From: Burkholderia pyrrocinia
GTDB taxonomy: Bacteria > Pseudomonadota > Gammaproteobacteria > Burkholderiales > Burkholderiaceae
Reading direction: 5' to 3'
DNA: 64,000 bases
NCBI RefSeq assembly: GCF_022809715.1
Contig: NZ_CP094460.1
Location: forward strand, 2,666,001-2,730,000
The notes below the pieces were generated by a model. The model ran no database searches. It was not told the origin of the DNA and saw only the letters and a list, made by a program, of their open reading frames with translations. The translations under genes were made by a program, and so were the position numbers. Shown here piece after piece: positions 1-64,000 of the stretch; position 1 is the stretch's first letter; each line of letters begins with the position of its first letter.

Positions 1-718
1 ACGCGGCGATGTGTTCGGCCAGCTTCGCGACGTCGGGGCCGTCGATCTCGCGCGGCACGCCGACGATGTTCGCGCCGCTCAGCTTCAGCTTGCCGAACAG
101 CGGGTAGTAGCCGGGATCGTCGACGAGCACGGTGTCGCCGGGGCGCACGAAGTAGCGCAGCACGAGGTCCATCGCCTGGTTCGCGCCGTGCGTGAGCACG
201 ATCTGCGCGGGCGGTGCCTCGATTTCGTAGCCGGCGAGCTTCTGCTGCAGCGACTGGCGCAGCGGCAGGTAGCCGAAGCGGCTGCCGTAGCGGAACAGCG
301 ATGCGGCACTCGTGCGCATGATGCGCTGCTGGTACTGGTTCAGCCGGGTTTCCTCGAGCCACTCGATCGGCGGAAACCCTTCGCCGAGATTGAGCACATC
401 GGGCTTCACGTGCAATTGCTCGCGCATCAGCCACACGATGTCCATCGCGCGGTCGAGCGAACTCGGCTCGTCGACCTCGGGCGTGGCCGCCGCGCGCCGC
501 GTGACGAAGAAGCCCGAGCCGCGGCGCGGCTCGATCAGGCCGTCGGCCGCGAGCATCTCGAACGCGCTGATCACGGTGTTCTTCGAACAGCCGGACGCCT
601 CGGCGTATTCCCTGATCGAAGGCAGCTTCGCGCCGGCCGGCAACACGCCTTCCTCGATCTGTCTGGCGAGATTGTCCGCCATCGCGCCAGACAGGCTGGC
701 TTTCGCACGCTGTTTCAT
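1..718 (-). CDS. MocR/PdxR-type GntR regulator with aminotransferase-like domain (partial)
   Basis: Transcription regulator with an N-terminal GntR winged helix fused to a PLP-dependent aminotransferase fold. The first ~75 residues contain the wHTH ([18 protein letters not shown], then a wing ending GSGFFVTR). From about residue 90 the fold-type I region appears ([27 protein letters not shown], then [17 protein letters not shown]). The C-terminal half, including the PLP lysine, lies beyond the left edge. ATG at 716-718 was chosen because the HTH begins right after it; a second Met 12 codons in (MADN) is an alternative. The gene diverges from the HMG-CoA reductase operon, so it is probably the local activator or repressor; its effector is not visible. 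Confidence 0.9.
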
Positions 719-748
719 CGCAATGTTCCGTCGGGCCGGCCCACTGTC

Positions 749-802
749 ATGGGTACGGATAGGTGGCTGTCTGCTTCGTCTGTACCTTTTCAATGGGTAC
801 GG
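749..802. promoter_or_regulatory. Candidate MocR operator: direct repeats in the divergent promoter
   Basis: The 10-mer ATGGGTACGG occurs twice in the same orientation, at 749-758 and 793-802, 44 bp apart. An inverted half site, TGTACC, lies at 781-786. A TATTAT hexamer shortly after the second copy could be a -10 for the HMG-CoA reductase operon. MocR proteins such as GabR bind spaced direct repeats, so this is a sensible operator, but binding is inferred from layout only. Confidence 0.45.
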
Positions 803-881
803 CGTGACTATTATTCGGCTATCCGCTGCCTGCCGCAAGCGCGGACGGAGACACAGCGCCACCCCCAAACAGAACGACATC

Positions 882-2168
882 ATGCCCATCGATTCCGCCT
901 TGCCGAACTTCCGCTCGCTCACGCCCGAGCAACGCCTGTCCCACCTGTCCCGTACCGTCGGGCTCGACGATGTCGAGCACGCGCTGCTCGCGAAGCCCGG
1001 CGCACTGCCGCTCGATACGGCGAACGGGATGATCGAGAACGTGATCGGCACGTTCGAGCTGCCGATGGCGGTGGCCGGCTACTTCCGGATCAACGGCCGC
1101 GACGTGATCGTGCCGATGGCCGTCGAGGAGCCGTCGATCGTTGCGGCCGCATCGTATATGGCGAAGCTTTCCCGCGCGGCCGGCGGCTTCCGCACGTCGA
1201 GCAGCGGGCCGCTGATGCGCGCACAGGTACAGGTGATCGGCGTCGGCGACCCGTACGGCGCGCGGCTCGCGATCCTGCGGCACGCGGCCGAGCTGATCGA
1301 ACTCGCGAACAGCCGCGACAAGGTGCTCGTCGGCCTCGGCGGCGGCTGCCGCGACATCGAGGTCCACGTGTTCCCCGATACGCCGCGCGGCGCGATGGTG
1401 GTCGCTCACCTGATCGTCGACGTACGCGACGCAATGGGCGCGAATACGGTCAACACGATGGCCGAAACCGTCGCGACGCGCATCGAGGCGATTACCGGCG
1501 GCCAGGTACGGTTGCGGATACTGTCCAACCTCGCGGATCTGCGGCTGGCACGCGCGGAGGTACGGTACGCGGCCGACACGCTCGCGACCGACGACTATCC
1601 GGGCGAGGCGGTGATCGATCGCGTGATCGATGCGTACGTGTTCGCGGCGACCGACCCGTACCGCGCGGCGACGCACAACAAGGGCATCATGAACGGCATC
1701 GATCCGGTCGTGGTCGCGACCGGCAACGACTGGCGCGCGGTCGAAGCCGGCGCGCACGCGTACGCGAGCCGCAGCGGCCGCTATACGTCGCTGACGACGT
1801 GGGAGAAGGCCGCCAACGGCGACCTCGTCGGCACGATCGAGATGCCGATGCCGGTGGGGCTCGTCGGCGGCGCGACGAAGACGCATCCGCTCGCGCGTCT
1901 CGCGCTGAAGATCATGAGCGTGACCTCCGCGCAGGAACTCGGCGAAATTGCGGTTGCGGTCGGGCTTGCGCAGAATCTCGGTGCGCTGCGCGCGCTCGCG
2001 ACCGAAGGCATCCAGCGCGGCCACATGGCGCTGCATGCACGGAACATCGCCGTTGCGGCCGGCGCGACCGGTGCGGAGATCGACCGGGTCGCGCAGCAGA
2101 TGGTCGCGGCGAAAGACGTGCGCGCGGATTTCGCGGTCGAGCTGCTGGCGGGCCGCAGCGGCGGCTGA
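882..2168 (+). CDS. mvaA: Degradative (class II) 3-hydroxy-3-methylglutaryl-CoA reductase
   Basis: Catalyses CoA-dependent oxidation of mevalonate to HMG-CoA with a nicotinamide cofactor, the first step of bacterial mevalonate catabolism. It is a 428-residue cytoplasmic enzyme of class II length. The catalytic residues fall at the numbering known for the Pseudomonas mevalonii enzyme: E83 ([10 protein letters not shown]), K267 ([10 protein letters not shown]), D283 (ATGNDW) and H381 ([10 protein letters not shown]). The substrate-loop motif [17 protein letters not shown] lies at residues 52-68. The ATG was chosen because the protein then starts like class II reductases ([13 protein letters not shown]); an upstream in-frame extension is not conserved-looking. 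It heads a three-gene unit with a membrane protein and a TctA-like permease. No HMG-CoA lyase is visible in the window, so the next step must be encoded elsewhere. Confidence 0.96.
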
Positions 2169-2259
2169 TGCGGCTGAAGCGCGGTACGCGCGCCGTATGT
2201 GGCGTGCGTGGCGTGCCGCGCCGGCGCGGCCGGCGACATATCAATCAAGGAGGAGACAC

Positions 2260-2757
2260 ATGGAACAGACCGGTTCAAGCGCCGTCGCACCCGCGCCGCA
2301 TCGCGTGCGGCCGTTCGCGGGCGCCGATGCGTCGGCCGCGACGCTCGTCGAGGTGTGGGGCGACACCGTAGCCACGAAGCACCTCGCGTGGTCGGTCCTG
2401 CTCGGCATCTCGATCAGCCTCGGCGCGTTCGAGATCGGCCGGCTCGTGCTCGCGTCGTTCGTGCACGACGCGGCGATCGCGCGGGCATACGCGATGCTGA
2501 TCGGCCTCGGCGGCTGCCTGCTGGCGGGCGCGATCTGCGCGGTGCTGTTCAAGCCGAAGCGCACGGTGATCGAACATGCGGCGGGCGGCGCCGAACGCGA
2601 CGAAGCGCTCCGGCAGCTTGCCGAAGCATCGGGCGGGCTCGGGTCGGCGAGCGACCTGTCGGCCAGCGCGCGCGCCGAGATGGAGGAGGTCGGCCTGCTC
2701 GACCTGTTTGCGTCATACGATGCGTCGCCCGATCGCGCACGCGCGGGAGGTCGCTGA
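2260..2757 (+). CDS. Two-helix inner-membrane protein, putative transporter accessory subunit
   Basis: 165 residues, not recognised as a named family. Two hydrophobic segments are clear, at about residues 48-72 (LLGISISLGAFEIGRLVLASF) and 80-105 (AYAMLIGLGGCLLAGAICAVLF). A cytoplasmic-looking tail of about 60 residues follows, rich in Ala and Glu. A strong AAGGAGGAG precedes the ATG, and the stop overlaps the next start (TGATG), so translation with the permease is coupled. Position suggests the small membrane partner of the TctA-like permease. However, it has two helices rather than the four usual for TctB, so it is either a reduced or an unrelated subunit. The role is inferred from context. 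Confidence 0.85.
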   Translation: MEQTGSSAVAPAPHRVRPFAGADASAATLVEVWGDTVATKHLAWSVLLGISISLGAFEIGRLVLASFVHDAAIARAYAMLIGLGGCLLAGAICAVLFKPKRTVIEHAAGGAERDEALRQLAEASGGLGSASDLSASARAEMEEVGLLDLFASYDASPDRARAGGR

Positions 2758-4136
2758 TGGATGCGCTGCTGCATGCATTGCCGGCCGCGTTCGCGATGGG
2801 GCTGCTCGGCGCGATCGTGTTCTCCGGCATCGGGCTGATTTCCGGTACCGACGAAACGACGACGATCGCGCCGCTCACGCTGCTCGTCGCGCTGCTCGGC
2901 GTGCCGCCCGCCGGCGTGTTCACGTTCTTCCTCGCGGGCGCGGTGGCCAAGCACATCACGCATTCGATCCCGACCGCGCTGCTCGGCATTCCCGGCGACA
3001 CGATGGCCGCGCCGCTGCTGCAGCAGGCAACGCTGCTGCGCGCGCTCGGCGTGCCGCACATCGCGCTGCGCAAGATGATCTCCGGCGCGATCGTCGCCGC
3101 GTTCGTCGCGCTGCCGCTCGCCGTGCTGTTCGCGTCGCTGCTCGCGCCGTTCGGCGCGGCGATCGCGAAGGCCGCGCCGTGGGTGTTCCTCGCGGCGGCC
3201 GTCGGCATCGCGTATTTCTCCGCCGGGCGCTGGGCGTCGGTGCTGCTGCTGGTGCCGTTCGTGATGCTGGTGGTCGGGCTGCAGGCGCTGACGGGCCATT
3301 ACGGCGTGAAGCTGAGCGTCAGCTACTTCCTCGGGATCGCGATCGGGCCGCTGGTTGCCGACCTGTTCTCGATCCTGTCGCCGGCCGAGCGGCGGCGCAT
3401 GCGGCGCGACGGGCCGTCGACGTTCGTGCTCGCGCCCGACGTGAAAAGCTGGCGCGGCTATTTCCCGAATCCGCTGAAGGTGCTCGACCGCGAGCAGGTC
3501 GCGTGGACGGTCGGGACGGCCGCGGTGTCGAGCGCGACGTTCGTGTTCAGCCCGGTCGCGATGACGGTGCTGATGGGCGAGATCGTCGGCGCGCGCGTGC
3601 GTCATGCGTACCAGCGCCTGACGACCGTGATCGCCGCGCGTAACGGCGTGACCGAGGCGACCTACATCGCCGAGGCGCTGATCCCGCTGATCGCGTTCGG
3701 TTTGCCGCTGAGCCCGGTCGCGGCCGGCCCGGCCGCGCCGTTGTTCAATGCGCCGCCGCGCTTCACGGTCGACGCGGCGAGCGGGCAGATCCACAACCTC
3801 CATACGCTGATGAGCTGGCCCGAGTTCCTCGGCTACGGGCTGCTGTCGATCCTGCTGGCCGCGCTGATCGCGTATCCGCTCGCGATGCACCACGCGCACC
3901 GCGCGGCATCGTTCGTCGCGAGAAAGCTGAGCCACGAAGCGATCATCGCGACCTTCGCGGGGTTGATCGTCGTGATCGGCGTATGGGAAGGGCAGTTGCT
4001 GGGGCTCGCCGTGATCGTGACGATCGGCCTGTTCGGCGGGATGCTGTCGCGCCTGTTCGCGTTCAACACGGGCGTGCAGTTCATGGGGTACTACGTCGCG
4101 GTGCTCAGCGTGCCCGCGATCGCCAAGCTGTTCTGA
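2757..4136 (+). CDS. TctA-like (tripartite tricarboxylate transporter) permease, probable mevalonate transporter
   Basis: 459-residue polytopic inner-membrane protein with the TctA/DUF112 pattern. The N-terminus carries the glycine-rich GLLGAIVFSGIGLISGTDETTT and GVFTFFLAGAVAKHITHSIP signatures. A related second half (EATYIAEALIPLIAFGLPLSPVAAGPAAPLF) implies an internal repeat. Roughly 10-12 membrane segments are visible. The start codon overlaps the stop of the small membrane protein by one base. TctA proteins normally work with TctB and a periplasmic TctC binding protein; no TctC is present here. Because it lies behind a degradative HMG-CoA reductase, the substrate is probably mevalonate or a related hydroxy acid; this is inference from the operon. 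Confidence 0.88.
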   Translation: MDALLHALPAAFAMGLLGAIVFSGIGLISGTDETTTIAPLTLLVALLGVPPAGVFTFFLAGAVAKHITHSIPTALLGIPGDTMAAPLLQQATLLRALGVPHIALRKMISGAIVAAFVALPLAVLFASLLAPFGAAIAKAAPWVFLAAAVGIAYFSAGRWASVLLLVPFVMLVVGLQALTGHYGVKLSVSYFLGIAIGPLVADLFSILSPAERRRMRRDGPSTFVLAPDVKSWRGYFPNPLKVLDREQVAWTVGTAAVSSATFVFSPVAMTVLMGEIVGARVRHAYQRLTTVIAARNGVTEATYIAEALIPLIAFGLPLSPVAAGPAAPLFNAPPRFTVDAASGQIHNLHTLMSWPEFLGYGLLSILLAALIAYPLAMHHAHRAASFVARKLSHEAIIATFAGLIVVIGVWEGQLLGLAVIVTIGLFGGMLSRLFAFNTGVQFMGYYVAVLSVPAIAKLF

Positions 4137-4394
4137 CCCACCGGCGCACGGGGGCCGCGTGTGCCGCGCGGCCCGCCGAAAGCGTCGTTTCTCGGGCGAT
4201 TTTTGAATCGCTGTGTGTCGTGTTCGCACACAGATACGTTGGGATACAAAGCCTCCGGATGGTTCGGATATAAAACCGGTGAAGCGATTCACACGGCTGC
4301 GCGGTGTCATGCGCTGCCGCTGCGAACGGCGATACCGGAGTGCCCGCACGTGCCGCGGGCCCCTTCCTTAGCGATCGACAATGGAGAACGAGTC

Positions 4395-5438
4395 ATGCCT
4401 GATACCGTGAACACCCGCCGCCGCCTGATCCTGGGTACGGCGCTTGCGGGCCTGAGCCTCGCCGACCTCGGGTTCGGCAACCTGGCGCGCGCGCAGTCGA
4501 CGCCCGATGCACCGGCTGCGAAGCGCGCGGCCGGCGTTGCGTCGCTGGGCACGATCCACCAGATCGACGCGGGCGTGCTCAACGTCGGGTATGCGGACCT
4601 CGGGCCGAAGAAGGGCCCCGTCGTGTTCCTGCTGCACGGCTGGCCGTACGACATCTACAGCTATGCGGAAGTCGCGCCGCTGCTGGTTGCGGCCGGCTAT
4701 CGCGTGATCGTGCCGTACCTGCGCGGCTACGGGTCGACGACGTTCCGCTCGGCCGACACGGTGCGCAACGGCCAGCAGGCGGTGACGGCCGTCGACATCG
4801 TCGCGTTGATGGATGCGCTGAAGATCGACCGCGCGGTGTTCGGCGGTTACGACTGGGGCGCGCGCACGGCCGACGTCATCGCGGCGCTGTGGCCGCAGCG
4901 CGTGAAGGCGTTGGTGTCGGTGAGCGGCTACCTGATCGGCAGCCAGGAGGCGAACCGCAAGCCATTGCCGCCGCAGGCGGAACTGCAGTGGTGGTATCAG
5001 TTCTATTTCACGACCGAGCGCGGCGAGCTCGGTTACGCGGCGAACCGCGATGCGTTCAACAAGCTGATCTGGCAGCTCGCGTCCCCGAAGTGGCAGTTCT
5101 CCGACGAAACCTATGCGCGCACGGCCGCATCGTTCCAGAACCCCGATCACGTGGCCGTCGTGATCCACAACTATCGCTGGCGCCTCGGGCTCGCGAAGGG
5201 TGAGGCGCAATACGACGACATCGAGCGGCGTCTCGCCGCCGGGCCCGCGATCACCGTGCCGACGATCACGATGGAAGGCGACGCGAACGGTGCGCCGCAT
5301 CCGGACCCGGCCGCGTACGCGAAGAGATTCACGGGCAAGTACCAGCACCGGACGATCAACGGCGGCATCGGCCACAACCTGCCGCAGGAAGCGCCGCAGG
5401 CGTTTGCCGACGCGATCCTGCAAGTGGAGCATCTGTGA
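4395..5438 (+). CDS. Exported epoxide-hydrolase-like alpha/beta hydrolase
   Basis: 347-residue hydrolase with a twin-arginine-type leader (TRRRLILG at residues 7-14) ending near ARAQ, so it is probably exported folded by Tat. The fold is the epoxide hydrolase/haloalkane dehalogenase branch: the oxyanion motif HGWP at 81-84, RGYGST at 110-115, an Asp nucleophile elbow GGYDWGAR with D153, and a catalytic His near the C-terminus (GGIGHNLPQEAP). An Asp nucleophile argues for an epoxide or halide substrate rather than an ester. GGAGAACG precedes the ATG. The stop overlaps the next start (TGATG), so it is co-translated with a cytochrome P460. The actual substrate is unknown. Confidence 0.88.
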   Translation: MPDTVNTRRRLILGTALAGLSLADLGFGNLARAQSTPDAPAAKRAAGVASLGTIHQIDAGVLNVGYADLGPKKGPVVFLLHGWPYDIYSYAEVAPLLVAAGYRVIVPYLRGYGSTTFRSADTVRNGQQAVTAVDIVALMDALKIDRAVFGGYDWGARTADVIAALWPQRVKALVSVSGYLIGSQEANRKPLPPQAELQWWYQFYFTTERGELGYAANRDAFNKLIWQLASPKWQFSDETYARTAASFQNPDHVAVVIHNYRWRLGLAKGEAQYDDIERRLAAGPAITVPTITMEGDANGAPHPDPAAYAKRFTGKYQHRTINGGIGHNLPQEAPQAFADAILQVEHL

Positions 5439-5974
5439 TGACGGCACGCAGTGGCATCCTGCGTCGCGGCACGGGCCGCGCGCTCGTCGCGGGCGCGTTG
5501 CTGGCCGGCTCGCTGTCGGCCAGCGGCCCGGCCGCGTTCGCGGAACAGCCGAAACCGGCCGCGTCGCCGATCTACGGCGTGACGATCCCGCCCGGCTACC
5601 GGAAGTGGGAAATGGTCGCGCCGGCCGAAGAGGCCGCGCCGCTCGACGAGCTGCGCGTGGTGCTCGGCAACCCCGTCGCGATCCGTGCGCTCGAACAGGC
5701 GACGCTGCCGTTTCCGGACGGCACGATCCTCGTGAAGCTCGCATACAAGCGCAAGCAGTCCGACGAGTTCGCGTCGGCGACGGTGCCGGGCAAGGCGACG
5801 ACGGTGCAGGTGATGGTGAAGGACTCGCGTCGTTATGCGTCGACGGGCGGCTGGGGCTTCGGGCGCTTCATCAACGGCGTGCCGGCCGATATCGGTCAGC
5901 ATCAGACGTGCTTCGCGTGTCACCAGGCGCTTGTGAAGAATCATGACTACGTGTTCACGCGGCTTGCGCCGTGA
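5438..5974 (+). CDS. Cytochrome P460-family periplasmic protein
   Basis: 178 residues with a signal peptide (hydrophobic core GRALVAGALLAGSL, cleavage near AFAEQ). A single c-type heme motif CFACH lies near the C-terminus, preceded by the P460-like segment in which the chain is short beta-rich (IPPGYRKWEMV, DGTILVKLAYKR). P460 proteins carry a heme cross-linked to a protein side chain; the family includes hydroxylamine and nitric oxide oxidising enzymes, but most short relatives are uncharacterised. It overlaps the upstream hydrolase gene by one base and is followed by a strong terminator, so the two form one transcript. Co-export with an epoxide-hydrolase-like enzyme suggests a joint oxidative role that cannot be named. 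Confidence 0.85.
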   Translation: MTARSGILRRGTGRALVAGALLAGSLSASGPAAFAEQPKPAASPIYGVTIPPGYRKWEMVAPAEEAAPLDELRVVLGNPVAIRALEQATLPFPDGTILVKLAYKRKQSDEFASATVPGKATTVQVMVKDSRRYASTGGWGFGRFINGVPADIGQHQTCFACHQALVKNHDYVFTRLAP

Positions 5975-6000
5975 CGTGACACGAAGCGACGGGTTTGACG

Positions 6001-6028
6001 AAAAGGCGTGCCGCGAGGCACGCCTTTT
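6001..6028. terminator. Bidirectional intrinsic terminator
   Basis: A perfect 12-bp stem, AAAAGGCGTGCC at 6001-6012 pairing with 6017-6028, around a GCGA loop, with A and T runs on the two sides. It ends the hydrolase-cytochrome P460 unit 26 bp after its stop codon. Confidence 0.9.
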
Positions 6029-6253
6029 CTCGTGGTGCGTGTGTGTCGGCGAGCACTTTTTCGGCAGGCGGGTTTGTATCGCACTGTATCTGCGGCCGTT
6101 CCGGAAAAACTGGCATGCAGAAAGCACCGGTTTCGGAAACATGCCGGATACGTGGGCGGGTTCTACTGTCGACATGCAGGAAGCGTTCGATGCCAGACGT
6201 TTGCATCGGATGCCAAGTGATCGACACCCCAACTTCCGTCCAGGAGAACACTC

Positions 6254-6580
6254 ATGAAAGCCGCCCGAATCCTCGCTGTTGCCGTCCTCGCCGCCATCCC
6301 CGCATTGTCGTTCGCCGATACCGGCCACGGCCTGACGCGTGCCGACGTGCGCGCCGAACTCATCCGGCTGGAACAAGCCGGCTACAACCCGGCCCGCAGC
6401 GATCCGCATTACCCGGAAGATGTCGCCGCCGCGCTGCAGGTCGCGCGTTCCGACCAGAACGGCCCGTCGAAGTCGCAGGACGACAACATGGCCGATGCGT
6501 CGACGCCCGCCAGCCATCGCGACGCGGCACCGGCGCGCGCCGCGCGGAACGCGGCCGACGACCTGTACGCACATTCGTGA
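6254..6580 (+). CDS. DUF4148-family exported small protein
   Basis: 108 residues with a signal peptide (MKAARILAVAVLAAIPALSFA). A short conserved region follows: LTRADVRAELIRLEQAGYNPARSDPHYPEDV-type sequence at about residues 27-60, the hallmark of Burkholderia DUF4148 proteins. The remainder is polar and probably disordered. The family is often multi-copy and induced under stress, but its function is unknown. CAGGAG lies upstream of the ATG. It stands alone between a terminator and the next hydrolase gene. Confidence 0.9.
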   Translation: MKAARILAVAVLAAIPALSFADTGHGLTRADVRAELIRLEQAGYNPARSDPHYPEDVAAALQVARSDQNGPSKSQDDNMADASTPASHRDAAPARAARNAADDLYAHS

Positions 6581-6662
6581 TCCGTTGCCGCGCCTGCCGC
6601 ATGCAGGCGCGGCCGTCACTGCAGCACTTCACTTCATGTCGCAACACAACAGAGAAAGGAGC

Positions 6663-7460
6663 ATGACGATGGCCGGTTCGATGAAACGGGTTCTGGTATC
6701 CGCCGCGGTGATCGGCGGACTGTTCGGTGCGGTCGCGGCGCAGGCCGCGCCGAAGGACGACCTGAAGGGCACGAATGTCGTGCTCGTGCACGGTGCGTTT
6801 GCCGACGGGTCGAGCTGGAACCGCGTGATTCCGCTGCTCGAGGCACGCGGGCTGCACGTGGTGTCGGTGCAGAATCCGCTGAGCTCGCTCGCCGACGATG
6901 CGGCCGCGACGAAGCGCACGATCGACGAGCAGAAGGGGCCGGTCGTGCTGGTCGGTCATTCGTGGGCCGGCGTCGTGATCAGCGATGCGGGTAACGACGA
7001 CAAGGTGAAGTCGCTCGTCTACGTCGCGGCATTCGCGCCCGACAACGGCCAGTCGATTGCCGACGTCACGAAAGGGCTGCCGGCACCGGCATGGGCCGGT
7101 GAACTGCGCAAGGACGCAGGCGGCTTCGCGCGGCTGTCGGACAAGGCGATCGCGCAGGATTTCGCGCCGGACCTCCCGCCCGCGCAGCAGCGCATCGTTG
7201 CGGCGACGCAGGGGCCGTGGTATGGCGGTTGCATTTCGGAGAAAGTCGCGCAGGCCGCGTGGCATGCAAAGCCGTCGACATTCGTCGTCGCGACGCAGGA
7301 CCGGATGATCGATCCGAAGCTGCAGGAAGCGATGGCGAAGCGGATCGGCGCGACGGTCACGCGCGTGAACGGCAGCCATGTCGCGATGCTGAGCCAGCCG
7401 AAGGCCGTGGCCGACGCGATCATCGCGGCCGCGGAACGTGCAAAGCACGACGCACAGTAA
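6663..7460 (+). CDS. Exported alpha/beta hydrolase (esterase/hydroxynitrile-lyase-like branch)
   Basis: 265 residues with a signal peptide ending near AAQAAP. The fold signs are NVVLVHGAFADGSSW at about residue 40, the nucleophile elbow VGHSWAGVV (Ser nucleophile) at about 99-107, an acid in VVATQDRMIDP, and a catalytic His in NGSHVAMLSQP. The HGAFADGSSW and GHSWAG pair is typical of the plant-like methylesterase/hydroxynitrile lyase branch common in Burkholderia. AGAAAGGAG precedes the ATG. It lies 82 bp after the DUF4148 gene and could share its transcript. The substrate is unknown. Confidence 0.88.
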   Translation: MTMAGSMKRVLVSAAVIGGLFGAVAAQAAPKDDLKGTNVVLVHGAFADGSSWNRVIPLLEARGLHVVSVQNPLSSLADDAAATKRTIDEQKGPVVLVGHSWAGVVISDAGNDDKVKSLVYVAAFAPDNGQSIADVTKGLPAPAWAGELRKDAGGFARLSDKAIAQDFAPDLPPAQQRIVAATQGPWYGGCISEKVAQAAWHAKPSTFVVATQDRMIDPKLQEAMAKRIGATVTRVNGSHVAMLSQPKAVADAIIAAAERAKHDAQ

Positions 7461-7468
7461 GCGGATGA

Positions 7469-7498
7469 GGCGCCACGTTATCGCTGAAGCGTGGCGCC
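7469..7498 (+). terminator. Hairpin downstream of the hydrolase gene
   Basis: GGCGCCACG at 7469-7477 pairs perfectly with CGTGGCGCC at 7490-7498 around a 12-nt loop, starting 8 bp after the stop codon. There is no T tract, so it may be an mRNA-stabilising or Rho-associated structure rather than a strong intrinsic terminator. Confidence 0.5.
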
Positions 7499-7534
7499 GC
7501 GAGTGATTGTGATGTCCTTCCACAAGGAGAAGTG

Positions 7535-8935
7535 ATGACGCATCTCTGGCAACTGTCGGCAACCGCACTCGCGAAACTTGTGCGGCAGCGCGAAGTGTCC
7601 GCGCGCGAAGTGGCGGACGCCGTGCTCGATCGTCTCGACGCGGTGAATCCGGCGATCAACGCGGTGATCGAACACCGGTCCGACGACGTGCGGCGGCAGG
7701 CCGACGAAGTCGACCGAGCGATCGCACGCGGCGACGATCCGGGCCCGCTCGCGGGCGTGCCCGTGACCGTGAAGATCAACATCGACCAGGCGGATTTCGC
7801 GACGACCAACGGCACGCGCCTGCAGGAGAACCTGATCGCGCGTGCCGACAGCCCGGTGGTCGGCAACATCAGGAAGGCCGGCGCGATCCTGCTCGGCCGC
7901 ACCAATTCGCCGACGTTCGCGTTGCGCTGGTTCACGTCGAATCTCGTACACGGCCACACGCGCAATCCGCGCAATCCGTCGCTGACGCCGGGCGGGTCGA
8001 GCGGCGGCGCGGCAGCGGCCGTTGCCGCCGGGATCGGCCCGCTCGCACTCGGCACCGACATCGGTGGTTCGGTCCGTTACCCGGCCTATGCGTGCGGCGT
8101 GCACGGAATCCGGCCGTCGCTCGGGCGCGTGCCGGCGTTCAACGCGTCGTCGCCCGAACGTGCGATCGGCGCGCAACTGATGTCATCGGCGGGGCCGATC
8201 GCACGCACGATCGACGATCTCGCGCTCGCGCTGCGTGCGTTTGCCGCGCCGGACCCGCGCGATCCGTGGCACGTACACGTGCCGTTCGACGGGCGCGAAG
8301 TGCCGAAGCGCGCGGCGCTGTGCGTGCGCCCGGGCGGCTTGCAGGTCGTGCCCGAAGTCGAGGCCGCGTTGCGCGATGCCGCGCGCCGGCTCGTCGATGC
8401 GGGCTGGACCGTCGACGAGATCGACGATACGCCGCCGATGCGCGAGGCCGCGCTGTTGCAGGAACAGCTTTGGCTCGGCGACGGTTTCGATGCATTGTCG
8501 AACGCGGCCGCGAACGACGGCGATCCGGGTGCGGCGGCGGTGATCGCCGCGGTGCGCGGCAAGGTGCGCGACCTGCCGGCCGACGTGATCGGCCGCGCGC
8601 TGGTCCGGCGCACCACGCTGACACGGCAGTGGCGGCTGTTTCTCGACGCGCATGCGGTCGTGCTGCTGCCCGTGTCGTCGGAACTGCCGTTCCCCGACGA
8701 TCTCGACCGGCAGGGACCGGACGGGTTCGAGCGTGTGTGGGAGGCGCAGCTCACGCTGCGCGCGCTGCCCGCGATGGGGCTGCCGGGGCTGGCGGTGACG
8801 ACGGCGCTCGTGGATGGCGTGCCGGTAGGCGTGCAGGTGGTCGCCGCGCATCATCGCGAGGATCTGTGTTTGCTCGCGGGGCGCGACATCGAAGCGCGCG
8901 GCGTACCGGTCGCGCCGGTCGATCCGGTGCAGTGA
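7535..8935 (+). CDS. Amidase-signature (GatA-like) amidase
   Basis: 466-residue cytoplasmic amide hydrolase of the amidase-signature family. The Ser-cisSer-Lys triad is complete: K80 (VPVTVKINID), S155 in the glycine/serine loop (TPGGSSGGAAAA), and the nucleophile S179 (LGTDIGGSVRYPA). No signal peptide is present. The start was set at ATG 7535 with AAGGAGA directly upstream; a GTG one codon earlier is possible. Family members hydrolyse very different amides, and no tRNA-amidotransferase partners (GatB/GatC) are nearby, so this is a catabolic amidase of unknown substrate rather than a GatA. Confidence 0.9.
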   Translation: MTHLWQLSATALAKLVRQREVSAREVADAVLDRLDAVNPAINAVIEHRSDDVRRQADEVDRAIARGDDPGPLAGVPVTVKINIDQADFATTNGTRLQENLIARADSPVVGNIRKAGAILLGRTNSPTFALRWFTSNLVHGHTRNPRNPSLTPGGSSGGAAAAVAAGIGPLALGTDIGGSVRYPAYACGVHGIRPSLGRVPAFNASSPERAIGAQLMSSAGPIARTIDDLALALRAFAAPDPRDPWHVHVPFDGREVPKRAALCVRPGGLQVVPEVEAALRDAARRLVDAGWTVDEIDDTPPMREAALLQEQLWLGDGFDALSNAAANDGDPGAAAVIAAVRGKVRDLPADVIGRALVRRTTLTRQWRLFLDAHAVVLLPVSSELPFPDDLDRQGPDGFERVWEAQLTLRALPAMGLPGLAVTTALVDGVPVGVQVVAAHHREDLCLLAGRDIEARGVPVAPVDPVQ

Positions 8936-8956
8936 TGGACTGACGGGCAAGCGAGT

Positions 8957-8990
8957 GCATCGGCGATGCCGTTCGGCATCACGCCGATGC
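8957..8990. terminator. Long hairpin after the amidase gene
   Basis: GCATCGGC (8957-8964) pairs with GCCGATGC (8983-8990), and GATGCCG (8965-8971) pairs with CGGCATC (8974-8980). A 2-nt AC bulge separates the two stem parts and the loop is TT. This 15-bp stem lies 21 bp after the amidase stop and is probably its terminator, although no T run follows. Confidence 0.55.
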
Positions 8991-9010
8991 GTGTCGCCTG
9001 CCGGTTGCAT

Positions 9011-9036
9011 CCCTTCGAATCATCCCTTCGAATCAT
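9011..9036. repeat. 13-bp tandem duplication
   Basis: CCCTTCGAATCAT is present twice back to back (9011-9023 and 9024-9036). It looks like replication slippage and has no evident function. Confidence 0.8.
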
Positions 9037-9289
9037 CCACGCATGCGCGGCGCCGCATGCGCTCCATTTCGGATTCCATGACAACGCGCTGCACGCCGCG
9101 TTGCTCGCTTCCCGCCGTTCCTTTCAAAGCCCTTCGACGCGTGACATCGAACGGTCATCGTCCCGCATTTCCCGCACGAATCCGAATCCGCGCCGATAGC
9201 GCGCGTCTGCTATTGCATTTCGCGCGCCGCTGATTAGGAAATGAATTTTTATTGGTTCTGCTTGCCCGGCCGCACTCGCATAGTGGCGC

Positions 9290-9301
9290 TGACGGCTATA
9301 G
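9290..9301 (+). promoter_or_regulatory. Shared promoter 12-mer, copy 1
   Basis: TGACGGCTATAG lies 75 bp upstream of the rhodanese gene. The same 12 bases occur upstream of the encapsulin shell gene at 11077-11088. TATAGA inside it could be a -10, but no TTGACA-like -35 is at the right distance. It may therefore be an activated promoter or an operator, for instance of the XRE protein encoded between the two copies. Confidence 0.45.
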
Positions 9302-9376
9302 ACAGCACGCAAGCTGCAACGGCCGCATTCCCGGTGTTTTTTTGATCATACGAATCTGCGAAAACGAGGAAGTGTC

Positions 9377-9847
9377 ATGACGGTTGCATTGGAAGAACGA
9401 ACCGCTGCGCAGCAGGCGCTCGAAGACGCCCGTGCGGCGGCCGCGGCGGCCGGCACGCCCTACGCGGGCGGCGTCGCACCGCAAGCTGCATGGGCACTGT
9501 TCTCGGCCGGCGACGCGTTGCTGGTGGACGTGCGCACCGCCGAAGAACGGAAATTCGTCGGCCACGTGCCGGAGTCGCTGCATGTGCCGTGGGCGACCGG
9601 CACGAGCCTGACGCGCAACCCGCGTTTCGTGCGCGAACTGGAAGCGAAGACCGGCAAGGACGCGGTGGTGCTGCTCCTGTGCCGCAGCGGCAACCGTTCC
9701 GCACAAGCGGCCGAAGCCGCGACGAAGGGCGGCTTCACGCAGGTATTCAACGTGCTCGAAGGGTTCGAGGGTGATCTCGACGAAGGGCAGCATCGCGGCG
9801 GCCGCAACGGCTGGCGCTTTCGCGGCCTGCCGTGGGCGCAGGATTGA
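9377..9847 (+). CDS. Rhodanese-like sulfurtransferase of the encapsulin locus
   Basis: 156 residues, single rhodanese domain at about residues 33-140. The active-site loop is LCRSGNRS with catalytic C102, which would carry sulfur as a persulfide. DVRTAEERKFVGHVPESLHVPW is the usual CH2-A region. The N-terminal ~25 residues are Ala/Glu rich and lack a signal peptide, so it is cytoplasmic. It starts the cluster rhodanese-serine acetyltransferase-XRE-shell-desulfurase. Rhodaneses recur in family 2A encapsulin operons, where sulfur released from cysteine is handled. It lies 28 bp before the acetyltransferase gene. Confidence 0.93.
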   Translation: MTVALEERTAAQQALEDARAAAAAAGTPYAGGVAPQAAWALFSAGDALLVDVRTAEERKFVGHVPESLHVPWATGTSLTRNPRFVRELEAKTGKDAVVLLLCRSGNRSAQAAEAATKGGFTQVFNVLEGFEGDLDEGQHRGGRNGWRFRGLPWAQD

Positions 9848-9875
9848 TTCACGGCCGACAAGGGGAGAAGTCAGC

Positions 9876-10814
9876 ATGGCCGCATTCGACATCGACGACA
9901 TCGTTCAATCGCTGCAGACGGTCCGCCGCGCATGGCGCGAGAAGCAGCGTCGCTCGCTCGAGCCGGGCGGGCGCGACCTGCCGGCACGCGAGGCGCTCGC
10001 GCAGATCGTCGGCGCGCTGAAGGGCGTGCTGTTCCCGATGCGGCTCGGGCCGCCCGACCTGCGCCAGGAGAGCGAGAACTTCCATGTGGCCCACGCGCTC
10101 GACGCGGCGCTGAACGCGCTGCTCGCGCAGGTGACGCTCGAATTGCGCTACGCGGCGCGGCAGCGCAACGCCGACGGGCCGCTCGACAACGTCGAAGGAG
10201 TCGCTTCGACGGCGGTGCAGGCGTTCGCCGCGCGGCTGCCCGAGATTCGCCGGCTGCTCGACAGCGACGTGCTTGCTGCCTTTCACGGCGATCCGGCGGC
10301 CGGCAGCGTCGACGAAGTGCTGCTGTGCTACCCGGGCATCCTCGCGATGATCCACCACCGGCTCGCGCATGAGCTGTACGGGCTCGGCCTGCCGCTGCTC
10401 GCGCGGATCATCGCCGAGCAGGCGCATGCGGAAACGGGCATCGACATTCATCCGGGCGCGCGCATCGGCGCGGGTTTCTTCATCGACCACGGCACGGGTG
10501 TCGTGATCGGCGAGACGGCAATCATCGGCGAGCGCGTACGCGTGTACCAGGCCGTCACGCTCGGCGCGAAGCGCTTTCCGCGCGATGCGGCCGGCCATCT
10601 GGAGAAAGGGCTTGCACGCCATCCGATCGTCGAGGACGACGTGGTGATCTACGCGGGTGCGACGATCCTCGGCCGCGTGACGATCGGGCGCGGCGCGGTG
10701 ATCGGCGGCAACGTGTGGCTCACGCAGGACGTGCCGGCCGGCGCGAACGTCACGCAGGCCGTGCTGCGCAGCGAAGCGAACGCCGCGCCGCGCGCGGCGG
10801 CGCGTGTCGCCTAG
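9876..10814 (+). CDS. epsC: Serine O-acetyltransferase (EpsC/CysE type)
   Basis: 312-residue enzyme that acetylates L-serine with acetyl-CoA, giving O-acetylserine for cysteine synthesis. The N-terminal ~170 residues are helical. The C-terminal left-handed beta-helix is built of hexapeptides, from TGIDIHPGARIGAGFFIDHG through VVIGETAIIGERV to AVIGGNVWLTQDVPAG. The catalytic His lies in FIDHGTG. AAGGGGAGAAG lies upstream of the ATG. In family 2A encapsulin operons this enzyme feeds cysteine to the encapsulated desulfurase. It is 8 bp upstream of the XRE gene. Confidence 0.94.
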   Translation: MAAFDIDDIVQSLQTVRRAWREKQRRSLEPGGRDLPAREALAQIVGALKGVLFPMRLGPPDLRQESENFHVAHALDAALNALLAQVTLELRYAARQRNADGPLDNVEGVASTAVQAFAARLPEIRRLLDSDVLAAFHGDPAAGSVDEVLLCYPGILAMIHHRLAHELYGLGLPLLARIIAEQAHAETGIDIHPGARIGAGFFIDHGTGVVIGETAIIGERVRVYQAVTLGAKRFPRDAAGHLEKGLARHPIVEDDVVIYAGATILGRVTIGRGAVIGGNVWLTQDVPAGANVTQAVLRSEANAAPRAAARVA

Positions 10815-10822
10815 GAGGCGCG

Positions 10823-11044
10823 ATGAGCGACCTCATTCATCACTTCGGCGCCAACGTGCGCAGGCTGCGCGAAGCGCGCACGTGGTCGCAGGAGCAGCTC
10901 GCCGAGCATGCGGGGCTGAACCGCTCGTATGTCGGTGAGATCGAGCGCGGCGAGGCGATCGCGTCGATCGTCACGGCCGACAAGATCGCGCGCGCGTTCG
11001 ACGTGTCGATCTCGATGCTGCTGCCGGGCGCGTACGTCACCTGA
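10823..11044 (+). CDS. Small XRE-family HTH regulator
   Basis: 73 residues, almost entirely one helix-turn-helix domain (LREARTWSQEQLAEHAGLNRSYVGEIERG). It has no separate sensor domain. TAGGAGG precedes the start. Placed between the acetyltransferase and the encapsulin shell gene, it probably controls this locus in response to sulfur or cysteine state. The repeated TGACGGCTATAG upstream of both halves of the locus is a candidate site. The effector, if any, is unknown. Confidence 0.9.
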   Translation: MSDLIHHFGANVRRLREARTWSQEQLAEHAGLNRSYVGEIERGEAIASIVTADKIARAFDVSISMLLPGAYVT

Positions 11045-11076
11045 GGCCGCCCCGTTTCCCTTTCGGTTGCACGACA

Positions 11077-11088
11077 TGACGGCTATAG
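11077..11088 (+). promoter_or_regulatory. Shared promoter 12-mer, copy 2
   Basis: TGACGGCTATAG is identical to the copy at 9290-9301 and lies 87 bp upstream of the encapsulin shell start. It implies that the shell-cargo pair has its own promoter, co-regulated with the rhodanese promoter. Confidence 0.45.
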
Positions 11089-11175
11089 CATGTTGAGCCG
11101 GCAGGTGCGTGCTTCCGATAATCACCCAGCGTCATAAGCAATCCCGTTTTCCATCTTAAGAACCCGGAGCCACAC

Positions 11176-12108
11176 ATGTCGACCGTTGCAAGCGGCACGG
11201 CCGCGCTGAGCGATCACGCCGCCCGCCAACTAGCGAACGCTACCAAGACCGTCCCCCAGCTTTCCACGATCACGCCGCGCTGGCTGACCCATCTGCTGCA
11301 ATGGGTGCCGGTCGAGGCCGGCATCTACCGCCTGAACCAGGTGAAGAACCCGGAAGCCGTGCGTGCCGCATGCACGCAGCTCGAGGACGAAAGCGTGCTG
11401 CCGCAGACCTTCGTGCCTTACGAAGAGCAACCGCGCGAATACTTCCTGAACGCGGTGAGCACGGTGCTCGATGTGCATACTCGGATCTCCGATCTTTACA
11501 GCAGTCCTCACGACCAGATCAAGGAACAGCTGCGCCTGACGATCGAGACGATCAAGGAGCTGCAGGAAAGCCAGCTGATCAACAACCCCGACTACGGGCT
11601 GCTGGCAAACGTGACCGACGAACAGCGGATCTTCCCGCTGACGGGCGCGCCGACGCCGGACGATCTCGACGAGCTGCTGACCAAGGTGTGGAAGGAGCCC
11701 GCGTTCTTCCTCACGCACCCGCTCGCGATCGCCGCGTTCGGCCGCGAATGCACGCGGCGCGGCGTGCCGCCGCCGACGGTCAGCCTGTTCGGCTCGCAGT
11801 TCCTCACGTGGCGCGGCATTCCGCTGATCCCGTCGGACAAGGTGCCGGTCGCGGACGGCAAGACCAAGATCCTGCTGCTGCGCGTCGGCGACAAGCGGCA
11901 GGGCGTCGTCGGCCTCTATCAGCCGGGCGTCGCGGGCGAGCAGGGGCCGGGCCTGTCGGTGCGTTTCATGGGGATCAACAACCAGGCGATCGCGTCGTAC
12001 CTGATCTCGCTGTATTGCTCGCTCGCGGTCCATTCGCCGGATGCGCTGGCTGTCCTCGATGACGTCGAAATCGCCAAGTTCCATGACTATCCCGACACCT
12101 ACCGTTAA
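11176..12108 (+). CDS. Family 2A encapsulin nanocompartment shell protein (SrpI-like)
   Basis: 310-residue shell protein with the HK97-phage-like fold that self-assembles into a protein compartment. It matches the SrpI/major membrane protein I group: an extended N-terminal arm, then the E-loop/P-domain region ESVLPQTFVPYEEQPREYFL, and HTRISDLYSSPHDQIKEQLRLTIETIKELQ-type helices. The A-domain follows, with SLFGSQFLTWRGIPLIPSDKVP and a C-terminus ending DVEIAKFHDYPDTYR. There is no cyclic-nucleotide-binding domain, so it is 2A rather than 2B. It overlaps the cargo gene by 26 bp, indicating coupled translation. Family 2A shells encapsulate cysteine desulfurases and are linked to elemental sulfur storage. 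Confidence 0.95.
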   Translation: MSTVASGTAALSDHAARQLANATKTVPQLSTITPRWLTHLLQWVPVEAGIYRLNQVKNPEAVRAACTQLEDESVLPQTFVPYEEQPREYFLNAVSTVLDVHTRISDLYSSPHDQIKEQLRLTIETIKELQESQLINNPDYGLLANVTDEQRIFPLTGAPTPDDLDELLTKVWKEPAFFLTHPLAIAAFGRECTRRGVPPPTVSLFGSQFLTWRGIPLIPSDKVPVADGKTKILLLRVGDKRQGVVGLYQPGVAGEQGPGLSVRFMGINNQAIASYLISLYCSLAVHSPDALAVLDDVEIAKFHDYPDTYR

Positions 12109-14095
12109 TCCCGGCCTGGCCGGCGGCGACGCGCACGCGCTGCCGCACGCGCCGCTGCCGGCCGGCTTGCCCGATCCCGCGACACTGGCGCGGCTCGCGT
12201 CCGAATTCTTCTCGACGCCGCCCGGGCAGGCCGCCGCGCCCGGGCTGTCGGCGGGCAGCGGCGCGGTCGGCGGCGTGCCGTCGGCGTTGCCGGCCGCCGC
12301 GCCGATCCTCGCGTCGGTGAGCAACCCGGCGCCGGCCGGCTCGCCGCTCGCGGGGCCCGGCGGCACCGGCACCGGCATGCCGGGTTTCGCGTTGCCGCAG
12401 GGCAAGGTGCCCGGCACGAACCTCGCGCCGTCCGCGCCGACGCACGTGCTGTCGCTCGGCAACCGCGTGCCCGCGCTCGCGCCGCATGCGGCCGCGCAGA
12501 ACGGGCTGCCCGACAACGCCGTGTCGATCGCGCCCGCGCTCGAGCCGCGCATCGGCGGCGCGGCGCTCGGCGTGCCGCAGGGGAATGCGGCGTCGTCGGA
12601 GGGCGCGGTGAAGGCAGCGCCGGCCGCGTCGCCGTACTACTTCACCGACGGCTCGCTGCAAGGCTGGCAGGCGACGCCGCAGGACATCGTCGTGCCGTCG
12701 AACGGCCTCGCGTCGCCGGAAGCGTTCGGGCTGCCGGGCGACGCTGCGCTGCGTGACCTGCTCGCCGTGCAGCGCGACGTGCCGGTGTCGCGCGCATCGG
12801 GCACGGACGTGCCGCGCTACTTCATCGACGATACGCATGCAGCCGAGCCGCAAGGCCAGTTGCACCGCGGCGCGCACCCGCCGTTCGACGTGAACGCGAT
12901 CCGCCGCGATTTCCCGATGCTGCAGGAGCGCGTGAACGGCAAGCAGTTGATCTGGTTCGACAATGCGGCGACGACGCACAAGCCGCAGGCCGTAATCGAC
13001 CGCCTCGCGTATTTCTACGCGCACGAGAACTCGAACATCCACCGCGCCGCGCATGCGCTGGCCGGTCGCGCGACGGATGCTTACGAGCATGCGCGGGAAA
13101 CGGTGCAGCGCTTCATCGGCGCATCGTCGCCCGACGAGATCGTGTTCGTGCGCGGCACGACCGAGGCGATCAACCTGATCGCGAAGACGTGGGGCGTGCA
13201 GAACGTCGGCGAAGGCGACGAGATCGTCGTGTCGCATCTCGAGCATCACGCGAACATCGTGCCGTGGCAGCAGCTTGCCGCGCAGAAGGGCGCGAAGCTC
13301 CGCGTGATTCCGGTCGACGATTCGGGGCAGGTGCTGCTCGACGAATACCGGAAGCTGCTCAACGACCGCACGAAGATCGTGTCCGTCACGCAGGTGTCGA
13401 ATGCGCTAGGCACGGTCGTGCCGGTGAAGGAGATCGTCGAGCTCGCGCATCGCGCGGGCGCGAAGGCGCTCGTCGACGGCGCGCAGTCGATCTCGCACAT
13501 GCGCGTCGACGTGCAGGCGCTCGATGCGGATTTCTTCGTGTTCTCCGGGCACAAGATCTACGGGCCGACCGGGATCGGCGTCGTGTACGGCAAGCGCGCG
13601 ATCCTCGACGACATGCCGCCGTGGCAGGGCGGCGGCAACATGATTGCTGACGTGACGTTCGAGCGTACGGTGTTCCAGCCGCCGCCGAACCGCTTCGAGG
13701 CCGGCACCGGCAACATCGCGGATGCGGTCGGGCTCGGCGCGGCGCTCGACTATGTGAACCGTGTCGGCATCGAGAACATCGCTCGCTACGAGCACGACCT
13801 GCTCGCGTATGCGACGAGCGTGCTCGCGCCGGTGCCGGGCGTGCGGCTCGTCGGCACCGCGCGCGACAAGGCGAGCGTGCTGTCGTTCGTGCTGAAGGGC
13901 TATGAGACCGAGGAAGTCGGACAGGCGTTGAACGAAGAGGGCATCGCGGTGCGCTCGGGGCATCACTGCGCGCAGCCGATCCTGCGGCGTTTCGGGCTCG
14001 AGGCAACGGTGCGGCCGTCGCTCGCGTTCTACAACACGTGCGACGAGGTCGATGCGCTCGTCCGTGTGGTGCGGCGTCTCGCGACACGGCGTTGA
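12083..14095 (+). CDS. Encapsulin cargo cysteine desulfurase with disordered targeting leader
   Basis: 670 residues in two parts. Residues 1 to ~265 are rich in Pro, Ala and Gly and apparently disordered, with short recurring patches such as LPDPATLARLASEFF, SPYYFTDGSLQGW (about 183) and RYFIDD. This matches the cargo-loading domain of family 2A encapsulin desulfurases. From about 268 (FDVNAIRRDFPML) comes a SufS/CsdA-type PLP desulfurase. Its PLP lysine is K491 (FSGHKIYGPTG) and its catalytic cysteine C629 (RSGHHCAQP). It removes sulfur from L-cysteine to give alanine and a persulfide. ATG 12083 lies inside the 3' end of the shell gene; in-frame Mets at 12041 and 12059 would deepen the overlap. 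A terminator follows. Confidence 0.94.
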   Translation: MTIPTPTVNPGLAGGDAHALPHAPLPAGLPDPATLARLASEFFSTPPGQAAAPGLSAGSGAVGGVPSALPAAAPILASVSNPAPAGSPLAGPGGTGTGMPGFALPQGKVPGTNLAPSAPTHVLSLGNRVPALAPHAAAQNGLPDNAVSIAPALEPRIGGAALGVPQGNAASSEGAVKAAPAASPYYFTDGSLQGWQATPQDIVVPSNGLASPEAFGLPGDAALRDLLAVQRDVPVSRASGTDVPRYFIDDTHAAEPQGQLHRGAHPPFDVNAIRRDFPMLQERVNGKQLIWFDNAATTHKPQAVIDRLAYFYAHENSNIHRAAHALAGRATDAYEHARETVQRFIGASSPDEIVFVRGTTEAINLIAKTWGVQNVGEGDEIVVSHLEHHANIVPWQQLAAQKGAKLRVIPVDDSGQVLLDEYRKLLNDRTKIVSVTQVSNALGTVVPVKEIVELAHRAGAKALVDGAQSISHMRVDVQALDADFFVFSGHKIYGPTGIGVVYGKRAILDDMPPWQGGGNMIADVTFERTVFQPPPNRFEAGTGNIADAVGLGAALDYVNRVGIENIARYEHDLLAYATSVLAPVPGVRLVGTARDKASVLSFVLKGYETEEVGQALNEEGIAVRSGHHCAQPILRRFGLEATVRPSLAFYNTCDEVDALVRVVRRLATRR

Positions 14096-14109
14096 TCGCT
14101 GACGTCGTT

Positions 14110-14143
14110 CGCTTGCGGCGGCCCTTGCGGGTCGCCGCAAGCG
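14110..14143. terminator. Terminator of the encapsulin operon
   Basis: CGCTTGCGGCG (14110-14120) pairs perfectly with CGCCGCAAGCG (14133-14143). It lies 14 bp after the desulfurase stop, between convergent genes, and probably serves both. T content after the stem is weak. Confidence 0.75.
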
Positions 14144-14159
14144 ATTTCCCGCTACCCGA

Positions 14160-15053
14160 TCAGAACCGCACGACCTGCTTCTGCTCGACGCTGAAGCCGT
14201 CGCGCAGCACGCACGCGGAATCGGCGAAGTAGCGGCGCGTTTCCGACAGCAGGTCGGTATTGCCGCGACGGCAGAACACCACGCCCGACCCTTCCTCGGT
14301 CAGCAGTTCGTCGATCAGCGATTCGGGTTGCCCGATATCGGCGAGATGGACGTTCTGCACGCCGTGCGCGAGCGCATCGAGCGCCTCCCGTACGCAGGGC
14401 GCCGCATCGGCGGCCGGACGCTCGGCGAGCCATTGCTCGAGTTCCGTGATGCCGTACAGCCCCGCGAGTTCGCCGAGTTCGCGCAGCAGCGCGCTTTCGA
14501 CCATCATCACCAGCGTGACGGCGCCGGTGCGCTGCGCGAAGAGGCTGCCGACCCGTTCGGGGCGCAGCAGGCGATCCTGGCCTGCATCGTCCGGCGCGAC
14601 GGGCATCACCACGGGCACCAGCCCGTTCCCGAGAAACGCGTTCAATGCGGTGCCGTCGAATTGCGCGACCGGGCTCGTGTTCGCGCGATCGGATTCGGCG
14701 CCGGCGACCAGCAGGCCGCCGTCGTGACCGTCGATGCCGATCGCCTTGACGCCGTGACTGCCGATCAGGCGTACCAGCTCGTGGTTGATGTCGGCCATCG
14801 CGGCACGTGCCGCCTGGACGGACTGCGCGCCGGACGCGGCCGGCCCGCCCTGGACGACCACCGGACGAATGCCGGTGAGCGCGAGCAGTGCGACGTCCTG
14901 AGCGAACGCGTGACGAGCGTGCGTATCGCTCGCCACGCCGTTATCGACGATAACGACGGTCTGCCCGTGCAAGGCCTGCATGAACGGCAGCGAGCGAGCC
15001 AGGCCGGCCACGCGCCGTGACGTAAGAGTGGGACTTTCAGGGTCTGGGAACAT
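14160..15053 (-). CDS. Acetylglutamate-kinase-like protein lacking catalytic lysines (predicted pseudokinase)
   Basis: 297 residues that align along their length with ArgB. LPFMQALHGQTVVIVDNG matches the ArgB N-terminus, GIRPVVVQGGPAASG the glycine-rich loop, and GVKAIGIDGHDGGLLVA the GLTGKDAELI region. Near the end AAPCVREALDALAHGV matches MLPKIRCALEAVQGGV. Both catalytic lysines are replaced: the VIKYGG lysine is V36 and the MLPKI lysine is C220. HGGGP has become QGGPA. It is therefore unlikely to phosphorylate N-acetylglutamate and may be a sensor or regulatory protein. The neighbouring gene encodes a PTS EIIA protein in the same direction. ATG 15053 is preferred over an upstream GTG (15092), although neither has a strong ribosome site. 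Confidence 0.82.
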   Translation of the reverse strand: MFPDPESPTLTSRRVAGLARSLPFMQALHGQTVVIVDNGVASDTHARHAFAQDVALLALTGIRPVVVQGGPAASGAQSVQAARAAMADINHELVRLIGSHGVKAIGIDGHDGGLLVAGAESDRANTSPVAQFDGTALNAFLGNGLVPVVMPVAPDDAGQDRLLRPERVGSLFAQRTGAVTLVMMVESALLRELGELAGLYGITELEQWLAERPAADAAPCVREALDALAHGVQNVHLADIGQPESLIDELLTEEGSGVVFCRRGNTDLLSETRRYFADSACVLRDGFSVEQKQVVRF

Positions 15054-15101
15054 GGGAATCCGAAAGAATGAGGAAAGTGCCTGTCGCCGCACGACGCGGT
15101 G

Positions 15102-15623
15102 TCAGTGCGTGCGTTGCATGAGCCGATGAATCTCGCCGGGCGTCAGCGCGTCGCGCGACGCCTGCCGGAACGGGCGTTCGCTGAAACACCGCGCCGCGTC
15201 GGCGAGCAGTTCGAGATGCGCGCGGTCGTCCTGTTTCGGCAGGACCAGCACGATGAATTCGCGCACGGGCTTGCGGTCCGGCGCATTGAACGCGAACGGA
15301 TACAGCGCACGAACGAACAGCGCGACGGCCGAGCCGAGCCCGTCGACCCGCGCATGCGGAATCGCGACGCCCTGGCCGAGGCCGGTCGAACCGAGCTGTT
15401 CGCGCTTCGTCAGTTCGGTCCGGATCCGTTCCGCAGGAACCCCGCTGTTGCGCGCGACGTATCGCGCGGCGAGGTCGAACAACTGGATCGCGCTTTCGAC
15501 CGGCACGTCGAGCAGAATGTTGTCAGGCGGACAGGCGTCCGCCAGCCGGGCCGCGAGCGGCAAGCCGCCGCGTCGGCGGGGAAGGTCGGGGTGGCCGCCG
15601 ACGGCGGCCTGCTGCGTTTGCAT
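15102..15623 (-). CDS. PTS EIIA type-2 (fructose/nitrogen family) domain protein
   Basis: 173 residues. A mannitol/fructose-type EIIA domain spans about residues 30-170. The phosphorylatable histidine is in GQGVAIPHARVDGL, and FIVLVLPKQDDRAHLELLADAARCF follows. It has no EIIB or EIIC partner nearby, so like PtsN it is probably regulatory rather than a sugar transporter part. GGAGAG precedes the ATG. It lies directly upstream of the kinase-like gene, 48 bp away. Joint function with that protein is inference. Confidence 0.88.
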   Translation of the reverse strand: MQTQQAAVGGHPDLPRRRGGLPLAARLADACPPDNILLDVPVESAIQLFDLAARYVARNSGVPAERIRTELTKREQLGSTGLGQGVAIPHARVDGLGSAVALFVRALYPFAFNAPDRKPVREFIVLVLPKQDDRAHLELLADAARCFSERPFRQASRDALTPGEIHRLMQRTH

Positions 15624-15762
15624 GCGGATCTCTCCGTGTCGTGATGACAGGGAAATCCTAGACACATCCGTGTAAAGACGGTGTCAGATACGCGGGGGCC
15701 CGGTATTAAAATTTCGTATCGATTGCGGCGCGGCTCGCGCCGCACGCCCGATACGGACGTCT

Positions 15763-15981
15763 TCACGTGCCCGACAGCACGAACGGCAGCGTCGTCAGCA
15801 GAAAGACCGAAATGCCGACGACCGGCGCGCCGAACGCGATCGCCGCGAACGCCACCGCGGCGCTGGTCAGCACGAGCGTTCTCGACCGGCGGCGGTGCCG
15901 GTCGTGCGCAGTTGCCTTGTCTTCGCGGACGGCATCGGCCCGCGCGCCGATCACGTGTTTCCAGAACGTCAAGCCAAGCAT
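15763..15981 (-). CDS. Small membrane protein of unknown function
   Basis: 72 residues with a basic, polar first half (VREDKATAHDRHRRRSRT) followed by two hydrophobic stretches in the last 36 residues (LVLTSAAVAFAAIAFGA and VVGISVFLLTTLPFVL). Probably anchored in the inner membrane with the N-terminus in the cytoplasm. AGGAG sits six bases before the ATG, which supports a real gene. No family was recognised. Confidence 0.7.
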   Translation of the reverse strand: MLGLTFWKHVIGARADAVREDKATAHDRHRRRSRTLVLTSAAVAFAAIAFGAPVVGISVFLLTTLPFVLSGT

Positions 15982-16039
15982 GATTGCTCCTGTATGAAAG
16001 ACGACCGAGACGCGGCGCGCGATGCGCCGTGCAAACGTG

Positions 16040-16411
16040 TCAGCAGCGCCTGAGCTTCAGCACGCGCGAGATCTGCCCGGACGTGAAGCCGCTGTTGCGC
16101 ACGTAAGGCGCGCAGTCGAGCGGCGCGGTGAGCGATTCGCTGACGACGTACCGGCCGACGAAGCGGAACGCATCCGTTTCCATCTTGATGAACACCGGAA
16201 TCGCATCGCGCTGCGCGGCGAGCGTCCTGCCGGCCGCACGCGCGGACGCGCTGCCGTCGCAGAGGATCACGTCGGGGGCGTGCGGGTTGAGGTCCGTGCG
16301 CAGGCACGCGGCCACGACCTTGCCGTTCTTCGTCGGCAGGAATGCCTGTTTGCTGCCGCCGCATGCGGTGTGGATGAATTCGCGGGTGTACTGCTTGTCG
16401 ATCTCGAACAT
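16040..16411 (-). CDS. Conserved-looking hypothetical protein (possible SRA-like fold)
   Basis: 123 residues beginning MFEIDKQYTREFIHTACGGS. The central part has KQAFLPTKNGKVVAACLR, then NPHAPDVILCDG and DAIPVFIKMETDAFRFVGRY. From memory this arrangement resembles short beta-rich proteins related to the N-terminal domains of some HNH endonucleases, but I cannot confirm a family. Cysteines are present but form no clear metal site. The start was placed at MFEID because the upstream in-frame extension is unlike a protein and CGGAG lies before this ATG. Function unknown. Confidence 0.72.
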   Translation of the reverse strand: MFEIDKQYTREFIHTACGGSKQAFLPTKNGKVVAACLRTDLNPHAPDVILCDGSASARAAGRTLAAQRDAIPVFIKMETDAFRFVGRYVVSESLTAPLDCAPYVRNSGFTSGQISRVLKLRRC

Positions 16412-17179
16412 GCTCGGGCTCCGGTATCGGAAATTTCCGTGAATGAACTCAGGTATGCAAAATTGTTTGACCGGATCGGCATGCGGGACGCGGGCAAGCG
16501 ATCGGTCGTCGCTTTGGCGGCGGATCGTTGGCGCGTCGTTGCAGGGAATTTGCCGCGAGCACGCGCTTGAGCACACGATGCGCGATTACCGCATCGACGT
16601 CGTATTCAAGCGTGCACGGGTGTGACTACGGCGCGCACCGTCCGCCTGTCGGCAGGACGGTGGCTCGGGAAAGAGAGACGCAGGCGTCCTGCCTGTCAGG
16701 CAGAAAAGCAACTCGGGGGACGAGGACTTCGGATGCGCATGTCGCGTGCTCGGTGGTGGATTGCGAACACATTCTAGTGAACGCACACGCGGCCGCAAGT
16801 AAAAAGGTCGTAAAGGCGGCGCCCTCTACGTGCATTGCCGGAGGGGTGCACGGGCGCGGCACGGCGCACACCGGAACGTGTCGTTCGCGCCGCCGCTCCA
16901 TGGCCATTCGCCGCCGGCCGCTTGCGGCAGGCCGGAATCGAGCTGCATCACGAAGCGCATCTTGCAGCCGCGATCCGGTGCGGACTCGATCGGTCGATGC
17001 AACACGATGGAAGCCGCGCGGCCGCGACCGCCATTGTTGACGATATTGGAAAGGTCCAATCCAGAACCGGCAATAGGTTCCGGGAAAATGACCGATTATT
17101 CTCCCGATCGCAGTACCGGCCTCCGGATGCGAGTGCTATCGGACTGCTTACAAAATCAATCGCTCAGGGGAGGCCTTTC
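16412..17179. other. Long leader region upstream of the porin gene
   Basis: No convincing coding sequence is seen. The interval holds a 15-nt palindrome (CTGCCTG-T-CAGGCAG, 16689-16703) and a perfect inverted repeat ATTGGA-AAGG-TCCAAT at 17045-17060. The second lies 120 bp before the porin start, next to TTGACG (17037-17042), and could be an operator for the porin. The porin ribosome site is GGGGAGG at 17167-17173. Confidence 0.5.
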
Positions 17180-18331
17180 ATGAAACGCATCGTCGTATCC
17201 GGTGGTATCGGCGCGGTATTCGCCGTAACAGCAACGTCGTCGGCATTTGCCCAGAGTTCCGTCACGTTGTATGGCCTCGTCGATACGGCGATCCGGTATC
17301 AGACCAATGCCGGCCCGGACGGCAAGGACCTGATCGGGATGACGGTCGGCCCGGAAACGCACAGCCGCTGGGGCTTGCGCGGCAGCGAGGATCTCGGCGG
17401 CGGGTTGTCGGCGATCTTCCGCCTCGAGAACGGCTTCGAGCTCGGCGACGGCAAGCTGCACGTCGCGAATACGCTGTTCAGCCGCCAGGCATACGTCGGC
17501 CTGTCGAGCAACCGCTACGGGTCGCTGACGTTCGGCAACCAGTACGCGCCGCTGTACGACACGATGGGCGACATCTTCGACCCGATGACCGTCGGCGACT
17601 ACTGGCAGGACAGCTGGGCGTACAACGGCATCGGCAACTACCTGACGGTGCCGAACTCGGTGAAGTACAAGTTTTCCTACAGCGGCCTGAGCGTCGACGC
17701 GATCTACGGCTTCGGCAACCATGCCGGCGCGATGGGGCTCGACAGCACGTACGGTGTGGAACTGACCTATGCACAGGGGCCCGCGTCGATCAACGCGGGC
17801 TATCAGCAGACTTCCGTGTCGTCCGTGAACGGCAGTTCGGTCAACGGCGCGAAGGTGAGCTTCGTGCACGTGAGCGGCGCGTATCAGGTCACGCCGACCG
17901 TGCGGCTGCTGGCCGGCTGGCTGCACGGCCAGGACAAGACGGGCACGACGGACTTCAACATGCAGCAGGCCGGTGCGCCGGCGCTGAGCGGCGGCAGCCC
18001 GAACCGCATCGACGATACGTTCTACGTCGGCGCGAACTGGCAAGCCACCGCGCCGCTGCTGATCACGGTGGCCGGCTATTACGGCCACGCGCGCAACGCG
18101 GCGCGGCTCGACGGCACGCTCGGCTCGGGGATCAACTACTCGGCGACCGTGCTGGCCGAATATGCGCTGTCGAAGCACACCGAGGTTTACGGCACGGTGG
18201 ACTTCGCGCGCGGCAACGGCGCGTTCGCCGCCGACTATCCGGGCGCCACCAACCGGCTCACGGGCAAGGTCGACCAGATCGGCCGGACCAACAACGTCGG
18301 GGCGGCGATCGGTCTGCGGCAGATGTTCTGA
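17180..18331 (+). CDS. Gram-negative general porin (Burkholderia type)
   Basis: 383-residue outer-membrane trimeric beta-barrel for passive diffusion of small solutes. The signal peptide ends AFAQSSVTLYG, the typical Burkholderiales porin N-terminus. Residues 24-60 (VTLYGLVDTAIRYQTN), the loop-3 region after SRWGLRGSEDLGGGL, and the terminal NNVGAAIGLRQMF with a final Phe for BAM recognition all fit. No specific substrate can be read from sequence. It has an unusually long 5' region with a possible operator. Confidence 0.95.
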   Translation: MKRIVVSGGIGAVFAVTATSSAFAQSSVTLYGLVDTAIRYQTNAGPDGKDLIGMTVGPETHSRWGLRGSEDLGGGLSAIFRLENGFELGDGKLHVANTLFSRQAYVGLSSNRYGSLTFGNQYAPLYDTMGDIFDPMTVGDYWQDSWAYNGIGNYLTVPNSVKYKFSYSGLSVDAIYGFGNHAGAMGLDSTYGVELTYAQGPASINAGYQQTSVSSVNGSSVNGAKVSFVHVSGAYQVTPTVRLLAGWLHGQDKTGTTDFNMQQAGAPALSGGSPNRIDDTFYVGANWQATAPLLITVAGYYGHARNAARLDGTLGSGINYSATVLAEYALSKHTEVYGTVDFARGNGAFAADYPGATNRLTGKVDQIGRTNNVGAAIGLRQMF

Positions 18332-18395
18332 AGAAGGTTCGCACGTTGCGGTGCGGCCGGAGGCGGGCGGCGCGTCCGCAACCGCGGTGCGCACG

Positions 18396-18429
18396 AAAAA
18401 AAAACGCGGCGACCGAGGCCGCCACGCGT
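18396..18429 (-). terminator. groESL terminator
   Basis: Read on the minus strand, ACGC-GT-GGCG pairs with CGCCGCGT around an 8-nt loop and runs into nine T residues (18396-18404 on the plus strand are A). It lies about 50 bp after the groL stop. Confidence 0.85.
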
Positions 18430-18480
18430 TGCATGCCGAGCGTATCGCCGCCCGGTTCGGGCGGCACGCTGCGTCTATCG

Positions 18481-20133
<1,653 letters not shown>

Positions 20134-20424
20134 TTATTGATTGACGACCGCGACGATGTCTTCCTCGCGCAGCACGAGGAACTCATTGCCGTCCACCTTG
20201 ACGGCCTGGCCCGCGTACTTGCCGAACAGCACGCGTTCGCCGACCTGCAGGTCGGGCACGATGCGCTGGCCGTCCGTGTCCTTGCGGCCGGGGCCGACGG
20301 CGATCACTTCGCCCTGGTCGGGTTTCTCTGCGGCGCTGTCGGGGATCACGATGCCCGACGCGGTGGTGGTTTCCTGATCGAGTCGCTTCACGATGACGCG
20401 GTCGTGCAAGGGGCGTAGGCTCAT
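20134..20424 (-). CDS. groS: Co-chaperonin GroES
   Basis: 96 residues, normal GroES length. It has [18 protein letters not shown] at the N-terminus, a mobile loop ([18 protein letters not shown]) that contacts GroEL, and [16 protein letters not shown] at the C-terminus. It caps the GroEL ring to enclose substrate. It is first in the groESL operon, 32 bp downstream of the CIRCE element. An in-frame upstream Met lies within the operator region and is not preferred. Confidence 0.97.
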
Positions 20425-20456
20425 CTTTTCGTCCTGTGCTGTTCTGTCGAAATTGG

Positions 20457-20483
20457 CTGGCACTCTTCATCAGAGAGTGCTGA
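20457..20483 (-). promoter_or_regulatory. CIRCE operator (HrcA site) for groESL
   Basis: GCACTC-N9-GAGTGC core. The left arm is CTGGCACTC (20457-20465), the spacer TTCATCAGA and the right arm GAGTGCTGA (20475-20483). This fits the CIRCE consensus TTAGCACTC-N9-GAGTGCTAA with a few outer mismatches. It lies directly upstream of groES, indicating heat-shock derepression through HrcA. Confidence 0.9.
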
Positions 20484-20634
20484 CGAGTATAAAAACGCAC
20501 GACGGCGCGATCCAATAACGGATTCGGAAAAGCATTTGCGCGGATGCGCTATGGACGCGTTTGCCATGCCGATTCGGCAAACCCGGCGATTGCGGGAAAG
20601 CATTCGCGCCGTCGTGCAAAGCACGTGCAGCCGG

Positions 20635-21918
20635 TTATTGCGGCACGGCCTGCTGCGCGGCAGGCGTGCAGACCGGGCGGATCGTCTCGCCGGCGAGCAC
20701 GCGCTTCACGAACGGAATCGAATCGGCGAGCGATGCGTTCACGGTGCCGTTGTGTTCACGGCCCGCATACAGGTGCGCCTCGACCGTCGTGCCCGCCGCG
20801 CACGCATCTTTCGCGAGCGCGAGTTCGAGCGGCGCGAGCCCGTCGTCCGCGCCCGCGCCGATGAAGACGGGCGTGGCGATCCTCAGTGTCGGATACTTCA
20901 GGTATTCGTCCCACCATGCCCTTAGTCGCGCATCGGCGCCCGGCTTCACGGTGTTCGCGTGCGTGAGGTGCGCGAGCGCTGCATCGTCCTCGAGCGACGC
21001 GAGGCAACCGATGCGTGCCTGTTCGAGGATCGGCAGCGCGTTGTCGGTCAGCACTTCGTCCGCACGCAGCGACGGGGCGATCTGCTGCGCGGACAGCACC
21101 GAGTAGAACTGGTACGCAAGCGTCGGATCGACGCGGTCGGGATCGCGCCGGTAGGTGGTCTCGAACTTCGGCAGCGACGCGAGCGTGGCGCGCGACGCGT
21201 TGTAGATCGTCCCGGTCGCGACGGTCGCGCGGATCGCGAGTTCCGGCGCGTAGGCGGGCGCGTAGCCGGCCGCCGCGAATACGGCCGAGCCGCCTTGCGA
21301 CTGACCGACGAGCACGACCTCGTTCGCGAGGCCCGGCACGCCGCCCAGCACCGCGCGCACGCTGTCGAGCAGCGTGTAGCTGTTCGAGCGGTTGTTGAGC
21401 TGCGGATTCGGGCCGGGCGTGCCGAGCCCTTGATAGTCGGTCGCGACGACCGCGAATCCCTGTTGAAGCCATGCGTTCAGGTAACGCACGTCGCGATACG
21501 AGCGGCCGAACCACGACGGCGCGCAGATGTCGGCCATCCCGAACGTGCCGTGCGCCCACGCGACGATCGGCCAGCCGCCGGCCGGCGGCGTGCCGCGCGG
21601 CACGAACAGCGCACCCGACACGGCGATCGGCGTGCGGCCGCCGACGCCGTCGGTCGATGCATACAGGATGCGCAGTTGCCGTGCGGCGCTCGCGAGCCCG
21701 AGCGTCGCGGGCAGCGCTTCGGAACGTAGCAGCACGCCGGGCGTCGCCGGAATGTCGCGGTCCCACGTGTAGAACGCGGACACGCGACCGTCGCCCTGCA
21801 ACGGATCGGGCGCTGGAGTGCGGCCGGGCGAAGCCGCGTGCGAAACGAGAGATGGCGCGGCGAGCGCCGAAACCAGCAGCGTGCGCGCAGCGAAGCCGCG
21901 CAGGGGGAAGAGCGTCAT
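20635..21918 (-). CDS. Secreted lipase/esterase of the secretory-lipase (LIP) family
   Basis: 427 residues with a signal peptide (LLVSALAAPSLVSHAA). An alpha/beta hydrolase with GWPIVAWAHGTFGMADICAPS, a nucleophile elbow VGQSQGGSA (Ser), the acid region IGAGADDGLAPL, and a catalytic His in GREHNGTVNAS. Cysteines in ADICAPS and IGCLAS may form disulfides, in keeping with export. The overall arrangement fits fungal/bacterial secretory lipases acting on acyl esters. It is a single-gene unit facing the groESL promoter, and no regulator is linked to it. Confidence 0.87.
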   Translation of the reverse strand: MTLFPLRGFAARTLLVSALAAPSLVSHAASPGRTPAPDPLQGDGRVSAFYTWDRDIPATPGVLLRSEALPATLGLASAARQLRILYASTDGVGGRTPIAVSGALFVPRGTPPAGGWPIVAWAHGTFGMADICAPSWFGRSYRDVRYLNAWLQQGFAVVATDYQGLGTPGPNPQLNNRSNSYTLLDSVRAVLGGVPGLANEVVLVGQSQGGSAVFAAAGYAPAYAPELAIRATVATGTIYNASRATLASLPKFETTYRRDPDRVDPTLAYQFYSVLSAQQIAPSLRADEVLTDNALPILEQARIGCLASLEDDAALAHLTHANTVKPGADARLRAWWDEYLKYPTLRIATPVFIGAGADDGLAPLELALAKDACAAGTTVEAHLYAGREHNGTVNASLADSIPFVKRVLAGETIRPVCTPAAQQAVPQ

Positions 21919-22120
21919 GGTCGGATGGATGTCGGTGAGATCGGATCGGACGCGCCGGGTTGTGTCCGGCGCGGGCCGACCACGACGCAAGTTTTGAACC
22001 AGCGCGGGTGCAGCGCGGGTGGGGCACGCGCTGCGCGCGGCATGACGGGCAATGCCTGCGCGCGGCGTGCAGCACGCGCATGCGCCGGCTGCGTCTCGCG
22101 CAGCAATCCGGGCCGGTTTG

Positions 22121-22138
22121 CTGTTGCTCCCGCAACAG
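22121..22138. promoter_or_regulatory. Sigma-54 enhancer site (UAS), copy 1
   Basis: Perfect inverted repeat CTGTTGC-TCCC-GCAACAG, 85 bp before the -24 element at 22223. The same repeat with another spacer is found at 28231-28248. This is the probable binding site of the bEBP encoded at 23111. Confidence 0.75.
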
Positions 22139-22222
22139 ACGCAAGCACATGAATCGCGCCGAGCGAATCGCGCACGGTGCGTACACGCGGTGGTGCAGGC
22201 ATGCGATGCACGCGTACCCGGC

Positions 22223-22238
22223 TGGCACGATTGCTGCT
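22223..22238 (+). promoter_or_regulatory. Sigma-54 (-24/-12) promoter
   Basis: TGGCACGATTGCTGCT has GG and GC exactly 10 bp apart and an almost perfect -24 box. It lies 72 bp before the aldolase-like gene and should drive that gene and the activator gene behind it. Confidence 0.78.
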
Positions 22239-22309
22239 GATCCGGTTGCCGTGCGTCGCGGCGTTGCGACGCGAGCCCATCCGTTCACCCGATCAAGGAA
22301 ACCGAACTC

Positions 22310-22990
22310 ATGTCAGTCACCCAAGCCATCGACAGCGGCGAACTCGTGGCATTCGTCGAGCGCGCCACGCGCGAATTCGCGCAAGCCGCGCGCGTGCTGA
22401 AGGAAACGCGCACGCTGTCCGCGACCAACACGTTCCAGGCGTTCCAGCGCGTGCCAGGCACGGAACTCGTCGTCGCGCTGTCGGCGCCGAGCCCGTGGGC
22501 CGCGTCGCAGGAGATCCAGCCCGTCGTCGTTACGCTCGACGGCGACGTGCTGCACGGAGACGCGCGCGCGGGCGGCAACGGGCCGCGCTACGCGGGTGTA
22601 TTCCGCGAAGTGCCGGAAGTCGACGTCGTGATTCACGTGCACGGCCCGTATCTCGGCGCATGGGCGAGTGCGCATCGTCCGCTGCCGATCCGCTACGCGC
22701 CGGCCGCGCGCTACACGCGGGCCCGCGAGATCCCGGTCTATGTCGATCGCCGTCCGGGCGAGCCGCGCTTCATCGTCGACACGATCCGGCGCGCCCCCGA
22801 GGTGCCGGCGATCATCGAGGCGAACGGCGGCGCGACGTTCTGGGGCAAGTCGATCCTCGACGTGTCGAAGTACATCCTGATCCTCGAGGAAGCCGCGTAT
22901 TTCCAGGCGCTCGCGGAGCCGCTCGGCGGCTCGCTCGAATTCGGGCCGGGCGCGCTCGAGCAGCAATGGAAAATGACCGGCCTCGCGTGA
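22310..22990 (+). CDS. Divergent class II aldolase/adducin-family protein
   Basis: 226 residues with the class II aldolase fold: LDGDVLHGDARAGGNGPRYAGVFR followed by VVIHVHGPYLGAWASAH (H109 and H111, two of the three zinc ligands). The usual catalytic Glu of the SSE-T-P motif is N90 here. The third zinc His, normally in NHG, is replaced in ANGGATFWG (G173). Canonical fuculose-phosphate-type aldolase chemistry is thus doubtful; it may be a decarboxylase, an isomerase-like relative, or a binding protein. It is under a sigma-54 promoter and 120 bp upstream of the activator gene, which puts it in the organosulfur regulon. Confidence 0.82.
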   Translation: MSVTQAIDSGELVAFVERATREFAQAARVLKETRTLSATNTFQAFQRVPGTELVVALSAPSPWAASQEIQPVVVTLDGDVLHGDARAGGNGPRYAGVFREVPEVDVVIHVHGPYLGAWASAHRPLPIRYAPAARYTRAREIPVYVDRRPGEPRFIVDTIRRAPEVPAIIEANGGATFWGKSILDVSKYILILEEAAYFQALAEPLGGSLEFGPGALEQQWKMTGLA

Positions 22991-23110
22991 CGCTGCGCAG
23001 CGGGCGGCGCAATCCGGCCGCCGTCATACCGATAGCTCGATGAATTGGTTCGTGGCCGGCGCGCGCCTTGCTATCGTCGAACCTTCCCCGTTCAACACGC
23101 CGGTCGTGCC

Positions 23111-24229
23111 ATGGCCATCTTCAGCTTGCCGGACCCGACTTCGCACGCGATCACGATTCGTGCGAAGGCGCTGACGTTCGACGATCCCAAATCGCGGGTG
23201 CTGCTCGAACGCATCCAGCTCGTCGCGCCGAGCGATGCGACGGTGCTCGTCACCGGCGAGAGCGGCACAGGCAAGGAGCTGATCGCGCGCCTCGTGCATT
23301 CGCTGAGCGAGCGCCATGAAGGCCCGTTCGTCGCAGTCAACTGCGGCGCGTTTTCGGAGACGCTGATCGAAAGCGAGCTGTTCGGCCACGAGCGCGGCGC
23401 GTTTACCGGCGCCATCAACAGCCAGCCGGGCTGGTTCGAATCCGCGAATCGCGGCACGCTCTTTCTCGACGAGGTCGGCGACCTGCCGCTATCCGCGCAG
23501 GTCAAGCTACTGCGCGTGCTGCAGGAGCGCGAGGTGACGCCAGTCGGCTCGCGCAAGACCGTCAAGATCGACGTGCGGCTCGTTGCGGCGACCAACGTGA
23601 ATCTCGAAGCCGCGGTGCGTGCGGGAAATTTCCGCGAAGACCTGTACTACCGGCTCAACGTCGTGAAACTGAGCCTGCTGCCGCTGCGTGAGCGGCCCGG
23701 CGACATTGCGCCGCTGATCGAACACTTCATCGACATCTATGCGAAGCGGCTGCGCGTGACCGCGCCGACGCTGACGGACGCCGCGCGTGCGCGCCTGCAT
23801 GCGCACGCGTGGCCGGGCAACATCCGCGAACTCGAGAACGTGATCCACCATGCGGTGCTGATCTGCGCGGGCGGCGCGATCGACGTCGGCGACCTGCAGT
23901 TCTCCGCGCTGTCGCTTGCACCCGATACAGCCGACGCGCACGGCGCGGCTGCCGCGCCGCCGCGCCGCGCACGCGACGTGGCCGAAGCGACCGATGCGCT
24001 GCGCCATGCAGTGGTCGAACTGCTGGATCTCGGCACGCCGGCGCTGTGGCAGCACATCGAGGACACCGTGTACCGCAGCGTGTTCGACTACAGCGAGCAC
24101 AACCAGCTGCGCATGTCGCGCCTGCTCGACCAGTCGCGCAACATCGTCCGCGCACGGCTCGCGCAGCTCGGCATCCTGAAGCCGCGCGACGCGGGCGACG
24201 CCGACGCGCGGCTGCGCCGTCAGGCGTGA
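23111..24229 (+). CDS. SfnR-like sigma-54-dependent activator without N-terminal sensor domain
   Basis: 372-residue bacterial enhancer-binding protein. The AAA+ domain begins at about residue 20: Walker A GESGTGKE (49-56), the sigma-54 contact loop GAFTGA (96-101) and Walker B LFLDEVGD (117-124). A Fis-type HTH follows at the C-terminus (HNQLRMSRLLDQSRNIVRARLAQLG). There is no receiver, GAF or PAS domain, as in SfnR, the activator of dimethyl-sulfone genes in Pseudomonas. Such proteins are usually controlled by their own level. Three sigma-54 promoters and matching UAS repeats lie nearby, so it is the likely activator of this region. Its 3' end overlaps the convergent permease gene by 10 bp. 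Confidence 0.92.
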   Translation: MAIFSLPDPTSHAITIRAKALTFDDPKSRVLLERIQLVAPSDATVLVTGESGTGKELIARLVHSLSERHEGPFVAVNCGAFSETLIESELFGHERGAFTGAINSQPGWFESANRGTLFLDEVGDLPLSAQVKLLRVLQEREVTPVGSRKTVKIDVRLVAATNVNLEAAVRAGNFREDLYYRLNVVKLSLLPLRERPGDIAPLIEHFIDIYAKRLRVTAPTLTDAARARLHAHAWPGNIRELENVIHHAVLICAGGAIDVGDLQFSALSLAPDTADAHGAAAAPPRRARDVAEATDALRHAVVELLDLGTPALWQHIEDTVYRSVFDYSEHNQLRMSRLLDQSRNIVRARLAQLGILKPRDAGDADARLRRQA

Positions 24230-25008
24230 TCGCGCCAGCGCAGCGCGCGCTGCGCGATCCGCTCGCATAACGCACTCATACCGACGGCCAGCGCCGTTAC
24301 GCCCAGCACGCACACGAGCAGCACGTCGGCACGCGCGCCGGCCTGCGCGTTCTGCATCAGGCTGCCGACGCCCGCACCCGCGTTGAACAGCAGCTCGCTG
24401 CTGGTCGCCGTGATCCACGCGAACGGCACGGCCTGCAGCACGCCGGCGAACAGGTCGGGCAGCGCGCCCGGAATCAGCACGTCGCGCCACAGGCCGATGC
24501 GCGTCAGGCGATACGACTGCGCCAGTTCGACATAGCGCGGATCGACGCGGCGCAGCCCGTCGAAGCTGGCGGTAGTCATCGGGTAGAACGCGGCGAGCGC
24601 GATGATGAACACCTTCGCGAATTCGCCGGTGCCGGCCCACAGGCTCAGCAACGGAATCAGCCCGAGCAGCGGCACGTAGCGCAGCGCCTGGAACGCCGGT
24701 TCGCCCAGCTTGCGCGCGAGCGTCGAGCGCGCCATTGCCGCACCGAACAGGAGCCCAAACGCGACGCCGAACCCCAGCCCGAGCGTCGTGCGGCGCAGGC
24801 TCGCACCGAGATCGGTCGCGAGTTCGCCGCTGCGGGCGAGTTCGACCAGCGCGGCGCCGACTTGCTGCAACGGCACGAACGCATATTGATGGGCCGCATC
24901 GCCGGACGACGCGAACTGCCAGGCGGCAACCAGCAGGGCCGGCACGACGAGGCCGCGCGCGCGGCGGCGCAGCGGGGCGAGCGAGAGGGCGCGTGTAGCG
25001 AGGGGCAT
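24220..25008 (-). CDS. SsuC-like ABC transporter permease 1
   Basis: 262-residue inner-membrane permease with about six transmembrane helices. The EAA-type loop that contacts the ATPase is present (SYRLTRIGLWRDVLIPGALPDLFAG). It belongs to the taurine/sulfonate/nitrate BPD permease group. It lies 22 bp after a second, different permease gene, so the two probably form a heterodimeric channel. No ATP-binding subunit gene is present in this operon. Confidence 0.88.
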   Translation of the reverse strand: MPLATRALSLAPLRRRARGLVVPALLVAAWQFASSGDAAHQYAFVPLQQVGAALVELARSGELATDLGASLRRTTLGLGFGVAFGLLFGAAMARSTLARKLGEPAFQALRYVPLLGLIPLLSLWAGTGEFAKVFIIALAAFYPMTTASFDGLRRVDPRYVELAQSYRLTRIGLWRDVLIPGALPDLFAGVLQAVPFAWITATSSELLFNAGAGVGSLMQNAQAGARADVLLVCVLGVTALAVGMSALCERIAQRALRWRDHA

Positions 25009-25030
25009 GCCGAAGCGTATCCAGTCAGGG

Positions 25031-25846
25031 TCAGCGCGCCGGCGTCTGCCAGCGCAATGCGTAGCGTTGCGCGAGGGCGATCGAGCGGTCGAGCGCGAAG
25101 CCGATCAACCCGATCGCGGCGACGTCGACGAGCACCACGTCGAGCCGCAGCATCTGCCGGGCCAGTTCCATCATCTGGCCGATCCCGCTGTCCGCGGCGA
25201 GCAGCTCGACCGCGACGAGTGCGAGCCACGCGCGCGCGAGCGCGATCCGGATGCCGGTCAGCAGCGGCGGCAATGCGGCCGGCAGCAGCACGTCGCGCAG
25301 CAGCGCGAAGCGGCCGAGCCCGTAGTGGCGCGCCATCTCGACGAGATCGCGCGGTGCGTCGTGCACGCCCGTGTATGCGGCCAACGCGACCGGGAAGAAC
25401 ACGGCCTTGCCGACGACGACGAGCTTCAGCGGTTCGTCGACGCCGATCAGCAGGATCAGCAGCGGGATCAGCGTGAGCGTCGGCACTTGCCGCAGCAGGT
25501 CGAACGTCGGCCGCAGGTAGTCGGAGAACAGCCGGCTGCGCGCGAGCAGGATGCCGAACGCGGCGCCGCCCGTCGCACCGATCGCGAAGCCGAGTGCGAG
25601 GCGATGCAGCGTGATCAGCAGGTTGTCCCGCAGTTCGCCGGTGTCGATCAGCGTGCGCAGCGTCGCCGCGAGACGGCCGGGTGGCACGACGAGCTGCGGC
25701 GGAAACCAGCGCTGCACGCTCGCGAGCCACCACAACGCGGCGAACGCGACGGGCGTGACCCACCACATCGCCTGCCCGCCGAGCCGTGCGATGCCGGGCA
25801 GGCGGACCGCGTGCGGGCCGTTCGACGCGAGCGCGCGCATCGGCAT
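25031..25846 (-). CDS. SsuC-like ABC transporter permease 2
   Basis: 271 residues, six predicted helices, with the coupling loop ARHYGLGRFALLRDVLLPAALPPLL. Also of the sulfonate/taurine permease group and clearly distinct from its neighbour. ATG 25846 overlaps the stop of the binding-protein gene (ATGA), so the genes are coupled; a second Met two codons later is possible. It would import the ligand captured by the periplasmic protein encoded just upstream. Confidence 0.88.
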   Translation of the reverse strand: MPMRALASNGPHAVRLPGIARLGGQAMWWVTPVAFAALWWLASVQRWFPPQLVVPPGRLAATLRTLIDTGELRDNLLITLHRLALGFAIGATGGAAFGILLARSRLFSDYLRPTFDLLRQVPTLTLIPLLILLIGVDEPLKLVVVGKAVFFPVALAAYTGVHDAPRDLVEMARHYGLGRFALLRDVLLPAALPPLLTGIRIALARAWLALVAVELLAADSGIGQMMELARQMLRLDVVLVDVAAIGLIGFALDRSIALAQRYALRWQTPAR

Positions 25847-26952
25847 CAGCGGCTCGCGACGCGCGATGCGTCGGCGCGCCAGTAGCCGTCGAGGCCGAGC
25901 TGCTTGAGCGCGGTCGACACGAAGGTCGGCGCGAGCAGCGCGTTCACGTCGACCGGCGTGGACGTCAGGCCGGCCTGCCGGCTGTACGCGATGACGTCGC
26001 GGTAGTGACCGGTCAGCGCCGGCGTGAAGAGCGGCGTCCATTGCTCCTTCCACGGCGTCGATTCGTCCGCGTACTCGCGGCGCACGATGCTTTCCGGCTG
26101 GCCGGATGCGCTCAGGATCTTCACGTACGCGTCGCGATTCTGCGGCTGCGAGATCCAGTGCGCGGCGCGCACATAGGCCGTCGCGACGAGCTGCGTGATG
26201 TCGGGGTAGCGCTTCACGAAATCGTCGGACGCCCACAGTTCCGCGCGCATCTTCCAGTCGTCGGGCGCGGTCTTGGTCGACCAGATGATCTTGCCGACGT
26301 TCTTGTCGACGAGCGAATACGCGTCGGACAGCGTGAAGAAGCCGTCGACGCGGCCGGCCGCGACGGCCGCCGCACCGGCCTGCGGATCGAGGTTGTAGAT
26401 CCTGAAGTCGGACAGCTTCAGCCCGTTCTCGGCGAGCAGCTTGCTGAACGTGACTTCCCACGGCCGGCCGCGATTGAGCGCGATGCGCTTGCCCTTGAGA
26501 TCGACGATCGACTTTGCGGTCGAGCCGGCCGGCACGACCAGATACGTGTTGCTGCCGACGCCGCCCGGCACGATCAGGCGCGTATGCGTGCCCGATGCAT
26601 TGACGACGACCGACGGCAGATCGCCGTAGCCCGCGAAATCGATGCTGCCGTTCGTGAACGCTTCGTTGACGAGCGTGCCGACCGCCGCGGTCGACACGGG
26701 CACCCATTGCAGCTTCACGTGCCGCGCGGCGAGCGCCTTCTCGAGCGACTTGTCGGCGTCGATCAGCGCGGACGCGCCAGCATATTGCGTCTTGCCGCCG
26801 CTCGAATAGGCCACGACGGCGATCCGCACGACCTTGGGCGCGTCTTCCGCGTGTGCGGCCGGTGCGGCAAGCGAGGCCGCGGCAAGCGGCAGCGCGGCGA
26901 GCAGCGCGCGCAGCGGGCGGCGCAGCGAGGCGAGGGAGAGCGTGTGCTTCAT
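25846..26952 (-). CDS. SsuA-like periplasmic binding protein
   Basis: 368 residues with a signal peptide ending PAAHAEDAP. It is an NMT1/SsuA-type two-lobed binder: VVRIAVVAYSSGGKTQYAG at the mature N-terminus, GSIDFAGYGDLPSVV, then LKGKRIALNRGRPWEVTFSKLLAENGL and AGRVDGFFTLSDAYSL. This pattern is typical of aliphatic sulfonate/taurine receptors. It is upstream of and coupled to two permease genes. The ligand is probably an organosulfur anion, inferred from the neighbours and the sigma-54 control. Confidence 0.9.
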   Translation of the reverse strand: MKHTLSLASLRRPLRALLAALPLAAASLAAPAAHAEDAPKVVRIAVVAYSSGGKTQYAGASALIDADKSLEKALAARHVKLQWVPVSTAAVGTLVNEAFTNGSIDFAGYGDLPSVVVNASGTHTRLIVPGGVGSNTYLVVPAGSTAKSIVDLKGKRIALNRGRPWEVTFSKLLAENGLKLSDFRIYNLDPQAGAAAVAAGRVDGFFTLSDAYSLVDKNVGKIIWSTKTAPDDWKMRAELWASDDFVKRYPDITQLVATAYVRAAHWISQPQNRDAYVKILSASGQPESIVRREYADESTPWKEQWTPLFTPALTGHYRDVIAYSRQAGLTSTPVDVNALLAPTFVSTALKQLGLDGYWRADASRVASR

Positions 26953-26983
26953 GATGATCCGGATGAGTTGGCGGAAGAAGGGC

Positions 26984-28060
26984 TCACGCACGTTTCTGCA
27001 GCGATGGCCGCAACACGTCGGCGAGCGGACGCGGGTCGATCCAGTCGGCGACATCGAAGTCGGCTTCCAGAAAACCCCAGTCGTGCAGGAACGTCTTGAA
27101 CTCGTCGAGCGCGGCGACCGATTCGTCGTCGAGGTTGACGCCGAGGTGCCGGTGCAACTGGTTACCGTACGCGGCGCGGACCCAGTCGACCGACGACGCG
27201 GTTTCGCCGGCCACGTAGTGCGTGGTTTCGTCGGGATGCGTGCTCGCCCAGTCGCCGGCGGCGACGACGAGCTTCAGGAAGCCGGCGACGATGTCCGGGT
27301 GGTTCGCGAGCACGTCCGCGTTTACGGTCAGCGGACGCGGCGTGCCGTTGTTGTTGCGGATCGAACGTTCCGGATGAAAGCCGATGTCGATCACGACGTG
27401 CGCGCCGATCAGTTGCGCGATCTCGAGGCCCGTCGAGCCCTTCACGTAGATCGCGTCGACCTCGCCGCGCAGCAGCGCGCCGGCTTCGGCCGCGTACAGC
27501 GCGCGGCTCGAAAAGCCGTGCGGCGATGCGAACAGGCTCGCCGCGCGCGGGGGCCCGACGGTCTGCAGCGTGCGCGCGCATACGTCGACGAGCTCGACGT
27601 CGCGCGTGGTCAGCCCGTCGAGGCTCAGCGCGTTGACGAAGCCGCGCAGCGCCGACGCGCGAAAGATGTCGATGCGATCGTCGGGGCGGCTCGGGATCGC
27701 GATCCGGCGCCCGCGCAGCGCTTTCACGGAACGGATGCCCGACTCGGGCCGCGCGAGGATCAGTTGCGATTCGTCGACCCACGACAGCCCGATCACGCGC
27801 GTGTTCGCGTCGTTCGAGCGCGCCCACATCGCGGGGATGCTGCCGCCCTGGCGAAACGACTGCGCCAGCGTGTGGTCGCTGATCGACGACACGTCGTGAC
27901 GCGTGGCGCCGCGCGACGAGCGGATCGCGACGCCGTCGGCCGACGTCTCGCCGTTGAGCCAGCCGAGATGCACGGCGATGCCGAGCGGGGTCGGCACGGG
28001 CGATCGCGCGTACCAGAACGTCTGCTGCTTGTCCGATGACGAATCGGGCCTGTCTGTCAT
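26984..28060 (-). CDS. DszB-like protein lacking the catalytic Cys and His (paralogue 1)
   Basis: 358 residues, no signal peptide. Related to the sulfinate desulfinase DszB and to the two paralogues at 29730 and 32825. The DszB catalytic residues are C27, H60 and R70. Here the Cys in FWYARSPVPTPLG is S20, the His position is I60, and R70 is kept (SFRQGGSIPAMW). It therefore should not be able to act as a DszB-type desulfinase. It may be a cytoplasmic binding or sensing protein, or use other chemistry. It is first in the ABC permease operon, 80 bp downstream of a minus-strand sigma-54 promoter, with AGGGA before the ATG. Confidence 0.85.
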   Translation of the reverse strand: MTDRPDSSSDKQQTFWYARSPVPTPLGIAVHLGWLNGETSADGVAIRSSRGATRHDVSSISDHTLAQSFRQGGSIPAMWARSNDANTRVIGLSWVDESQLILARPESGIRSVKALRGRRIAIPSRPDDRIDIFRASALRGFVNALSLDGLTTRDVELVDVCARTLQTVGPPRAASLFASPHGFSSRALYAAEAGALLRGEVDAIYVKGSTGLEIAQLIGAHVVIDIGFHPERSIRNNNGTPRPLTVNADVLANHPDIVAGFLKLVVAAGDWASTHPDETTHYVAGETASSVDWVRAAYGNQLHRHLGVNLDDESVAALDEFKTFLHDWGFLEADFDVADWIDPRPLADVLRPSLQKRA

Positions 28061-28140
28061 GTGTGAGATTCCCTGTCTGGGTAAGCGTGGTCGATGCACG
28101 GTCGCGCACGGTGGTGTCGCCCGCGCGGGCCGGTCAACGT

Positions 28141-28156
28141 TGCAAGTTCCGGGCCA
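28141..28156 (-). promoter_or_regulatory. Sigma-54 (-24/-12) promoter for the ABC operon
   Basis: Read on the minus strand the sequence is TGGCCCGGAACTTGCA: GG and GC are 10 bp apart, with one mismatch to TGGCACG-N4-TTGCA. It lies 80 bp before the start of the DszB-like gene 1. Confidence 0.78.
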
Positions 28157-28230
28157 GCGAATGGAAACGGCGAGGTCGCAGACGGCGCGGGCATCGCGTG
28201 CGATGCGCGGTGCGCGAGCCGGCGCATCGC

Positions 28231-28278
28231 CTGTTGCGTCAGCAACAGTCGCGTCGGCCGCTGTTGCGCATGCAGCAC
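28231..28278. promoter_or_regulatory. Tandem sigma-54 enhancer sites between divergent promoters
   Basis: A perfect copy, CTGTTGC-GTCA-GCAACAG (28231-28248), is followed by a degenerate one, CTGTTGC-GCAT-GCAGCAC (28261-28278). The centre-to-centre spacing is 30 bp, about three helical turns. The pair lies between the -24/-12 promoters at 28141 (minus) and 28427 (plus) and can serve both. The perfect copy matches the site at 22121. Confidence 0.75.
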
Positions 28279-28426
28279 CGGTGCGGCCGATGCAGCAGCG
28301 CGGCACGGGCCTGCTTCGGCGTGAACGGCGACGATCGGCGCGCGCCGCCCGATTGCCGTGGACGCCCGACCCGTAAGGCGCCGTGTGCATTGATCGGCGG
28401 CCACGCACGCGCAGTGGCGAGCGCGT

Positions 28427-28442
28427 TGGCACACCGCGTGCT
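28427..28442 (+). promoter_or_regulatory. Sigma-54 (-24/-12) promoter for the desulfination/TonB operon
   Basis: TGGCACACCGCGTGCT has the GG and GC at 10-bp spacing and a perfect TGGCAC. It lies 70 bp upstream of the monooxygenase start and can drive the whole plus-strand operon to the TonB-dependent receptor. Confidence 0.78.
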
Positions 28443-28512
28443 TTACAGCGCAGCACACGCGCGGCACGCAGGTGCCGCACGCAATCCGAACGGGCCGACA
28501 AGGAGAATCCCG

Positions 28513-29685
28513 ATGGCTGTTGAATTTCTGTGGCGCCTGCCGATGCACGGCGACGGCCGGCGCGCGCACGACCTGCATACGCGCGGCGAATGGAACCGCC
28601 AGCACGCATCGCGCGTCGCGCCGAAAGTTGGCGACGACGATTTCGGCTACATCGACTATCTGTCGCAGGTCGCGCGCGCGGCCGACATCGCCGGCTTCCA
28701 CGGCGCGCTGATTCCGATTTTCCGCTTTACCGAGGAGCCTTGGGTCGTCGCGGCCGCGCTGGCGCGCGAGACGCGCCGGCTGCGGCTGCTGATCGCGCTG
28801 CAGCCGCACTTCGTGCATCCCGTCTATGCGGCGCAGATGGCCGCGAGCCTGCAGCGGATCAGCCGCGGCCGCGTCGAGTGGAACGTCGTCACGGGCGGCG
28901 GCGGCCCCGACCAGCGCGCGTACGGCGACTTCATCGATCACGACAGTCGTTATGCGCGCACCGACGAATTCCTCGATGTCGTGAAGGGCGTGGCGGCCGG
29001 CGAGCCGTTCACGTTCGACGGCCGCTTCTACCGCGTCGAAGCCGGCGGCCTGCTGCCGCCGCTGAGCGGCCAGAAGCCGCCGCGTCTCTATCTGGCCGGC
29101 GCGAGCGATGCCGCGCTCGCGGTCGCCGCGAAACACGGCGACGTGCACCTGAGCTGGGGCGAGCCGCTCGCGAAACAGAAGGAGGTGATCGATGCGGCGC
29201 GCCGCGCGCTCGACCGGCAGAACGCCGAGCGCGACCTACGCTTCGGCATGCGCATCGACGTTCTGGCGCGCGAGACCGAGGAACAGGCGTGGGCCGAGCT
29301 GCGGCAGATGTTCGCGACGGTGGGCGCGTCGACGCGCAACGGCTTCGGCGGGCGCGGCGAATCGTCGGAATCGGTCGGCGCGAAACGCCAGTTCGCGCTG
29401 CACCAGGGCAATACGCAGCACTTCGACGACCTGATCGTCGGCCCGAACCTGTGGGCCGGGATGTCGCAGATCCGCGGCGGCCCCGGTTGCGTGATCGTCG
29501 GCAGCCACGAACAGGTGGCCGAACGGCTCGCGGAATACGTGGACATCGGCGTATCGACGTTCATTCTCGCCAGCAACCCGCATCTCGAGGAGGCGTACCG
29601 CGTGGGCGAGGAAGTGCTGCCGCTCGTCGACGGCGCGCTGAACGCGCGCGGCACGCATGCGGCGCTGCGCGTGGCCGGCGCCTGA
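28513..29685 (+). CDS. SsuD-like FMNH2-dependent sulfonate monooxygenase
   Basis: 390-residue luciferase-like flavin monooxygenase. FLWRLPMHGDGR at the N-terminus and FILASNPHLEEAYRVGEEVLPLV at the C-terminus are close to SsuD/MsuD signatures, and DHDSRYARTDEFLDVVKG is the substrate/flavin segment. It should cleave a C-S bond using reduced FMN and oxygen, releasing sulfite or a sulfinate. No flavin reductase gene is in this operon, so FMNH2 must come from elsewhere. AAGGAGA precedes the ATG. It is first in the sigma-54 operon and directly upstream of a DszB-like desulfinase, which suggests sequential attack on the substrate. Confidence 0.92.
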   Translation: MAVEFLWRLPMHGDGRRAHDLHTRGEWNRQHASRVAPKVGDDDFGYIDYLSQVARAADIAGFHGALIPIFRFTEEPWVVAAALARETRRLRLLIALQPHFVHPVYAAQMAASLQRISRGRVEWNVVTGGGGPDQRAYGDFIDHDSRYARTDEFLDVVKGVAAGEPFTFDGRFYRVEAGGLLPPLSGQKPPRLYLAGASDAALAVAAKHGDVHLSWGEPLAKQKEVIDAARRALDRQNAERDLRFGMRIDVLARETEEQAWAELRQMFATVGASTRNGFGGRGESSESVGAKRQFALHQGNTQHFDDLIVGPNLWAGMSQIRGGPGCVIVGSHEQVAERLAEYVDIGVSTFILASNPHLEEAYRVGEEVLPLVDGALNARGTHAALRVAGA

Positions 29686-29729
29686 GCGCGGCGGCAATCC
29701 TCCGCATTCCAACGACAAGGACACTCACC

Positions 29730-30776
29730 ATGACGACACTCGCTGCGCAGGCCACGGCCTGCGACGCACTCTGGTACACGCGCTGCCCGGTGCCGACCGC
29801 GCTCGGCATCGCCGTGCATCGCGGCTGGTTCGACGAGGAGTTCGGGCCGGACGGCATCGCGCTTCATTCGCTGCAGGAGACGGCCGACGCCAACAAGCGC
29901 GAATCGCATTTCGATCACAGCCTGCCGCACTCGTTCCGGCAGGGCGGCAACATTCCCGCGCTATGGGCGCGGGCACGCGGCGCGGATACGTGCGTGATCG
30001 GCCTGTCGTGGACCAACGAATTCCAGGCGATCGTCACGCTGCCCGAGCGCGGCATCCGCACCGCGCGTGATCTGCGCGGCCGGCGGCTCGGGCTGCCGCG
30101 CCATCCGATCAGCATCGACTTCTGGCGCGCGGCCGCGTTGAAGGGCTTCCTGAGTGCGCTCGAACTGGAAGGGCTCGGCCATGGCGACGCCGAATGGGTC
30201 GACTTGCCAGACACACGCGAGCGCCGCACCGGGCCAGCATCGTTTGCGCGCGGCCCGCACGAGTACGGGCTCGAGATCGCGGCGCTCGTGCGCGGCGACG
30301 TCGACGCGGTGTTCGTGAAAGGCGTCGCGGGTCTCGAAACCGTGCACCTGATCGACGCACAGGTCGTCATCGATCTCGGCGCGCACCCCGATCCGCTCGT
30401 GCGGATCGGCAACGGCACGCCGCGCACGCTGACCGTCGATCGCGCACTGATCGACGCGCGCCCCGATCTCGTGAGCCGCTTCCTGTCGGTCGTGGTCGGC
30501 GCGGGCGACTGGGCCACGCGCCATCCGGCAGAGACGGTGGCCTACATCGGCCGCGAAACGCGCGCGTCCGACGAGTGGGTGCGCTACGCATACGGCGCGG
30601 ACGTGCACCGGCATCTGGAAACCGGGCTCGCGCCGACGTCGATCGACGGACTGGTCGCGTTCAAGGATTTCCTCGTCGAGTGGGGGTTTCTCGAGCGCGA
30701 TTTCGATGCGCGCGCATGGGTCGATCCGGCGCCGTTCACGCAGATCGACCGGCATCGTCATGCGTGGGTCGCGTAG
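29730..30776 (+). CDS. DszB-like sulfinate desulfinase (paralogue 2)
   Basis: 348 residues, cytoplasmic. Aligns with DszB (2'-hydroxybiphenyl-2-sulfinate desulfinase), which hydrolyses an aryl sulfinate to a phenol and sulfite. All three catalytic positions are kept: C19 in WYTRCPVPTALG, H60 in ESHFDHSL and R70 in SFRQGGNIPALW. The fold is that of a periplasmic-binding protein; automatic pipelines may therefore call it a binding protein, but it has no signal peptide and sits in a catabolic operon. It lies 44 bp after the monooxygenase gene. Confidence 0.85.
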   Translation: MTTLAAQATACDALWYTRCPVPTALGIAVHRGWFDEEFGPDGIALHSLQETADANKRESHFDHSLPHSFRQGGNIPALWARARGADTCVIGLSWTNEFQAIVTLPERGIRTARDLRGRRLGLPRHPISIDFWRAAALKGFLSALELEGLGHGDAEWVDLPDTRERRTGPASFARGPHEYGLEIAALVRGDVDAVFVKGVAGLETVHLIDAQVVIDLGAHPDPLVRIGNGTPRTLTVDRALIDARPDLVSRFLSVVVGAGDWATRHPAETVAYIGRETRASDEWVRYAYGADVHRHLETGLAPTSIDGLVAFKDFLVEWGFLERDFDARAWVDPAPFTQIDRHRHAWVA

Positions 30777-30809
30777 CGTGCCGCGGCGCGTCATTGCAAG
30801 GAGTCGAAC

Positions 30810-31622
30810 ATGACAGGGCTGACGATCGAATACGGCGTGCCGCCCGCGCGCCGGCACGCGGCGCGCGCCGCGCCGCGTGCGGCTGCCGCGGTTGCGGTGG
30901 CTGCGGTACGACCGCCGTCGGCGGTGCCGTCTGCGCGCACGGACGCGCGGCCCGCGCAGACGAACGGGTGGCGTGGCGCGGGCGCAGTGGCACTCGCCGT
31001 CGCGACGCTGCATGCAGGTATCGCCTTATTGGCGGCGCGTGCGCCCGCCGAACCGCCCGTGCAACCGCCGAGGCCGTTGCCGATGACGGTCGAGCTGACG
31101 CGACCGCCTGAACCGTTGCCGCAGGCCGCGCATCCGCCGCCGCCGACCGTGCAGCCGAAGCCGCTGCAGCAGGCGCCGACCCCGCCGAAGCCACGCGCGG
31201 CCGTTCCGCATCAGGCGGTCGCGCCGGCTGCCGTGCCACGGGTGGCGCGAGAAGCAGCGGCCGCGGCGCCCGCACTGGCACCGACCGCTGCCGCGCCGAC
31301 CACCCCAGCGCAGGTCCCCGCGCCTGCCGCACCGGTGCGCGAAATCGCGCCGATCGGCGACGCGGCTTACCTGCGCAACCCGGCGCCCGACTATCCGGCG
31401 TTCGCGCAGGACCAGGGCTGGGAAGGGCGCGTCGTGCTGCGCGTGCATGTGCTCGCGAACGGCACGCCCGATTCCGTCGACGTTCGTACGAGCAGCGGCC
31501 GCCGCATGCTCGACAACGCGGCGGTGAACGCCGTGAAGCGCTGGACGTTCGTGCCCGCGAAGCGCGGCGACGAGGCTGTCGACGGCTGGGTCAACGTGCC
31601 GATCGATTTCAAGCTGGGCTGA
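30810..31622 (+). CDS. tonB: TonB energy transducer
   Basis: 270 residues. One transmembrane anchor at about residues 55-75 (AGAVALAVATLHAGIALLAA) is followed by a Pro/Ala-rich periplasmic linker (about 78-185) and the TonB C-terminal domain from about 190 (APDYPAFAQDQGWEGRVVLRVHV, then GRRMLDNAAVNAVKRWTFVPA). It transmits proton-motive force to an outer-membrane receptor. With exbB and exbD next and a receptor four genes on, it forms a private energising complex within the organosulfur operon. AAGGAG lies before the ATG. Confidence 0.94.
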   Translation: MTGLTIEYGVPPARRHAARAAPRAAAAVAVAAVRPPSAVPSARTDARPAQTNGWRGAGAVALAVATLHAGIALLAARAPAEPPVQPPRPLPMTVELTRPPEPLPQAAHPPPPTVQPKPLQQAPTPPKPRAAVPHQAVAPAAVPRVAREAAAAAPALAPTAAAPTTPAQVPAPAAPVREIAPIGDAAYLRNPAPDYPAFAQDQGWEGRVVLRVHVLANGTPDSVDVRTSSGRRMLDNAAVNAVKRWTFVPAKRGDEAVDGWVNVPIDFKLG

Positions 31623-31663
31623 CCCGCCGGGCAGCCTGCCACATTTTTCAAGGAACTCACATC

Positions 31664-32380
31664 ATGAACGGTATTCCGACCACCTTCATCGTTCAGGGCG
31701 CGCTCTGGCTGCTCGCCGTCTTTTCCGTCGTCACGTGGACGCTGATCGTTGTGAAGGCGATCCAGAGCCTGCGGGCGAGCGCGCGCAACCGGCGTTACGT
31801 CAGCGCGTTCTGGGCCGCGAACAGCTTCCACGAGGCGGCCGCGCTCGACGGCGCGAACAGCCCGGTAGGCGAACTCGCCGCGACCGGCTTCGACGCGTTG
31901 CGTCGCGCCGACGAGAGCAGCGCGCACGATCTCGAACACAGCTGGAGCCGCCACGACCTGCTCGAACGCCATCTGCGGCAGCAGATCCACAACGCGCGCC
32001 GGCGCGAGGAGGCGGGACTCGCGGTGCTCGCGTCGATCGGCAGCACCGCGCCGTTCGTCGGGCTGTTCGGCACCGTGTTCGGCATCATCCACGCGCTGAC
32101 CGCGATCACGCACAGCGCGTCGGCGAGCATCGACGTCGTCGCCGGGCCGATCGGCGAGGCGCTCGTCGCGACCGGGATCGGCATCGCGGTCGCCGTGCCG
32201 GCCGTGCTCGCGTACAACTTCTTCGTGCGCCGCGTGAAGGCCGCGTCGGCCGATCTCGATGCGTTCGCAACCGACTTCGTCACGCTCGCGCAGAAGGCCG
32301 GCTTCCGCGTGCCGGCCGCCGCACCTGCCGCCACGCCGGTACACCGTGCCGGCGAAACCCGTCAGGAGGCGTTCGCATAA
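31664..32380 (+). CDS. exbB: ExbB proton-channel protein
   Basis: 238 residues of the MotA/TolQ/ExbB family, with one N-terminal helix (FIVQGALWLLAVFSVVTWTLIVV) and two later helices (VLASIGSTAPFVGLFGTVFGI and ALVATGIGIAVAVPAVLAYNFF). With ExbD it forms the proton-driven motor for TonB. The stop codon overlaps the exbD start by one base. It lies inside the sigma-54 operon rather than in a general iron-uptake cluster. Confidence 0.95.
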   Translation: MNGIPTTFIVQGALWLLAVFSVVTWTLIVVKAIQSLRASARNRRYVSAFWAANSFHEAAALDGANSPVGELAATGFDALRRADESSAHDLEHSWSRHDLLERHLRQQIHNARRREEAGLAVLASIGSTAPFVGLFGTVFGIIHALTAITHSASASIDVVAGPIGEALVATGIGIAVAVPAVLAYNFFVRRVKAASADLDAFATDFVTLAQKAGFRVPAAAPAATPVHRAGETRQEAFA

Positions 32381-32790
32381 TGGCTTTCTCGTCCTCTTCC
32401 GACAACGACGACGTGCTTAGCGAAATCAACATCACGCCGCTCGTCGACGTGATGCTCGTACTGCTCGTCGCGTTCATCGTCACGGCGCCGCTGCTCAACA
32501 ACGCGGTGCACGTGAATCTCCCGAACACCGTCGCTACTTCGCCGGCCGACCGCAAGCCGAACGTCACCGTGAGCGTCGACGACAAGGGTGTCGTGTATCT
32601 CGACAAGCGCGTGGTCGCGCTCGCCGAGGTACCCGCCGAGCTGGCCGCGCTGAAGGCCGGCCGGCCCGACGTCGCGCTCGACCTGCAGGCCGACGAGCAC
32701 GTGCCGTACGGCACCGTCGCGAAGCTGATGGCCGCGATCGAGCATGCGGGGATCACGCGGCTGTCGGTGCTTACCGCGCCGCGCGGCTGA
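32380..32790 (+). CDS. exbD: ExbD motor protein
   Basis: 136 residues with one helix near the N-terminus carrying the essential Asp (ITPLVDVMLVLLVAFIV), then a periplasmic domain (NVTVSVDDKGVVYLDKRVV, LDLQADEHVPYGTVAKLM). It pairs with ExbB in proton conduction. The start overlaps the exbB stop (TAATG). Complete by length. Confidence 0.95.
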   Translation: MAFSSSSDNDDVLSEINITPLVDVMLVLLVAFIVTAPLLNNAVHVNLPNTVATSPADRKPNVTVSVDDKGVVYLDKRVVALAEVPAELAALKAGRPDVALDLQADEHVPYGTVAKLMAAIEHAGITRLSVLTAPRG

Positions 32791-32824
32791 TGGGCCTTTC
32801 ACGACTCTTTTTCCGAACGCATCC

Positions 32825-33901
32825 ATGAGCACCACGGCTTCACACAACGTCCGTTCGATCTGGTACACGCGCTGTCCGGTGCCGACGCCGCTCGGCATCG
32901 CCGCGCATCTAGGCTGGCTCGACAGCGAATTCGCCGGCGACGGCATCACCGTGCACGCGCTGCAGGAGAACCAGCACGCGGCGCTGCATCATGCGCATGT
33001 CGATCATTCGCTCGACAACGCGTTCCGGCAGGGCGGCAGCATTCCCGCGCTGTGGGCACGCGCGGCCGGCGCGGACACGCGCATGGTCGCGCTGACCTGG
33101 GTCGACGAGGCGCAGGCGATCGTCGCGCTGCCGGAAACCGGCCTGAAGCAGCCGAAGGACCTGCGCGGACGCCGCATCGGCCTGCCGCGCCGCGACGGCG
33201 AGCGCATCGACATCTTCCGCGCGGCGGCGCTGCGCGGCTTCGTCAGCGCACTGTCGCTCGACGGGCTTGGCCCCGGCGACGTCGAATGGGTCGACGTGCC
33301 CGCGTCGAACCTGCGCGTGCCCGTATCGACACCGGTCAGCCGCGACGCGGCATTCAACCATCCCGCGAGCCTGTCGAGCCGGCGGCTCTATGCGGCCGAG
33401 GCGGCGGCGCTCGTGCGCGGTGACGTCGACGCGATCTACGTGAAGGGTTCGCTCGGGCTGGAAACCGCGCACCTGATCGGCGCACAAGCGGTCGTCGACA
33501 TCGGTTTTCATCCCGATCCGCAGATCCGCATCAACAACGGCTCGCCGCGGCCGCTGACCGTCAATGCGTCGACGCTCGAGCGCCATCCCGACATCGTCAG
33601 CCGCTTCCTTGCGCGCGTGACCGATGTCGAAGACTGGGCGCGCGAGCATGAGCAGGAAGTGCTCGGCTATCTCGGCCGCGAGACGGGGTCGGGTCACGAC
33701 TGGCTGCGGCTTGCCTACGGCGCCGACGTCCATCGGCGGCTGCGCACGGATCTCGACGACGCGTCGATCGCCGCGATCGACGATTTCAAGCGCTTCCTGG
33801 TCGACTGGCAGTTCCTGCCTGCCGACTTCGACGTGCACGCATGGATCGACCGGCGCGCACTCGACGGCATCGCGACGCTGTCTCGCGACGCCGCGCGGTG
33901 A
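32825..33901 (+). CDS. DszB-like sulfinate desulfinase (paralogue 3)
   Basis: 358 residues, closely related to the protein at 29730. The DszB catalytic set is complete: C17 in WYTRCPVPTPLG, H58 in HAHVDHSL and R68 in AFRQGGSIPALW. The middle region KDLRGRRIGLPRRDGERIDIFRAAALRGFVSALSLDGL is shared with paralogue 1 more closely than with paralogue 2, so duplication and divergence gave different specificities. It lies between exbD and the MFS gene, and its stop overlaps the next start. It has no signal peptide. Confidence 0.85.
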   Translation: MSTTASHNVRSIWYTRCPVPTPLGIAAHLGWLDSEFAGDGITVHALQENQHAALHHAHVDHSLDNAFRQGGSIPALWARAAGADTRMVALTWVDEAQAIVALPETGLKQPKDLRGRRIGLPRRDGERIDIFRAAALRGFVSALSLDGLGPGDVEWVDVPASNLRVPVSTPVSRDAAFNHPASLSSRRLYAAEAAALVRGDVDAIYVKGSLGLETAHLIGAQAVVDIGFHPDPQIRINNGSPRPLTVNASTLERHPDIVSRFLARVTDVEDWAREHEQEVLGYLGRETGSGHDWLRLAYGADVHRRLRTDLDDASIAAIDDFKRFLVDWQFLPADFDVHAWIDRRALDGIATLSRDAAR

Positions 33902-35115
33902 GCGTGCCGGCACGCGTCGTCGACGCATGGCGGCGCGAGCGTTTCACCGGCGGCTTCATGCTGCTGGCGCTCGCGAGCGGCACGACGATCAGCATGGCGC
34001 AGCTCGCGACGACGCTGTACGCGTTGGCGCTCGGCGTCGACAGCACGCGGCTCGGCGTCATCGCCGCGATGGAGCCGCTCGGCATCGCGTTGATGACGTT
34101 GCCGGCCGGGCTGCTCGTCGCACGCTACGGTGCGCGGCGCGTGTACTTCGCCGCGAGCTTGGGGCCGATGCTGCTCAATCTCGTCGTGCCGTTCACCGGC
34201 GCGTGGTCGCTGATCGCACTCACGCAAGGGTTGATCGGGCTGTGCATCCCGTTCCGGATCGTGTCGATCAACGGCGTGTTCCTCGCGCGTCTCGCGCAGA
34301 TCGGCCTGGCGCGCGCGGGCTGGTATCGCGCGGCCATGTCGGTCGGGACGGGCATGGTTGGGCCGTGGCTCGCGAGCTGGCTAACCGGCGCGCACGGCGC
34401 GGTCGCGACGTTTTGCGCGGCGTCGGCGAGCTTCGCGGGCATGGCGCTGTTCAGCCGAATGCTGCTCGGCGACGCGGAGCAGCCGCCGCGCCGTGCGCGG
34501 CACGAAACTGGCGGGCTGCGCAAGTTGCTTGCGCTTGCCTGGAGCCACGATGTACGCGAGCAGCTTGTGCTGGAGGCCGTGAACAGCGCGACACGCTCGC
34601 TCGCCGGCACGTATACGGTGGTGCTCGCGATTCAGTCACTCGGACTGTCGCAGACGCGCGCCGTCGCGCTGCTGACATTGCAGGGTGCCGTTGCGGTGAT
34701 TGCCCTGTTCGGGCTCGGACATGTCGCGCAACGGATGACGGAGCGTCGTTGCCATGCCCTCAGTCTCGCGGGCGGCATCGCCGGGCTGCTCGCACTCGGC
34801 CTCGCGCGCGACGCGTGGATCGTCGGCGCGGGGCTCGCCGCGCTGTGCGCCGGTTCGTCGATGCTGCATCTCGTCAACATGCAGCATCTGGGCCGCCATC
34901 CTGCCGACAAGAGCCAGGTGTCGAGCCTCTACAACCTCGCGTCGATGACCGGCGCGTTCTGCGGCCCGCTGGCCGGTAGCGCGCTCGCGCCGTTCGTCGG
35001 ATTGCCGGTCGTGTTTCTGTGCTGGCTGCCCGTGGTCGTGCTGGTTGCGTTCGCGCTGCGGCTTGCGCACGTGCGTCGCGGCGCGCTGCGACCGTTGCCC
35101 GCGAAACTGTCCTGA
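33898..35115 (+). CDS. MFS transporter of the organosulfur operon
   Basis: 405 residues, about 12 transmembrane helices. Motif-A-like sequence appears as LVARYGARRVYFAASLG. The start is a GTG that overlaps the stop of the desulfinase gene (GTGA), giving MSVPARVVDAWRRERFTGG. The direction of transport cannot be read. It could import the substrate, complementing the ABC system, or export a desulfinated product that cannot be used as carbon source. Confidence 0.88.
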   Translation: MSVPARVVDAWRRERFTGGFMLLALASGTTISMAQLATTLYALALGVDSTRLGVIAAMEPLGIALMTLPAGLLVARYGARRVYFAASLGPMLLNLVVPFTGAWSLIALTQGLIGLCIPFRIVSINGVFLARLAQIGLARAGWYRAAMSVGTGMVGPWLASWLTGAHGAVATFCAASASFAGMALFSRMLLGDAEQPPRRARHETGGLRKLLALAWSHDVREQLVLEAVNSATRSLAGTYTVVLAIQSLGLSQTRAVALLTLQGAVAVIALFGLGHVAQRMTERRCHALSLAGGIAGLLALGLARDAWIVGAGLAALCAGSSMLHLVNMQHLGRHPADKSQVSSLYNLASMTGAFCGPLAGSALAPFVGLPVVFLCWLPVVVLVAFALRLAHVRRGALRPLPAKLS

Positions 35116-35327
35116 TCGCCTTCGGGGCGGATGTCGCGCGCTGCGGCGGTGTTGCGTGGCAAACAGTTCGCCGCTCCTCACAGATGCGTATGCAGCAACA
35201 CGCGAGCCGCACGGGCGCCGGAAGCCCCGCGCGACGGTCTTTTCGATGCTGGCATCCGAATTGCAATACAGAACCCGTGCGTCGCGCACGCACGTGCGTT
35301 CAACCGATCAAACAGGATGACTCATCG

Positions 35328-37643
35328 ATGTTCAGGAAAAAACTAATCGTCACCGCGCTGGGGGGACTGCTGACGGGCGGCACCGTATCGTTGCCCGCGT
35401 GGGCAGAGGACGGCGTGGCGGCAGCGGAGGTGCCGGACGCGAAGCCGGCACCACAGGCGTCGGATGATGCAACTGCGGCCGCGCCGAAGGCGACCCATGC
35501 GAATCGCGGCGCGGCCGCACGCGAAACGAATCTCGGCACGGTGACCGTGACCGCGCGCCGGCGCAAGGAAAGCATCCAGGACGTGCCGGTCGCGGTGAGC
35601 GCGCTGAGTGGCGACGCGATCAAGAACAACGAGTTGCGCGTGATCAACGACGTGACGAAGTACGTGCCGAACTTCACCGGGCAATCGACCGAGGGCCGCG
35701 AGCGGCCGCGCTGGTTCCTGCGCGGTGTCGGCAGCAACGATCCGTCGGACCTGTCGCTGAGCCCGATCGGTGTGTACTTCGACGACGTGTACATCAACAG
35801 CGTGTTCGGGCAGGGCTTTCCGCTGTTCGACCTCGATCGCATCGAGGTGCTGCGCGGGCCGCAGGGCACGCTGTGGGGCAAGAATACCGTCGGCGGCGCG
35901 CTCAGCATCACGTCGCAGAAGCCGACCTTCGACGTGAGCGGCTACGGCAAGCTCGGCCTCGGCCAGTACAACAGCCGGCTTGCGGAAGCCGCGATCGGCG
36001 GGCCGATCGGCAAGAACGACGTGCTGGCCGCGCGCGTGTCGGTGTATCACGAGAATGCCGACAGCTTCTACACGAACACCGCGCAGCAGGGGCGCTTCGG
36101 CGGCTTTCACGACAACGCGGTGCGTTTCCAGGTGCTGGCCGTGCCGACTCCGGACACCGATTTCCTGTTCAACATCCACGGCCGCAACTACACGGGCGGC
36201 GGCAATGCGTGGCACGCGGAAGGCGCGGGGCGGGGCGGCGCGAACCAGTTCGGCTTCGTCGGATCGACCGATCCGTACACGGTGTCGCTCAATGCGCCGT
36301 CGAGCGATCACATCTCGTCGTGGGGCACGTCGCTCACCGCGCACTGGCGCATCAACCCGGCGGTGTCGCTGACGTCGATCACCGCGTTCGAAGGGCTGCA
36401 CCGCTGGTACCAGGACGACGAGGACTATTCGCCGTTCGATGCGGCACGTTCGCATGACCGCCTGTCGAGCCGCCAGTTCTCGCAGGAGTTCCGGCTCGAA
36501 TCGCCGCAGAACGACCGGCTGAGCTGGCTCGTCGGCACGCATCTGTTCACCGAGCAACTGGCCGAGCAGGGCGCCGGCGGCGGCCTGCCGGGCTCGCCGT
36601 CGCCCGCGTTCTACCATCTGACCGACCTCACGCAGCACACGCAGAGCGTGGCGATCTTCGGCAGCATCAAGTACCGGTTCACCGACCGCTTCAACGTGAC
36701 GGGCGGGCTGCGTTACACGATCGAGCGCAAGACCATCAACCTGACGGGGCTGCAGGGAGCGGGCAATGTGACGTTCAGCGATCCGAACAGCTGGTGGTCG
36801 CCGTCGTCGGTGTCGTCGCCGCTCGCGGTCAGCGCGCAGCAGAACCAGACGAACACGTGGCGCGCGCCGACCTGGGATCTTACGCCCGAATACGCGCTCA
36901 GCAACAACGTGCGCGCGTATTTCCGCTATGCGCGCGGCTTCCGCTCGGGCGGTTACAACGGCAACGCATATACGCAGAGCACGGTGTCGACCGTTTCGCC
37001 CGAGTACCTGACCGACTACGAGGTCGGCATCAAGAGCGAGTGGTTCGACAAGCGGCTGATCGTCAACGCGAGCGTGTTCCACTACGACTATCGCGACATC
37101 CAGGTGTTCGCGCTCGCGCCGAACCCGTTCGGCGGGCCGCCGGTGTCGACGCTGTCGAACGCGGGGCAGGGTCGCGCGGACGGCTTCGAGCTGGAGCTGA
37201 AGGCACAGCCGGTCAACAGCCTCTACCTGTTCGCGAACCTCGGGATGCTGAACACGCGCTTCACGGAGTTCCGCTACGTGCCGACCGCCGTCGGCAACTC
37301 GTTCGCGCGCTCGCCGCATACGACGCTGAACGCGGGCTTCGACTATCGCGTTCCGGTGCCATTCGGCACGTTGACGGCAGGTGGCGACGTGAACTACCGC
37401 AGCCGCGAATACTTCAGCGCGACGCGGCAGACGATGCCGCAGCTCTGGCAGGGCGGTTATACGGTGCTGAATGCGCATGTGTCGTACACGACGCCGAACC
37501 AGAAGTACATCGTGACGGGCTACATGACGAACCTTACGAACAAGGTTTACAAGAAGCTCGAGCTGCTGCCGTCGTATGGCGCGTATCCGGTGCTGTACGG
37601 CGATCCGCGCACGGTCGGGATCACGCTGACCGCGAAGATCTGA
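35328..37643 (+). CDS. TonB-dependent outer-membrane receptor (organosulfur operon)
   Basis: 771 residues. A signal peptide ends near AWAED. A Pro/Ala stretch leads to the TonB-box-like GTVTVTARRRKESIQDVPVAVSAL and the plug (about 80-190, with VPNFTGQSTEGR and IEVLRGPQGTLWGKNTVGGAL). A 22-strand barrel follows, ending GDPRTVGITLTAKI. It actively imports ligands too large or scarce for porins. Located at the end of an operon with tonB-exbB-exbD and desulfination enzymes, its ligand is more likely an organosulfur compound than a siderophore. A 212-bp gap before it may hold an additional promoter. Confidence 0.93.
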   Translation: MFRKKLIVTALGGLLTGGTVSLPAWAEDGVAAAEVPDAKPAPQASDDATAAAPKATHANRGAAARETNLGTVTVTARRRKESIQDVPVAVSALSGDAIKNNELRVINDVTKYVPNFTGQSTEGRERPRWFLRGVGSNDPSDLSLSPIGVYFDDVYINSVFGQGFPLFDLDRIEVLRGPQGTLWGKNTVGGALSITSQKPTFDVSGYGKLGLGQYNSRLAEAAIGGPIGKNDVLAARVSVYHENADSFYTNTAQQGRFGGFHDNAVRFQVLAVPTPDTDFLFNIHGRNYTGGGNAWHAEGAGRGGANQFGFVGSTDPYTVSLNAPSSDHISSWGTSLTAHWRINPAVSLTSITAFEGLHRWYQDDEDYSPFDAARSHDRLSSRQFSQEFRLESPQNDRLSWLVGTHLFTEQLAEQGAGGGLPGSPSPAFYHLTDLTQHTQSVAIFGSIKYRFTDRFNVTGGLRYTIERKTINLTGLQGAGNVTFSDPNSWWSPSSVSSPLAVSAQQNQTNTWRAPTWDLTPEYALSNNVRAYFRYARGFRSGGYNGNAYTQSTVSTVSPEYLTDYEVGIKSEWFDKRLIVNASVFHYDYRDIQVFALAPNPFGGPPVSTLSNAGQGRADGFELELKAQPVNSLYLFANLGMLNTRFTEFRYVPTAVGNSFARSPHTTLNAGFDYRVPVPFGTLTAGGDVNYRSREYFSATRQTMPQLWQGGYTVLNAHVSYTTPNQKYIVTGYMTNLTNKVYKKLELLPSYGAYPVLYGDPRTVGITLTAKI

Positions 37644-37724
37644 CGCGCGACGCATGCCGCGGCGCGGGCGCATGGTGCGCCGGGCCGCGGCAGGTCGCGC
37701 AATCGGCCGTTGCGGCGCTGGCCG

Positions 37725-38132
37725 TCAGATCAGCAGCGAAACCGTCCTGAACATCGCAAGATCCTCCTTGCGCGCAGATCGCGCATGCTTGCGGATTACT
37801 TGCAGCAAACAGTCGATGAAGCAGCGCGCGGCGTCGCTCAGCGTGCTGCTGCGGCGTGTGACGATCCCGAGGTCGTGCGGCTCGAACGTCTCCTTCAGTT
37901 GCAACGGTCGCATCCGTTCGCCGAACGGTGGCACGGCCGCGAGAATCGTCGGGCACCACGTGCACATGTCGGCCTGCTCGAGCATCGTCTGCAACATCGC
38001 GACCGACTGCGCCCGCACGATGCGCCGTTCGTCGATCCGTGCGCCGTGGCGCGTGAACAGGTAGTCGACGCGCGCGGCCTGCCCGTCGGCCGCTAAATTC
38101 AGCACCCAGTCGTGGTCGAGCAGGCCGGCCAT
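37725..38132 (-). pseudogene. LysR-type regulator, C-terminal fragment only
   Basis: 135 codons that resemble only the last part of a LysR effector domain: VDYLFTRHGARIDERRIVRAQSVAMLQTMLEQADMCTW-type sequence, then PFGERMRPLQLKETFEPHDLGIVTRR and a C-terminal helix. The N-terminal HTH and most of the effector domain (about 170-180 residues) are missing; upstream sequence is the intact oxidoreductase gene. The ATG at 38132 overlaps the oxidoreductase stop (ATGA), so a short protein could still be made. Best read as the remnant of a gene truncated by recombination. Confidence 0.8.
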
Positions 38133-39151
38133 CACGACGCGACGCGAATCACGACCTTGCCGAAATGCTGCCCCGACTGCAGATACGCATACGCTTGCGG
38201 TGCCTCGTCGAAGCCGAACACGCGATCGACTACCGGCTTGATCCGCTTCGCATCGACGAACCGCACGACGTCGTCGAGCATCGCGCGGCTGCCGACCATG
38301 ATCCCGTGCAATTGCCGAATGCCGCCGATCAGCGAAAGCAGCCCGAGTTCGGGGCCGCCGAAGCCGCTGACGCCGCCGATCACCGACACGACGCCGCCCA
38401 GCTTGGTCGCGGCGACCGAACGCGGCAGCGTGTCGTGTCCACCGACTTCCAGGACGAGATCCGCGCCCGAGCCGCCGGTGAGCCGCAGCACTTCGTGCTC
38501 CCACTCGGGCGTCGCGCGATAGTTGATCGTTGCGTCCGCACCGAGTGCGCGGGCGCGTTCGAGCTTCGCGTCGCTCGACGACGTGACGATCGTGCGCAGC
38601 CCCGCCGCGTGCGCAAGCTGCAGCGCGACGATCGAGACGCCGCCCGTGCCGAGCAGCACGACGGTCGAGCCAGGCCCCGCGCCGCCGTCGGCGAACAGCG
38701 CATTCCACGCGGTGATGCCCGCGCACGACAGCGTCGCCGCTTCGTCGTAGTCGAGATGCGCGGGGATCGCGACCAGCGCTGCTTCGTCGGACACGAAGTG
38801 CTCGGCCAGCACGCCGTCGAATTGCGCGCCGGGCGACCCCGAGACTTTCTGCGGCGTCGGCGGCCCGTCGATCCAGCGCGGGAAGTACGTGTTGATCACG
38901 CGATCGCCCGGCTTGAAGCGCGTGACGTCGCGACCGGTTTCGACGACTTCGCCGGCGCCGTCGGCGACAGGAATCAGCGCGTCCGTGCCGATGCCGAGAT
39001 AGTCGCCGCGCGCGAACATCAGGTCGCGGTAGTTCAGTCCTGCCGAGTGGATCTTCACGACGACGTCGGTCGGCCCGACGGGCCGGCGTGTCGCGTCGAT
39101 GCGCCGGAGCCCGGCCGCGCCGTCGCCGGGTTTGACTTGCCATGCGTGCAT
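38132..39151 (-). CDS. MDR-family NAD(P)-dependent quinone oxidoreductase/alcohol dehydrogenase-like
   Basis: 339 residues: a GroES-like N-terminal domain (VVVKIHSAGLNYRDLMFARGDY) and a Rossmann domain with the nucleotide loop VVLLGTGGVSIVALQLA at about residue 165-181. It lacks the Cys cluster of structural zinc, and the usual catalytic-zinc residues are not clear, so it is probably a zinc-independent quinone oxidoreductase or enoyl reductase. AAGGAG precedes the ATG. It diverges from a LysR gene that probably controls it. The substrate is unknown. Confidence 0.88.
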   Translation of the reverse strand: MHAWQVKPGDGAAGLRRIDATRRPVGPTDVVVKIHSAGLNYRDLMFARGDYLGIGTDALIPVADGAGEVVETGRDVTRFKPGDRVINTYFPRWIDGPPTPQKVSGSPGAQFDGVLAEHFVSDEAALVAIPAHLDYDEAATLSCAGITAWNALFADGGAGPGSTVVLLGTGGVSIVALQLAHAAGLRTIVTSSSDAKLERARALGADATINYRATPEWEHEVLRLTGGSGADLVLEVGGHDTLPRSVAATKLGGVVSVIGGVSGFGGPELGLLSLIGGIRQLHGIMVGSRAMLDDVVRFVDAKRIKPVVDRVFGFDEAPQAYAYLQSGQHFGKVVIRVAS

Positions 39152-39278
39152 GTCGACTCCTTTTTCGAGATAGGTCGAACTATCATAGTGTTGCGCACGG
39201 GGATGCATTGGCGAGAATTCGGCCACTGACTGTCGCCGTCATGGACACAAACCTGTCATCCAACCGGAGCGGAATCGT

Positions 39279-40190
39279 ATGGACGAGCGTCTGAGAGGCG
39301 TCGCCGAATTCGTCGACGTCGTGGAGTCGGGCAGCTTCGCGGCGGCGGCGCTGCGCATCGGCGTCACGCGTTCGGCCGTCGCGAAGGTCGTCGCGCGGCT
39401 CGAACGCCGTCTCGGCGCGCGGCTGCTGCAGCGCACGACGCGCCAGCTCAGCCTGACCGACGAAGGGCTCGTCTATTACGAGCAGTGCCGGCGGCTGCTG
39501 GCCGATCTCGGCGAAACGGAGGCCGCGCTCGACGCGGGCCGGCGCGAGCCGTCGGGGCGGCTGCGCATCAGCGTACCCGTGCTGTTCGGGCGGCAATGCG
39601 TGGCACCCGTCATGCGGCGCCTCGTCGAGCGTCATCCGCGGCTCGAGATCGACGTGTCGTTCAGCGATCGCCTGGCCGACCTGATCAACGACGGTTTCGA
39701 CGTCGCGGTGCGCATCGGCGAGCTTGCGGATACGAGCACGCTCGTCGGGCGGCGGCTTGGCGTACAGACGATGGGCATTTGCGCATCGCCCGCGTATCTC
39801 GAACGTCACGGCCGGCCGACGGGGCTCGACGAACTCGCGTCGCACGTCGGCATCGCGTATTCGCGCGGCGGGCAGCCGGCACCATGGCGGATCATCGGTG
39901 CGGACGGCGCGGTGCACGACCATCGCGCGGCCGGCCGCCTGCGGTTCGACGACCTGCAGGCGATCGCCGATGCGGCCGCTGCCGGCGCGGGCCTCGCGTG
40001 GCTGCCATGCTGGCTGATGGCGCCTTACCTGCGCGACGGCCGCCTCGCGCTCGTGATGGACAGCAACAGCGTGTCGGGCGCCGAGGTGTTCGCGGTGCGG
40101 CCGTCGTCGCGCCACGTGCCGTCGAAGGTGCGTGTCGTCATCGATGCGTTGGTCGACGAGATTCCGCGGATGCTGGCGTCGGACGACTGA
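39279..40190 (+). CDS. LysR-family regulator divergent from the oxidoreductase
   Basis: 303 residues. Winged HTH at residues 1-60 (FVDVVESGSFAAAALRIGVTRSAVAKVVARLERRLG), then the effector domain (LRISVPVLFGRQCVAPVMRRLVERHPRLEIDVSFSDR). It is complete and of normal length, belonging to the DsdC/AaeR-like group that often controls adjacent oxidoreductases. It lies 127 bp from the divergent oxidoreductase gene and shares its promoter region. CGGAGCGGA precedes the ATG. The inducer is unknown. Confidence 0.92.
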   Translation: MDERLRGVAEFVDVVESGSFAAAALRIGVTRSAVAKVVARLERRLGARLLQRTTRQLSLTDEGLVYYEQCRRLLADLGETEAALDAGRREPSGRLRISVPVLFGRQCVAPVMRRLVERHPRLEIDVSFSDRLADLINDGFDVAVRIGELADTSTLVGRRLGVQTMGICASPAYLERHGRPTGLDELASHVGIAYSRGGQPAPWRIIGADGAVHDHRAAGRLRFDDLQAIADAAAAGAGLAWLPCWLMAPYLRDGRLALVMDSNSVSGAEVFAVRPSSRHVPSKVRVVIDALVDEIPRMLASDD

Positions 40191-40289
40191 GAGGCGCACG
40201 GCGCCGCGATTGCGACCTGAACCCGTCACGCATGATCGACTGACGCTGCGTGTGATCACCGCACAACGCCTATCCGGGGGCACGCTGTC

Positions 40290-40361
40290 ATGAACAGGAA
40301 GCTGCAGGTCGTGATCGTCATCGGCATCGCGGTGACCGTGCTGAATGTCACTACCACCTGA
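40290..40361 (+). CDS. Possible 23-residue membrane peptide
   Basis: ATG-MNRKLQVVIVIGIAVTVLNVT-type reading frame of 23 residues: a basic start followed by a single hydrophobic helix. A GGGGG run is 9 bases upstream as a possible ribosome site. It lies between the LysR and the truncated transporter genes. The pattern is that of a small single-pass membrane protein, but nothing else supports it. Confidence 0.3.
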   Translation: MNRKLQVVIVIGIAVTVLNVTTT

Positions 40362-40442
40362 TCCGCCGATGATGCGCCGGCTCGCACACAGCCCCGGCGC
40401 GAGCGGGGCAGGCGCCCATCCGACGACGCAACTCGAGCGCGC

Positions 40443-40760
40443 ATGACAGCGATCGATACTCCGATGACCGCGCGGCAACCCGGCTGGTTGCGAATCGCCC
40501 CCGCGCTGTTCCTGCTGCTGTGGGCCAGCGGCTTCGTGTTCCTGAAGCTCGGCTTGCGTTATGCCGATCCGCTTACCTCTCTCGCGCTGCACTATGCGTG
40601 CGTCGTCGCGTTGCTCGCCGGCCCGTTCCTGTGGCTGCGCCTCGCCTCGCGTTGCCGCTGTCGATCGTGTGACAACGGCCTGCCGACGTGCGGTTTAGAC
40701 GATCATTCAAATTCGAAGCCCTTGTTCGGAGCGTGCGCTTCGTCGATATACGTGCCTTGA
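40443..40760 (+). pseudogene. DMT/EamA-family transporter, truncated after two helices
   Basis: The first ~68 codons read as a typical EamA start (WLRIAPALFLLLWASGFVFLKLGLRYADPLTSLALHY, then ACVVALLAGPFLWLRL). The similarity then stops at about 40650, and the frame runs as unrelated sequence (RCRCRSCDNGLPTCGL) to a stop. About 230 residues (eight helices) are missing. The break coincides with a change to lower GC and the start of foreign-looking genes, so an insertion or replacement probably removed the 3' end. Confidence 0.82.
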
Positions 40761-41449
40761 AAATCGACGTCACTGCCGTGGCCGAGCACTTTCCCGCATT
40801 GACCGCGCTGCTTGACCTCCATCTGCGCGCCGTGAATGGCGAAATCGAGCTGGCAGCCGTCGGAGCCAACGTGGAATGCCTTGCCGTCGGCCCGTACAAC
40901 TGCATCGGCCTTGTATTCTCGTCCGCTGTTTTCACCGTTCCATGATGATGCGTCGAATGTCAGCCGTGCTGCATCGGCATACGGGTTGACAAGAATCATG
41001 ATCATTCCGCCGCGCTTGCGTGGGAGCGGCTTGGACGAAATCTCGATGAGCGTCCAGGTTTGCGACCAATGGAAGTCGTTGATGTCGAGCACGGTTTCGG
41101 GATCCGGCACGGAAAGCTGCTGCAGCCGCCGGAGATAACTAGTGCGCAGGCAGTCGACGTCATGTCCGCAGGCATCCCGTTGGATTCGCCAGCCGCGCTG
41201 ATAGTTCTTCAATTCATTGAGGCCGGAGTCACCGCGCCCCCTGTCGATGCGTTGTGGCGCGAGCGACCACGCGATCGCAAGCTGATCATCGAGTTTCGAC
41301 AACTCGGGGACGGCACATATCGTTTGCTCCGCCGGGTGTTTAGCCAGATGGCAATTGAAGGAGGCGGCGTGTACCGCCCCGGCGATCCAGAAGGAAGCTG
41401 CCAGAAGTGCAGTGCGGACCAGCATCCTGAGGGCAAGCGTTGTCTTCAT
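40703..41449 (-). CDS. Exported LprI/DUF1311-like protein
   Basis: 248 residues with a signal peptide (LVRTALLAASFWIAGAVHAASF). The mature N-terminus has the cysteine pattern of the LprI/DUF1311 lysozyme-inhibitor-like domain: FNCHLAKHPAEQTICAVPELSKLDDQLA, then WRIQRDACGHDVDCLRTSYLRRL, four Cys likely in two disulfides. The C-terminal ~120 residues are beta-rich and not recognised. It lies in lower-GC DNA that interrupts the EamA gene and is transcribed towards it. A periplasmic inhibitor or protective role is possible; the partner is unknown. Confidence 0.82.
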   Translation of the reverse strand: MKTTLALRMLVRTALLAASFWIAGAVHAASFNCHLAKHPAEQTICAVPELSKLDDQLAIAWSLAPQRIDRGRGDSGLNELKNYQRGWRIQRDACGHDVDCLRTSYLRRLQQLSVPDPETVLDINDFHWSQTWTLIEISSKPLPRKRGGMIMILVNPYADAARLTFDASSWNGENSGREYKADAVVRADGKAFHVGSDGCQLDFAIHGAQMEVKQRGQCGKVLGHGSDVDFQGTYIDEAHAPNKGFEFE

Positions 41450-41589
41450 GTCGAATTCGATGAGGAAGAATGACGTGCGTTGTTTTCGCGTATCGAAGAT
41501 ATGCCGGCAAGGATCATGATACTTGGCTACGCACATGTGCCGTGGTGGTGCACACTTCCGGAGTCGTGTGCGTGATCCATACGGATGAA

Positions 41590-41616
41590 GAAAAGCCCGC
41601 GCGTAGCGGGCTTTTC
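41590..41616. terminator. Bidirectional intrinsic terminator in the low-GC insert
   Basis: GAAAAGCCCGC (41590-41600) pairs perfectly with GCGGGCTTTTC (41606-41616) around GCGTA. It ends the small membrane-protein operon (stop at 41628) and lies upstream of the LprI-like gene. Confidence 0.9.
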
Positions 41617-41627
41617 TGCGCGAGCGA

Positions 41628-41831
41628 CTAACGCTTGCATCGTCGCGGATCGATACCGTTTTGTTCGAGTAGCTTGCGCAGGCGCGTGTTATCGATCCAC
41701 AGCGAAGCGAACGCAGTCAACATCATCAAGATCGGAAACCATTCGCCGGTCGCGCTGATGATCGTCCAGCCTACGGCCGTGAAAATCAACGCCGTAACGA
41801 TGAGAAGCAATCGATCTGCGATCCACTTCAT
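41628..41831 (-). CDS. Small two-helix membrane protein, putative immunity partner
   Basis: 67 residues with two hydrophobic helices (LLLIVTALIFTAVGWTIISA and WFPILMMLTAFASLWI) and a charged tail (RLRKLLEQNGIDPRRCKR). The ATG overlaps the stop of the upstream gene (ATGA). Codon use is more AT-rich than in flanking genes. A small inner-membrane protein coupled behind a glycine-zipper-containing membrane protein is the usual layout of an effector with its immunity protein; this is inference. Confidence 0.7.
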   Translation of the reverse strand: MKWIADRLLLIVTALIFTAVGWTIISATGEWFPILMMLTAFASLWIDNTRLRKLLEQNGIDPRRCKR

Positions 41832-42292
41832 CGCACACCCCGGATCGCCGTGTTCGCCTTCAAACCGAGATAGCTATGCGGGCCCGGTACAAGCACTTCA
41901 GGATGGCGCAGGATTTGAGCCATAACCAAAGGATGAACTGCGAGTCCGTAGCGTGTGCCCCATTGAGCGACCGCCAAAGACATATTGTTTCCGTGCTTGC
42001 CGACTCCGCATGCCAGTGCGGTATCGGTTGCGACCATCAAGCTACCAATAACCGCGCCCAGGTAGATGCTGCCAAGAATCGAACTGCCGATGGTGACCAC
42101 TTCCAACTTCGTTGTTGCGCTAATCAGTTCCCCGACCGTTGCATCTGCACCTAACGTCTTTAAGACACCCATCATTGCGGCTACGCTTGCGACGGACGTT
42201 TGCAGTGTTGCGAAAAGTGTCGTTGGAACGGGCATATGCAACGCGGTCATGTTTGCTTGGAAGGCTTCGAAAAAACTCGGGCATTTCGACAT
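41828..42292 (-). CDS. Glycine-zipper membrane protein, possible pore-forming effector
   Basis: 154 residues from ATG 42292, which has GGAGAAAGACC upstream; a TTG 21 codons earlier (42355) is open and in frame, and the open frame extends still further up to a TGA. The N-terminus is soluble (MSKCPSFFEAFQANMTALHMP). Two hydrophobic regions follow, the second rich in small residues with a glycine zipper (VTIGSSILGSIYLGAVIGSL), then a Cys and a soluble tail (LVMAQILRHPEVLVPGP). This is similar in design to small type VI pore-forming effectors such as Tse4, but no family was confirmed. It is coupled to a small membrane protein gene and lies in lower-GC DNA. Confidence 0.6.
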   Translation of the reverse strand: MSKCPSFFEAFQANMTALHMPVPTTLFATLQTSVASVAAMMGVLKTLGADATVGELISATTKLEVVTIGSSILGSIYLGAVIGSLMVATDTALACGVGKHGNNMSLAVAQWGTRYGLAVHPLVMAQILRHPEVLVPGPHSYLGLKANTAIRGVR

Positions 42293-42795
42293 CTGGTCTT
42301 TCTCCGGATCGGTCGTGAAATTCTTACATACTCCCTGCTCCGGCTTACCCGACAACTCTATCAGGTTGTCGAGCAGATCGATCGAGTTTAGATCGGCGTG
42401 CGCTCGTCGAGCACAGACTTCTTTTCTTTTTTTGCTTCCCTCAAGTGTTCAGGGTAGCGACGATGTCGATATGCCGACCAGTCGCCTAAATTCCCCGAGT
42501 GTTGTGATCCGAATAATTTCGCAGCCCTTCTTTACCGTCTTAGGACTTTTCCTAACGTTTCCGTACCAAGTATGGCGAGGGTATGGGGAGCGTCGTACCG
42601 GCCGCTCGACGGTCCGCGCGCAATGCCGGCCGCGGCGGGGCGGGCCGGTTGACCGACGGGCATGTGACGTAGACGAATCGAAGGTGACGACCGTACGCGT
42701 TTTGCGCCGCTGCGGCACAATCGAGCGGAGCACGTGCGCGCCAGGCGACCACGCACGTGCCGCGCCGTTCCGGACTCGTCGCCGAAGGGACACAC
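42293..42795. other. Junction region between the low-GC insert and the SDR gene
   Basis: Open frame continuing upstream of the effector-like gene reads as plausible protein (ADLNSIDLLDNLIELSGKPEQ) to a TGA near 42442, so the original gene may have been longer. On the plus strand, a bulged hairpin at 42398-42414 is followed by a T-rich run (to 42434), like a terminator with no gene now before it. GC rises again after about 42580; the SDR promoter must lie between there and 42795. Confidence 0.45.
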
Positions 42796-43515
42796 ATGTC
42801 ATCCCGCACCTATCTCGTCACCGGCGCGTCACGCGGCATCGGCCTCGCGATCAGCGCAACACTTGCGCAGCGCGGCCATCGCGTCATCGGCCTCGCGCGG
42901 CATGCGCAGGGCATCGACTTCCCCGGCGAATTGCTCGCATGCGATCTTGCCGACATCGAACAGACGGCGGCAACCCTTGCGCACATCAGCGAGCGGCACG
43001 ACGTCGACGGCATCGTCAACAACGCCGGCATCGTGTTGCCGCAGCCGCTCGGGCAGATCGATTTCCAGTCGCTGCAGATCGTGTTCGATCTGAACGTGCG
43101 TGCCGCGATCCAGGTCACTCAGCACTTCGCGGACGCGATGAAGGCGCGCGGCCACGGGCGCATCGTCAACATATGCAGCCGCGCGATTTTCGGCAGCCTC
43201 GATCGCACCGCGTATTCGGCCGCGAAAAACGCGCTCGTCGGCTGCACGCGCACGTGGGCGCTCGAACTTGCCGAGCATGGCGTGACCGTCAATGCAGTTG
43301 CGCCGGGCCCGATCGAGACCGAACTGTTCCGGCAGACGCGGCCGGTCGGCAGCGAAGCCGAGCGCAAGGTGCTCGCGACGATTCCCGCGCGCCGGCTCGG
43401 TACGCCCGACGACGTGGCGGCCGCGATCGCGTTCTTCCTGTCCGACGAAGCCGGTTTCGTCACGGGGCAGGTGCTGGCCGTGGACGGCGGCGGCAGCCTC
43501 GGCGGGCGCAGCTGA
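42796..43515 (+). CDS. Short-chain dehydrogenase/reductase (classical SDR)
   Basis: 239-residue NAD(P)-dependent oxidoreductase. It has the Rossmann motif TGASRGIG near residue 10, NNAG at about 75-78, and the catalytic Ser and YxxxK in NICSRAIFGSLDRTAYSAAKNALVG. FVTGQVLAVDGGGSLGG lies at the C-terminus. FabG-like in arrangement; substrate not determined. ATG 42796 is chosen with GAAGGGA upstream. It lies at the right flank of the low-GC insert and is a single-gene unit. Confidence 0.92.
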   Translation: MSSRTYLVTGASRGIGLAISATLAQRGHRVIGLARHAQGIDFPGELLACDLADIEQTAATLAHISERHDVDGIVNNAGIVLPQPLGQIDFQSLQIVFDLNVRAAIQVTQHFADAMKARGHGRIVNICSRAIFGSLDRTAYSAAKNALVGCTRTWALELAEHGVTVNAVAPGPIETELFRQTRPVGSEAERKVLATIPARRLGTPDDVAAAIAFFLSDEAGFVTGQVLAVDGGGSLGGRS

Positions 43516-43662
43516 CGCATCGCGGCGCGGGTCGCGAAAAACGACCTGCATCGGGCCCGCATCGCATATTCCCGCACCCCGTTAGCATGTGACGAATCCG
43601 ACTTTGGGCGCCGCGCGCGCGACGCTAAGATCGCCGGTCCCGTAGATCGAGCGTTCACGCTA

Positions 43663-45621
43663 ATGAAAAAGTCCGCGTCGCCGTTGCATGCTTTCCGTTT
43701 CCGTGTCGTCTGCGCCGCGATCGCCGGCGCGTTGTCGCTCGCATCGTGCGGCGGCGTCGACAGCGACTCGCCGCCTCCGCCGGCCAATACAACACCGCCG
43801 CAGGCCGCGAAACGCCCGAACATCCTGTACATCATGGCCGACGATCTCGGCTATTCCGACATCCATGCATTCGGCGGCGAGATCAACACGCCGAACCTCG
43901 ACGCGCTCGTTGCATCGGGCCGCATCCTGTCGAACCATCACACCGGCACTGTCTGCGCGATCACGCGTGCGATGCTGGTGTCCGGCACCGATCACCATCT
44001 CGTCGGCGAAGGCACGATGGGCGTGCCGACCGACGAGCGGCGCGGGCTGCCCGGCTACGAGGGCTACCTGAACGACCGCGCGCTGTCGTTCGCACAACTG
44101 CTGAAGGACGCCGGCTACCACACGTATATCGCGGGCAAGTGGCACATCGGCTCGGGGATCGTCGGCAGTGCGACGGGCAGCGGGCAGACGCCCGACCAGT
44201 GGGGCTTCGAGCGCAGCTACGTGCTGCTCGGCGGTGCGGCGACCAACCACTTCGCGCACGAGCCGGCAGGCTCGTCGAACTACACGGAGGACGGCCGCTA
44301 CGTGCAGCCTGGCCAGCCCGGGCAGCCTGGCGGCACGGGCGGCAGCCCGGCCGTGTTCTATTCGACCGATTTCTATACGCAGAAGCTGATCTCGTACATC
44401 GATTCGAACCAGCGCGACGGCAAGCCGTTCTTCGCGTACGCGGCGTACACGTCGCCGCACTGGCCGCTGCAGGTGCCCGAACCGTGGCTGCACAAGTACG
44501 CGGGCGTCTATGACGCCGGCTACGACGCGATCCGCAACGCGCGGATCGCGCGGCAGAAAGCGCTCGGCCTGATTCCCGCCGACTTCAAGCCGTTCGACGG
44601 CGTGCCTGAAACGACGGCGGCGTCGCCCGCGACCGCGAACAACGGCACCGCGAGCGCGAAATACATCAGCGCGGTGCATTCGGCCGCGGACGGCTACAGC
44701 GACTACGGCACCGGCAAGGTCGACAAGCTGTGGTCGAGCCTGTCGCCGGCCGAGCGCCGTGCGCAGGCGCGCTACATGGAGATCTACGCGGGGATGGTCG
44801 AGAACCTCGACTACAACATCGGCCTGCTGATCCAGCACCTGAAGGACATCGGCGAATACGACAACACGTTCATCATGTTCCAGTCGGACAACGGCGCGGA
44901 AGGCTGGCCGATCGATTCCGGCGCGGACCCGACGGCGACCGATACCGCGAACGCGCAGGAGCCGACCTATTCGGCGCTCGGCACCGACAACGGCAAGCAG
45001 AACGCGCAACGCCTGCAGTACGGGCTGCGCTGGGCCGAAGTGAGCGCGTCGCCGTTCCGGCACACGAAGGGCTACTCGGCCGAAGGCGGCGTATCGACGC
45101 CGACGATCGTGCGCCTGCCCGGCCAGTCGCAGCAACTGCCGACGCTGCGCGCGTTCACCCATGTGACCGACAACACGGCGACCTTCCTCGCGGTCGCGGG
45201 CGTCACGCCGCCGTCGCAGCCGGCGCCGCCGCTCGTCAACACGCTGACGGGCGTCGACCAGAACAAGGGCAAGGTGATCTACAACAACCGCTACGTGTAC
45301 CCGGTCACGGGCCAGTCGCTGCTGCCGGTGCTCACCGGCTCGGCGACGGGCGAGGTGCATACGGCGCCGTTCGGCGACGAAGCGTACGGCCGCGCGTACC
45401 TGCGCAGCGCCGACGGCCGCTGGAAGGCGCTGTGGACCGAGCCGCCGCTCGGGCCGCTCGACGGCCATTGGCAGCTTTACGACCTCGCGTCGGATCGCGG
45501 CGAGACGACCGACGTGTCGGCGCAGAACCCGTCGGTGATCGGCACGCTCGTCGACCAGTGGAAGACCTATATGAGCAACGTCGGCGGCGTCGAGCCGCTG
45601 CGTCCGCGTGGATATTACTGA
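43663..45621 (+). CDS. Lipoprotein sulfatase with atypical CAITR active-site motif
   Basis: 652 residues. The lipobox SLASCGG (lipidated C29) is followed by a short Pro-rich linker. The type I sulfatase/alkaline-phosphatase fold then begins with PNILYIMADDLGYSD (metal-binding Asp pair). The nucleophile region reads NHHTGTVCAITRAMLVSGTDHH: C98 is the formylglycine candidate, but the canonical C-x-P-x-R has Ile in place of Pro. YIAGKWHIGSG and MFQSDNGAEGWP are the other metal/sulfate sites. It should hydrolyse sulfate esters in the periplasm. A dedicated formylglycine-generating enzyme is the next gene, 99 bp on. Length is typical of AtsA-like arylsulfatases with a C-terminal domain. Confidence 0.9.
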   Translation: MKKSASPLHAFRFRVVCAAIAGALSLASCGGVDSDSPPPPANTTPPQAAKRPNILYIMADDLGYSDIHAFGGEINTPNLDALVASGRILSNHHTGTVCAITRAMLVSGTDHHLVGEGTMGVPTDERRGLPGYEGYLNDRALSFAQLLKDAGYHTYIAGKWHIGSGIVGSATGSGQTPDQWGFERSYVLLGGAATNHFAHEPAGSSNYTEDGRYVQPGQPGQPGGTGGSPAVFYSTDFYTQKLISYIDSNQRDGKPFFAYAAYTSPHWPLQVPEPWLHKYAGVYDAGYDAIRNARIARQKALGLIPADFKPFDGVPETTAASPATANNGTASAKYISAVHSAADGYSDYGTGKVDKLWSSLSPAERRAQARYMEIYAGMVENLDYNIGLLIQHLKDIGEYDNTFIMFQSDNGAEGWPIDSGADPTATDTANAQEPTYSALGTDNGKQNAQRLQYGLRWAEVSASPFRHTKGYSAEGGVSTPTIVRLPGQSQQLPTLRAFTHVTDNTATFLAVAGVTPPSQPAPPLVNTLTGVDQNKGKVIYNNRYVYPVTGQSLLPVLTGSATGEVHTAPFGDEAYGRAYLRSADGRWKALWTEPPLGPLDGHWQLYDLASDRGETTDVSAQNPSVIGTLVDQWKTYMSNVGGVEPLRPRGYY

Positions 45622-45642
45622 GCGCCCCCAGACCTGTCGCTT

Positions 45643-45691
45643 CGCTCCAGGCCTCACGAGGAATTTCCTTCGGGGCGGAAAACCTGGAGCG
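45643..45691. repeat. Nested inverted repeat between sulfatase and FGE genes
   Basis: CGCTCCAGG (45643-45651) pairs with CCTGGAGCG (45683-45691), enclosing a smaller imperfect hairpin around GAGGAATTTCCTT. It may attenuate transcription or protect mRNA ends between the two cistrons. Confidence 0.55.
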
Positions 45692-45720
45692 GGCAGGCGT
45701 TTTCTTGAAAGGACGACACG

Positions 45721-46776
45721 ATGCGGTTTCGGTTCCGGTTCTGGACGATCGGCACGGCGCTCGTCGCCACACTGTTCGCCACTGCATTCGCGGCGGGCTA
45801 TGCGAATCCCGTAGCGCCGGCGGGCGGTGCATTCGACGACGCGAATCGCGGCCGCGCGCTCGCGCCGCTCGGCTCCGAGCGACAGTGCGAGCGCTATTCG
45901 GGGCTGCCGGCCAAGTGGCGCGACGACCCGAAGGCCGGGATGGTGCATCTGCGCGGCGGCGCGTTCGTGTTCGGCAGCACGCGCGGTTATGCGGACGAGC
46001 GTCCGGTCGGTGATGGCCGCACGCGCGTCGGCGGTTTCTGGATCGACCAGACCGACGTGACGATCGCGCAGTTTGCCGCCTTCGTGCAGGCGACCGGCTA
46101 CGTGACCGAGGCCGAGCAGCAGGGCGGCGCGGCGGTGTTCAACGTGCCGACGCGCGACGAGATGAATGCGCGCGACCTCGCATGGTGGTCGTGGGTGAAG
46201 GGGGCATCGTGGCGCCATCCGCGCGGGCCCGGCAGCGGCGTCGACGGGCTCGGCAACCTGCCCGTCACGCTCGTCACGCAGCGCGATGCGCTGGCCTATG
46301 CGCGCTGGCTCGGCCGCGATTTGCCGACCGAGGCCGAATGGGAATACGCGGGCAAGGCCGGCCGCGACGATGCGTCGCTCGATGCGGCGCCGCGCGATGC
46401 ACAGGGCAAGCCGGCCGCGAACTACTGGCAGGGCGCGTTCCCGGTGCTCGATACGGCCGAGGACGGTCACGCGGGTCTCGCGCCCGTCGGTTGTTATGCG
46501 GCGAACGGCTTTCGCCTCTACGACATGATCGGCAATGCCTGGGAATGGACGAAGGACGCGTACGCGGGCCCGCACCAGCCGCACGCCAACGGCGACACGG
46601 CGGCCGTCGCACCGCCGACGCGCCGGCACGATACGCCGATGGTCATCAAGGGCGGGTCGTTCCTGTGTTCGCGCGATTACTGCGTGCGCTATCGCGCGTC
46701 GTCGCGCGAACAGCAGGAAGCCGATCTCGGCGCATCGCACATCGGCTTTCGCACGATCCTGAGGGATGTATCGTGA
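45721..46776 (+). CDS. Formylglycine-generating enzyme (sulfatase-modifying factor), exported
   Basis: 351 residues with an N-terminal hydrophobic segment (FWTIGTALVATLFATAFAAGYA) acting as signal peptide or anchor. The FGE-sulfatase domain begins at about residue 72 (MVHLRGGAFVFGSTRGYADERP) and has DLPTEAEWEYAGKAG, YDMIGNAWEWT and the copper-binding Cys pair C316/C321 in GGSFLCSRDYCVRYRASSR. The pair has the same five-residue spacing as C336/C341 of human SUMF1. It oxidises the sulfatase cysteine to formylglycine using oxygen. Export suggests modification of the lipoprotein in the periplasm, which is unusual if the Cys must be unfolded. The stop overlaps the GTG of the next gene. Confidence 0.92.
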   Translation: MRFRFRFWTIGTALVATLFATAFAAGYANPVAPAGGAFDDANRGRALAPLGSERQCERYSGLPAKWRDDPKAGMVHLRGGAFVFGSTRGYADERPVGDGRTRVGGFWIDQTDVTIAQFAAFVQATGYVTEAEQQGGAAVFNVPTRDEMNARDLAWWSWVKGASWRHPRGPGSGVDGLGNLPVTLVTQRDALAYARWLGRDLPTEAEWEYAGKAGRDDASLDAAPRDAQGKPAANYWQGAFPVLDTAEDGHAGLAPVGCYAANGFRLYDMIGNAWEWTKDAYAGPHQPHANGDTAAVAPPTRRHDTPMVIKGGSFLCSRDYCVRYRASSREQQEADLGASHIGFRTILRDVS

Positions 46777-47585
46777 GGAACGGCATCGTGCGATTCGTTT
46801 CCGTGTGGCTGCTGGCCGCGTGCGGTGTCATCCATCAGGGATCGGCAGTTGCGGCCGAATCGGCTGCCCCGGCCGTGCGCGTCGGCGTGACGCGTGGCGT
46901 GCATGCGCAGATCCTGGACGAAGTGAAGCGGGTCGCCGCTGCACGCGGCTTGGGCGTCGACGTCGTCGAATTCGACGACGCGTCGCGCATCGACGCGGCG
47001 CTCGCCGACGGCCGGATCGACGCGGCCAGCTTCGAGGATGCGCAACAGCTTGCCGCGACGCGCGCGCGGAAACGCTATGCACTGACCGAAGTCGCGCCGA
47101 CCGTCACGCTCCCGATGGCGTTCTATTCGCGCAAGCTGAAAAACCTGAACGAACTGCAGCCCGGCGCAACGGTCGCGATTCCCGCCGATCCGCGCGGGAT
47201 GGCGCGCGCGCTCGTGCTGATGCAGAACGACACGCTGGTGACGCTGCGCGAGCAGGCCGGCCTGCATGCGACGCTGCGCGACGTGACCGGCAACCGGCTC
47301 GGGCTGAAACTCGTCGCGCTGCGCCGCGATCGCCTTTACGCCGCGCTCGACACGGCCGCGTTCGTTGCGATCGACAGCGACGATGCCGCCCGCGTCGGGC
47401 TGCAGCCAGCACGCGACAGCATCAGCCTCGAAGATGCGCGTTCGCCGTACGCGAACGTGCTGACGGTGCGCAACGCCGATCGCGCGAAACCATGGGTCGC
47501 GCAGCTCGTCGCCGCATATCACTCGGACGACGTCGCGCGCTTCATCCTCACGCGTTACCAGGATTCGGTGCGGCGGCCGTGGTAG
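46773..47585 (+). CDS. NlpA/MetQ-like substrate-binding lipoprotein
   Basis: 270 residues starting at a GTG that overlaps the FGE stop (GTGA). A lipobox is visible (VWLLAACG). The domain pattern VRVGVTRGVHAQILDEVKRVAAARGL, VVEFDD and DGRIDAASFEDAQQLA fits NlpA-family methionine or analogue binders, and LNELQPGATVAIPADPRGMARALVLMQ is the hinge. No ABC permease or ATPase accompanies it, so it could capture a sulfatase product or serve another role. Its 3' end overlaps the next gene by 7 bp. Confidence 0.83.
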   Translation: MRNGIVRFVSVWLLAACGVIHQGSAVAAESAAPAVRVGVTRGVHAQILDEVKRVAAARGLGVDVVEFDDASRIDAALADGRIDAASFEDAQQLAATRARKRYALTEVAPTVTLPMAFYSRKLKNLNELQPGATVAIPADPRGMARALVLMQNDTLVTLREQAGLHATLRDVTGNRLGLKLVALRRDRLYAALDTAAFVAIDSDDAARVGLQPARDSISLEDARSPYANVLTVRNADRAKPWVAQLVAAYHSDDVARFILTRYQDSVRRPW

Positions 47586-48553
47586 ACACGTACCTGCTCG
47601 CGTGCAATGCATGCGGACGCTGCTGCAACAGCGCGCCGACGCTGTCGCTGCGCGAATTGTTCCGGCATCGGCACCGCTTCGTCGGCGCGCTGACGATCCG
47701 TCGCGTGCCGAAGCGGCGAATCGGCGAACGCTGGCGTGCGGGCGGGCGCGAGCATGCATTCGACGCGGACGATGTTGCGGCGTCCGAAGTGCTGGCGGAG
47801 CGGTTGTTCCATCGCATCGGCGGCGAGAATGGCGAATGGGTCGTGCTGACGCTGCAGGGTTACGACTATCCGTCGCTCGGCCGCTGCGCGGCGCTTGCCG
47901 ACGACGGGCGCTGCAGCGTGCATGCGGAGAAGCCGTCGATCTGCGGTGCTGTGCCGCTCGATCCGATGCTGCCGGACCGGTTGCAGTCTCGCGTGCTCGC
48001 TGCGCGTCGAGACGAAACGGCATGGCTTGGCGCGAACTGCATTGTCGAGGTGGAGGGCGAGCAGCCTGCCGTCGAACCCTCGTTTCCGGTTCCGCTGGTG
48101 ACGGCCGGACAGGTCGCAGATCGAGCGGCGCTCGATACGTATCGCGACGCGCTCGCGTTCGAGCGTGCGGTGTGGCGCGATGCCGTGTTCACGTCGCTGG
48201 TCGGTGGCGGGCAGCACGTACGCGATGCGTTGTCGCGGGTCGCGCCGGGCGGCTACCTGACCGTGTCGATCGTGCCCGTCCTGCTGGCCGTCGCGCCGGT
48301 CTCCGCGCATTGCCGCGCGCGGTGCCTCGACTTCATCGACGCGCAACTCGCGTTGATCGGCGCGAACGTCGAAGCAGCGCTCGCGCGCCGGCGTGCCGAC
48401 GACCGGCCCGCGACACGCGAGTTGCGCGGCTTCGCGCAGGCGCTCGAACGTGCACGGCATGCGCTTGCTGCGATGCCGGCGCCCGCGGCCGGAGCGCGTG
48501 AAGACGCGCCACGCATCGACGCGTGGCTCGACGCCGATCCGCTCGCCGCGTAA
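47579..48553 (+). CDS. YkgJ-type Cys-cluster protein (putative zinc/iron-chelating domain)
   Basis: 324 residues from a GTG overlapping the previous gene. The N-terminus has CNACGRCCNSAPTLSLREL, the C-x2-C-x2-CC cluster of the YkgJ/UPF0153 family, and two further Cys lie at GRCAALADDGRCSVHAEKPSICG, likely the remaining metal ligands. The C-terminal half has no recognised domain. Proteins of this family bind a metal or Fe-S cluster and are often linked to protein modification. Its place after FGE and sulfatase is suggestive, but the function is unknown. Confidence 0.82.
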   Translation: MVDTYLLACNACGRCCNSAPTLSLRELFRHRHRFVGALTIRRVPKRRIGERWRAGGREHAFDADDVAASEVLAERLFHRIGGENGEWVVLTLQGYDYPSLGRCAALADDGRCSVHAEKPSICGAVPLDPMLPDRLQSRVLAARRDETAWLGANCIVEVEGEQPAVEPSFPVPLVTAGQVADRAALDTYRDALAFERAVWRDAVFTSLVGGGQHVRDALSRVAPGGYLTVSIVPVLLAVAPVSAHCRARCLDFIDAQLALIGANVEAALARRRADDRPATRELRGFAQALERARHALAAMPAPAAGAREDAPRIDAWLDADPLAA

Positions 48554-48619
48554 CGATCGCGGCGCCGCCGCGCGTGCCTTACACTTGGCGCTCTTTCAAT
48601 CGTTTCCGACGGAGCGGGC

Positions 48620-48946
48620 ATGTACGCGTCGACCTTCATTTTTCGTGCCGGGCAATATGACGACGAATTCCACCGGCTCGACCGGCAGATCGCCGACATG
48701 GCGCGCGCGACGCCCGGTTATCTCGGCGAGGAGACGTGGGAGAACGCCGAAGCGGGGCTGATCCAGAACGTCTACTACTGGGAATCGGAAGCGGCGCTGC
48801 AGCAATTGATGCAGCATCCGGCGCACCTCGAAGCGAAGGCGAAGCAGGCGCGCTGGCTCGACGGCTATCGCGTCGTGATCTCGAAGGTGCTCCGCGAGTA
48901 CGGCGACGGCAAGCTGACGCAGCCGCACGCGGGGCAGTCCGCGTGA
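48620..48946 (+). CDS. ABM-domain (antibiotic biosynthesis monooxygenase-like) protein
   Basis: 108 residues, single ferredoxin-like alpha+beta barrel: STFIFRAGQYDDEFHRLDRQIADMARATPGYLGEETW-like core, YYWESEAALQQLMQHPAHLEAKAKQARW and YRVVISKVLREYG. The length matches dimeric ABM/YgiN proteins, which include small quinol monooxygenases, but most are uncharacterised. It follows the sulfatase cluster by 66 bp and may be a separate unit. Confidence 0.85.
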   Translation: MYASTFIFRAGQYDDEFHRLDRQIADMARATPGYLGEETWENAEAGLIQNVYYWESEAALQQLMQHPAHLEAKAKQARWLDGYRVVISKVLREYGDGKLTQPHAGQSA

Positions 48947-49018
48947 CTGTCTGTCTGATTCATTTCTTTCGTATTACGGATAAGTGAACAGAAACCGCAC
49001 CCGCCGGTCCGCCTCAGG

Positions 49019-49951
49019 TCAAAGCGCCTCGACCAACCGCCGCGTACTCTTCTCGCAGTACTCATGGCACGCAGCCCGCGCTGCAATCGACGCGCCGTGC
49101 ACGAACCGCGGCGCATCCGCGCGCCGCGACATCGACACGACGATCGACGGCGGCGACGGCTGCAGCGGCAGCTCGACAACCTCACCACTCTCGATCAACG
49201 CATCCACGAACAGCACCGGAATCGCGGCGACGCCGAAGCCGTCGCGCACGAGCTGCACGATCACCGAGATCGACGGCGATCCGGTGATGCGCGTGTCCGA
49301 CAGCGGCACGCCATGCGCATGCGCGAGCGTACGGACGATGTCTTCCAGCGCGCGGTGGGGTGCGGTGCCGCGCCCGTAAGTCAGGATCGGTTGGCGCAGC
49401 ACCTGCCGCGCAAGGCCCGTGCGCGTGTTCGGCAGCAGCCCCGCGCGCGCGATCCAGCGCACCGGATAGTTCGCTAGCGCGTCGCAGACGACCGACGTCT
49501 CGTCGCTGCCCTCGACGCGGATGATCAGGTCGAGCTCGCCGGCCATCAGCCGGCGCTGCAACACGACGCTCACGTCGACGGTCAGGTCGATCTCGAGCTG
49601 CGGATAGTCGGCCGCGAGGCGGCGCATATAGTGCGGCAGCCAGCTATGCACGACCGTCTCGATCACACCGAGCCGCAGCTTGCCGCGCAGCGCGCTCTCG
49701 CCGGACGCGGCGGCCTGCAGCTCCTGCGTCGCCTCGACCACGGCTTTCGCATAGCCGAGCAGGTACTCGCCGTTCGGCGTGAGCCGGAATTCGCGGCTGT
49801 CGCGGTCGACGAGTACCGTCTGCAATTCGTCCTCGAGCGCCTTCAGGCGCTGCGAGATCGCGGCCGGCGTCGCGTGCAGCGCGGCGGCCGTCGTGCGGAA
49901 GTTGCGCAGCTTCGCGAGCGTGACGAAGGTTTCGAGAAAACGCGTGTTCAT
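49019..49951 (-). CDS. LysR-family regulator of the pyroglutamate/DUF1445 operon
   Basis: 310 residues. HTH at 1-62 (FVTLAKLRNFRTTAAALHATPAAISQRLKALEDELQTVL); effector domain from about 90 (LRLGVIETVVHSWLPHYMRRLAADYPQLEIDLTVD). ATG 49951 is preferred to a TTG four codons earlier. It diverges from the DUF1445-MFS-oxoprolinase operon across a ~200 bp AT-rich region and is its likely regulator. The co-inducer may be the pathway substrate. Confidence 0.92.
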   Translation of the reverse strand: MNTRFLETFVTLAKLRNFRTTAAALHATPAAISQRLKALEDELQTVLVDRDSREFRLTPNGEYLLGYAKAVVEATQELQAAASGESALRGKLRLGVIETVVHSWLPHYMRRLAADYPQLEIDLTVDVSVVLQRRLMAGELDLIIRVEGSDETSVVCDALANYPVRWIARAGLLPNTRTGLARQVLRQPILTYGRGTAPHRALEDIVRTLAHAHGVPLSDTRITGSPSISVIVQLVRDGFGVAAIPVLFVDALIESGEVVELPLQPSPPSIVVSMSRRADAPRFVHGASIAARAACHEYCEKSTRRLVEAL

Positions 49952-50156
49952 GGCGGTCGGCAAGGCATTGGGCGCGCAGCTTGCCCCGCTGAAAAAATGA
50001 ACGGGACCGGGGAAAACCCGAAGATGCGTTAAGAAATTCTATACACGCAGCGCAAAAAAACTCGTTGGCGACAAAATTTTTTCTTTCCTATTCTTCGCCG
50101 TATCCGATGACGCGACACCGTCATCCCGACCACATCCCGATCTGCCATTGAATCTC

Positions 50157-50930
50157 ATGACGCCTTCCGAATTTCGCCAGTCCGTGCGCCGCGGCGCGTT
50201 CCGAGGCCCGACCGCTGGCCATTGCGGCCCGTTCGCGCAAGCGAATCTCGCGATCCTGCCCGATGCGTACGCGCACGATTTCCTGCGCTTTTGTCAGGCG
50301 AACCCGAAAGCGTGCCCGCTGCTCGGCGTCGGCGAACCGGGCGCGTTCCGGATCGACGCGCTCGGCGAGGATCTCGACATCCGCACCGACGTGCCGAGCT
50401 ACAACGTGTACCGCGACGGTCGCCTGACCGAACGCGTCGAGTCGCTGGAAGCGCTGTGGCGCGACGATTTCGTCGTATTCGCGATCGGCTGCTCGTTCTC
50501 GTTCGAGGAGATGCTCGTCCGCGAAGGGATCGGGCTGCGCCACGTCGAGGAGGGCCGCAACGTGCCGATGTACCGCACGTCGATTCCGAATCGCCGCGCA
50601 GGCATCTTCGGCGGCCGGCTCGTCGTGTCGATGCGGCCGATGCGCGGCGCCGATGCGATCCGCGCGGTGCAGATCACGAGCCGGTTCCCGGGCGTGCACG
50701 GCGCGCCGATCCATATCGGCCACCCGCAGGAACTGGGCATCGCGGATCTGAACGCACCCGAATTCGGCGACGCGGTGACGATCCGCGACGGCGAACTGCC
50801 GGTGTTCTGGGCGTGCGGCGTGACGCCGCAAACCGCGCTGATGGACGCGAAGCTGCCGATCGCGATCGCGCATACGCCCGGCCACATGCTGATGACCGAC
50901 ATCACGAACGCGTCGCTGGCCGTGTTCTGA
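50157..50930 (+). CDS. DUF1445/D-glutamate cyclase-family putative hydro-lyase
   Basis: 257 residues, complete, no signal peptide. It matches the family annotated as putative hydro-lyase (DUF1445): [21 protein letters not shown] at the N-terminus, [34 protein letters not shown] in the middle, and [32 protein letters not shown] at the end. The vertebrate relative converts D-glutamate to 5-oxo-D-proline. The operon partners, an MFS transporter and a 5-oxoprolinase, fit a route D-glutamate to 5-oxoproline to glutamate. ATG 50157 was chosen; a TTG three codons earlier is possible. Confidence 0.88.
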
Positions 50931-51006
50931 TCCGGCCTCGCGGCGACGCACACACGACACACGCACACGCACACATTTGACGGCGCATAACGACAGGAGC
51001 ACCACC

Positions 51007-52305
51007 ATGGAAAGCAAGACCCTCGCGGCACCCGCCGCCGAGCCCGCGAGCCCCGAGCGCAGCGGCCTGTTCTCGTGGTACGCGTACGCGCAGCCGCGCG
51101 AGCGCCGCGCCTTCTGGAGCTGCAAGGTCGGCTACATGCTCGACGGGATGGACACGCAGATGCTGTCGTTCGTGATCCCGACGCTCGTCGCGACCTGGGG
51201 CATCTCGCTCGCGGATGCCGGCTTCATCGGCACGGTCACGCTGCTCGCATCGGCGCTCGGCGGCTGGATCGCCGGCATCCTGTCCGACCGGATCGGCCGC
51301 GTGCGCACGCTGCAGCTCACGGTGCTGTGGTTCGCGGTGTTCACCGCGCTGTGCGGGCTCGCGCAGAACTATCACCAGTTGCTCGCGGCGCGCGCGCTGA
51401 TGGGCTTCGGCTTCGGCGGCGAATGGACGGCCGGCGCGGTGCTGATCGGCGAGGTGATCCGTGCGCGCGATCGCGGCAGGGCGGTCGGCCTGGTGCAGTC
51501 GGGCTGGGCGATCGGCTGGGGGCTGTGCGCGCTGCTGTATGCGCTGCTGTTCTCGGTGCTGCCGGCCGAGCAGGCGTGGCGCGCGCTGTTCCTCGTCGGG
51601 CTGGCGCCCGCGCTGCTGGTCGTCGCGATCCGCCGTTACGTGAAGGAGCCGGACGTCTACGAGAAGGAGAAGGCCGCGCAGGCGAAGGTGGCCGACGCGC
51701 CGCGCCTCACCGAGATCTTCGCGCCGAAGCTGATCACGACGACGCTGCGCGCGGCGCTGCTGACGACCGGTGCTCAGGGCGGCTACTACGCGATCACGAC
51801 ATGGCTGCCGACCTTCCTGAAGACCGAGCGGCACCTGACCGTGATGGGCACCGGCGGTTATCTCGCGATGATCATCTTCGGCTCGTGGATCGGCTACCTG
51901 ACGAGCGCATACCTGACCGACCGCCTCGGCCGCAAGCCGAACTTCATCCTGTTCGCGATCGGCTCGATGGTGATCGCGTTCGCGTACACGTCGCTGAACC
52001 TGACCAACGCGTCGATGCTGTGGCTCGGCTTCCCGCTCGGCTTCTTCGCATCGGGCATCTTCTCGGGGATGGGCGCGTTCCTCACCGAACTCTTCCCGAC
52101 CCGCGTGCGCGGCTCGGGCCAGGGCTTCTGCTACAACGTGGGCCGCGCGATCGGCGCACTGTTCCCGTTCCTGATCGGCGCGCTGTCGAAGCAATACGGG
52201 CTCGGCACGAGCATCGGGATCTTCGCGGTCGCCGCATACGGCGTGGTGATCGTCGCCGCGCTGACGCTGCCCGAGACGCGCGGCCGCGAACTCGACGCCG
52301 CGTAA
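51007..52305 (+). CDS. MFS transporter, putative acid/oxoproline importer
   Basis: 432 residues, 12 helices, of the sugar-acid/aromatic-acid:H+ symporter type. It shows [20 protein letters not shown] in helix 1, [15 protein letters not shown] (motif A), and the second motif-A copy [11 protein letters not shown] hydrophilic central loop carries [17 protein letters not shown] precedes the ATG. Between the DUF1445 and oxoprolinase genes, it probably imports the amino-acid-derived substrate. Confidence 0.92.
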
Positions 52306-52426
52306 GCGGCAGCGGCCCGCGCGGCGCTTTCTCCCTTTTTCCCCTTTTTACCGGCACCACCACGCGGCGCGCGACGCGCGCCGTGCGGCGGCGCTCGTCC
52401 CGAGATTTCACGACGCATCGACCATC

Positions 52427-55400
52427 ATGACCGACCGACACCTTTCTCCCGTTCCCTCCGACGCCGCACGCTGGCAATTCTGGATCGACCGCGGCGGCAC
52501 GTTCACCGACATCGTCGCGCGCCGGCCCGACGGCAGGCTCGTCACGCACAAGCTGCTGTCGGAGAACCCCGAGCAATACCGCGACGCGGCCGTGGCCGGC
52601 ATCCGCCACCTGCTCGGCCTCGCCGACGGCGAGCCGATCACGCCCGAGCGCGTCGACATGGTGAAGATGGGCACGACGGTCGCGACCAACGCGCTGCTCG
52701 AACGCAAGGGCGAACGCACCGCGCTCGCGACGACGCGCGGCTTTCGCGACGTGCTGCGCATCGCGTACCAGAACCGGCCTCGGCTGTTCGATCTCGACAT
52801 CGTGCTGCCCGATGCGCTGTACGAGACCGTCGTCGAGATCGACGAGCGCATCGGTGCGCATGGCGACGTCGTCGTGCCGCTCGATGCACAGGATGCCGAA
52901 GCGTCGCTGCGCCGCGTGTTCGACTCGGGCGTGCGTGCGCTCGCGATCGTGCTGATCCACGGCTACCGCTACACCGCGCATGAACGCGCGCTCGCGGAGC
53001 TCGCGCGCCGCATCGGCTTCACGCAGGTATCGGTGTCGCACGAGGTGTCGCCGCTGATGAAGATGGTGTCGCGCGGCGATACGACCGTCGTCGACGCGTA
53101 CCTGTCGCCGATCCTGCGCCGCTACGTCGAGCAGGTCGCGCACGAGATGCCGGGCGTGAACCTGCAGTTCATGCAGAGCAGCGGCGGGCTGACGCGCGCC
53201 GATGCGTTCCAGGGCAAGGACGCGATCCTGTCGGGTCCGGCCGGCGGCATCGTCGGGATGGTGCGCGCCGCGCGCGCGGCCGGCTTCGGCCAGGTGATCG
53301 GCTTCGACATGGGCGGCACGTCGACCGACGTGTCGCATTACAACGGCGAATTCGAGCGCGTGTTCGAGACGCAGGTGGCCGGCGTGCGGATGCGTGCGCC
53401 GATGATGAGCATCCACACGGTCGCCGCGGGCGGCGGCTCGGTGCTCGGCTTCGACGGCGCGCGGCTGCGCGTCGGACCCGAATCGGCCGGCGCGAACCCG
53501 GGGCCGGCCGCGTACCGGCGCGGCGGCCCGCTGACGGTGACCGACTGCAACGTGATGCTCGGCAAGATCCAGCCCGATCATTTCCCGCGCGTGTTCGGCC
53601 CGCATGCAAACGAGCCGCTCGACCGCGACGGCGTGGTCGCGAAGTTCGCGGCGCTCGCCGATGAAATCCATGCGGCGACGGGGCGGCGCGAGACGCCCGA
53701 AGCGCTCGCCGAAGGTTTCCTGGAAATCGCGATCGGCAGCATGGCGAACGCGATCAAGAAGATCTCCGTGCAGCGCGGCCACGACGTGTCGCGCTATGTG
53801 CTGACGACGTTCGGCGGCGCGGGCGGCCAGCACGCGTGCGGCGTGGCCGATGCGCTCGGGATGACGCAGGTGTTCGCGCATCCGCTCGCGGGCGTGCTGT
53901 CCGCATACGGGATGGGCTTGGCCGACCAGACCGCGATGCGCGAGCGCGCGGTCGAGGCCGTGCTGTCCGATGCGTCGCTGCCGGCCTTGAACGCGGCGCT
54001 CGACCGGCTGGCCGACGAGGCCGTCGGCGCGCTGCTCGAACAGGGCGTGCCGCCGGAGCGGATCGCAACCGAGCGGCGCGTGCACCTGCGCTACCAGGGC
54101 ACCGATTCGGCGCTCGACGTGCCGGCCGGCAGCGTCGACGCGATGCAGCAGGCGTTCGAGGCCGCGTACCGGCAGCGCTACGCGTTCCTGATGCCCGGCA
54201 CGCCGCTCGTCGCCGAACTGGCGTCGGTCGAGGCGATCGGCCGCTCCGACGCGCCGGTGGATATCGCGCCGCTGGCCTCGCGCGGGGAAGGCGCTGCGCC
54301 GCGTGCCGATTCCGCCGTGCGCTTTTATTCCGGCGGCCAGTGGCACGACGCGGCGCTGTACGTGCGCGACACGCTGCTGGCCGGCGACGCGATCGACGGC
54401 CCGGCGATCGTCGCGGAAAAGAACGGCACGACCGTCGTCGAGCCCGGCTGGCGCGCGCGGATGACCGCGCAGGGCAATCTCGTGCTGACGCGCACGACGC
54501 CGCTGCCGACGCGCCGCTCGCTCGGCACCGATGCCGATCCGGTGCGGCTCGAGATCTTCAACAACCTGTTCATGTCGATCGCCGAGCAGATGGGGCTGCG
54601 GCTGCAGAACACCGCGTACTCGGTGAACATCAAGGAGCGGCTCGACTTCTCGTGCGCGATCTTCGACGGCGACGGCAACCTGATCGCGAACGCGCCGCAC
54701 ATGCCCGTGCACCTCGGCTCGATGGGCGAGAGCATCCGCACGGTGATCGAGCGCAACCGCGGCCGCATGCGCGACGGCGACGTGTTCATGCTGAACGACC
54801 CGTATCACGGCGGCACGCACCTGCCGGACGTGACGGTCATCACGCCGGTGTTCGCGGACGGCTCGGACGCGCCGCTGTTCTACGTCGGCTCGCGCGGCCA
54901 CCACGCGGACATCGGCGGCACGACGCCGGGCTCGATGCCGCCCGATTCGACGCATATCGACGAGGAAGGCGTGCTGATCGACAACTGGCAGCTCGTGTCG
55001 GCCGGCGTGCTGCGCGACGCCGACACGCGCGCGCTGCTCGCATCGGGCCGCTACCCGGCGCGCAACGTCGAGCAGAACATGGCCGACCTGCGCGCGCAGG
55101 TCGCCGCGAACCAGAAGGGCGTCGACGAGTTGCGCCGGATGGTCGCGCAGTTCGGCCGCGACGTCGTGCTCGCGTTCATGGGGCACGTGCAGGACAACGC
55201 GGAAGAGGCGGTGCGGCGCGTGATCGGCGCGCTGCAGGACGGCGCGTACCGCTATCCGCTCGACAACGGCGCGGAGATTCGCGTCGCGATCCGCGTCGAC
55301 CGCGCGGCGCGGTGCGCGGAGATCGATTTCACCGGCACGTCCGCGCAGCTCGACAACAACTTCAACGCGCCGAAGGCCGTCTGCATGGCCGCCGTGCTGT

Positions 55401-56065
55401 ACGTGTTCCGCACGCTGGTCGGCGACGACATCCCGCTGAACGCCGGCTGCCTGAAGCCGCTCACGGTGATCGTGCCCGCGCGCTCGATGCTGAACCCCGA
55501 GTATCCGGCCGCGGTCGTGTCGGGCAACGTCGAGACGTCGTCGGCGATCACCAACGCGCTGTACGGTGCGCTCGGCTGCGTCGCGTCGAGCCAGGGGACG
55601 ATGAATAACTTCACATTCGGTAACGATCGCTACCAGTACTACGAGACGATCGCGGGCGGCAGCGGCGCGGGCGACGGCTTCGCGGGCGTCGGCGCGGTGC
55701 AGACGCACATGACGAACTCGCGGCTCACCGATCCGGAGGTGCTCGAATGGCGCTACCCGGTGCGGCTCGATTCGCACCGGATCCGCGCCGGCTCGGGCGG
55801 CGGCGGGCGCTGGCGCGGCGGCGACGGCGCGGTGCGGCGGATCCGCTTCCTCGAGCCGATGACCGCGTCGATCCTGTCGAACAACCGGATCCACGCGCCG
55901 TTCGGCGCGGCGGGCGGCGCGGCCGGCGCGCTCGGCCGCAACACGATCGAGCGCGCGGACGGCACGGTCGAGGCGCTCGAGCATATCGGCCGCGCGCAGA
56001 TGGCGCCGGGCGACGTGTTCGTCGTCGAAACGCCGGGCGGCGGCGGGTACGGCGCCGCGGGCTGA
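52427..56065 (+). CDS. 5-Oxoprolinase / hydantoinase A+B fusion
   Basis: 1212 residues, the full length of ATP-dependent 5-oxoprolinases, which open 5-oxo-L-proline to L-glutamate. The N-terminal hydantoinase A part has [18 protein letters not shown] (residues 19-36), [25 protein letters not shown] and [19 protein letters not shown], which are sugar-kinase-like ATP-binding loops. The hydantoinase B part begins near residue 700 ([40 protein letters not shown]) and ends GGGGYGAAG. The fused form distinguishes it from hydantoin-specific two-subunit enzymes. It completes the DUF1445-MFS operon. Confidence 0.94.
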
Positions 56066-56751
56066 GCCGCGACCACGCGCGGCAGCGGCGACGGCGGGCG
56101 TTCGTGCGGAACTGCGGACGCTCGCCGTGTGTCTCGCGCACCGGTTGCGACGGCGGCCGTACCGGTTCCACCCGCGTTGTCGGCCCGCTGCCGGGATCCG
56201 ATAAAACACGTCGTTTCTGCAGGCGTCGCGATATTGCAACCGACTGTGGAATAAAGCGGCGCATTCACACTCGAACGGAAACAAAATTGGCCGGATTTCG
56301 CGTTGCCGGAACACGATCCGACCCTGCTGCGGTGGTTCTGAAGGTTATCCGTCCCCATATTCTGATATTTCCCGGAAACCCTTACGGATAAAGGATCTCC
56401 GCCCATCCGGCCAGCCCCGTTTCGCACTCCCTTGCCTGCTCTCGAACATGCCGCCAATCATGAAAAGTCCGGCTTGCCAATCGAGTCCCAATTCCTTGAC
56501 ACTCTGCTCTAAATGTGAGTGCCAATCCTCATCGTCATTTGATAAGATGGCTCTCATCATTCGTTAGGCAGAACCTGCGCGCTTTACGCGCGAACGCCGG
56601 TCGCATTAGCTGGAAACAAGTACGAGACGAGGGCCGTTGTCACGGCAATCACGGCTGCCCTGCCGGGACGCGCGCTGCGCGGCCCGGGAAGGCGGGCGGC
56701 CAGCTCGCCTCCGTCTACACTATGCGTTTTTTTCTGGATCGGGGCGTGTCC
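56066..56751. other. Region upstream of rpfR
   Basis: No high-confidence gene. The segment 56200-56580 is markedly richer in AT than its surroundings and carries one minus-strand reading frame (listed separately). The rpfR promoter probably lies here; I could not define -10/-35 boxes with confidence. Confidence 0.5.
56345..56560 (-). CDS. Possible low-GC 71-residue hypothetical protein
   Basis: The frame reads as a plausible soluble protein (LSNDDEDWHSHLEQSVKEL, then LDWQAGLFMIGGMFESRQ) with AT-rich codons such as TTA, TCA, AAT, ATA and AGA, unlike its neighbours. There are two adjacent ATGs and no clear ribosome site. It could be a laterally acquired small gene or a chance frame in an AT-rich promoter region. 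Confidence 0.3.
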   Translation of the reverse strand: MMRAILSNDDEDWHSHLEQSVKELGLDWQAGLFMIGGMFESRQGSAKRGWPDGRRSFIRKGFREISEYGDG

Positions 56752-58755
56752 ATGGATGACGAAAACGATAGCGCGGTGCTCGAGGCGCATGTCGGTACGC
56801 GCAGCCCCTGCTGGCGTCTCGGCAGCGACAGCAATGCGCTCGAACTGGCCGCCGTCCGCGGCCTGACCAACGTCGCCGTCGCGCTGACGGTCGAGCAGGC
56901 TGCGCGCATTCGCGCGCTGACGGGCGTCACGTCGCACCTCGTGCTCGACATCGCCCTGTTCGGCGAGCCGGTCAGCCTTCATCTCGTCGGCAGGAAGGTC
57001 AACACGACCGACTGGGCCGGCACGGCCTCCGCGTATTCCGATGCCGTGTCCGTCGCGGAAGATCTGTCGCACGGGCTCGCGTTCGCCGAGCAGGTCGTGT
57101 CCGAAGTGAATTCGCTGGTCGTGATCCTCGACCGCAACGGGATGGTGCAGCGTTTCAACCACCTGTGCGAGGAAGTGACGGGCAAGCGCGAGGTCGACGT
57201 GATCGGCCGCAGCGCGTTCGAACTGTTCATGAGCCCCGAGCAGGGCGCGCAGTCGCGCAGCAACATCACGGGCTTTTTCGCGAGCAACCGCTCGTTCGCG
57301 GTCGAGCGCTACATCAACACGGTCAACGGGCCGCGCCTGTTCCAGTTCCGCAACAAGTTCGTGCAGAGCGGCAGCGGCGTCGAAGAGCAGTTCCTGATCT
57401 GCTCGGGCATCGACATCACCGAGGAGCGCAACGCGCAGCAGCGGCTCACCGAACTCGCGAACACCGACGTGCTGACCGGGCTGCCGAACCGCCATGCAAT
57501 CAGCGAGCGCATCCATGCGGCGATCGCCGCGGAGAGCGCCGCGTCGCGCGGCCAGGTCGGCATCCTGTTCCTCGATCTCGACAACTTCAAGCGCGTCAAC
57601 GATCACTACGGCCACATCACCGGCGACCGCCTGCTGCAGGACGTGTCGAAGATCATCAGCGGCTGCCTGCCGTCCGGCGCGACGCTCGCGCGGCTCGGCG
57701 GCGACGAATTCCTCGTGCTGTTCGAGCACGGCACGCGGCCGCTGCTCGAAGCGACCGCGCAGATCATCCTCGAACGGATGCGCACGCCGATCCACCTCGG
57801 GCTGATGGAGGTCTATACGAGCTGCTCGATCGGCATCGCGATGCACCCGCAGCACGGCGATTCGCTCGAGACGCTGATCCGCAGCGCGGACACCGCGATG
57901 TACGTCGCGAAGGAAGAAGGCAAGCATACGTACCGCGTGTTCTCGCTGGAGATGAACCAGAAGGTCGCGAAGTACATGTGGCTCGACACGAACCTGCGCA
58001 AGGCGCTCGAGGAAGAGCAGTTCGTGCTGCACTACCAGCCGGTCGTCGATATCGCGACCGGCGACGTGCGCGGCGTCGAGGCGCTGATCCGCTGGCAGTC
58101 GCCCGATCGCGGGCTCGTCGCGCCGATCGAGTTCATCCGCTTCGCGGAGGAGTCGGGGCTGATCGCGCCGCTCGGGCGCTGGGTGATGCGCACCGCGGCC
58201 GCGCAGGCCGCCGCGTGGAAGGCGAAGGGGCTCGGCATCCGGATCGCGGTGAACGTGTCCGCGCGGCAGTTGCAGGACACGAACATCGTGCATCAGTTCG
58301 CATCGATTCTCGACGGCGCGGGGCTCAAGCCCGGCCTGCTCGACATCGAACTGACCGAGAGCTGCTTCATCGAGGACGAGGATTCCGCCAACGGGCTGAT
58401 GCGGCAGTTCCGCCAGATCGGCGCGGAGATCCATCTCGACGATTTCGGCACCGGCTATTCGTCGCTGTCGCAGTTGTCGCGGCTGCCGCTCGACGCGATC
58501 AAGCTCGACCGCACCTTCATCACGGGCATCGACCGCAATCCACGCTCGCAGGCGCTGGTGCGCTCGGTCGTGTCGCTCGCGAGGGCGCTGAATTTCGCGG
58601 TGATCGCCGAAGGCGTCGAGACGCATGCGGAAGCCGATTTCCTCAAGCAGCTCGACGTCGATCACGCGCAGGGCTACTACTACGCACGGCCGATGCCGGC
58701 GCAGGCCTTCGAGGCGTGGCTCGCCGAGACGAGAAAGCTCAGGCTGATCGCCTGA
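56752..58755 (+). CDS. rpfR: RpfR, BDSF receptor with PAS-GGDEF-EAL domains
   Basis: 667-residue cytoplasmic receptor for the diffusible fatty acid cis-2-dodecenoic acid (BDSF), which alters c-di-GMP turnover. Domains: an N-terminal RpfF-interaction domain (1 to ~95), PAS (about 108-225, binds BDSF), GGDEF at 316-320 (ARLGGDEFLVLFEHG), and EAL with E443-A444-L445. The numbering from ATG 56752 agrees with published residues D318/E319 and E443 of the B. cenocepacia protein, which settles the start; an upstream ATG at 56722 would add ten residues. Binding of BDSF stimulates the phosphodiesterase. It is convergent with rpfF and separated from it by a shared terminator. Confidence 0.97.
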   Translation: MDDENDSAVLEAHVGTRSPCWRLGSDSNALELAAVRGLTNVAVALTVEQAARIRALTGVTSHLVLDIALFGEPVSLHLVGRKVNTTDWAGTASAYSDAVSVAEDLSHGLAFAEQVVSEVNSLVVILDRNGMVQRFNHLCEEVTGKREVDVIGRSAFELFMSPEQGAQSRSNITGFFASNRSFAVERYINTVNGPRLFQFRNKFVQSGSGVEEQFLICSGIDITEERNAQQRLTELANTDVLTGLPNRHAISERIHAAIAAESAASRGQVGILFLDLDNFKRVNDHYGHITGDRLLQDVSKIISGCLPSGATLARLGGDEFLVLFEHGTRPLLEATAQIILERMRTPIHLGLMEVYTSCSIGIAMHPQHGDSLETLIRSADTAMYVAKEEGKHTYRVFSLEMNQKVAKYMWLDTNLRKALEEEQFVLHYQPVVDIATGDVRGVEALIRWQSPDRGLVAPIEFIRFAEESGLIAPLGRWVMRTAAAQAAAWKAKGLGIRIAVNVSARQLQDTNIVHQFASILDGAGLKPGLLDIELTESCFIEDEDSANGLMRQFRQIGAEIHLDDFGTGYSSLSQLSRLPLDAIKLDRTFITGIDRNPRSQALVRSVVSLARALNFAVIAEGVETHAEADFLKQLDVDHAQGYYYARPMPAQAFEAWLAETRKLRLIA

Positions 58756-58773
58756 GCTTCGTTCCGGGGAGCG

Positions 58774-58800
58774 GGGCGCCGCCGGCAACCGGCGGCGCCC
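58774..58800. terminator. Bidirectional terminator between rpfR and rpfF
   Basis: A perfect 12-bp GC stem, GGGCGCCGCCGG (58774-58785) with CCGGCGGCGCCC (58789-58800), loop CAA. It fills most of the 52-bp gap between the convergent genes. No T run follows on either side. Confidence 0.7.
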
Positions 58801-58807
58801 TGCCGCA

Positions 58808-59671
58808 TTACACCGTGCGCAGCTTCGACACGCGCCGGTTCTGCAGCATCACCAGGCGTTCCATGTACGCGAGGTCCTTCGGCTCGATCGTGAACGCCGC
58901 ATGCACCCACGCTTCCGTGATGTCCATCAGCTCCGAGCGCGACAACTGGAACACGCGCTCGCGTGCGCGCAGCATCGCGCGCACGCCGTTCAGCTTCGGC
59001 TTCGTCACGTCGATGAAGGTGCGTGTCGCGAGATACGCGTCACCGGCGTCGAACGTCTCGTCGACCAGCCCGCGATCCTCGTACCACTCGGCCGCATGCG
59101 TTTCGCCGGTCGAGATCAGCGATTCCGCGATTCCGCGGTCCGCCTTGCGCGTAACGAGCGAATAGCCGCCCATGCCCGGGAACAGGTTGAACGCGATCTC
59201 GGGGAACCCGAGCTTCACGCCCTTCTGCGCGAGCACGTAGTGATGCGCGAGCGCCGCTTCGAAGCCGCCGCCGAGCGCGCTGCCCTCGACCATCGCGATC
59301 GAGATCGACCCGGTGCCGAAGCCCGTGTAGATCTCGTACACGCCGTCGATGCACGAGCGCGCATAGGCCATCAGCTGGTCGCGCCGGCCGCTGCGGATCG
59401 CGTCGACGAAGAAACTCAGGTCGCCGCCGACGTTGAACAGCTCGGGGACGAGCGAGCCCGTCACCCAGAAGTCGAACGGCAGGCCCGAGTCGCGTGCGAC
59501 GCGCGCGAGATGGATGATTTCGGTGACGAGTTGCTGGTTGAAGCACGGCCGCGGCTCCGATCGCAGCATCATCCACATGACGTTGCGTCCTTCTTCGTAA
59601 AAGGCAGTCAGTTGCGTGAGTTCGCCGGCTTCATAAAACGGGCGGCACGCCGGATGGGATTGGAGTTGCAT
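58808..59671 (-). CDS. rpfF: RpfF, BDSF synthase (crotonase-fold thioesterase/dehydratase)
   Basis: 287-residue enzyme that makes cis-2-dodecenoic acid from a 3-hydroxydodecanoyl-ACP by dehydration and thioester cleavage. The two catalytic glutamates of RpfF are conserved: E138 (ALGGGFEAALAHH) and E158 (KLGFPEIAFNLFPGMGG), with the 20-residue spacing of Xanthomonas E141/E161. An oxyanion-hole glycine pair is visible. The C-terminus is helical. GAGGAC precedes the ATG. It lies tail-to-tail with rpfR, whose N-terminal domain binds RpfF. Confidence 0.97.
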   Translation of the reverse strand: MQLQSHPACRPFYEAGELTQLTAFYEEGRNVMWMMLRSEPRPCFNQQLVTEIIHLARVARDSGLPFDFWVTGSLVPELFNVGGDLSFFVDAIRSGRRDQLMAYARSCIDGVYEIYTGFGTGSISIAMVEGSALGGGFEAALAHHYVLAQKGVKLGFPEIAFNLFPGMGGYSLVTRKADRGIAESLISTGETHAAEWYEDRGLVDETFDAGDAYLATRTFIDVTKPKLNGVRAMLRARERVFQLSRSELMDITEAWVHAAFTIEPKDLAYMERLVMLQNRRVSKLRTV

Positions 59672-60128
59672 GGTATGTCCTCGTGAGTTGTGGTTTTCGA
59701 AGACCATCGCGCCCGGTGCCATGCGGGAATCGGGTTGCCCGCCTGGCGCCGGGCGCGAGGCATCGCCATTGTTGCGCGCGCACAAATGCCGAATTGCGGG
59801 GAACAACGCACGACCGGGACGCGGGCGCGGATGCAGCGCGTGGCGACGGGCGAGGAGAGGGGGAGCGGGTGCGGAAACCTGCGCGCCGGGCGTGGCCGAT
59901 GCGGGCGGGAAGGTGGGTCGCGACGCGGCCGGAGCAAGGTCGCCGCGTCGCGCAATCGCGCGCAGGCGGCCGCTCCCGCGCACGGGCGCCGGCGTCGGTC
60001 GCTTACGCGTTGAAAGCGGCGCCGGGCCGGCGGGCGGCTCCTATGGAATATGCGGACTGGCGCCGCAAGCGCGCGTCGATTAGCTTTAGGGGATCGCGCC
60101 GCCGCGCCGGGCGTGCCGGGAGGGGACC
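59672..60128. other. Divergent promoter region of rpfF and the APC transporter gene
   Basis: About 460 bp with no convincing coding sequence and no clear inverted repeat. It must hold the promoters of both flanking genes. I see no recognisable regulator-binding site. Confidence 0.5.
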
Positions 60129-62099
60129 ATGACCGCATTCCGGAAGGTGTGGCAGTTGCTGGTCGGAAAACCGCTGGACCCGCTCGATCCGCGCACGCGC
60201 CATGCGATCGCCGTGACGCCGTTGCTGGCCTGGGTCGGGCTCGGCGCCGACGGGTTGTCGTCGTCGTGCTACGGCCCGGAAGAGGCGTTCCTCGCGCTGG
60301 CGCACCATACGCCGCTCGCGCTGTTTCTCGCGCTCGCGACCGCGGCCACGGTCTTCATCATCGCGCTCGGCTACAACCAGGTGATCGAGCTGTTCCCGAC
60401 GGGCGGCGGCGGCTACCGCATCGCGACCGCGCTGCTCGGCGCGAAGCCGGGGCTCGTGTCGGGCGCGGCGCTGCTGGTCGACTACGTGCTGACCGTCGCG
60501 ACCTCGCTCGCGAGCGGCGTCGACGCGTTCTTCAGCCTGCTGCCGGTCAGCGCGCAGGCGTTCAAGCTCACGACCGAGATCGTGCTGATCCTGCTGATGA
60601 CGGGGCTCAACTTCCGCGGGATGCGCGAATCGATCATGGTGCTGCTGCCGATCTTCATCGGCTTCGTCGTGCTGCACTTCGGGCTGATCGTGTATGGCGT
60701 CGCCGTACATGGCAACAACCTCGCGATGATCGTGCCCGACGCCGTGCACGAGGCGCACGGGATGTCGCAGTCGCTCGGCGTGTTCGTGATGCTCGCGTTG
60801 CTGATGCGCGCGTTCTCGCTCGGCGGCGGCACCTATACGGGCCTCGAGGCCGTGTCGAACAACGTGAACATGCTCGCCGATCCGCGCGTGCCGAACGGCA
60901 AGGTGACGATGTGGTACATGTCGACGTCGCTCGCGTTCACGGCCGGCGGCATCATCCTGCTGTACATGCTGTGGCACGCGCATCCCGTCGAAGGCGAGAC
61001 GCTCAACGCGGTGGTGTTCGGCAGCGTGATCGACCATCTCGGGCTCGGCTCGGCGTTCGCGCGGCATGCGCTGCTCGCGGCCGTGCTCGCGTTCGAGGCC
61101 GGGCTGCTGATGGTCGGCGCGCAGACGGGGTTTCTCGACGGGCCGGCCGTGCTGTCGAACATGGCGTCGGATTCGTGGGTGCCGCGCCATTTCCGCGACC
61201 TGTCGACACGCCTCGTGCGGCAGAACGGCATCATCGTCGTCGGCCTGTCGAGCCTGCTGATCCTGCTGTGGACGCACGGCAGCGTCGACGTGCTCGTCGT
61301 GCTGTACAGCATCAACGTGTTCCTCACGTTCAGCATGTCGCTGCTCGGGCTGTGCACGTACTGGTGGCGCCATCGCAGCGAGCGCGGCTGGTTCAAGCAC
61401 TTCTTCCTGTCGGCGCTCGGGCTGAGCGTGACGGCGACCGTGCTCGTCATCACGCTGGTCGAGAAGTTCACGGCAGGCGGCTGGCTCACGGTGCTCGTGA
61501 CGAGCGCGGTGATCGCGCTGTGCTTCATGATCAACCGCCACTACGCGTACACGCGCGCGCAGCTCGCGAAAGAGGACGCGCTGTTCTCGGGGAAGCCGCC
61601 CGAAGTCGACGAGGCTACCGCACCGGGCAAGCCCGATCCGCAGGCACCGACCGCCGTGCTGCTGGTCGGCAAGCATCGCGGCGCGAGCATGCACGCGCTG
61701 CTGTGGGTCAACCGGCTGTTTCCCGGGCACTTCCGCAACGTGATCTTCCTCGCGGTCGGCGAGGTCGATGCGAAGGCGTACGACGGGCACGAACATCTCG
61801 AACGGCTGCGTCACTCGATCACCGAAGCGCTCGACTACTATGTCGCGCATTGCCGCCGCAACGGCATCGCGGCCGACTACCGGATCGCGTTCGGCACGAA
61901 TCCCGTCGTGGAATTCATGAACCTCGCGTCGTCGACGCTCGACGCGTATCCGAACGCCGTGTGCTTCGCGAGCAAGCTGATTTTCCGGCGCGTGAATTTC
62001 CTGACCGCGTGGCTGCACAACCAGACGCCCGTCGAACTGCAGGCGCGCCTGCATGTCGAGGGCAAGCAGATGGTGCTGCTGCCGATGAACGTCGGCTAG
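60129..62099 (+). CDS. APC-superfamily permease (KimA-like potassium transporter)
   Basis: 656 residues. About 12 transmembrane helices occupy residues 30-470, starting VTPLLAWVGLGADGLSSSCYGPEEAF, a signature shared with KimA-type transporters, and including LFPTGGGGYRIATALLG. A soluble C-terminal domain (about 510-656) follows with AVLLVGKHRGASMHALLWVNRLF, of USP-like appearance. KimA imports potassium with protons and is inhibited by c-di-AMP in Bacillus; whether that holds here is unknown. GGGAGGGGACC precedes the ATG. It is a single gene opposite rpfF. Confidence 0.87.
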   Translation: MTAFRKVWQLLVGKPLDPLDPRTRHAIAVTPLLAWVGLGADGLSSSCYGPEEAFLALAHHTPLALFLALATAATVFIIALGYNQVIELFPTGGGGYRIATALLGAKPGLVSGAALLVDYVLTVATSLASGVDAFFSLLPVSAQAFKLTTEIVLILLMTGLNFRGMRESIMVLLPIFIGFVVLHFGLIVYGVAVHGNNLAMIVPDAVHEAHGMSQSLGVFVMLALLMRAFSLGGGTYTGLEAVSNNVNMLADPRVPNGKVTMWYMSTSLAFTAGGIILLYMLWHAHPVEGETLNAVVFGSVIDHLGLGSAFARHALLAAVLAFEAGLLMVGAQTGFLDGPAVLSNMASDSWVPRHFRDLSTRLVRQNGIIVVGLSSLLILLWTHGSVDVLVVLYSINVFLTFSMSLLGLCTYWWRHRSERGWFKHFFLSALGLSVTATVLVITLVEKFTAGGWLTVLVTSAVIALCFMINRHYAYTRAQLAKEDALFSGKPPEVDEATAPGKPDPQAPTAVLLVGKHRGASMHALLWVNRLFPGHFRNVIFLAVGEVDAKAYDGHEHLERLRHSITEALDYYVAHCRRNGIAADYRIAFGTNPVVEFMNLASSTLDAYPNAVCFASKLIFRRVNFLTAWLHNQTPVELQARLHVEGKQMVLLPMNVG

Positions 62100-62108
62100 C
62101 GGTGGCGT

Positions 62109-62246
62109 TGCAACGGTACCGTGACGGGCGCCGTCACGCCGACGCGCTACGACCTGAAGGGGCAATTGCGCGGGCAGCATGCGCAGGCCGGCGCGTACAC
62201 GCTCGCGTGGACGCGGCGCGGCAAGCGCGTGGGCGACTGCCGGTAG
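62109..62246 (+). pseudogene. 3' remnant of an exported-protein gene
   Basis: Starting 10 bp after the APC stop, 45 codons read as coding sequence (CNGTVTGAVTPTRYDLKGQL, then AGAYTLAWTRRGKRVGDCR) to a TAG. There is no proper start; a GTG at 62121 would give 41 residues. The balanced composition and paired Cys look like the C-terminal end of a secreted beta-rich protein whose front part was lost when the region was rearranged. Confidence 0.45.
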
Positions 62247-62252
62247 CAGCCG

Positions 62253-62411
62253 TCACGGCTGATGGTGCCGGTGCGGGCGGTTGGGCCGCCGCAGCGGCGG
62301 ATGATGGAATTTGGCCCTCAGCCGGTCGCGCCCCGGGCGCTTGACGAAGAACAGCACGACGAGCGCGACAAACGCCAGCAGCACGACGACTTCCACGATT
62401 CCGTTTTCCAT
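62253..62411 (-). CDS. Small single-pass membrane protein
   Basis: 52 residues: MENGIVEVVVLLAFVALVVL forms the start and one helix, followed by a basic, His- and Pro-rich tail (LRRPNRPHRHHQP). GGGAGG lies six bases before the ATG, a strong ribosome site. The His-rich tail might bind metal. No family recognised. Confidence 0.65.
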   Translation of the reverse strand: MENGIVEVVVLLAFVALVVLFFVKRPGRDRLRAKFHHPPLRRPNRPHRHHQP

Positions 62412-62631
62412 GGTGCCTCCCGGTCGCGGGCGGACGATTTTTCGCCGGCGTCAGGCGTTCGAGCGTATGCCGGCGGCCGCACGCGACGATGCTTCCATGT
62501 TTCATTGTAGGCCGGCGTGCACCGGCTTGACGCTTGCGTATGCGTCGCCCACACTGGCCGACACGGGAGCCGCGCGGTTGACCCTGTCCGCTGCGCGGCC
62601 GCGCTTTCCGTGAACCGCGACGAGGTGCGAT

Positions 62632-64000
62632 GTGGTGCGCTTTTCTGTCGGCCTGGCCGGCTGGATGCTGGCATGCGCTGCCGCGTTCGGCGCATCGAGC
62701 GCCGTCGGTGCGGCGCCGGGCATGGGCCCGGCGGCGGACGGCGCGAACGGCGTTGCCGACGAAGCACCCGTCACGCTGGTCAGCGATGTCCACGAATTCG
62801 TGATCCGGCACGACGGTTCGCTCGACGAGCACGACGATTCGACGCTGCGCGCGAACAACGCGAATGGCATCGACGCGGTTGCGCAGCGCTACGTGTGGTT
62901 CGACAAGAATCTCGAGCAGGTCGACCTGCTCGCGGCCGAGACGATCGACCGCGACGGTGTCGCGCATCCGGTCGGCGCGGACGGCATCCGCGACGTGCAG
63001 GAGCCGCGCTCGGCCGGCGCGCCGACGTTCCAGGACGGGCTGTTGCGCACTGTCGTGTTTCCCGGCGTCGAAGCCGGGTCGAGCACGCGCGTGGCGTTCC
63101 GCAAGACGCGCACGAAGCCCGTCAATCGCGGCTACTTCGGCTACACCGTCGAGCCGTCGCGCGAGCCCGTCGACAATCAGCGGCTGATCTTCGACGTGCC
63201 GGCCGACATGCCGCTGTATGCGGACGCGCGCGGCTATGTCGCGCTGCCGCCGGTCACGGCGAACGGCCGCACGCGCTACGAATTCGACTACCGGCACGGC
63301 CCGTACGACCGCATCGAGAACGGCGCGGTCGGCTACCCGACCTACGGCGACCGGCTCGTCGTGTCGACGCTGCCCGACTACGCGGCGTTCGCCGCGCGCT
63401 ACCGCAACGCGGCCGTCGACCCGAGCGTGGACGATCCGGCCGTCGTGCAACTGGCGCGCGCGCTCACCGCGGGTGCTGCCGCGCCGCGCGACAAGGCGCG
63501 CATCCTGTACGACTGGGTGCAGGCGAACGTGCGCTACGTCGGGCTGTTCCTGGGCGAAACGGCCGCCGCGCCGCATCGCGCGACCGACATCCTGCGCAAC
63601 CGCTACGGCGACTGCAAGGACCATGTCGCGCTGTTCGGCGCGCTGCTCGCGGCGGTCGGCATCCGCAGCGAACCGGTGCTGATCAATCTCGGTTCGGTGT
63701 ACACGCTGCCGTCCGTGCCCGGTTACGGCGGCGGCGCGATCAATCATGCGATCACGTGGCTGCCCGATCTCGCGCTTTACGCCGATACGACGACGGCCGG
63801 CATCGCGTTCGGCTACCTGCCGCCGATCGTGATGGATCGCCCCGCGCTGCTGGTCGATACGGGCGCGCTGTCGCGCACGCCGGCCACGCAGCCGCGCCGC
63901 CGCATCGCGCGGCTCGCGATCGATGCCGCGCAGCCCGGCGCCGCGCGGTTTCATGCGTACATCGAGGACGACGGCTGGACGGCCGAACTCGAACGCAACC
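62632..64000 (+). CDS. DUF3857 and transglutaminase-domain exported protein (partial)
   Basis: 456 residues visible; the gene continues beyond the right edge. A signal peptide (GWMLACAAAFGASSAVGA) is followed by a DUF3857 beta domain (about 45-245) and a transglutaminase-like core. The triad is C328 (RYGDCKDHVALFGALL), H372 (INHAITWLPD) and D385 (YADTT). In this family such proteins are thought to act as periplasmic or surface peptidases or crosslinkers; substrates are unknown. The start is a GTG (62632) with GAGG upstream; a second GTG follows directly. Confidence 0.85.
   Translation, partial: MVRFSVGLAGWMLACAAAFGASSAVGAAPGMGPAADGANGVADEAPVTLVSDVHEFVIRHDGSLDEHDDSTLRANNANGIDAVAQRYVWFDKNLEQVDLLAAETIDRDGVAHPVGADGIRDVQEPRSAGAPTFQDGLLRTVVFPGVEAGSSTRVAFRKTRTKPVNRGYFGYTVEPSREPVDNQRLIFDVPADMPLYADARGYVALPPVTANGRTRYEFDYRHGPYDRIENGAVGYPTYGDRLVVSTLPDYAAFAARYRNAAVDPSVDDPAVVQLARALTAGAAAPRDKARILYDWVQANVRYVGLFLGETAAAPHRATDILRNRYGDCKDHVALFGALLAAVGIRSEPVLINLGSVYTLPSVPGYGGGAINHAITWLPDLALYADTTTAGIAFGYLPPIVMDRPALLVDTGALSRTPATQPRRRIARLAIDAAQPGAARFHAYIEDDGWTAELERN

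Follow-up and report, generated by a model that had tools for sequence, protein, structure and literature searches.

A putative sigma-54-controlled organosulfur uptake and desulfurization island with a TonB complex and receptor in Burkholderia pyrrocinia

The sfn/msu genes of Pseudomonas (SfnR, MsuEDC, SfnG), like the island described here, pair a sigma-54-dependent activator with an SsuD/MsuD-like monooxygenase; SfnR has no receiver domain. That msu groups with sfnR is reported in the accessible text of PMC8234197, and the accessible descriptions of the regulon differ from the island in mentioning neither DszB-like enzymes nor a TonB complex or a receptor. The alkanesulfonate system SsuABC/SsuD shares with the island an SsuA-like protein, SsuC-like permeases and an SsuD-like monooxygenase with the sulfonate motif, but the island's ABC proteins and monooxygenase score below the SsuA, SsuC and SsuD cut-offs, and neither SsuB nor SsuE was recognised. 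The Rhodococcus 4S pathway contains DszB (2'-hydroxybiphenyl-2-sulfinate desulfinase), whose active-site residues recur in DszB2 and DszB3 of the island and whose fold recurs in DszB1. Unlike that pathway, the island has three paralogues, one with Ser27 (DszB1, whose structural alignment with DszB shows just 24% identity), to which Gram-negative uptake genes are added, and no dszC-like gene was recognised in it.

A TonB-dependent receptor lies beside sulfur-scavenging genes in P. putida (sftP/ats), and in P. aeruginosa a receptor and TonB complex (PA0192-tonB2-exbB1-exbD1) lie near atsA. Both resemble the island in placing a receptor near sulfur genes and differ from it in their sulfatase-type chemistry. 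PA0192 and exbB do not appear in the main text of PMC12581299. TonB-dependent uptake of a non-iron aromatic compound, a lignin-derived biphenyl, is described for DdvT and a TonB complex in Sphingobium SYK-6, in a system that, unlike the island, involves no sulfur chemistry in the accessible text of PMC6874591. The gene combination reported below was not described in the titles and opening abstract lines of the open-access papers surveyed.

The window, a 64,000-nucleotide stretch of B. pyrrocinia DNA, contains an island spanning approximately 22122-37643 (Table 1), wider than the 28513-37643 outlined by a previous, sequence-only reading. The eight genes named there, from the monooxygenase to the TonB-dependent receptor (TBDR), are present in the order given and all on the + strand, and each exceeds the cut-off of some Pfam family. 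That reading also spoke of several overlapping starts; there are two overlaps, of 1 base (exbB/exbD) and 4 bases (dszB3/MFS), and no others in 28513-37643, the remaining intergenic gaps up to the MFS gene being 33-44 bp. It did not include dszB1 (the Ser27 copy), the sigma-54 activator or the ABC importer. Start codons for the genes of 28513-37643 and for the activator were our choice. Among the features listed in the public annotation of a B. arboris replicon, none falls in this stretch.

Table 1. Features of the island, in window coordinates
Feature	Position	Strand	Basis
Palindrome TGTTG-N6-CAACA, candidate activator site 5' of aldolase/activator genes	22122..22137		exact genome match
Sigma-54-type -24/-12 element TGGCACGATTGCTGCT	22223..22238	+	weighted consensus of this analysis
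Class II aldolase/adducin-family protein, 226 aa	22310..22990	+	PF00596, 58 bits
Receiver-less sigma-54 enhancer-binding activator, 372 aa	23111..24229	+	Sigma54_activat and AAA lid domains
SsuC-like ABC permease 1	24220..25008	-	family profiles
SsuC-like ABC permease 2	25031..25846	-	domain match
SsuA-like periplasmic binding protein, signal peptide read by eye	25846..26952	-	family profiles
dszB1, DszB-like, Ser at Cys27, Ile at His60	26987..28060	-	sequence, fold
Sigma-54-type -24/-12 element TGGCCCGGAACTTGCA, 5' of dszB1	28141..28156	-	weighted consensus
Palindrome TGTTGCGTCAGCAACA, dszB1/monooxygenase gap	28232..28247		exact genome match
Sigma-54-type -24/-12 element TGGCACACCGCGTGCT, 5' of monooxygenase gene	28427..28442	+	weighted consensus
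SsuD/MsuD-like flavin-dependent monooxygenase, 390 aa	28513..29685	+	profiles, sulfonate motif
dszB2, DszB-like, Cys27/His60/Arg70	29730..30776	+	sequence
tonB	30810..31622	+	TonB_C, 82 bits
exbB	31664..32380	+	MotA/ExbB domain, trees
exbD	32380..32790	+	ExbD, 98 bits
dszB3, DszB-like, Cys27/His60/Arg70	32825..33901	+	sequence
MFS transporter, GTG start overlapping dszB3 stop	33898..35115	+	Pfam
Sigma-54-type -24/-12 element TGGCATCCGAATTGCA, 5' of TBDR gene	35250..35265	+	weighted consensus
TonB-dependent outer-membrane receptor (TBDR), 771 aa	35328..37643	+	Pfam

Judged from its sequence, the island probably constitutes a module, under sigma-54 control, for taking up and desulfurizing an organosulfur anion that is bulky or scarce, a reading to which we assign a probability of about 0.62. 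The Pfam match of the DszB-like proteins is limited to the broad NMT1 family; their sole solved relatives in a sequence search at E 0.001 or better are DszB entries, and sequence and fold together support their relation to the DszB desulfinase (2de2/2de3). Of 506 matching DszB-like stretches, the analysis covered the best 80. Both DszB2 and DszB3 of the window carry the catalytic Cys together with the His, Arg and Gly of the desulfinase, and 110 of the 116 rows that best match dszB2 or dszB3 conserve C27, H60, R70 and G73. This conservation, along with the rank of DszB as top sequence match and, for DszB1, top fold match, argues against a rather unlikely alternative, in which the DszB-like proteins are cytosolic sulfonate-binding relatives of SsuA or enzymes of another reaction (decarboxylase or Thi5-like) and the SsuD/MsuD-like enzyme frees all of the sulfur.

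DszB1 departs from the desulfinase pattern, with Ser at the catalytic Cys27 position in all 23 dszB1 rows. The C27S exchange inactivates DszB (PMC6100217, accessible text). Despite Ser27, dszB1 evolves under purifying selection, and its fold matches, led by DszB, also include cyanobacterial CmpC/NrtC. For DszB1 we tentatively suggest the role of a desulfinase turned cytosolic ligand sensor: it may keep the sulfinate/sulfonate pocket without the catalytic Cys and signal to the sigma-54 activator or the ABC importer that the organosulfur compound has been taken up, much as a regulatory domain of this fold may act in CmpC/NrtC. On the same tentative footing, organosulfur clusters might have given rise four or five times to such a dead-enzyme paralogue next to an active copy; in a quick tree, the Ser27 paralogues seem to have at least four independent origins.

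The monooxygenase falls short of the SsuD cut-offs (315 of 518 bits for TIGR03565 and 323 of 510 for NF001939), and it has Thr, Asp and Asn where the SsuD chain has Cys, His and Tyr. It does possess the Trp and two Arg of the sulfonate-binding motif, as defined in the accessible text of PMC8234197, and these are present in 23/23 rows scoring over 600 bits. For that step only, therefore, a sulfonate is favoured over a sulfone. Of the substrates proposed earlier, an aromatic sulfonate or sulfone or a sulfated natural product, the sulfonate is thus preferred at the monooxygenase and the sulfone less favoured there, while the sulfated product is unsupported, as no sulfatase gene was identified within the island. 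Nor was a flavin reductase recognised there, and among the matches listed the island has no recognisable ABC ATPase and so falls short of a complete SsuABC importer; the nearest homologue of the Massilia ATPase, again among the matches listed, is C2:244671 (54%).

Alternatively, the island might serve to break down an organosulfur compound, a pollutant or a plant product, as a carbon source, with sulfur release incidental and the MFS protein exporting the desulfurized residue. Class II aldolase genes occur in 13 of 24 representative loci, and the MFS carrier is common to clusters of Burkholderia, Massilia, Duganella, Jeongeupia, Sphingomonas and others. However, a ring-cleavage set was not recognised among the annotated neighbouring genes, and the alcohol-dehydrogenase gene to the right of the island lies near it in 6 of 12 receptor-bearing Burkholderia loci, with none seen in loci from other genera. 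A carbon-acquisition role is thus improbable.

The genes of the uptake and desulfurization module travel together. Among 65 genus genomes, scored for the TBDR on at most the best 16 candidates each, 21 have a TBDR orthologue and 20 a dszB2 orthologue, with both present in 20 and both absent from 44; the odd genome (82% complete) has the TBDR plus pieces of dszB1 and dszB3. In two of the genus genomes (G435, G439) this receptor is absent and a different DszB-like gene (50%) is present. Eleven of 76 named loci, belonging to Burkholderia, Paraburkholderia and Jeongeupia, share the order dszB2-tonB-exbB-exbD-dszB3, and tonB, exbB and exbD occur together in 22 of the 76, one (L105) with a weak tonB match. 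Repetition of the gene order in other genera and joint inheritance within the genus imply that the arrangement is not a product of chance.

The tonB-exbB-exbD genes do lie inside the organosulfur operon, flanked by dszB2 and dszB3, and their products exceed the cut-offs for TonB C-terminal, MotA/ExbB and ExbD domains, as expected of a TonB-ExbB-ExbD complex. The receptor is tied to the module by co-occurrence, synteny and shared promoter type, but a strong form of the earlier reading, with the private complex as a necessary part, has evidence against it. Three loci (L051, L057, L058) retain the receptor and dszB2 and are missing the tonB-exbB-exbD-dszB3-MFS block, the nearest ExbB in the L057 and L058 genomes being no more than 41% identical, and no tonB genes are present in the loci retrieved from Massilia, Duganella and Sphingomonas. 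The complex therefore looks helpful without being essential, an accessory part of the module, several clusters being without it. A search for Ton genes just beyond the Massilia and Burkholderia Bp8963 loci found them only elsewhere, beside other receptors.

In the ExbB tree, the island ExbB is separate (95/96) from the rest of the ExbBs scored in the genomes that carry it. Some members of its clade adjoin other receptors, where sulfur genes were not recognised, and kin (57-59%) occur in genus genomes that lack the island (G414, G445, G456); hence this Ton lineage is not confined to sulfur systems. A sulfur-only lineage, suggested by the first two ExbB trees, was abandoned, since the ExbBs of L176 and L177, beside other receptors, nest inside the group; a tree constrained to join the cluster rows was not rejected outright (p-AU 0.054).

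Shared promoter features also unite the island. The exact palindrome TGTTG-N6-CAACA was scanned in the 7.69-Mb genome with the reversed sequence as control: there are 4 copies, 2 at island promoters and the other two in coding DNA, against 2 for the control. A scan allowing 2 mismatches was uninformative (299 matches versus 420 in the control). The 76 loci, many of them closely related, hold 46 copies versus 0.7 expected. The palindrome is found in the dszB1/monooxygenase gap in 18/18 loci L041-L058, with a nearby - strand -24/-12 element in 16 and a + strand element 5' of the monooxygenase gene in all 18. It also lies 5' of the aldolase/activator genes in 10 of the 12 Burkholderia loci L041-L052, being missing in L051 and L052. 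At the TBDR gene, -24/-12 scores of at least 19.5 occur in 11/12 Burkholderia and 5/5 Paraburkholderia-group loci and also in Massilia, Duganella and Jeongeupia; none of 500 simulated stretches reached 20, and receptor-gene elements were not seen in Sphingomonas or Asticcacaulis loci. The activator has a sigma-54 domain and no receiver, the SfnR-type domain pattern, with all its NCBIfam matches, among those listed, under cut-off.

The TBDR gene starts 212 bp 3' of the MFS end, with its own sigma-54-type element in the gap, and is therefore probably a separate transcript. Promoter evidence thus speaks against co-transcription of the receptor with the operon, but the promoter class is the same. 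An iron role for the receptor has some support: its nearest named families are siderophore receptors, in the PDB it matches receptors for pesticin, siderophores and heme, and some sources label its relatives 'iron complex outermembrane receptor'. Yet all its NCBIfam scores are under cut-off, among them that for the siderophore receptor subfamily TIGR01783 (174.5 of 223.5 bits). At the three promoters examined, no Fur box, which would have counted against an organosulfur role, stood out from background (8-9 of 19 consensus matches, background ~9). Conservation of the sigma-54-type element at the receptor gene, its co-occurrence with dszB2, and the position of tonB-exbB-exbD within the dszB2/dszB3 operon all make it highly improbable that receptor and TonB complex form an iron-siderophore system merely adjoining sulfur genes. 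Iron uptake was accordingly set aside as the main reading of the receptor, given the Fur result, the co-occurrence and the conserved element. Co-occurrence, synteny and shared promoter type support its assignment to the organosulfur module rather than to iron.

The organosulfur module could work as follows. On sulfate shortage, the receiver-less activator would bind the TGTTG-N6-CAACA sites and drive the sigma-54 promoters of its own operon, the monooxygenase operon, the dszB1-ABC genes and the receptor gene. The receptor would bring a bulky or scarce organosulfur anion across the outer membrane, energised by TonB-ExbB-ExbD from the same operon. Passage through the inner membrane would fall to the MFS carrier, to the SsuA-like protein working with both permeases and an ATPase whose gene lies elsewhere, or to both routes. 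On reaching the cytoplasm, a sulfonate would have its C-S bond cut by the SsuD/MsuD-like enzyme, and the putative desulfinases DszB2 and DszB3 would free sulfite from a sulfinate; DszB1, which keeps the fold with Ser for the catalytic Cys, most likely binds ligand without turnover. We infer the sulfur regulation, substrate class, MFS direction and DszB1 role from sequence features. Sulfur starvation raises SfnR1 and MsuCDE in P. aeruginosa (PMC12581299, accessible text), which for the island is an analogy only.

Soil sulfur is more than 95% organic (PMC4267179, accessible text). The recurrence of a module equipped with a receptor and Ton motor of its own would mean that some organosulfur sources merit active outer-membrane transport, and it yields a brief list of genes and promoters by which such sulfur sources may be located. 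The pairing of Cys-bearing and Cys-less DszB proteins may provide a clean test of how enzymes turn into proteins that bind or sense, and would broaden the range of DszB-like proteins beyond fuel desulfurization.

The sequence-only reading had described an organosulfur operon with its own TonB-ExbB-ExbD complex, an MFS pump and a TonB-dependent receptor (TBDR). This observation is correct: all of the genes are present on the + strand at 28513-37643, in the order monooxygenase gene, dszB2, tonB, exbB, exbD, dszB3, MFS, TBDR (start codons were picked from position and ribosome-site context). A gene for a sigma-54 activator without a receiver domain lies to the left of the permease genes, as does a class II aldolase-like gene; 13 of the 24 representative DszB loci have a member of this gene's family. 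The surrounding genome comprises 7.69 Mb in three contigs, with the window at C2:2666001-2730000. Elsewhere in the window, an ORF at 12041-14095 resembles, by eye, a cysteine desulfurase whose long N-terminal stretch is rich in Ala and Pro.

Features of the island and its candidate control sites (window positions)
Feature	Position	Strand	Remark
Palindrome	22122
Sigma-54-type element	22223
Class II aldolase-like gene	22310-22990		between palindrome/sigma-54-type element and activator gene
dszB1, then SsuA-like binding protein, then two SsuC-like permeases	28060 to 24220, read leftwards	-	divergent from monooxygenase gene
ABC importer (binding protein and two permeases)	24220-26952
Sigma-54-type element	28141	-
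Palindrome	28232
Sigma-54-type element	28427	+
Monooxygenase gene	28513-29685	+
TBDR gene	35328-37643	+	separated from MFS by 212-bp gap

DszB is the sole PDB chain matched by sequence at E 0.001 by DszB2 and DszB3, and both proteins retain Cys27, His60, Arg70 and Gly73, which are kept in 110 of the 116 rows with a best match to dszB2 or dszB3. No signal peptide was seen by eye at their N-termini. Further DszB-like copies with Ser replacing Cys27, outside the dszB1 clade, occur at loci L076, L081, L083, L105, L107 and L115; such copies apparently have several origins (L083 lies outside the tree).

The monooxygenase is nearest to MsuD (271 bits) and SsuD (246), with SfnG at 108 and DszA at 49, and is far under the SsuD cut-off. 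It retains the Trp and two Arg of MsuD whose exchange abolished MsuD activity (in an excerpt of PMC8234197), which makes a sulfonate its likely ligand. Of 35 monooxygenase rows compared, 23 exceed 600 bits, the window copy among them, and all 23 have Thr, Asp and Asn at SsuD-chain positions 55, 229 and 332 (Cys, His, Tyr). These exchanges hint at an altered pocket, but exchange of the matching His of SsuD altered activity little (same excerpt of PMC8234197).

The island is a single heritable unit. A TBDR ortholog is found in 21 of 65 genus genomes, own genome counted (cut-off E 1e-100; up to 16 top candidates scored in each genome), and a dszB2 ortholog (at least 93%) in 20; the two sets are identical except for G454, an 82% complete genome in which pieces of dszB1 and dszB3 are still there. 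Both genes are missing from 44 genomes, including G435 and G439, which carry a different DszB-like gene (50% identical). An exbB ortholog (at least 93%) is found in 19 of the 65; G454 and G444 lack it, and coordinates show that G444 is the genome in which locus L051 lies. The window and twelve Burkholderia loci (L041-L052, most of them from cepacia-complex species) share 92-98% identity in DszB2, so the source of the window probably belongs among these. Strong dszB3 matches (E < 1e-50) occur in 7 of 399 genomes of an order-wide draw, own genome counted.

One scan across named genomes yielded 506 relatives; the top 80 were retained and make up 76 distinct loci, which were mapped using the window proteins. 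The order dszB2-tonB-exbB-exbD-dszB3 is found in 11 of these 76 loci (Burkholderia 7, Paraburkholderia 3, Jeongeupia 1), and four further contigs start within tonB and continue via exbB, exbD and dszB3. All three Ton genes occur in 22 of the 76 (best 80 of 506), including Methylovorus, Methylobacillus, Methyloversatilis and L105, where the tonB match is weak. Draft Burkholderia contigs L042, L043, L047, L052 and L068-L071, L077 stop soon after dszB2 or start in tonB/exbD, perhaps due to the Pro/Ala-rich tonB stretch, and draft genomes can therefore conceal the cluster. A 4.3-kb contig binned as Rudaea (L055), perhaps wrongly, holds a Paraburkholderia-like dszB1-monooxygenase-dszB2 copy. In Methylophilaceae L066, L067 and L076, two large ORFs of the ABC-transporter family separate the TBDR gene from dszB2 downstream; in Methyloversatilis, the member of this family combines ABC_membrane with ABC_tran, as exporter-fold half-transporters do. 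A DszB-like branch from Rhizobiales, Comamonas, Variovorax and Devosia (L080, L082, L085, L087, L089, L092, L094, L097) adjoins genes of one family, represented in L080 by a peptide-type ABC binding protein, and no TonB genes were found by mapping of its loci. Receptors 43-46% identical to the island TBDR (P0027-P0041) are found in Pseudomonas, including some P. aeruginosa.

The earlier interpretation, active outer-membrane uptake of a sulfur compound, is mostly right in direction. Several results speak against a strict need for a private TonB complex. The tonB-to-MFS block is absent in L051, L057 and L058, where TBDR directly follows dszB2 and the best ExbB genome-wide reaches 57%, 41% and 41%, respectively. 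Mapping with window proteins found no tonB genes in the Massilia, Duganella and Sphingomonas loci, which likewise speak against such a need; Massilia has a 63% ExbB at a different locus. The own genome holds two more tonB-exbB-exbD triads (TonB matches weak, 25-27 bits) plus additional exbB genes. The cluster ExbBs form a separate group (support 95/96) in a tree that also holds the remaining ExbBs from this genome and six carrier genomes; a grouping restricted to the cluster ExbBs has a p-AU of 0.054 and is not rejected outright. Because ExbBs of L176 and L177, adjoining other receptors, are placed within the separate group, and island-free genomes of the genus also hold kin at 57-59%, the Ton lineage of the island is specialised rather than sulfur-only. 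The ExbB of Panacagrimonas (L105) is of a different type. For the island ExbB and ExbD (31664-32790), TolQ/TolR models outscore ExbB/ExbD models, all below cut-off.

No flavin reductase was recognised in the island. Among the matches listed, no ATPase for the ABC importer was recognised there either, and the best homolog in the genome is at C2:244671 (54%); in Massilia-type loci an ATPase adjoins the permease gene.

The palindrome TGTTG-N6-CAACA, a candidate activator site, occurs at four genomic sites and its reversed control at two. Two of the four are in the island, each close to sigma-54-type elements (scored with our own weighted consensus), and the other two are inside coding DNA. Each of the 18 loci L041-L058 carries the palindrome in the gap separating dszB1 from the monooxygenase gene; a + strand element accompanies it in all of them, a - strand element in 16. 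Related sites lie upstream of dszB2 in Methylophilus and of the binding-protein gene in Methylovorus. The 76 loci (best 80 of 506, many close kin) hold 46 palindromes, against 0.7 expected by first-order Markov simulation. The TBDR gene has a separate sigma-54-type element of its own, scoring at least 19.5 in 11 of 12 Burkholderia and five of five Paraburkholderia-group loci (among them one that bears the name Burkholderia sp. Ax-1719) and also in Massilia, Duganella and Jeongeupia; none of 500 simulated stretches scored 20. Its hexamers are mostly kept across loci and its spacers vary. Scores are 17-18 in Methylophilaceae loci; the same scoring did not find the element in Sphingomonas and Asticcacaulis loci, and it is absent in L051. 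A Fur box, which the sequence-only reading had named as evidence against itself, is not apparent, the Fur consensus being at background level at three promoters. The activator may answer to sulfur supply, as we infer from its gene company and from Pseudomonas, in which sfnR is paired with msu (excerpt of PMC8234197) and sfnR/msu are raised under sulfur starvation (excerpt of PMC12581299).

Among the titles and abstracts listed by searches of an open-access library, none describes this gene combination, which does not prove its absence from print. Possible precedents are PA0192-tonB2-exbB1-exbD1 of P. aeruginosa and sftP of P. putida. The parts of the island are of known kinds. New, and worth testing, are the way in which they are combined, the putative sigma-54 control and the recurrence of DszB paralogs without the Cys.
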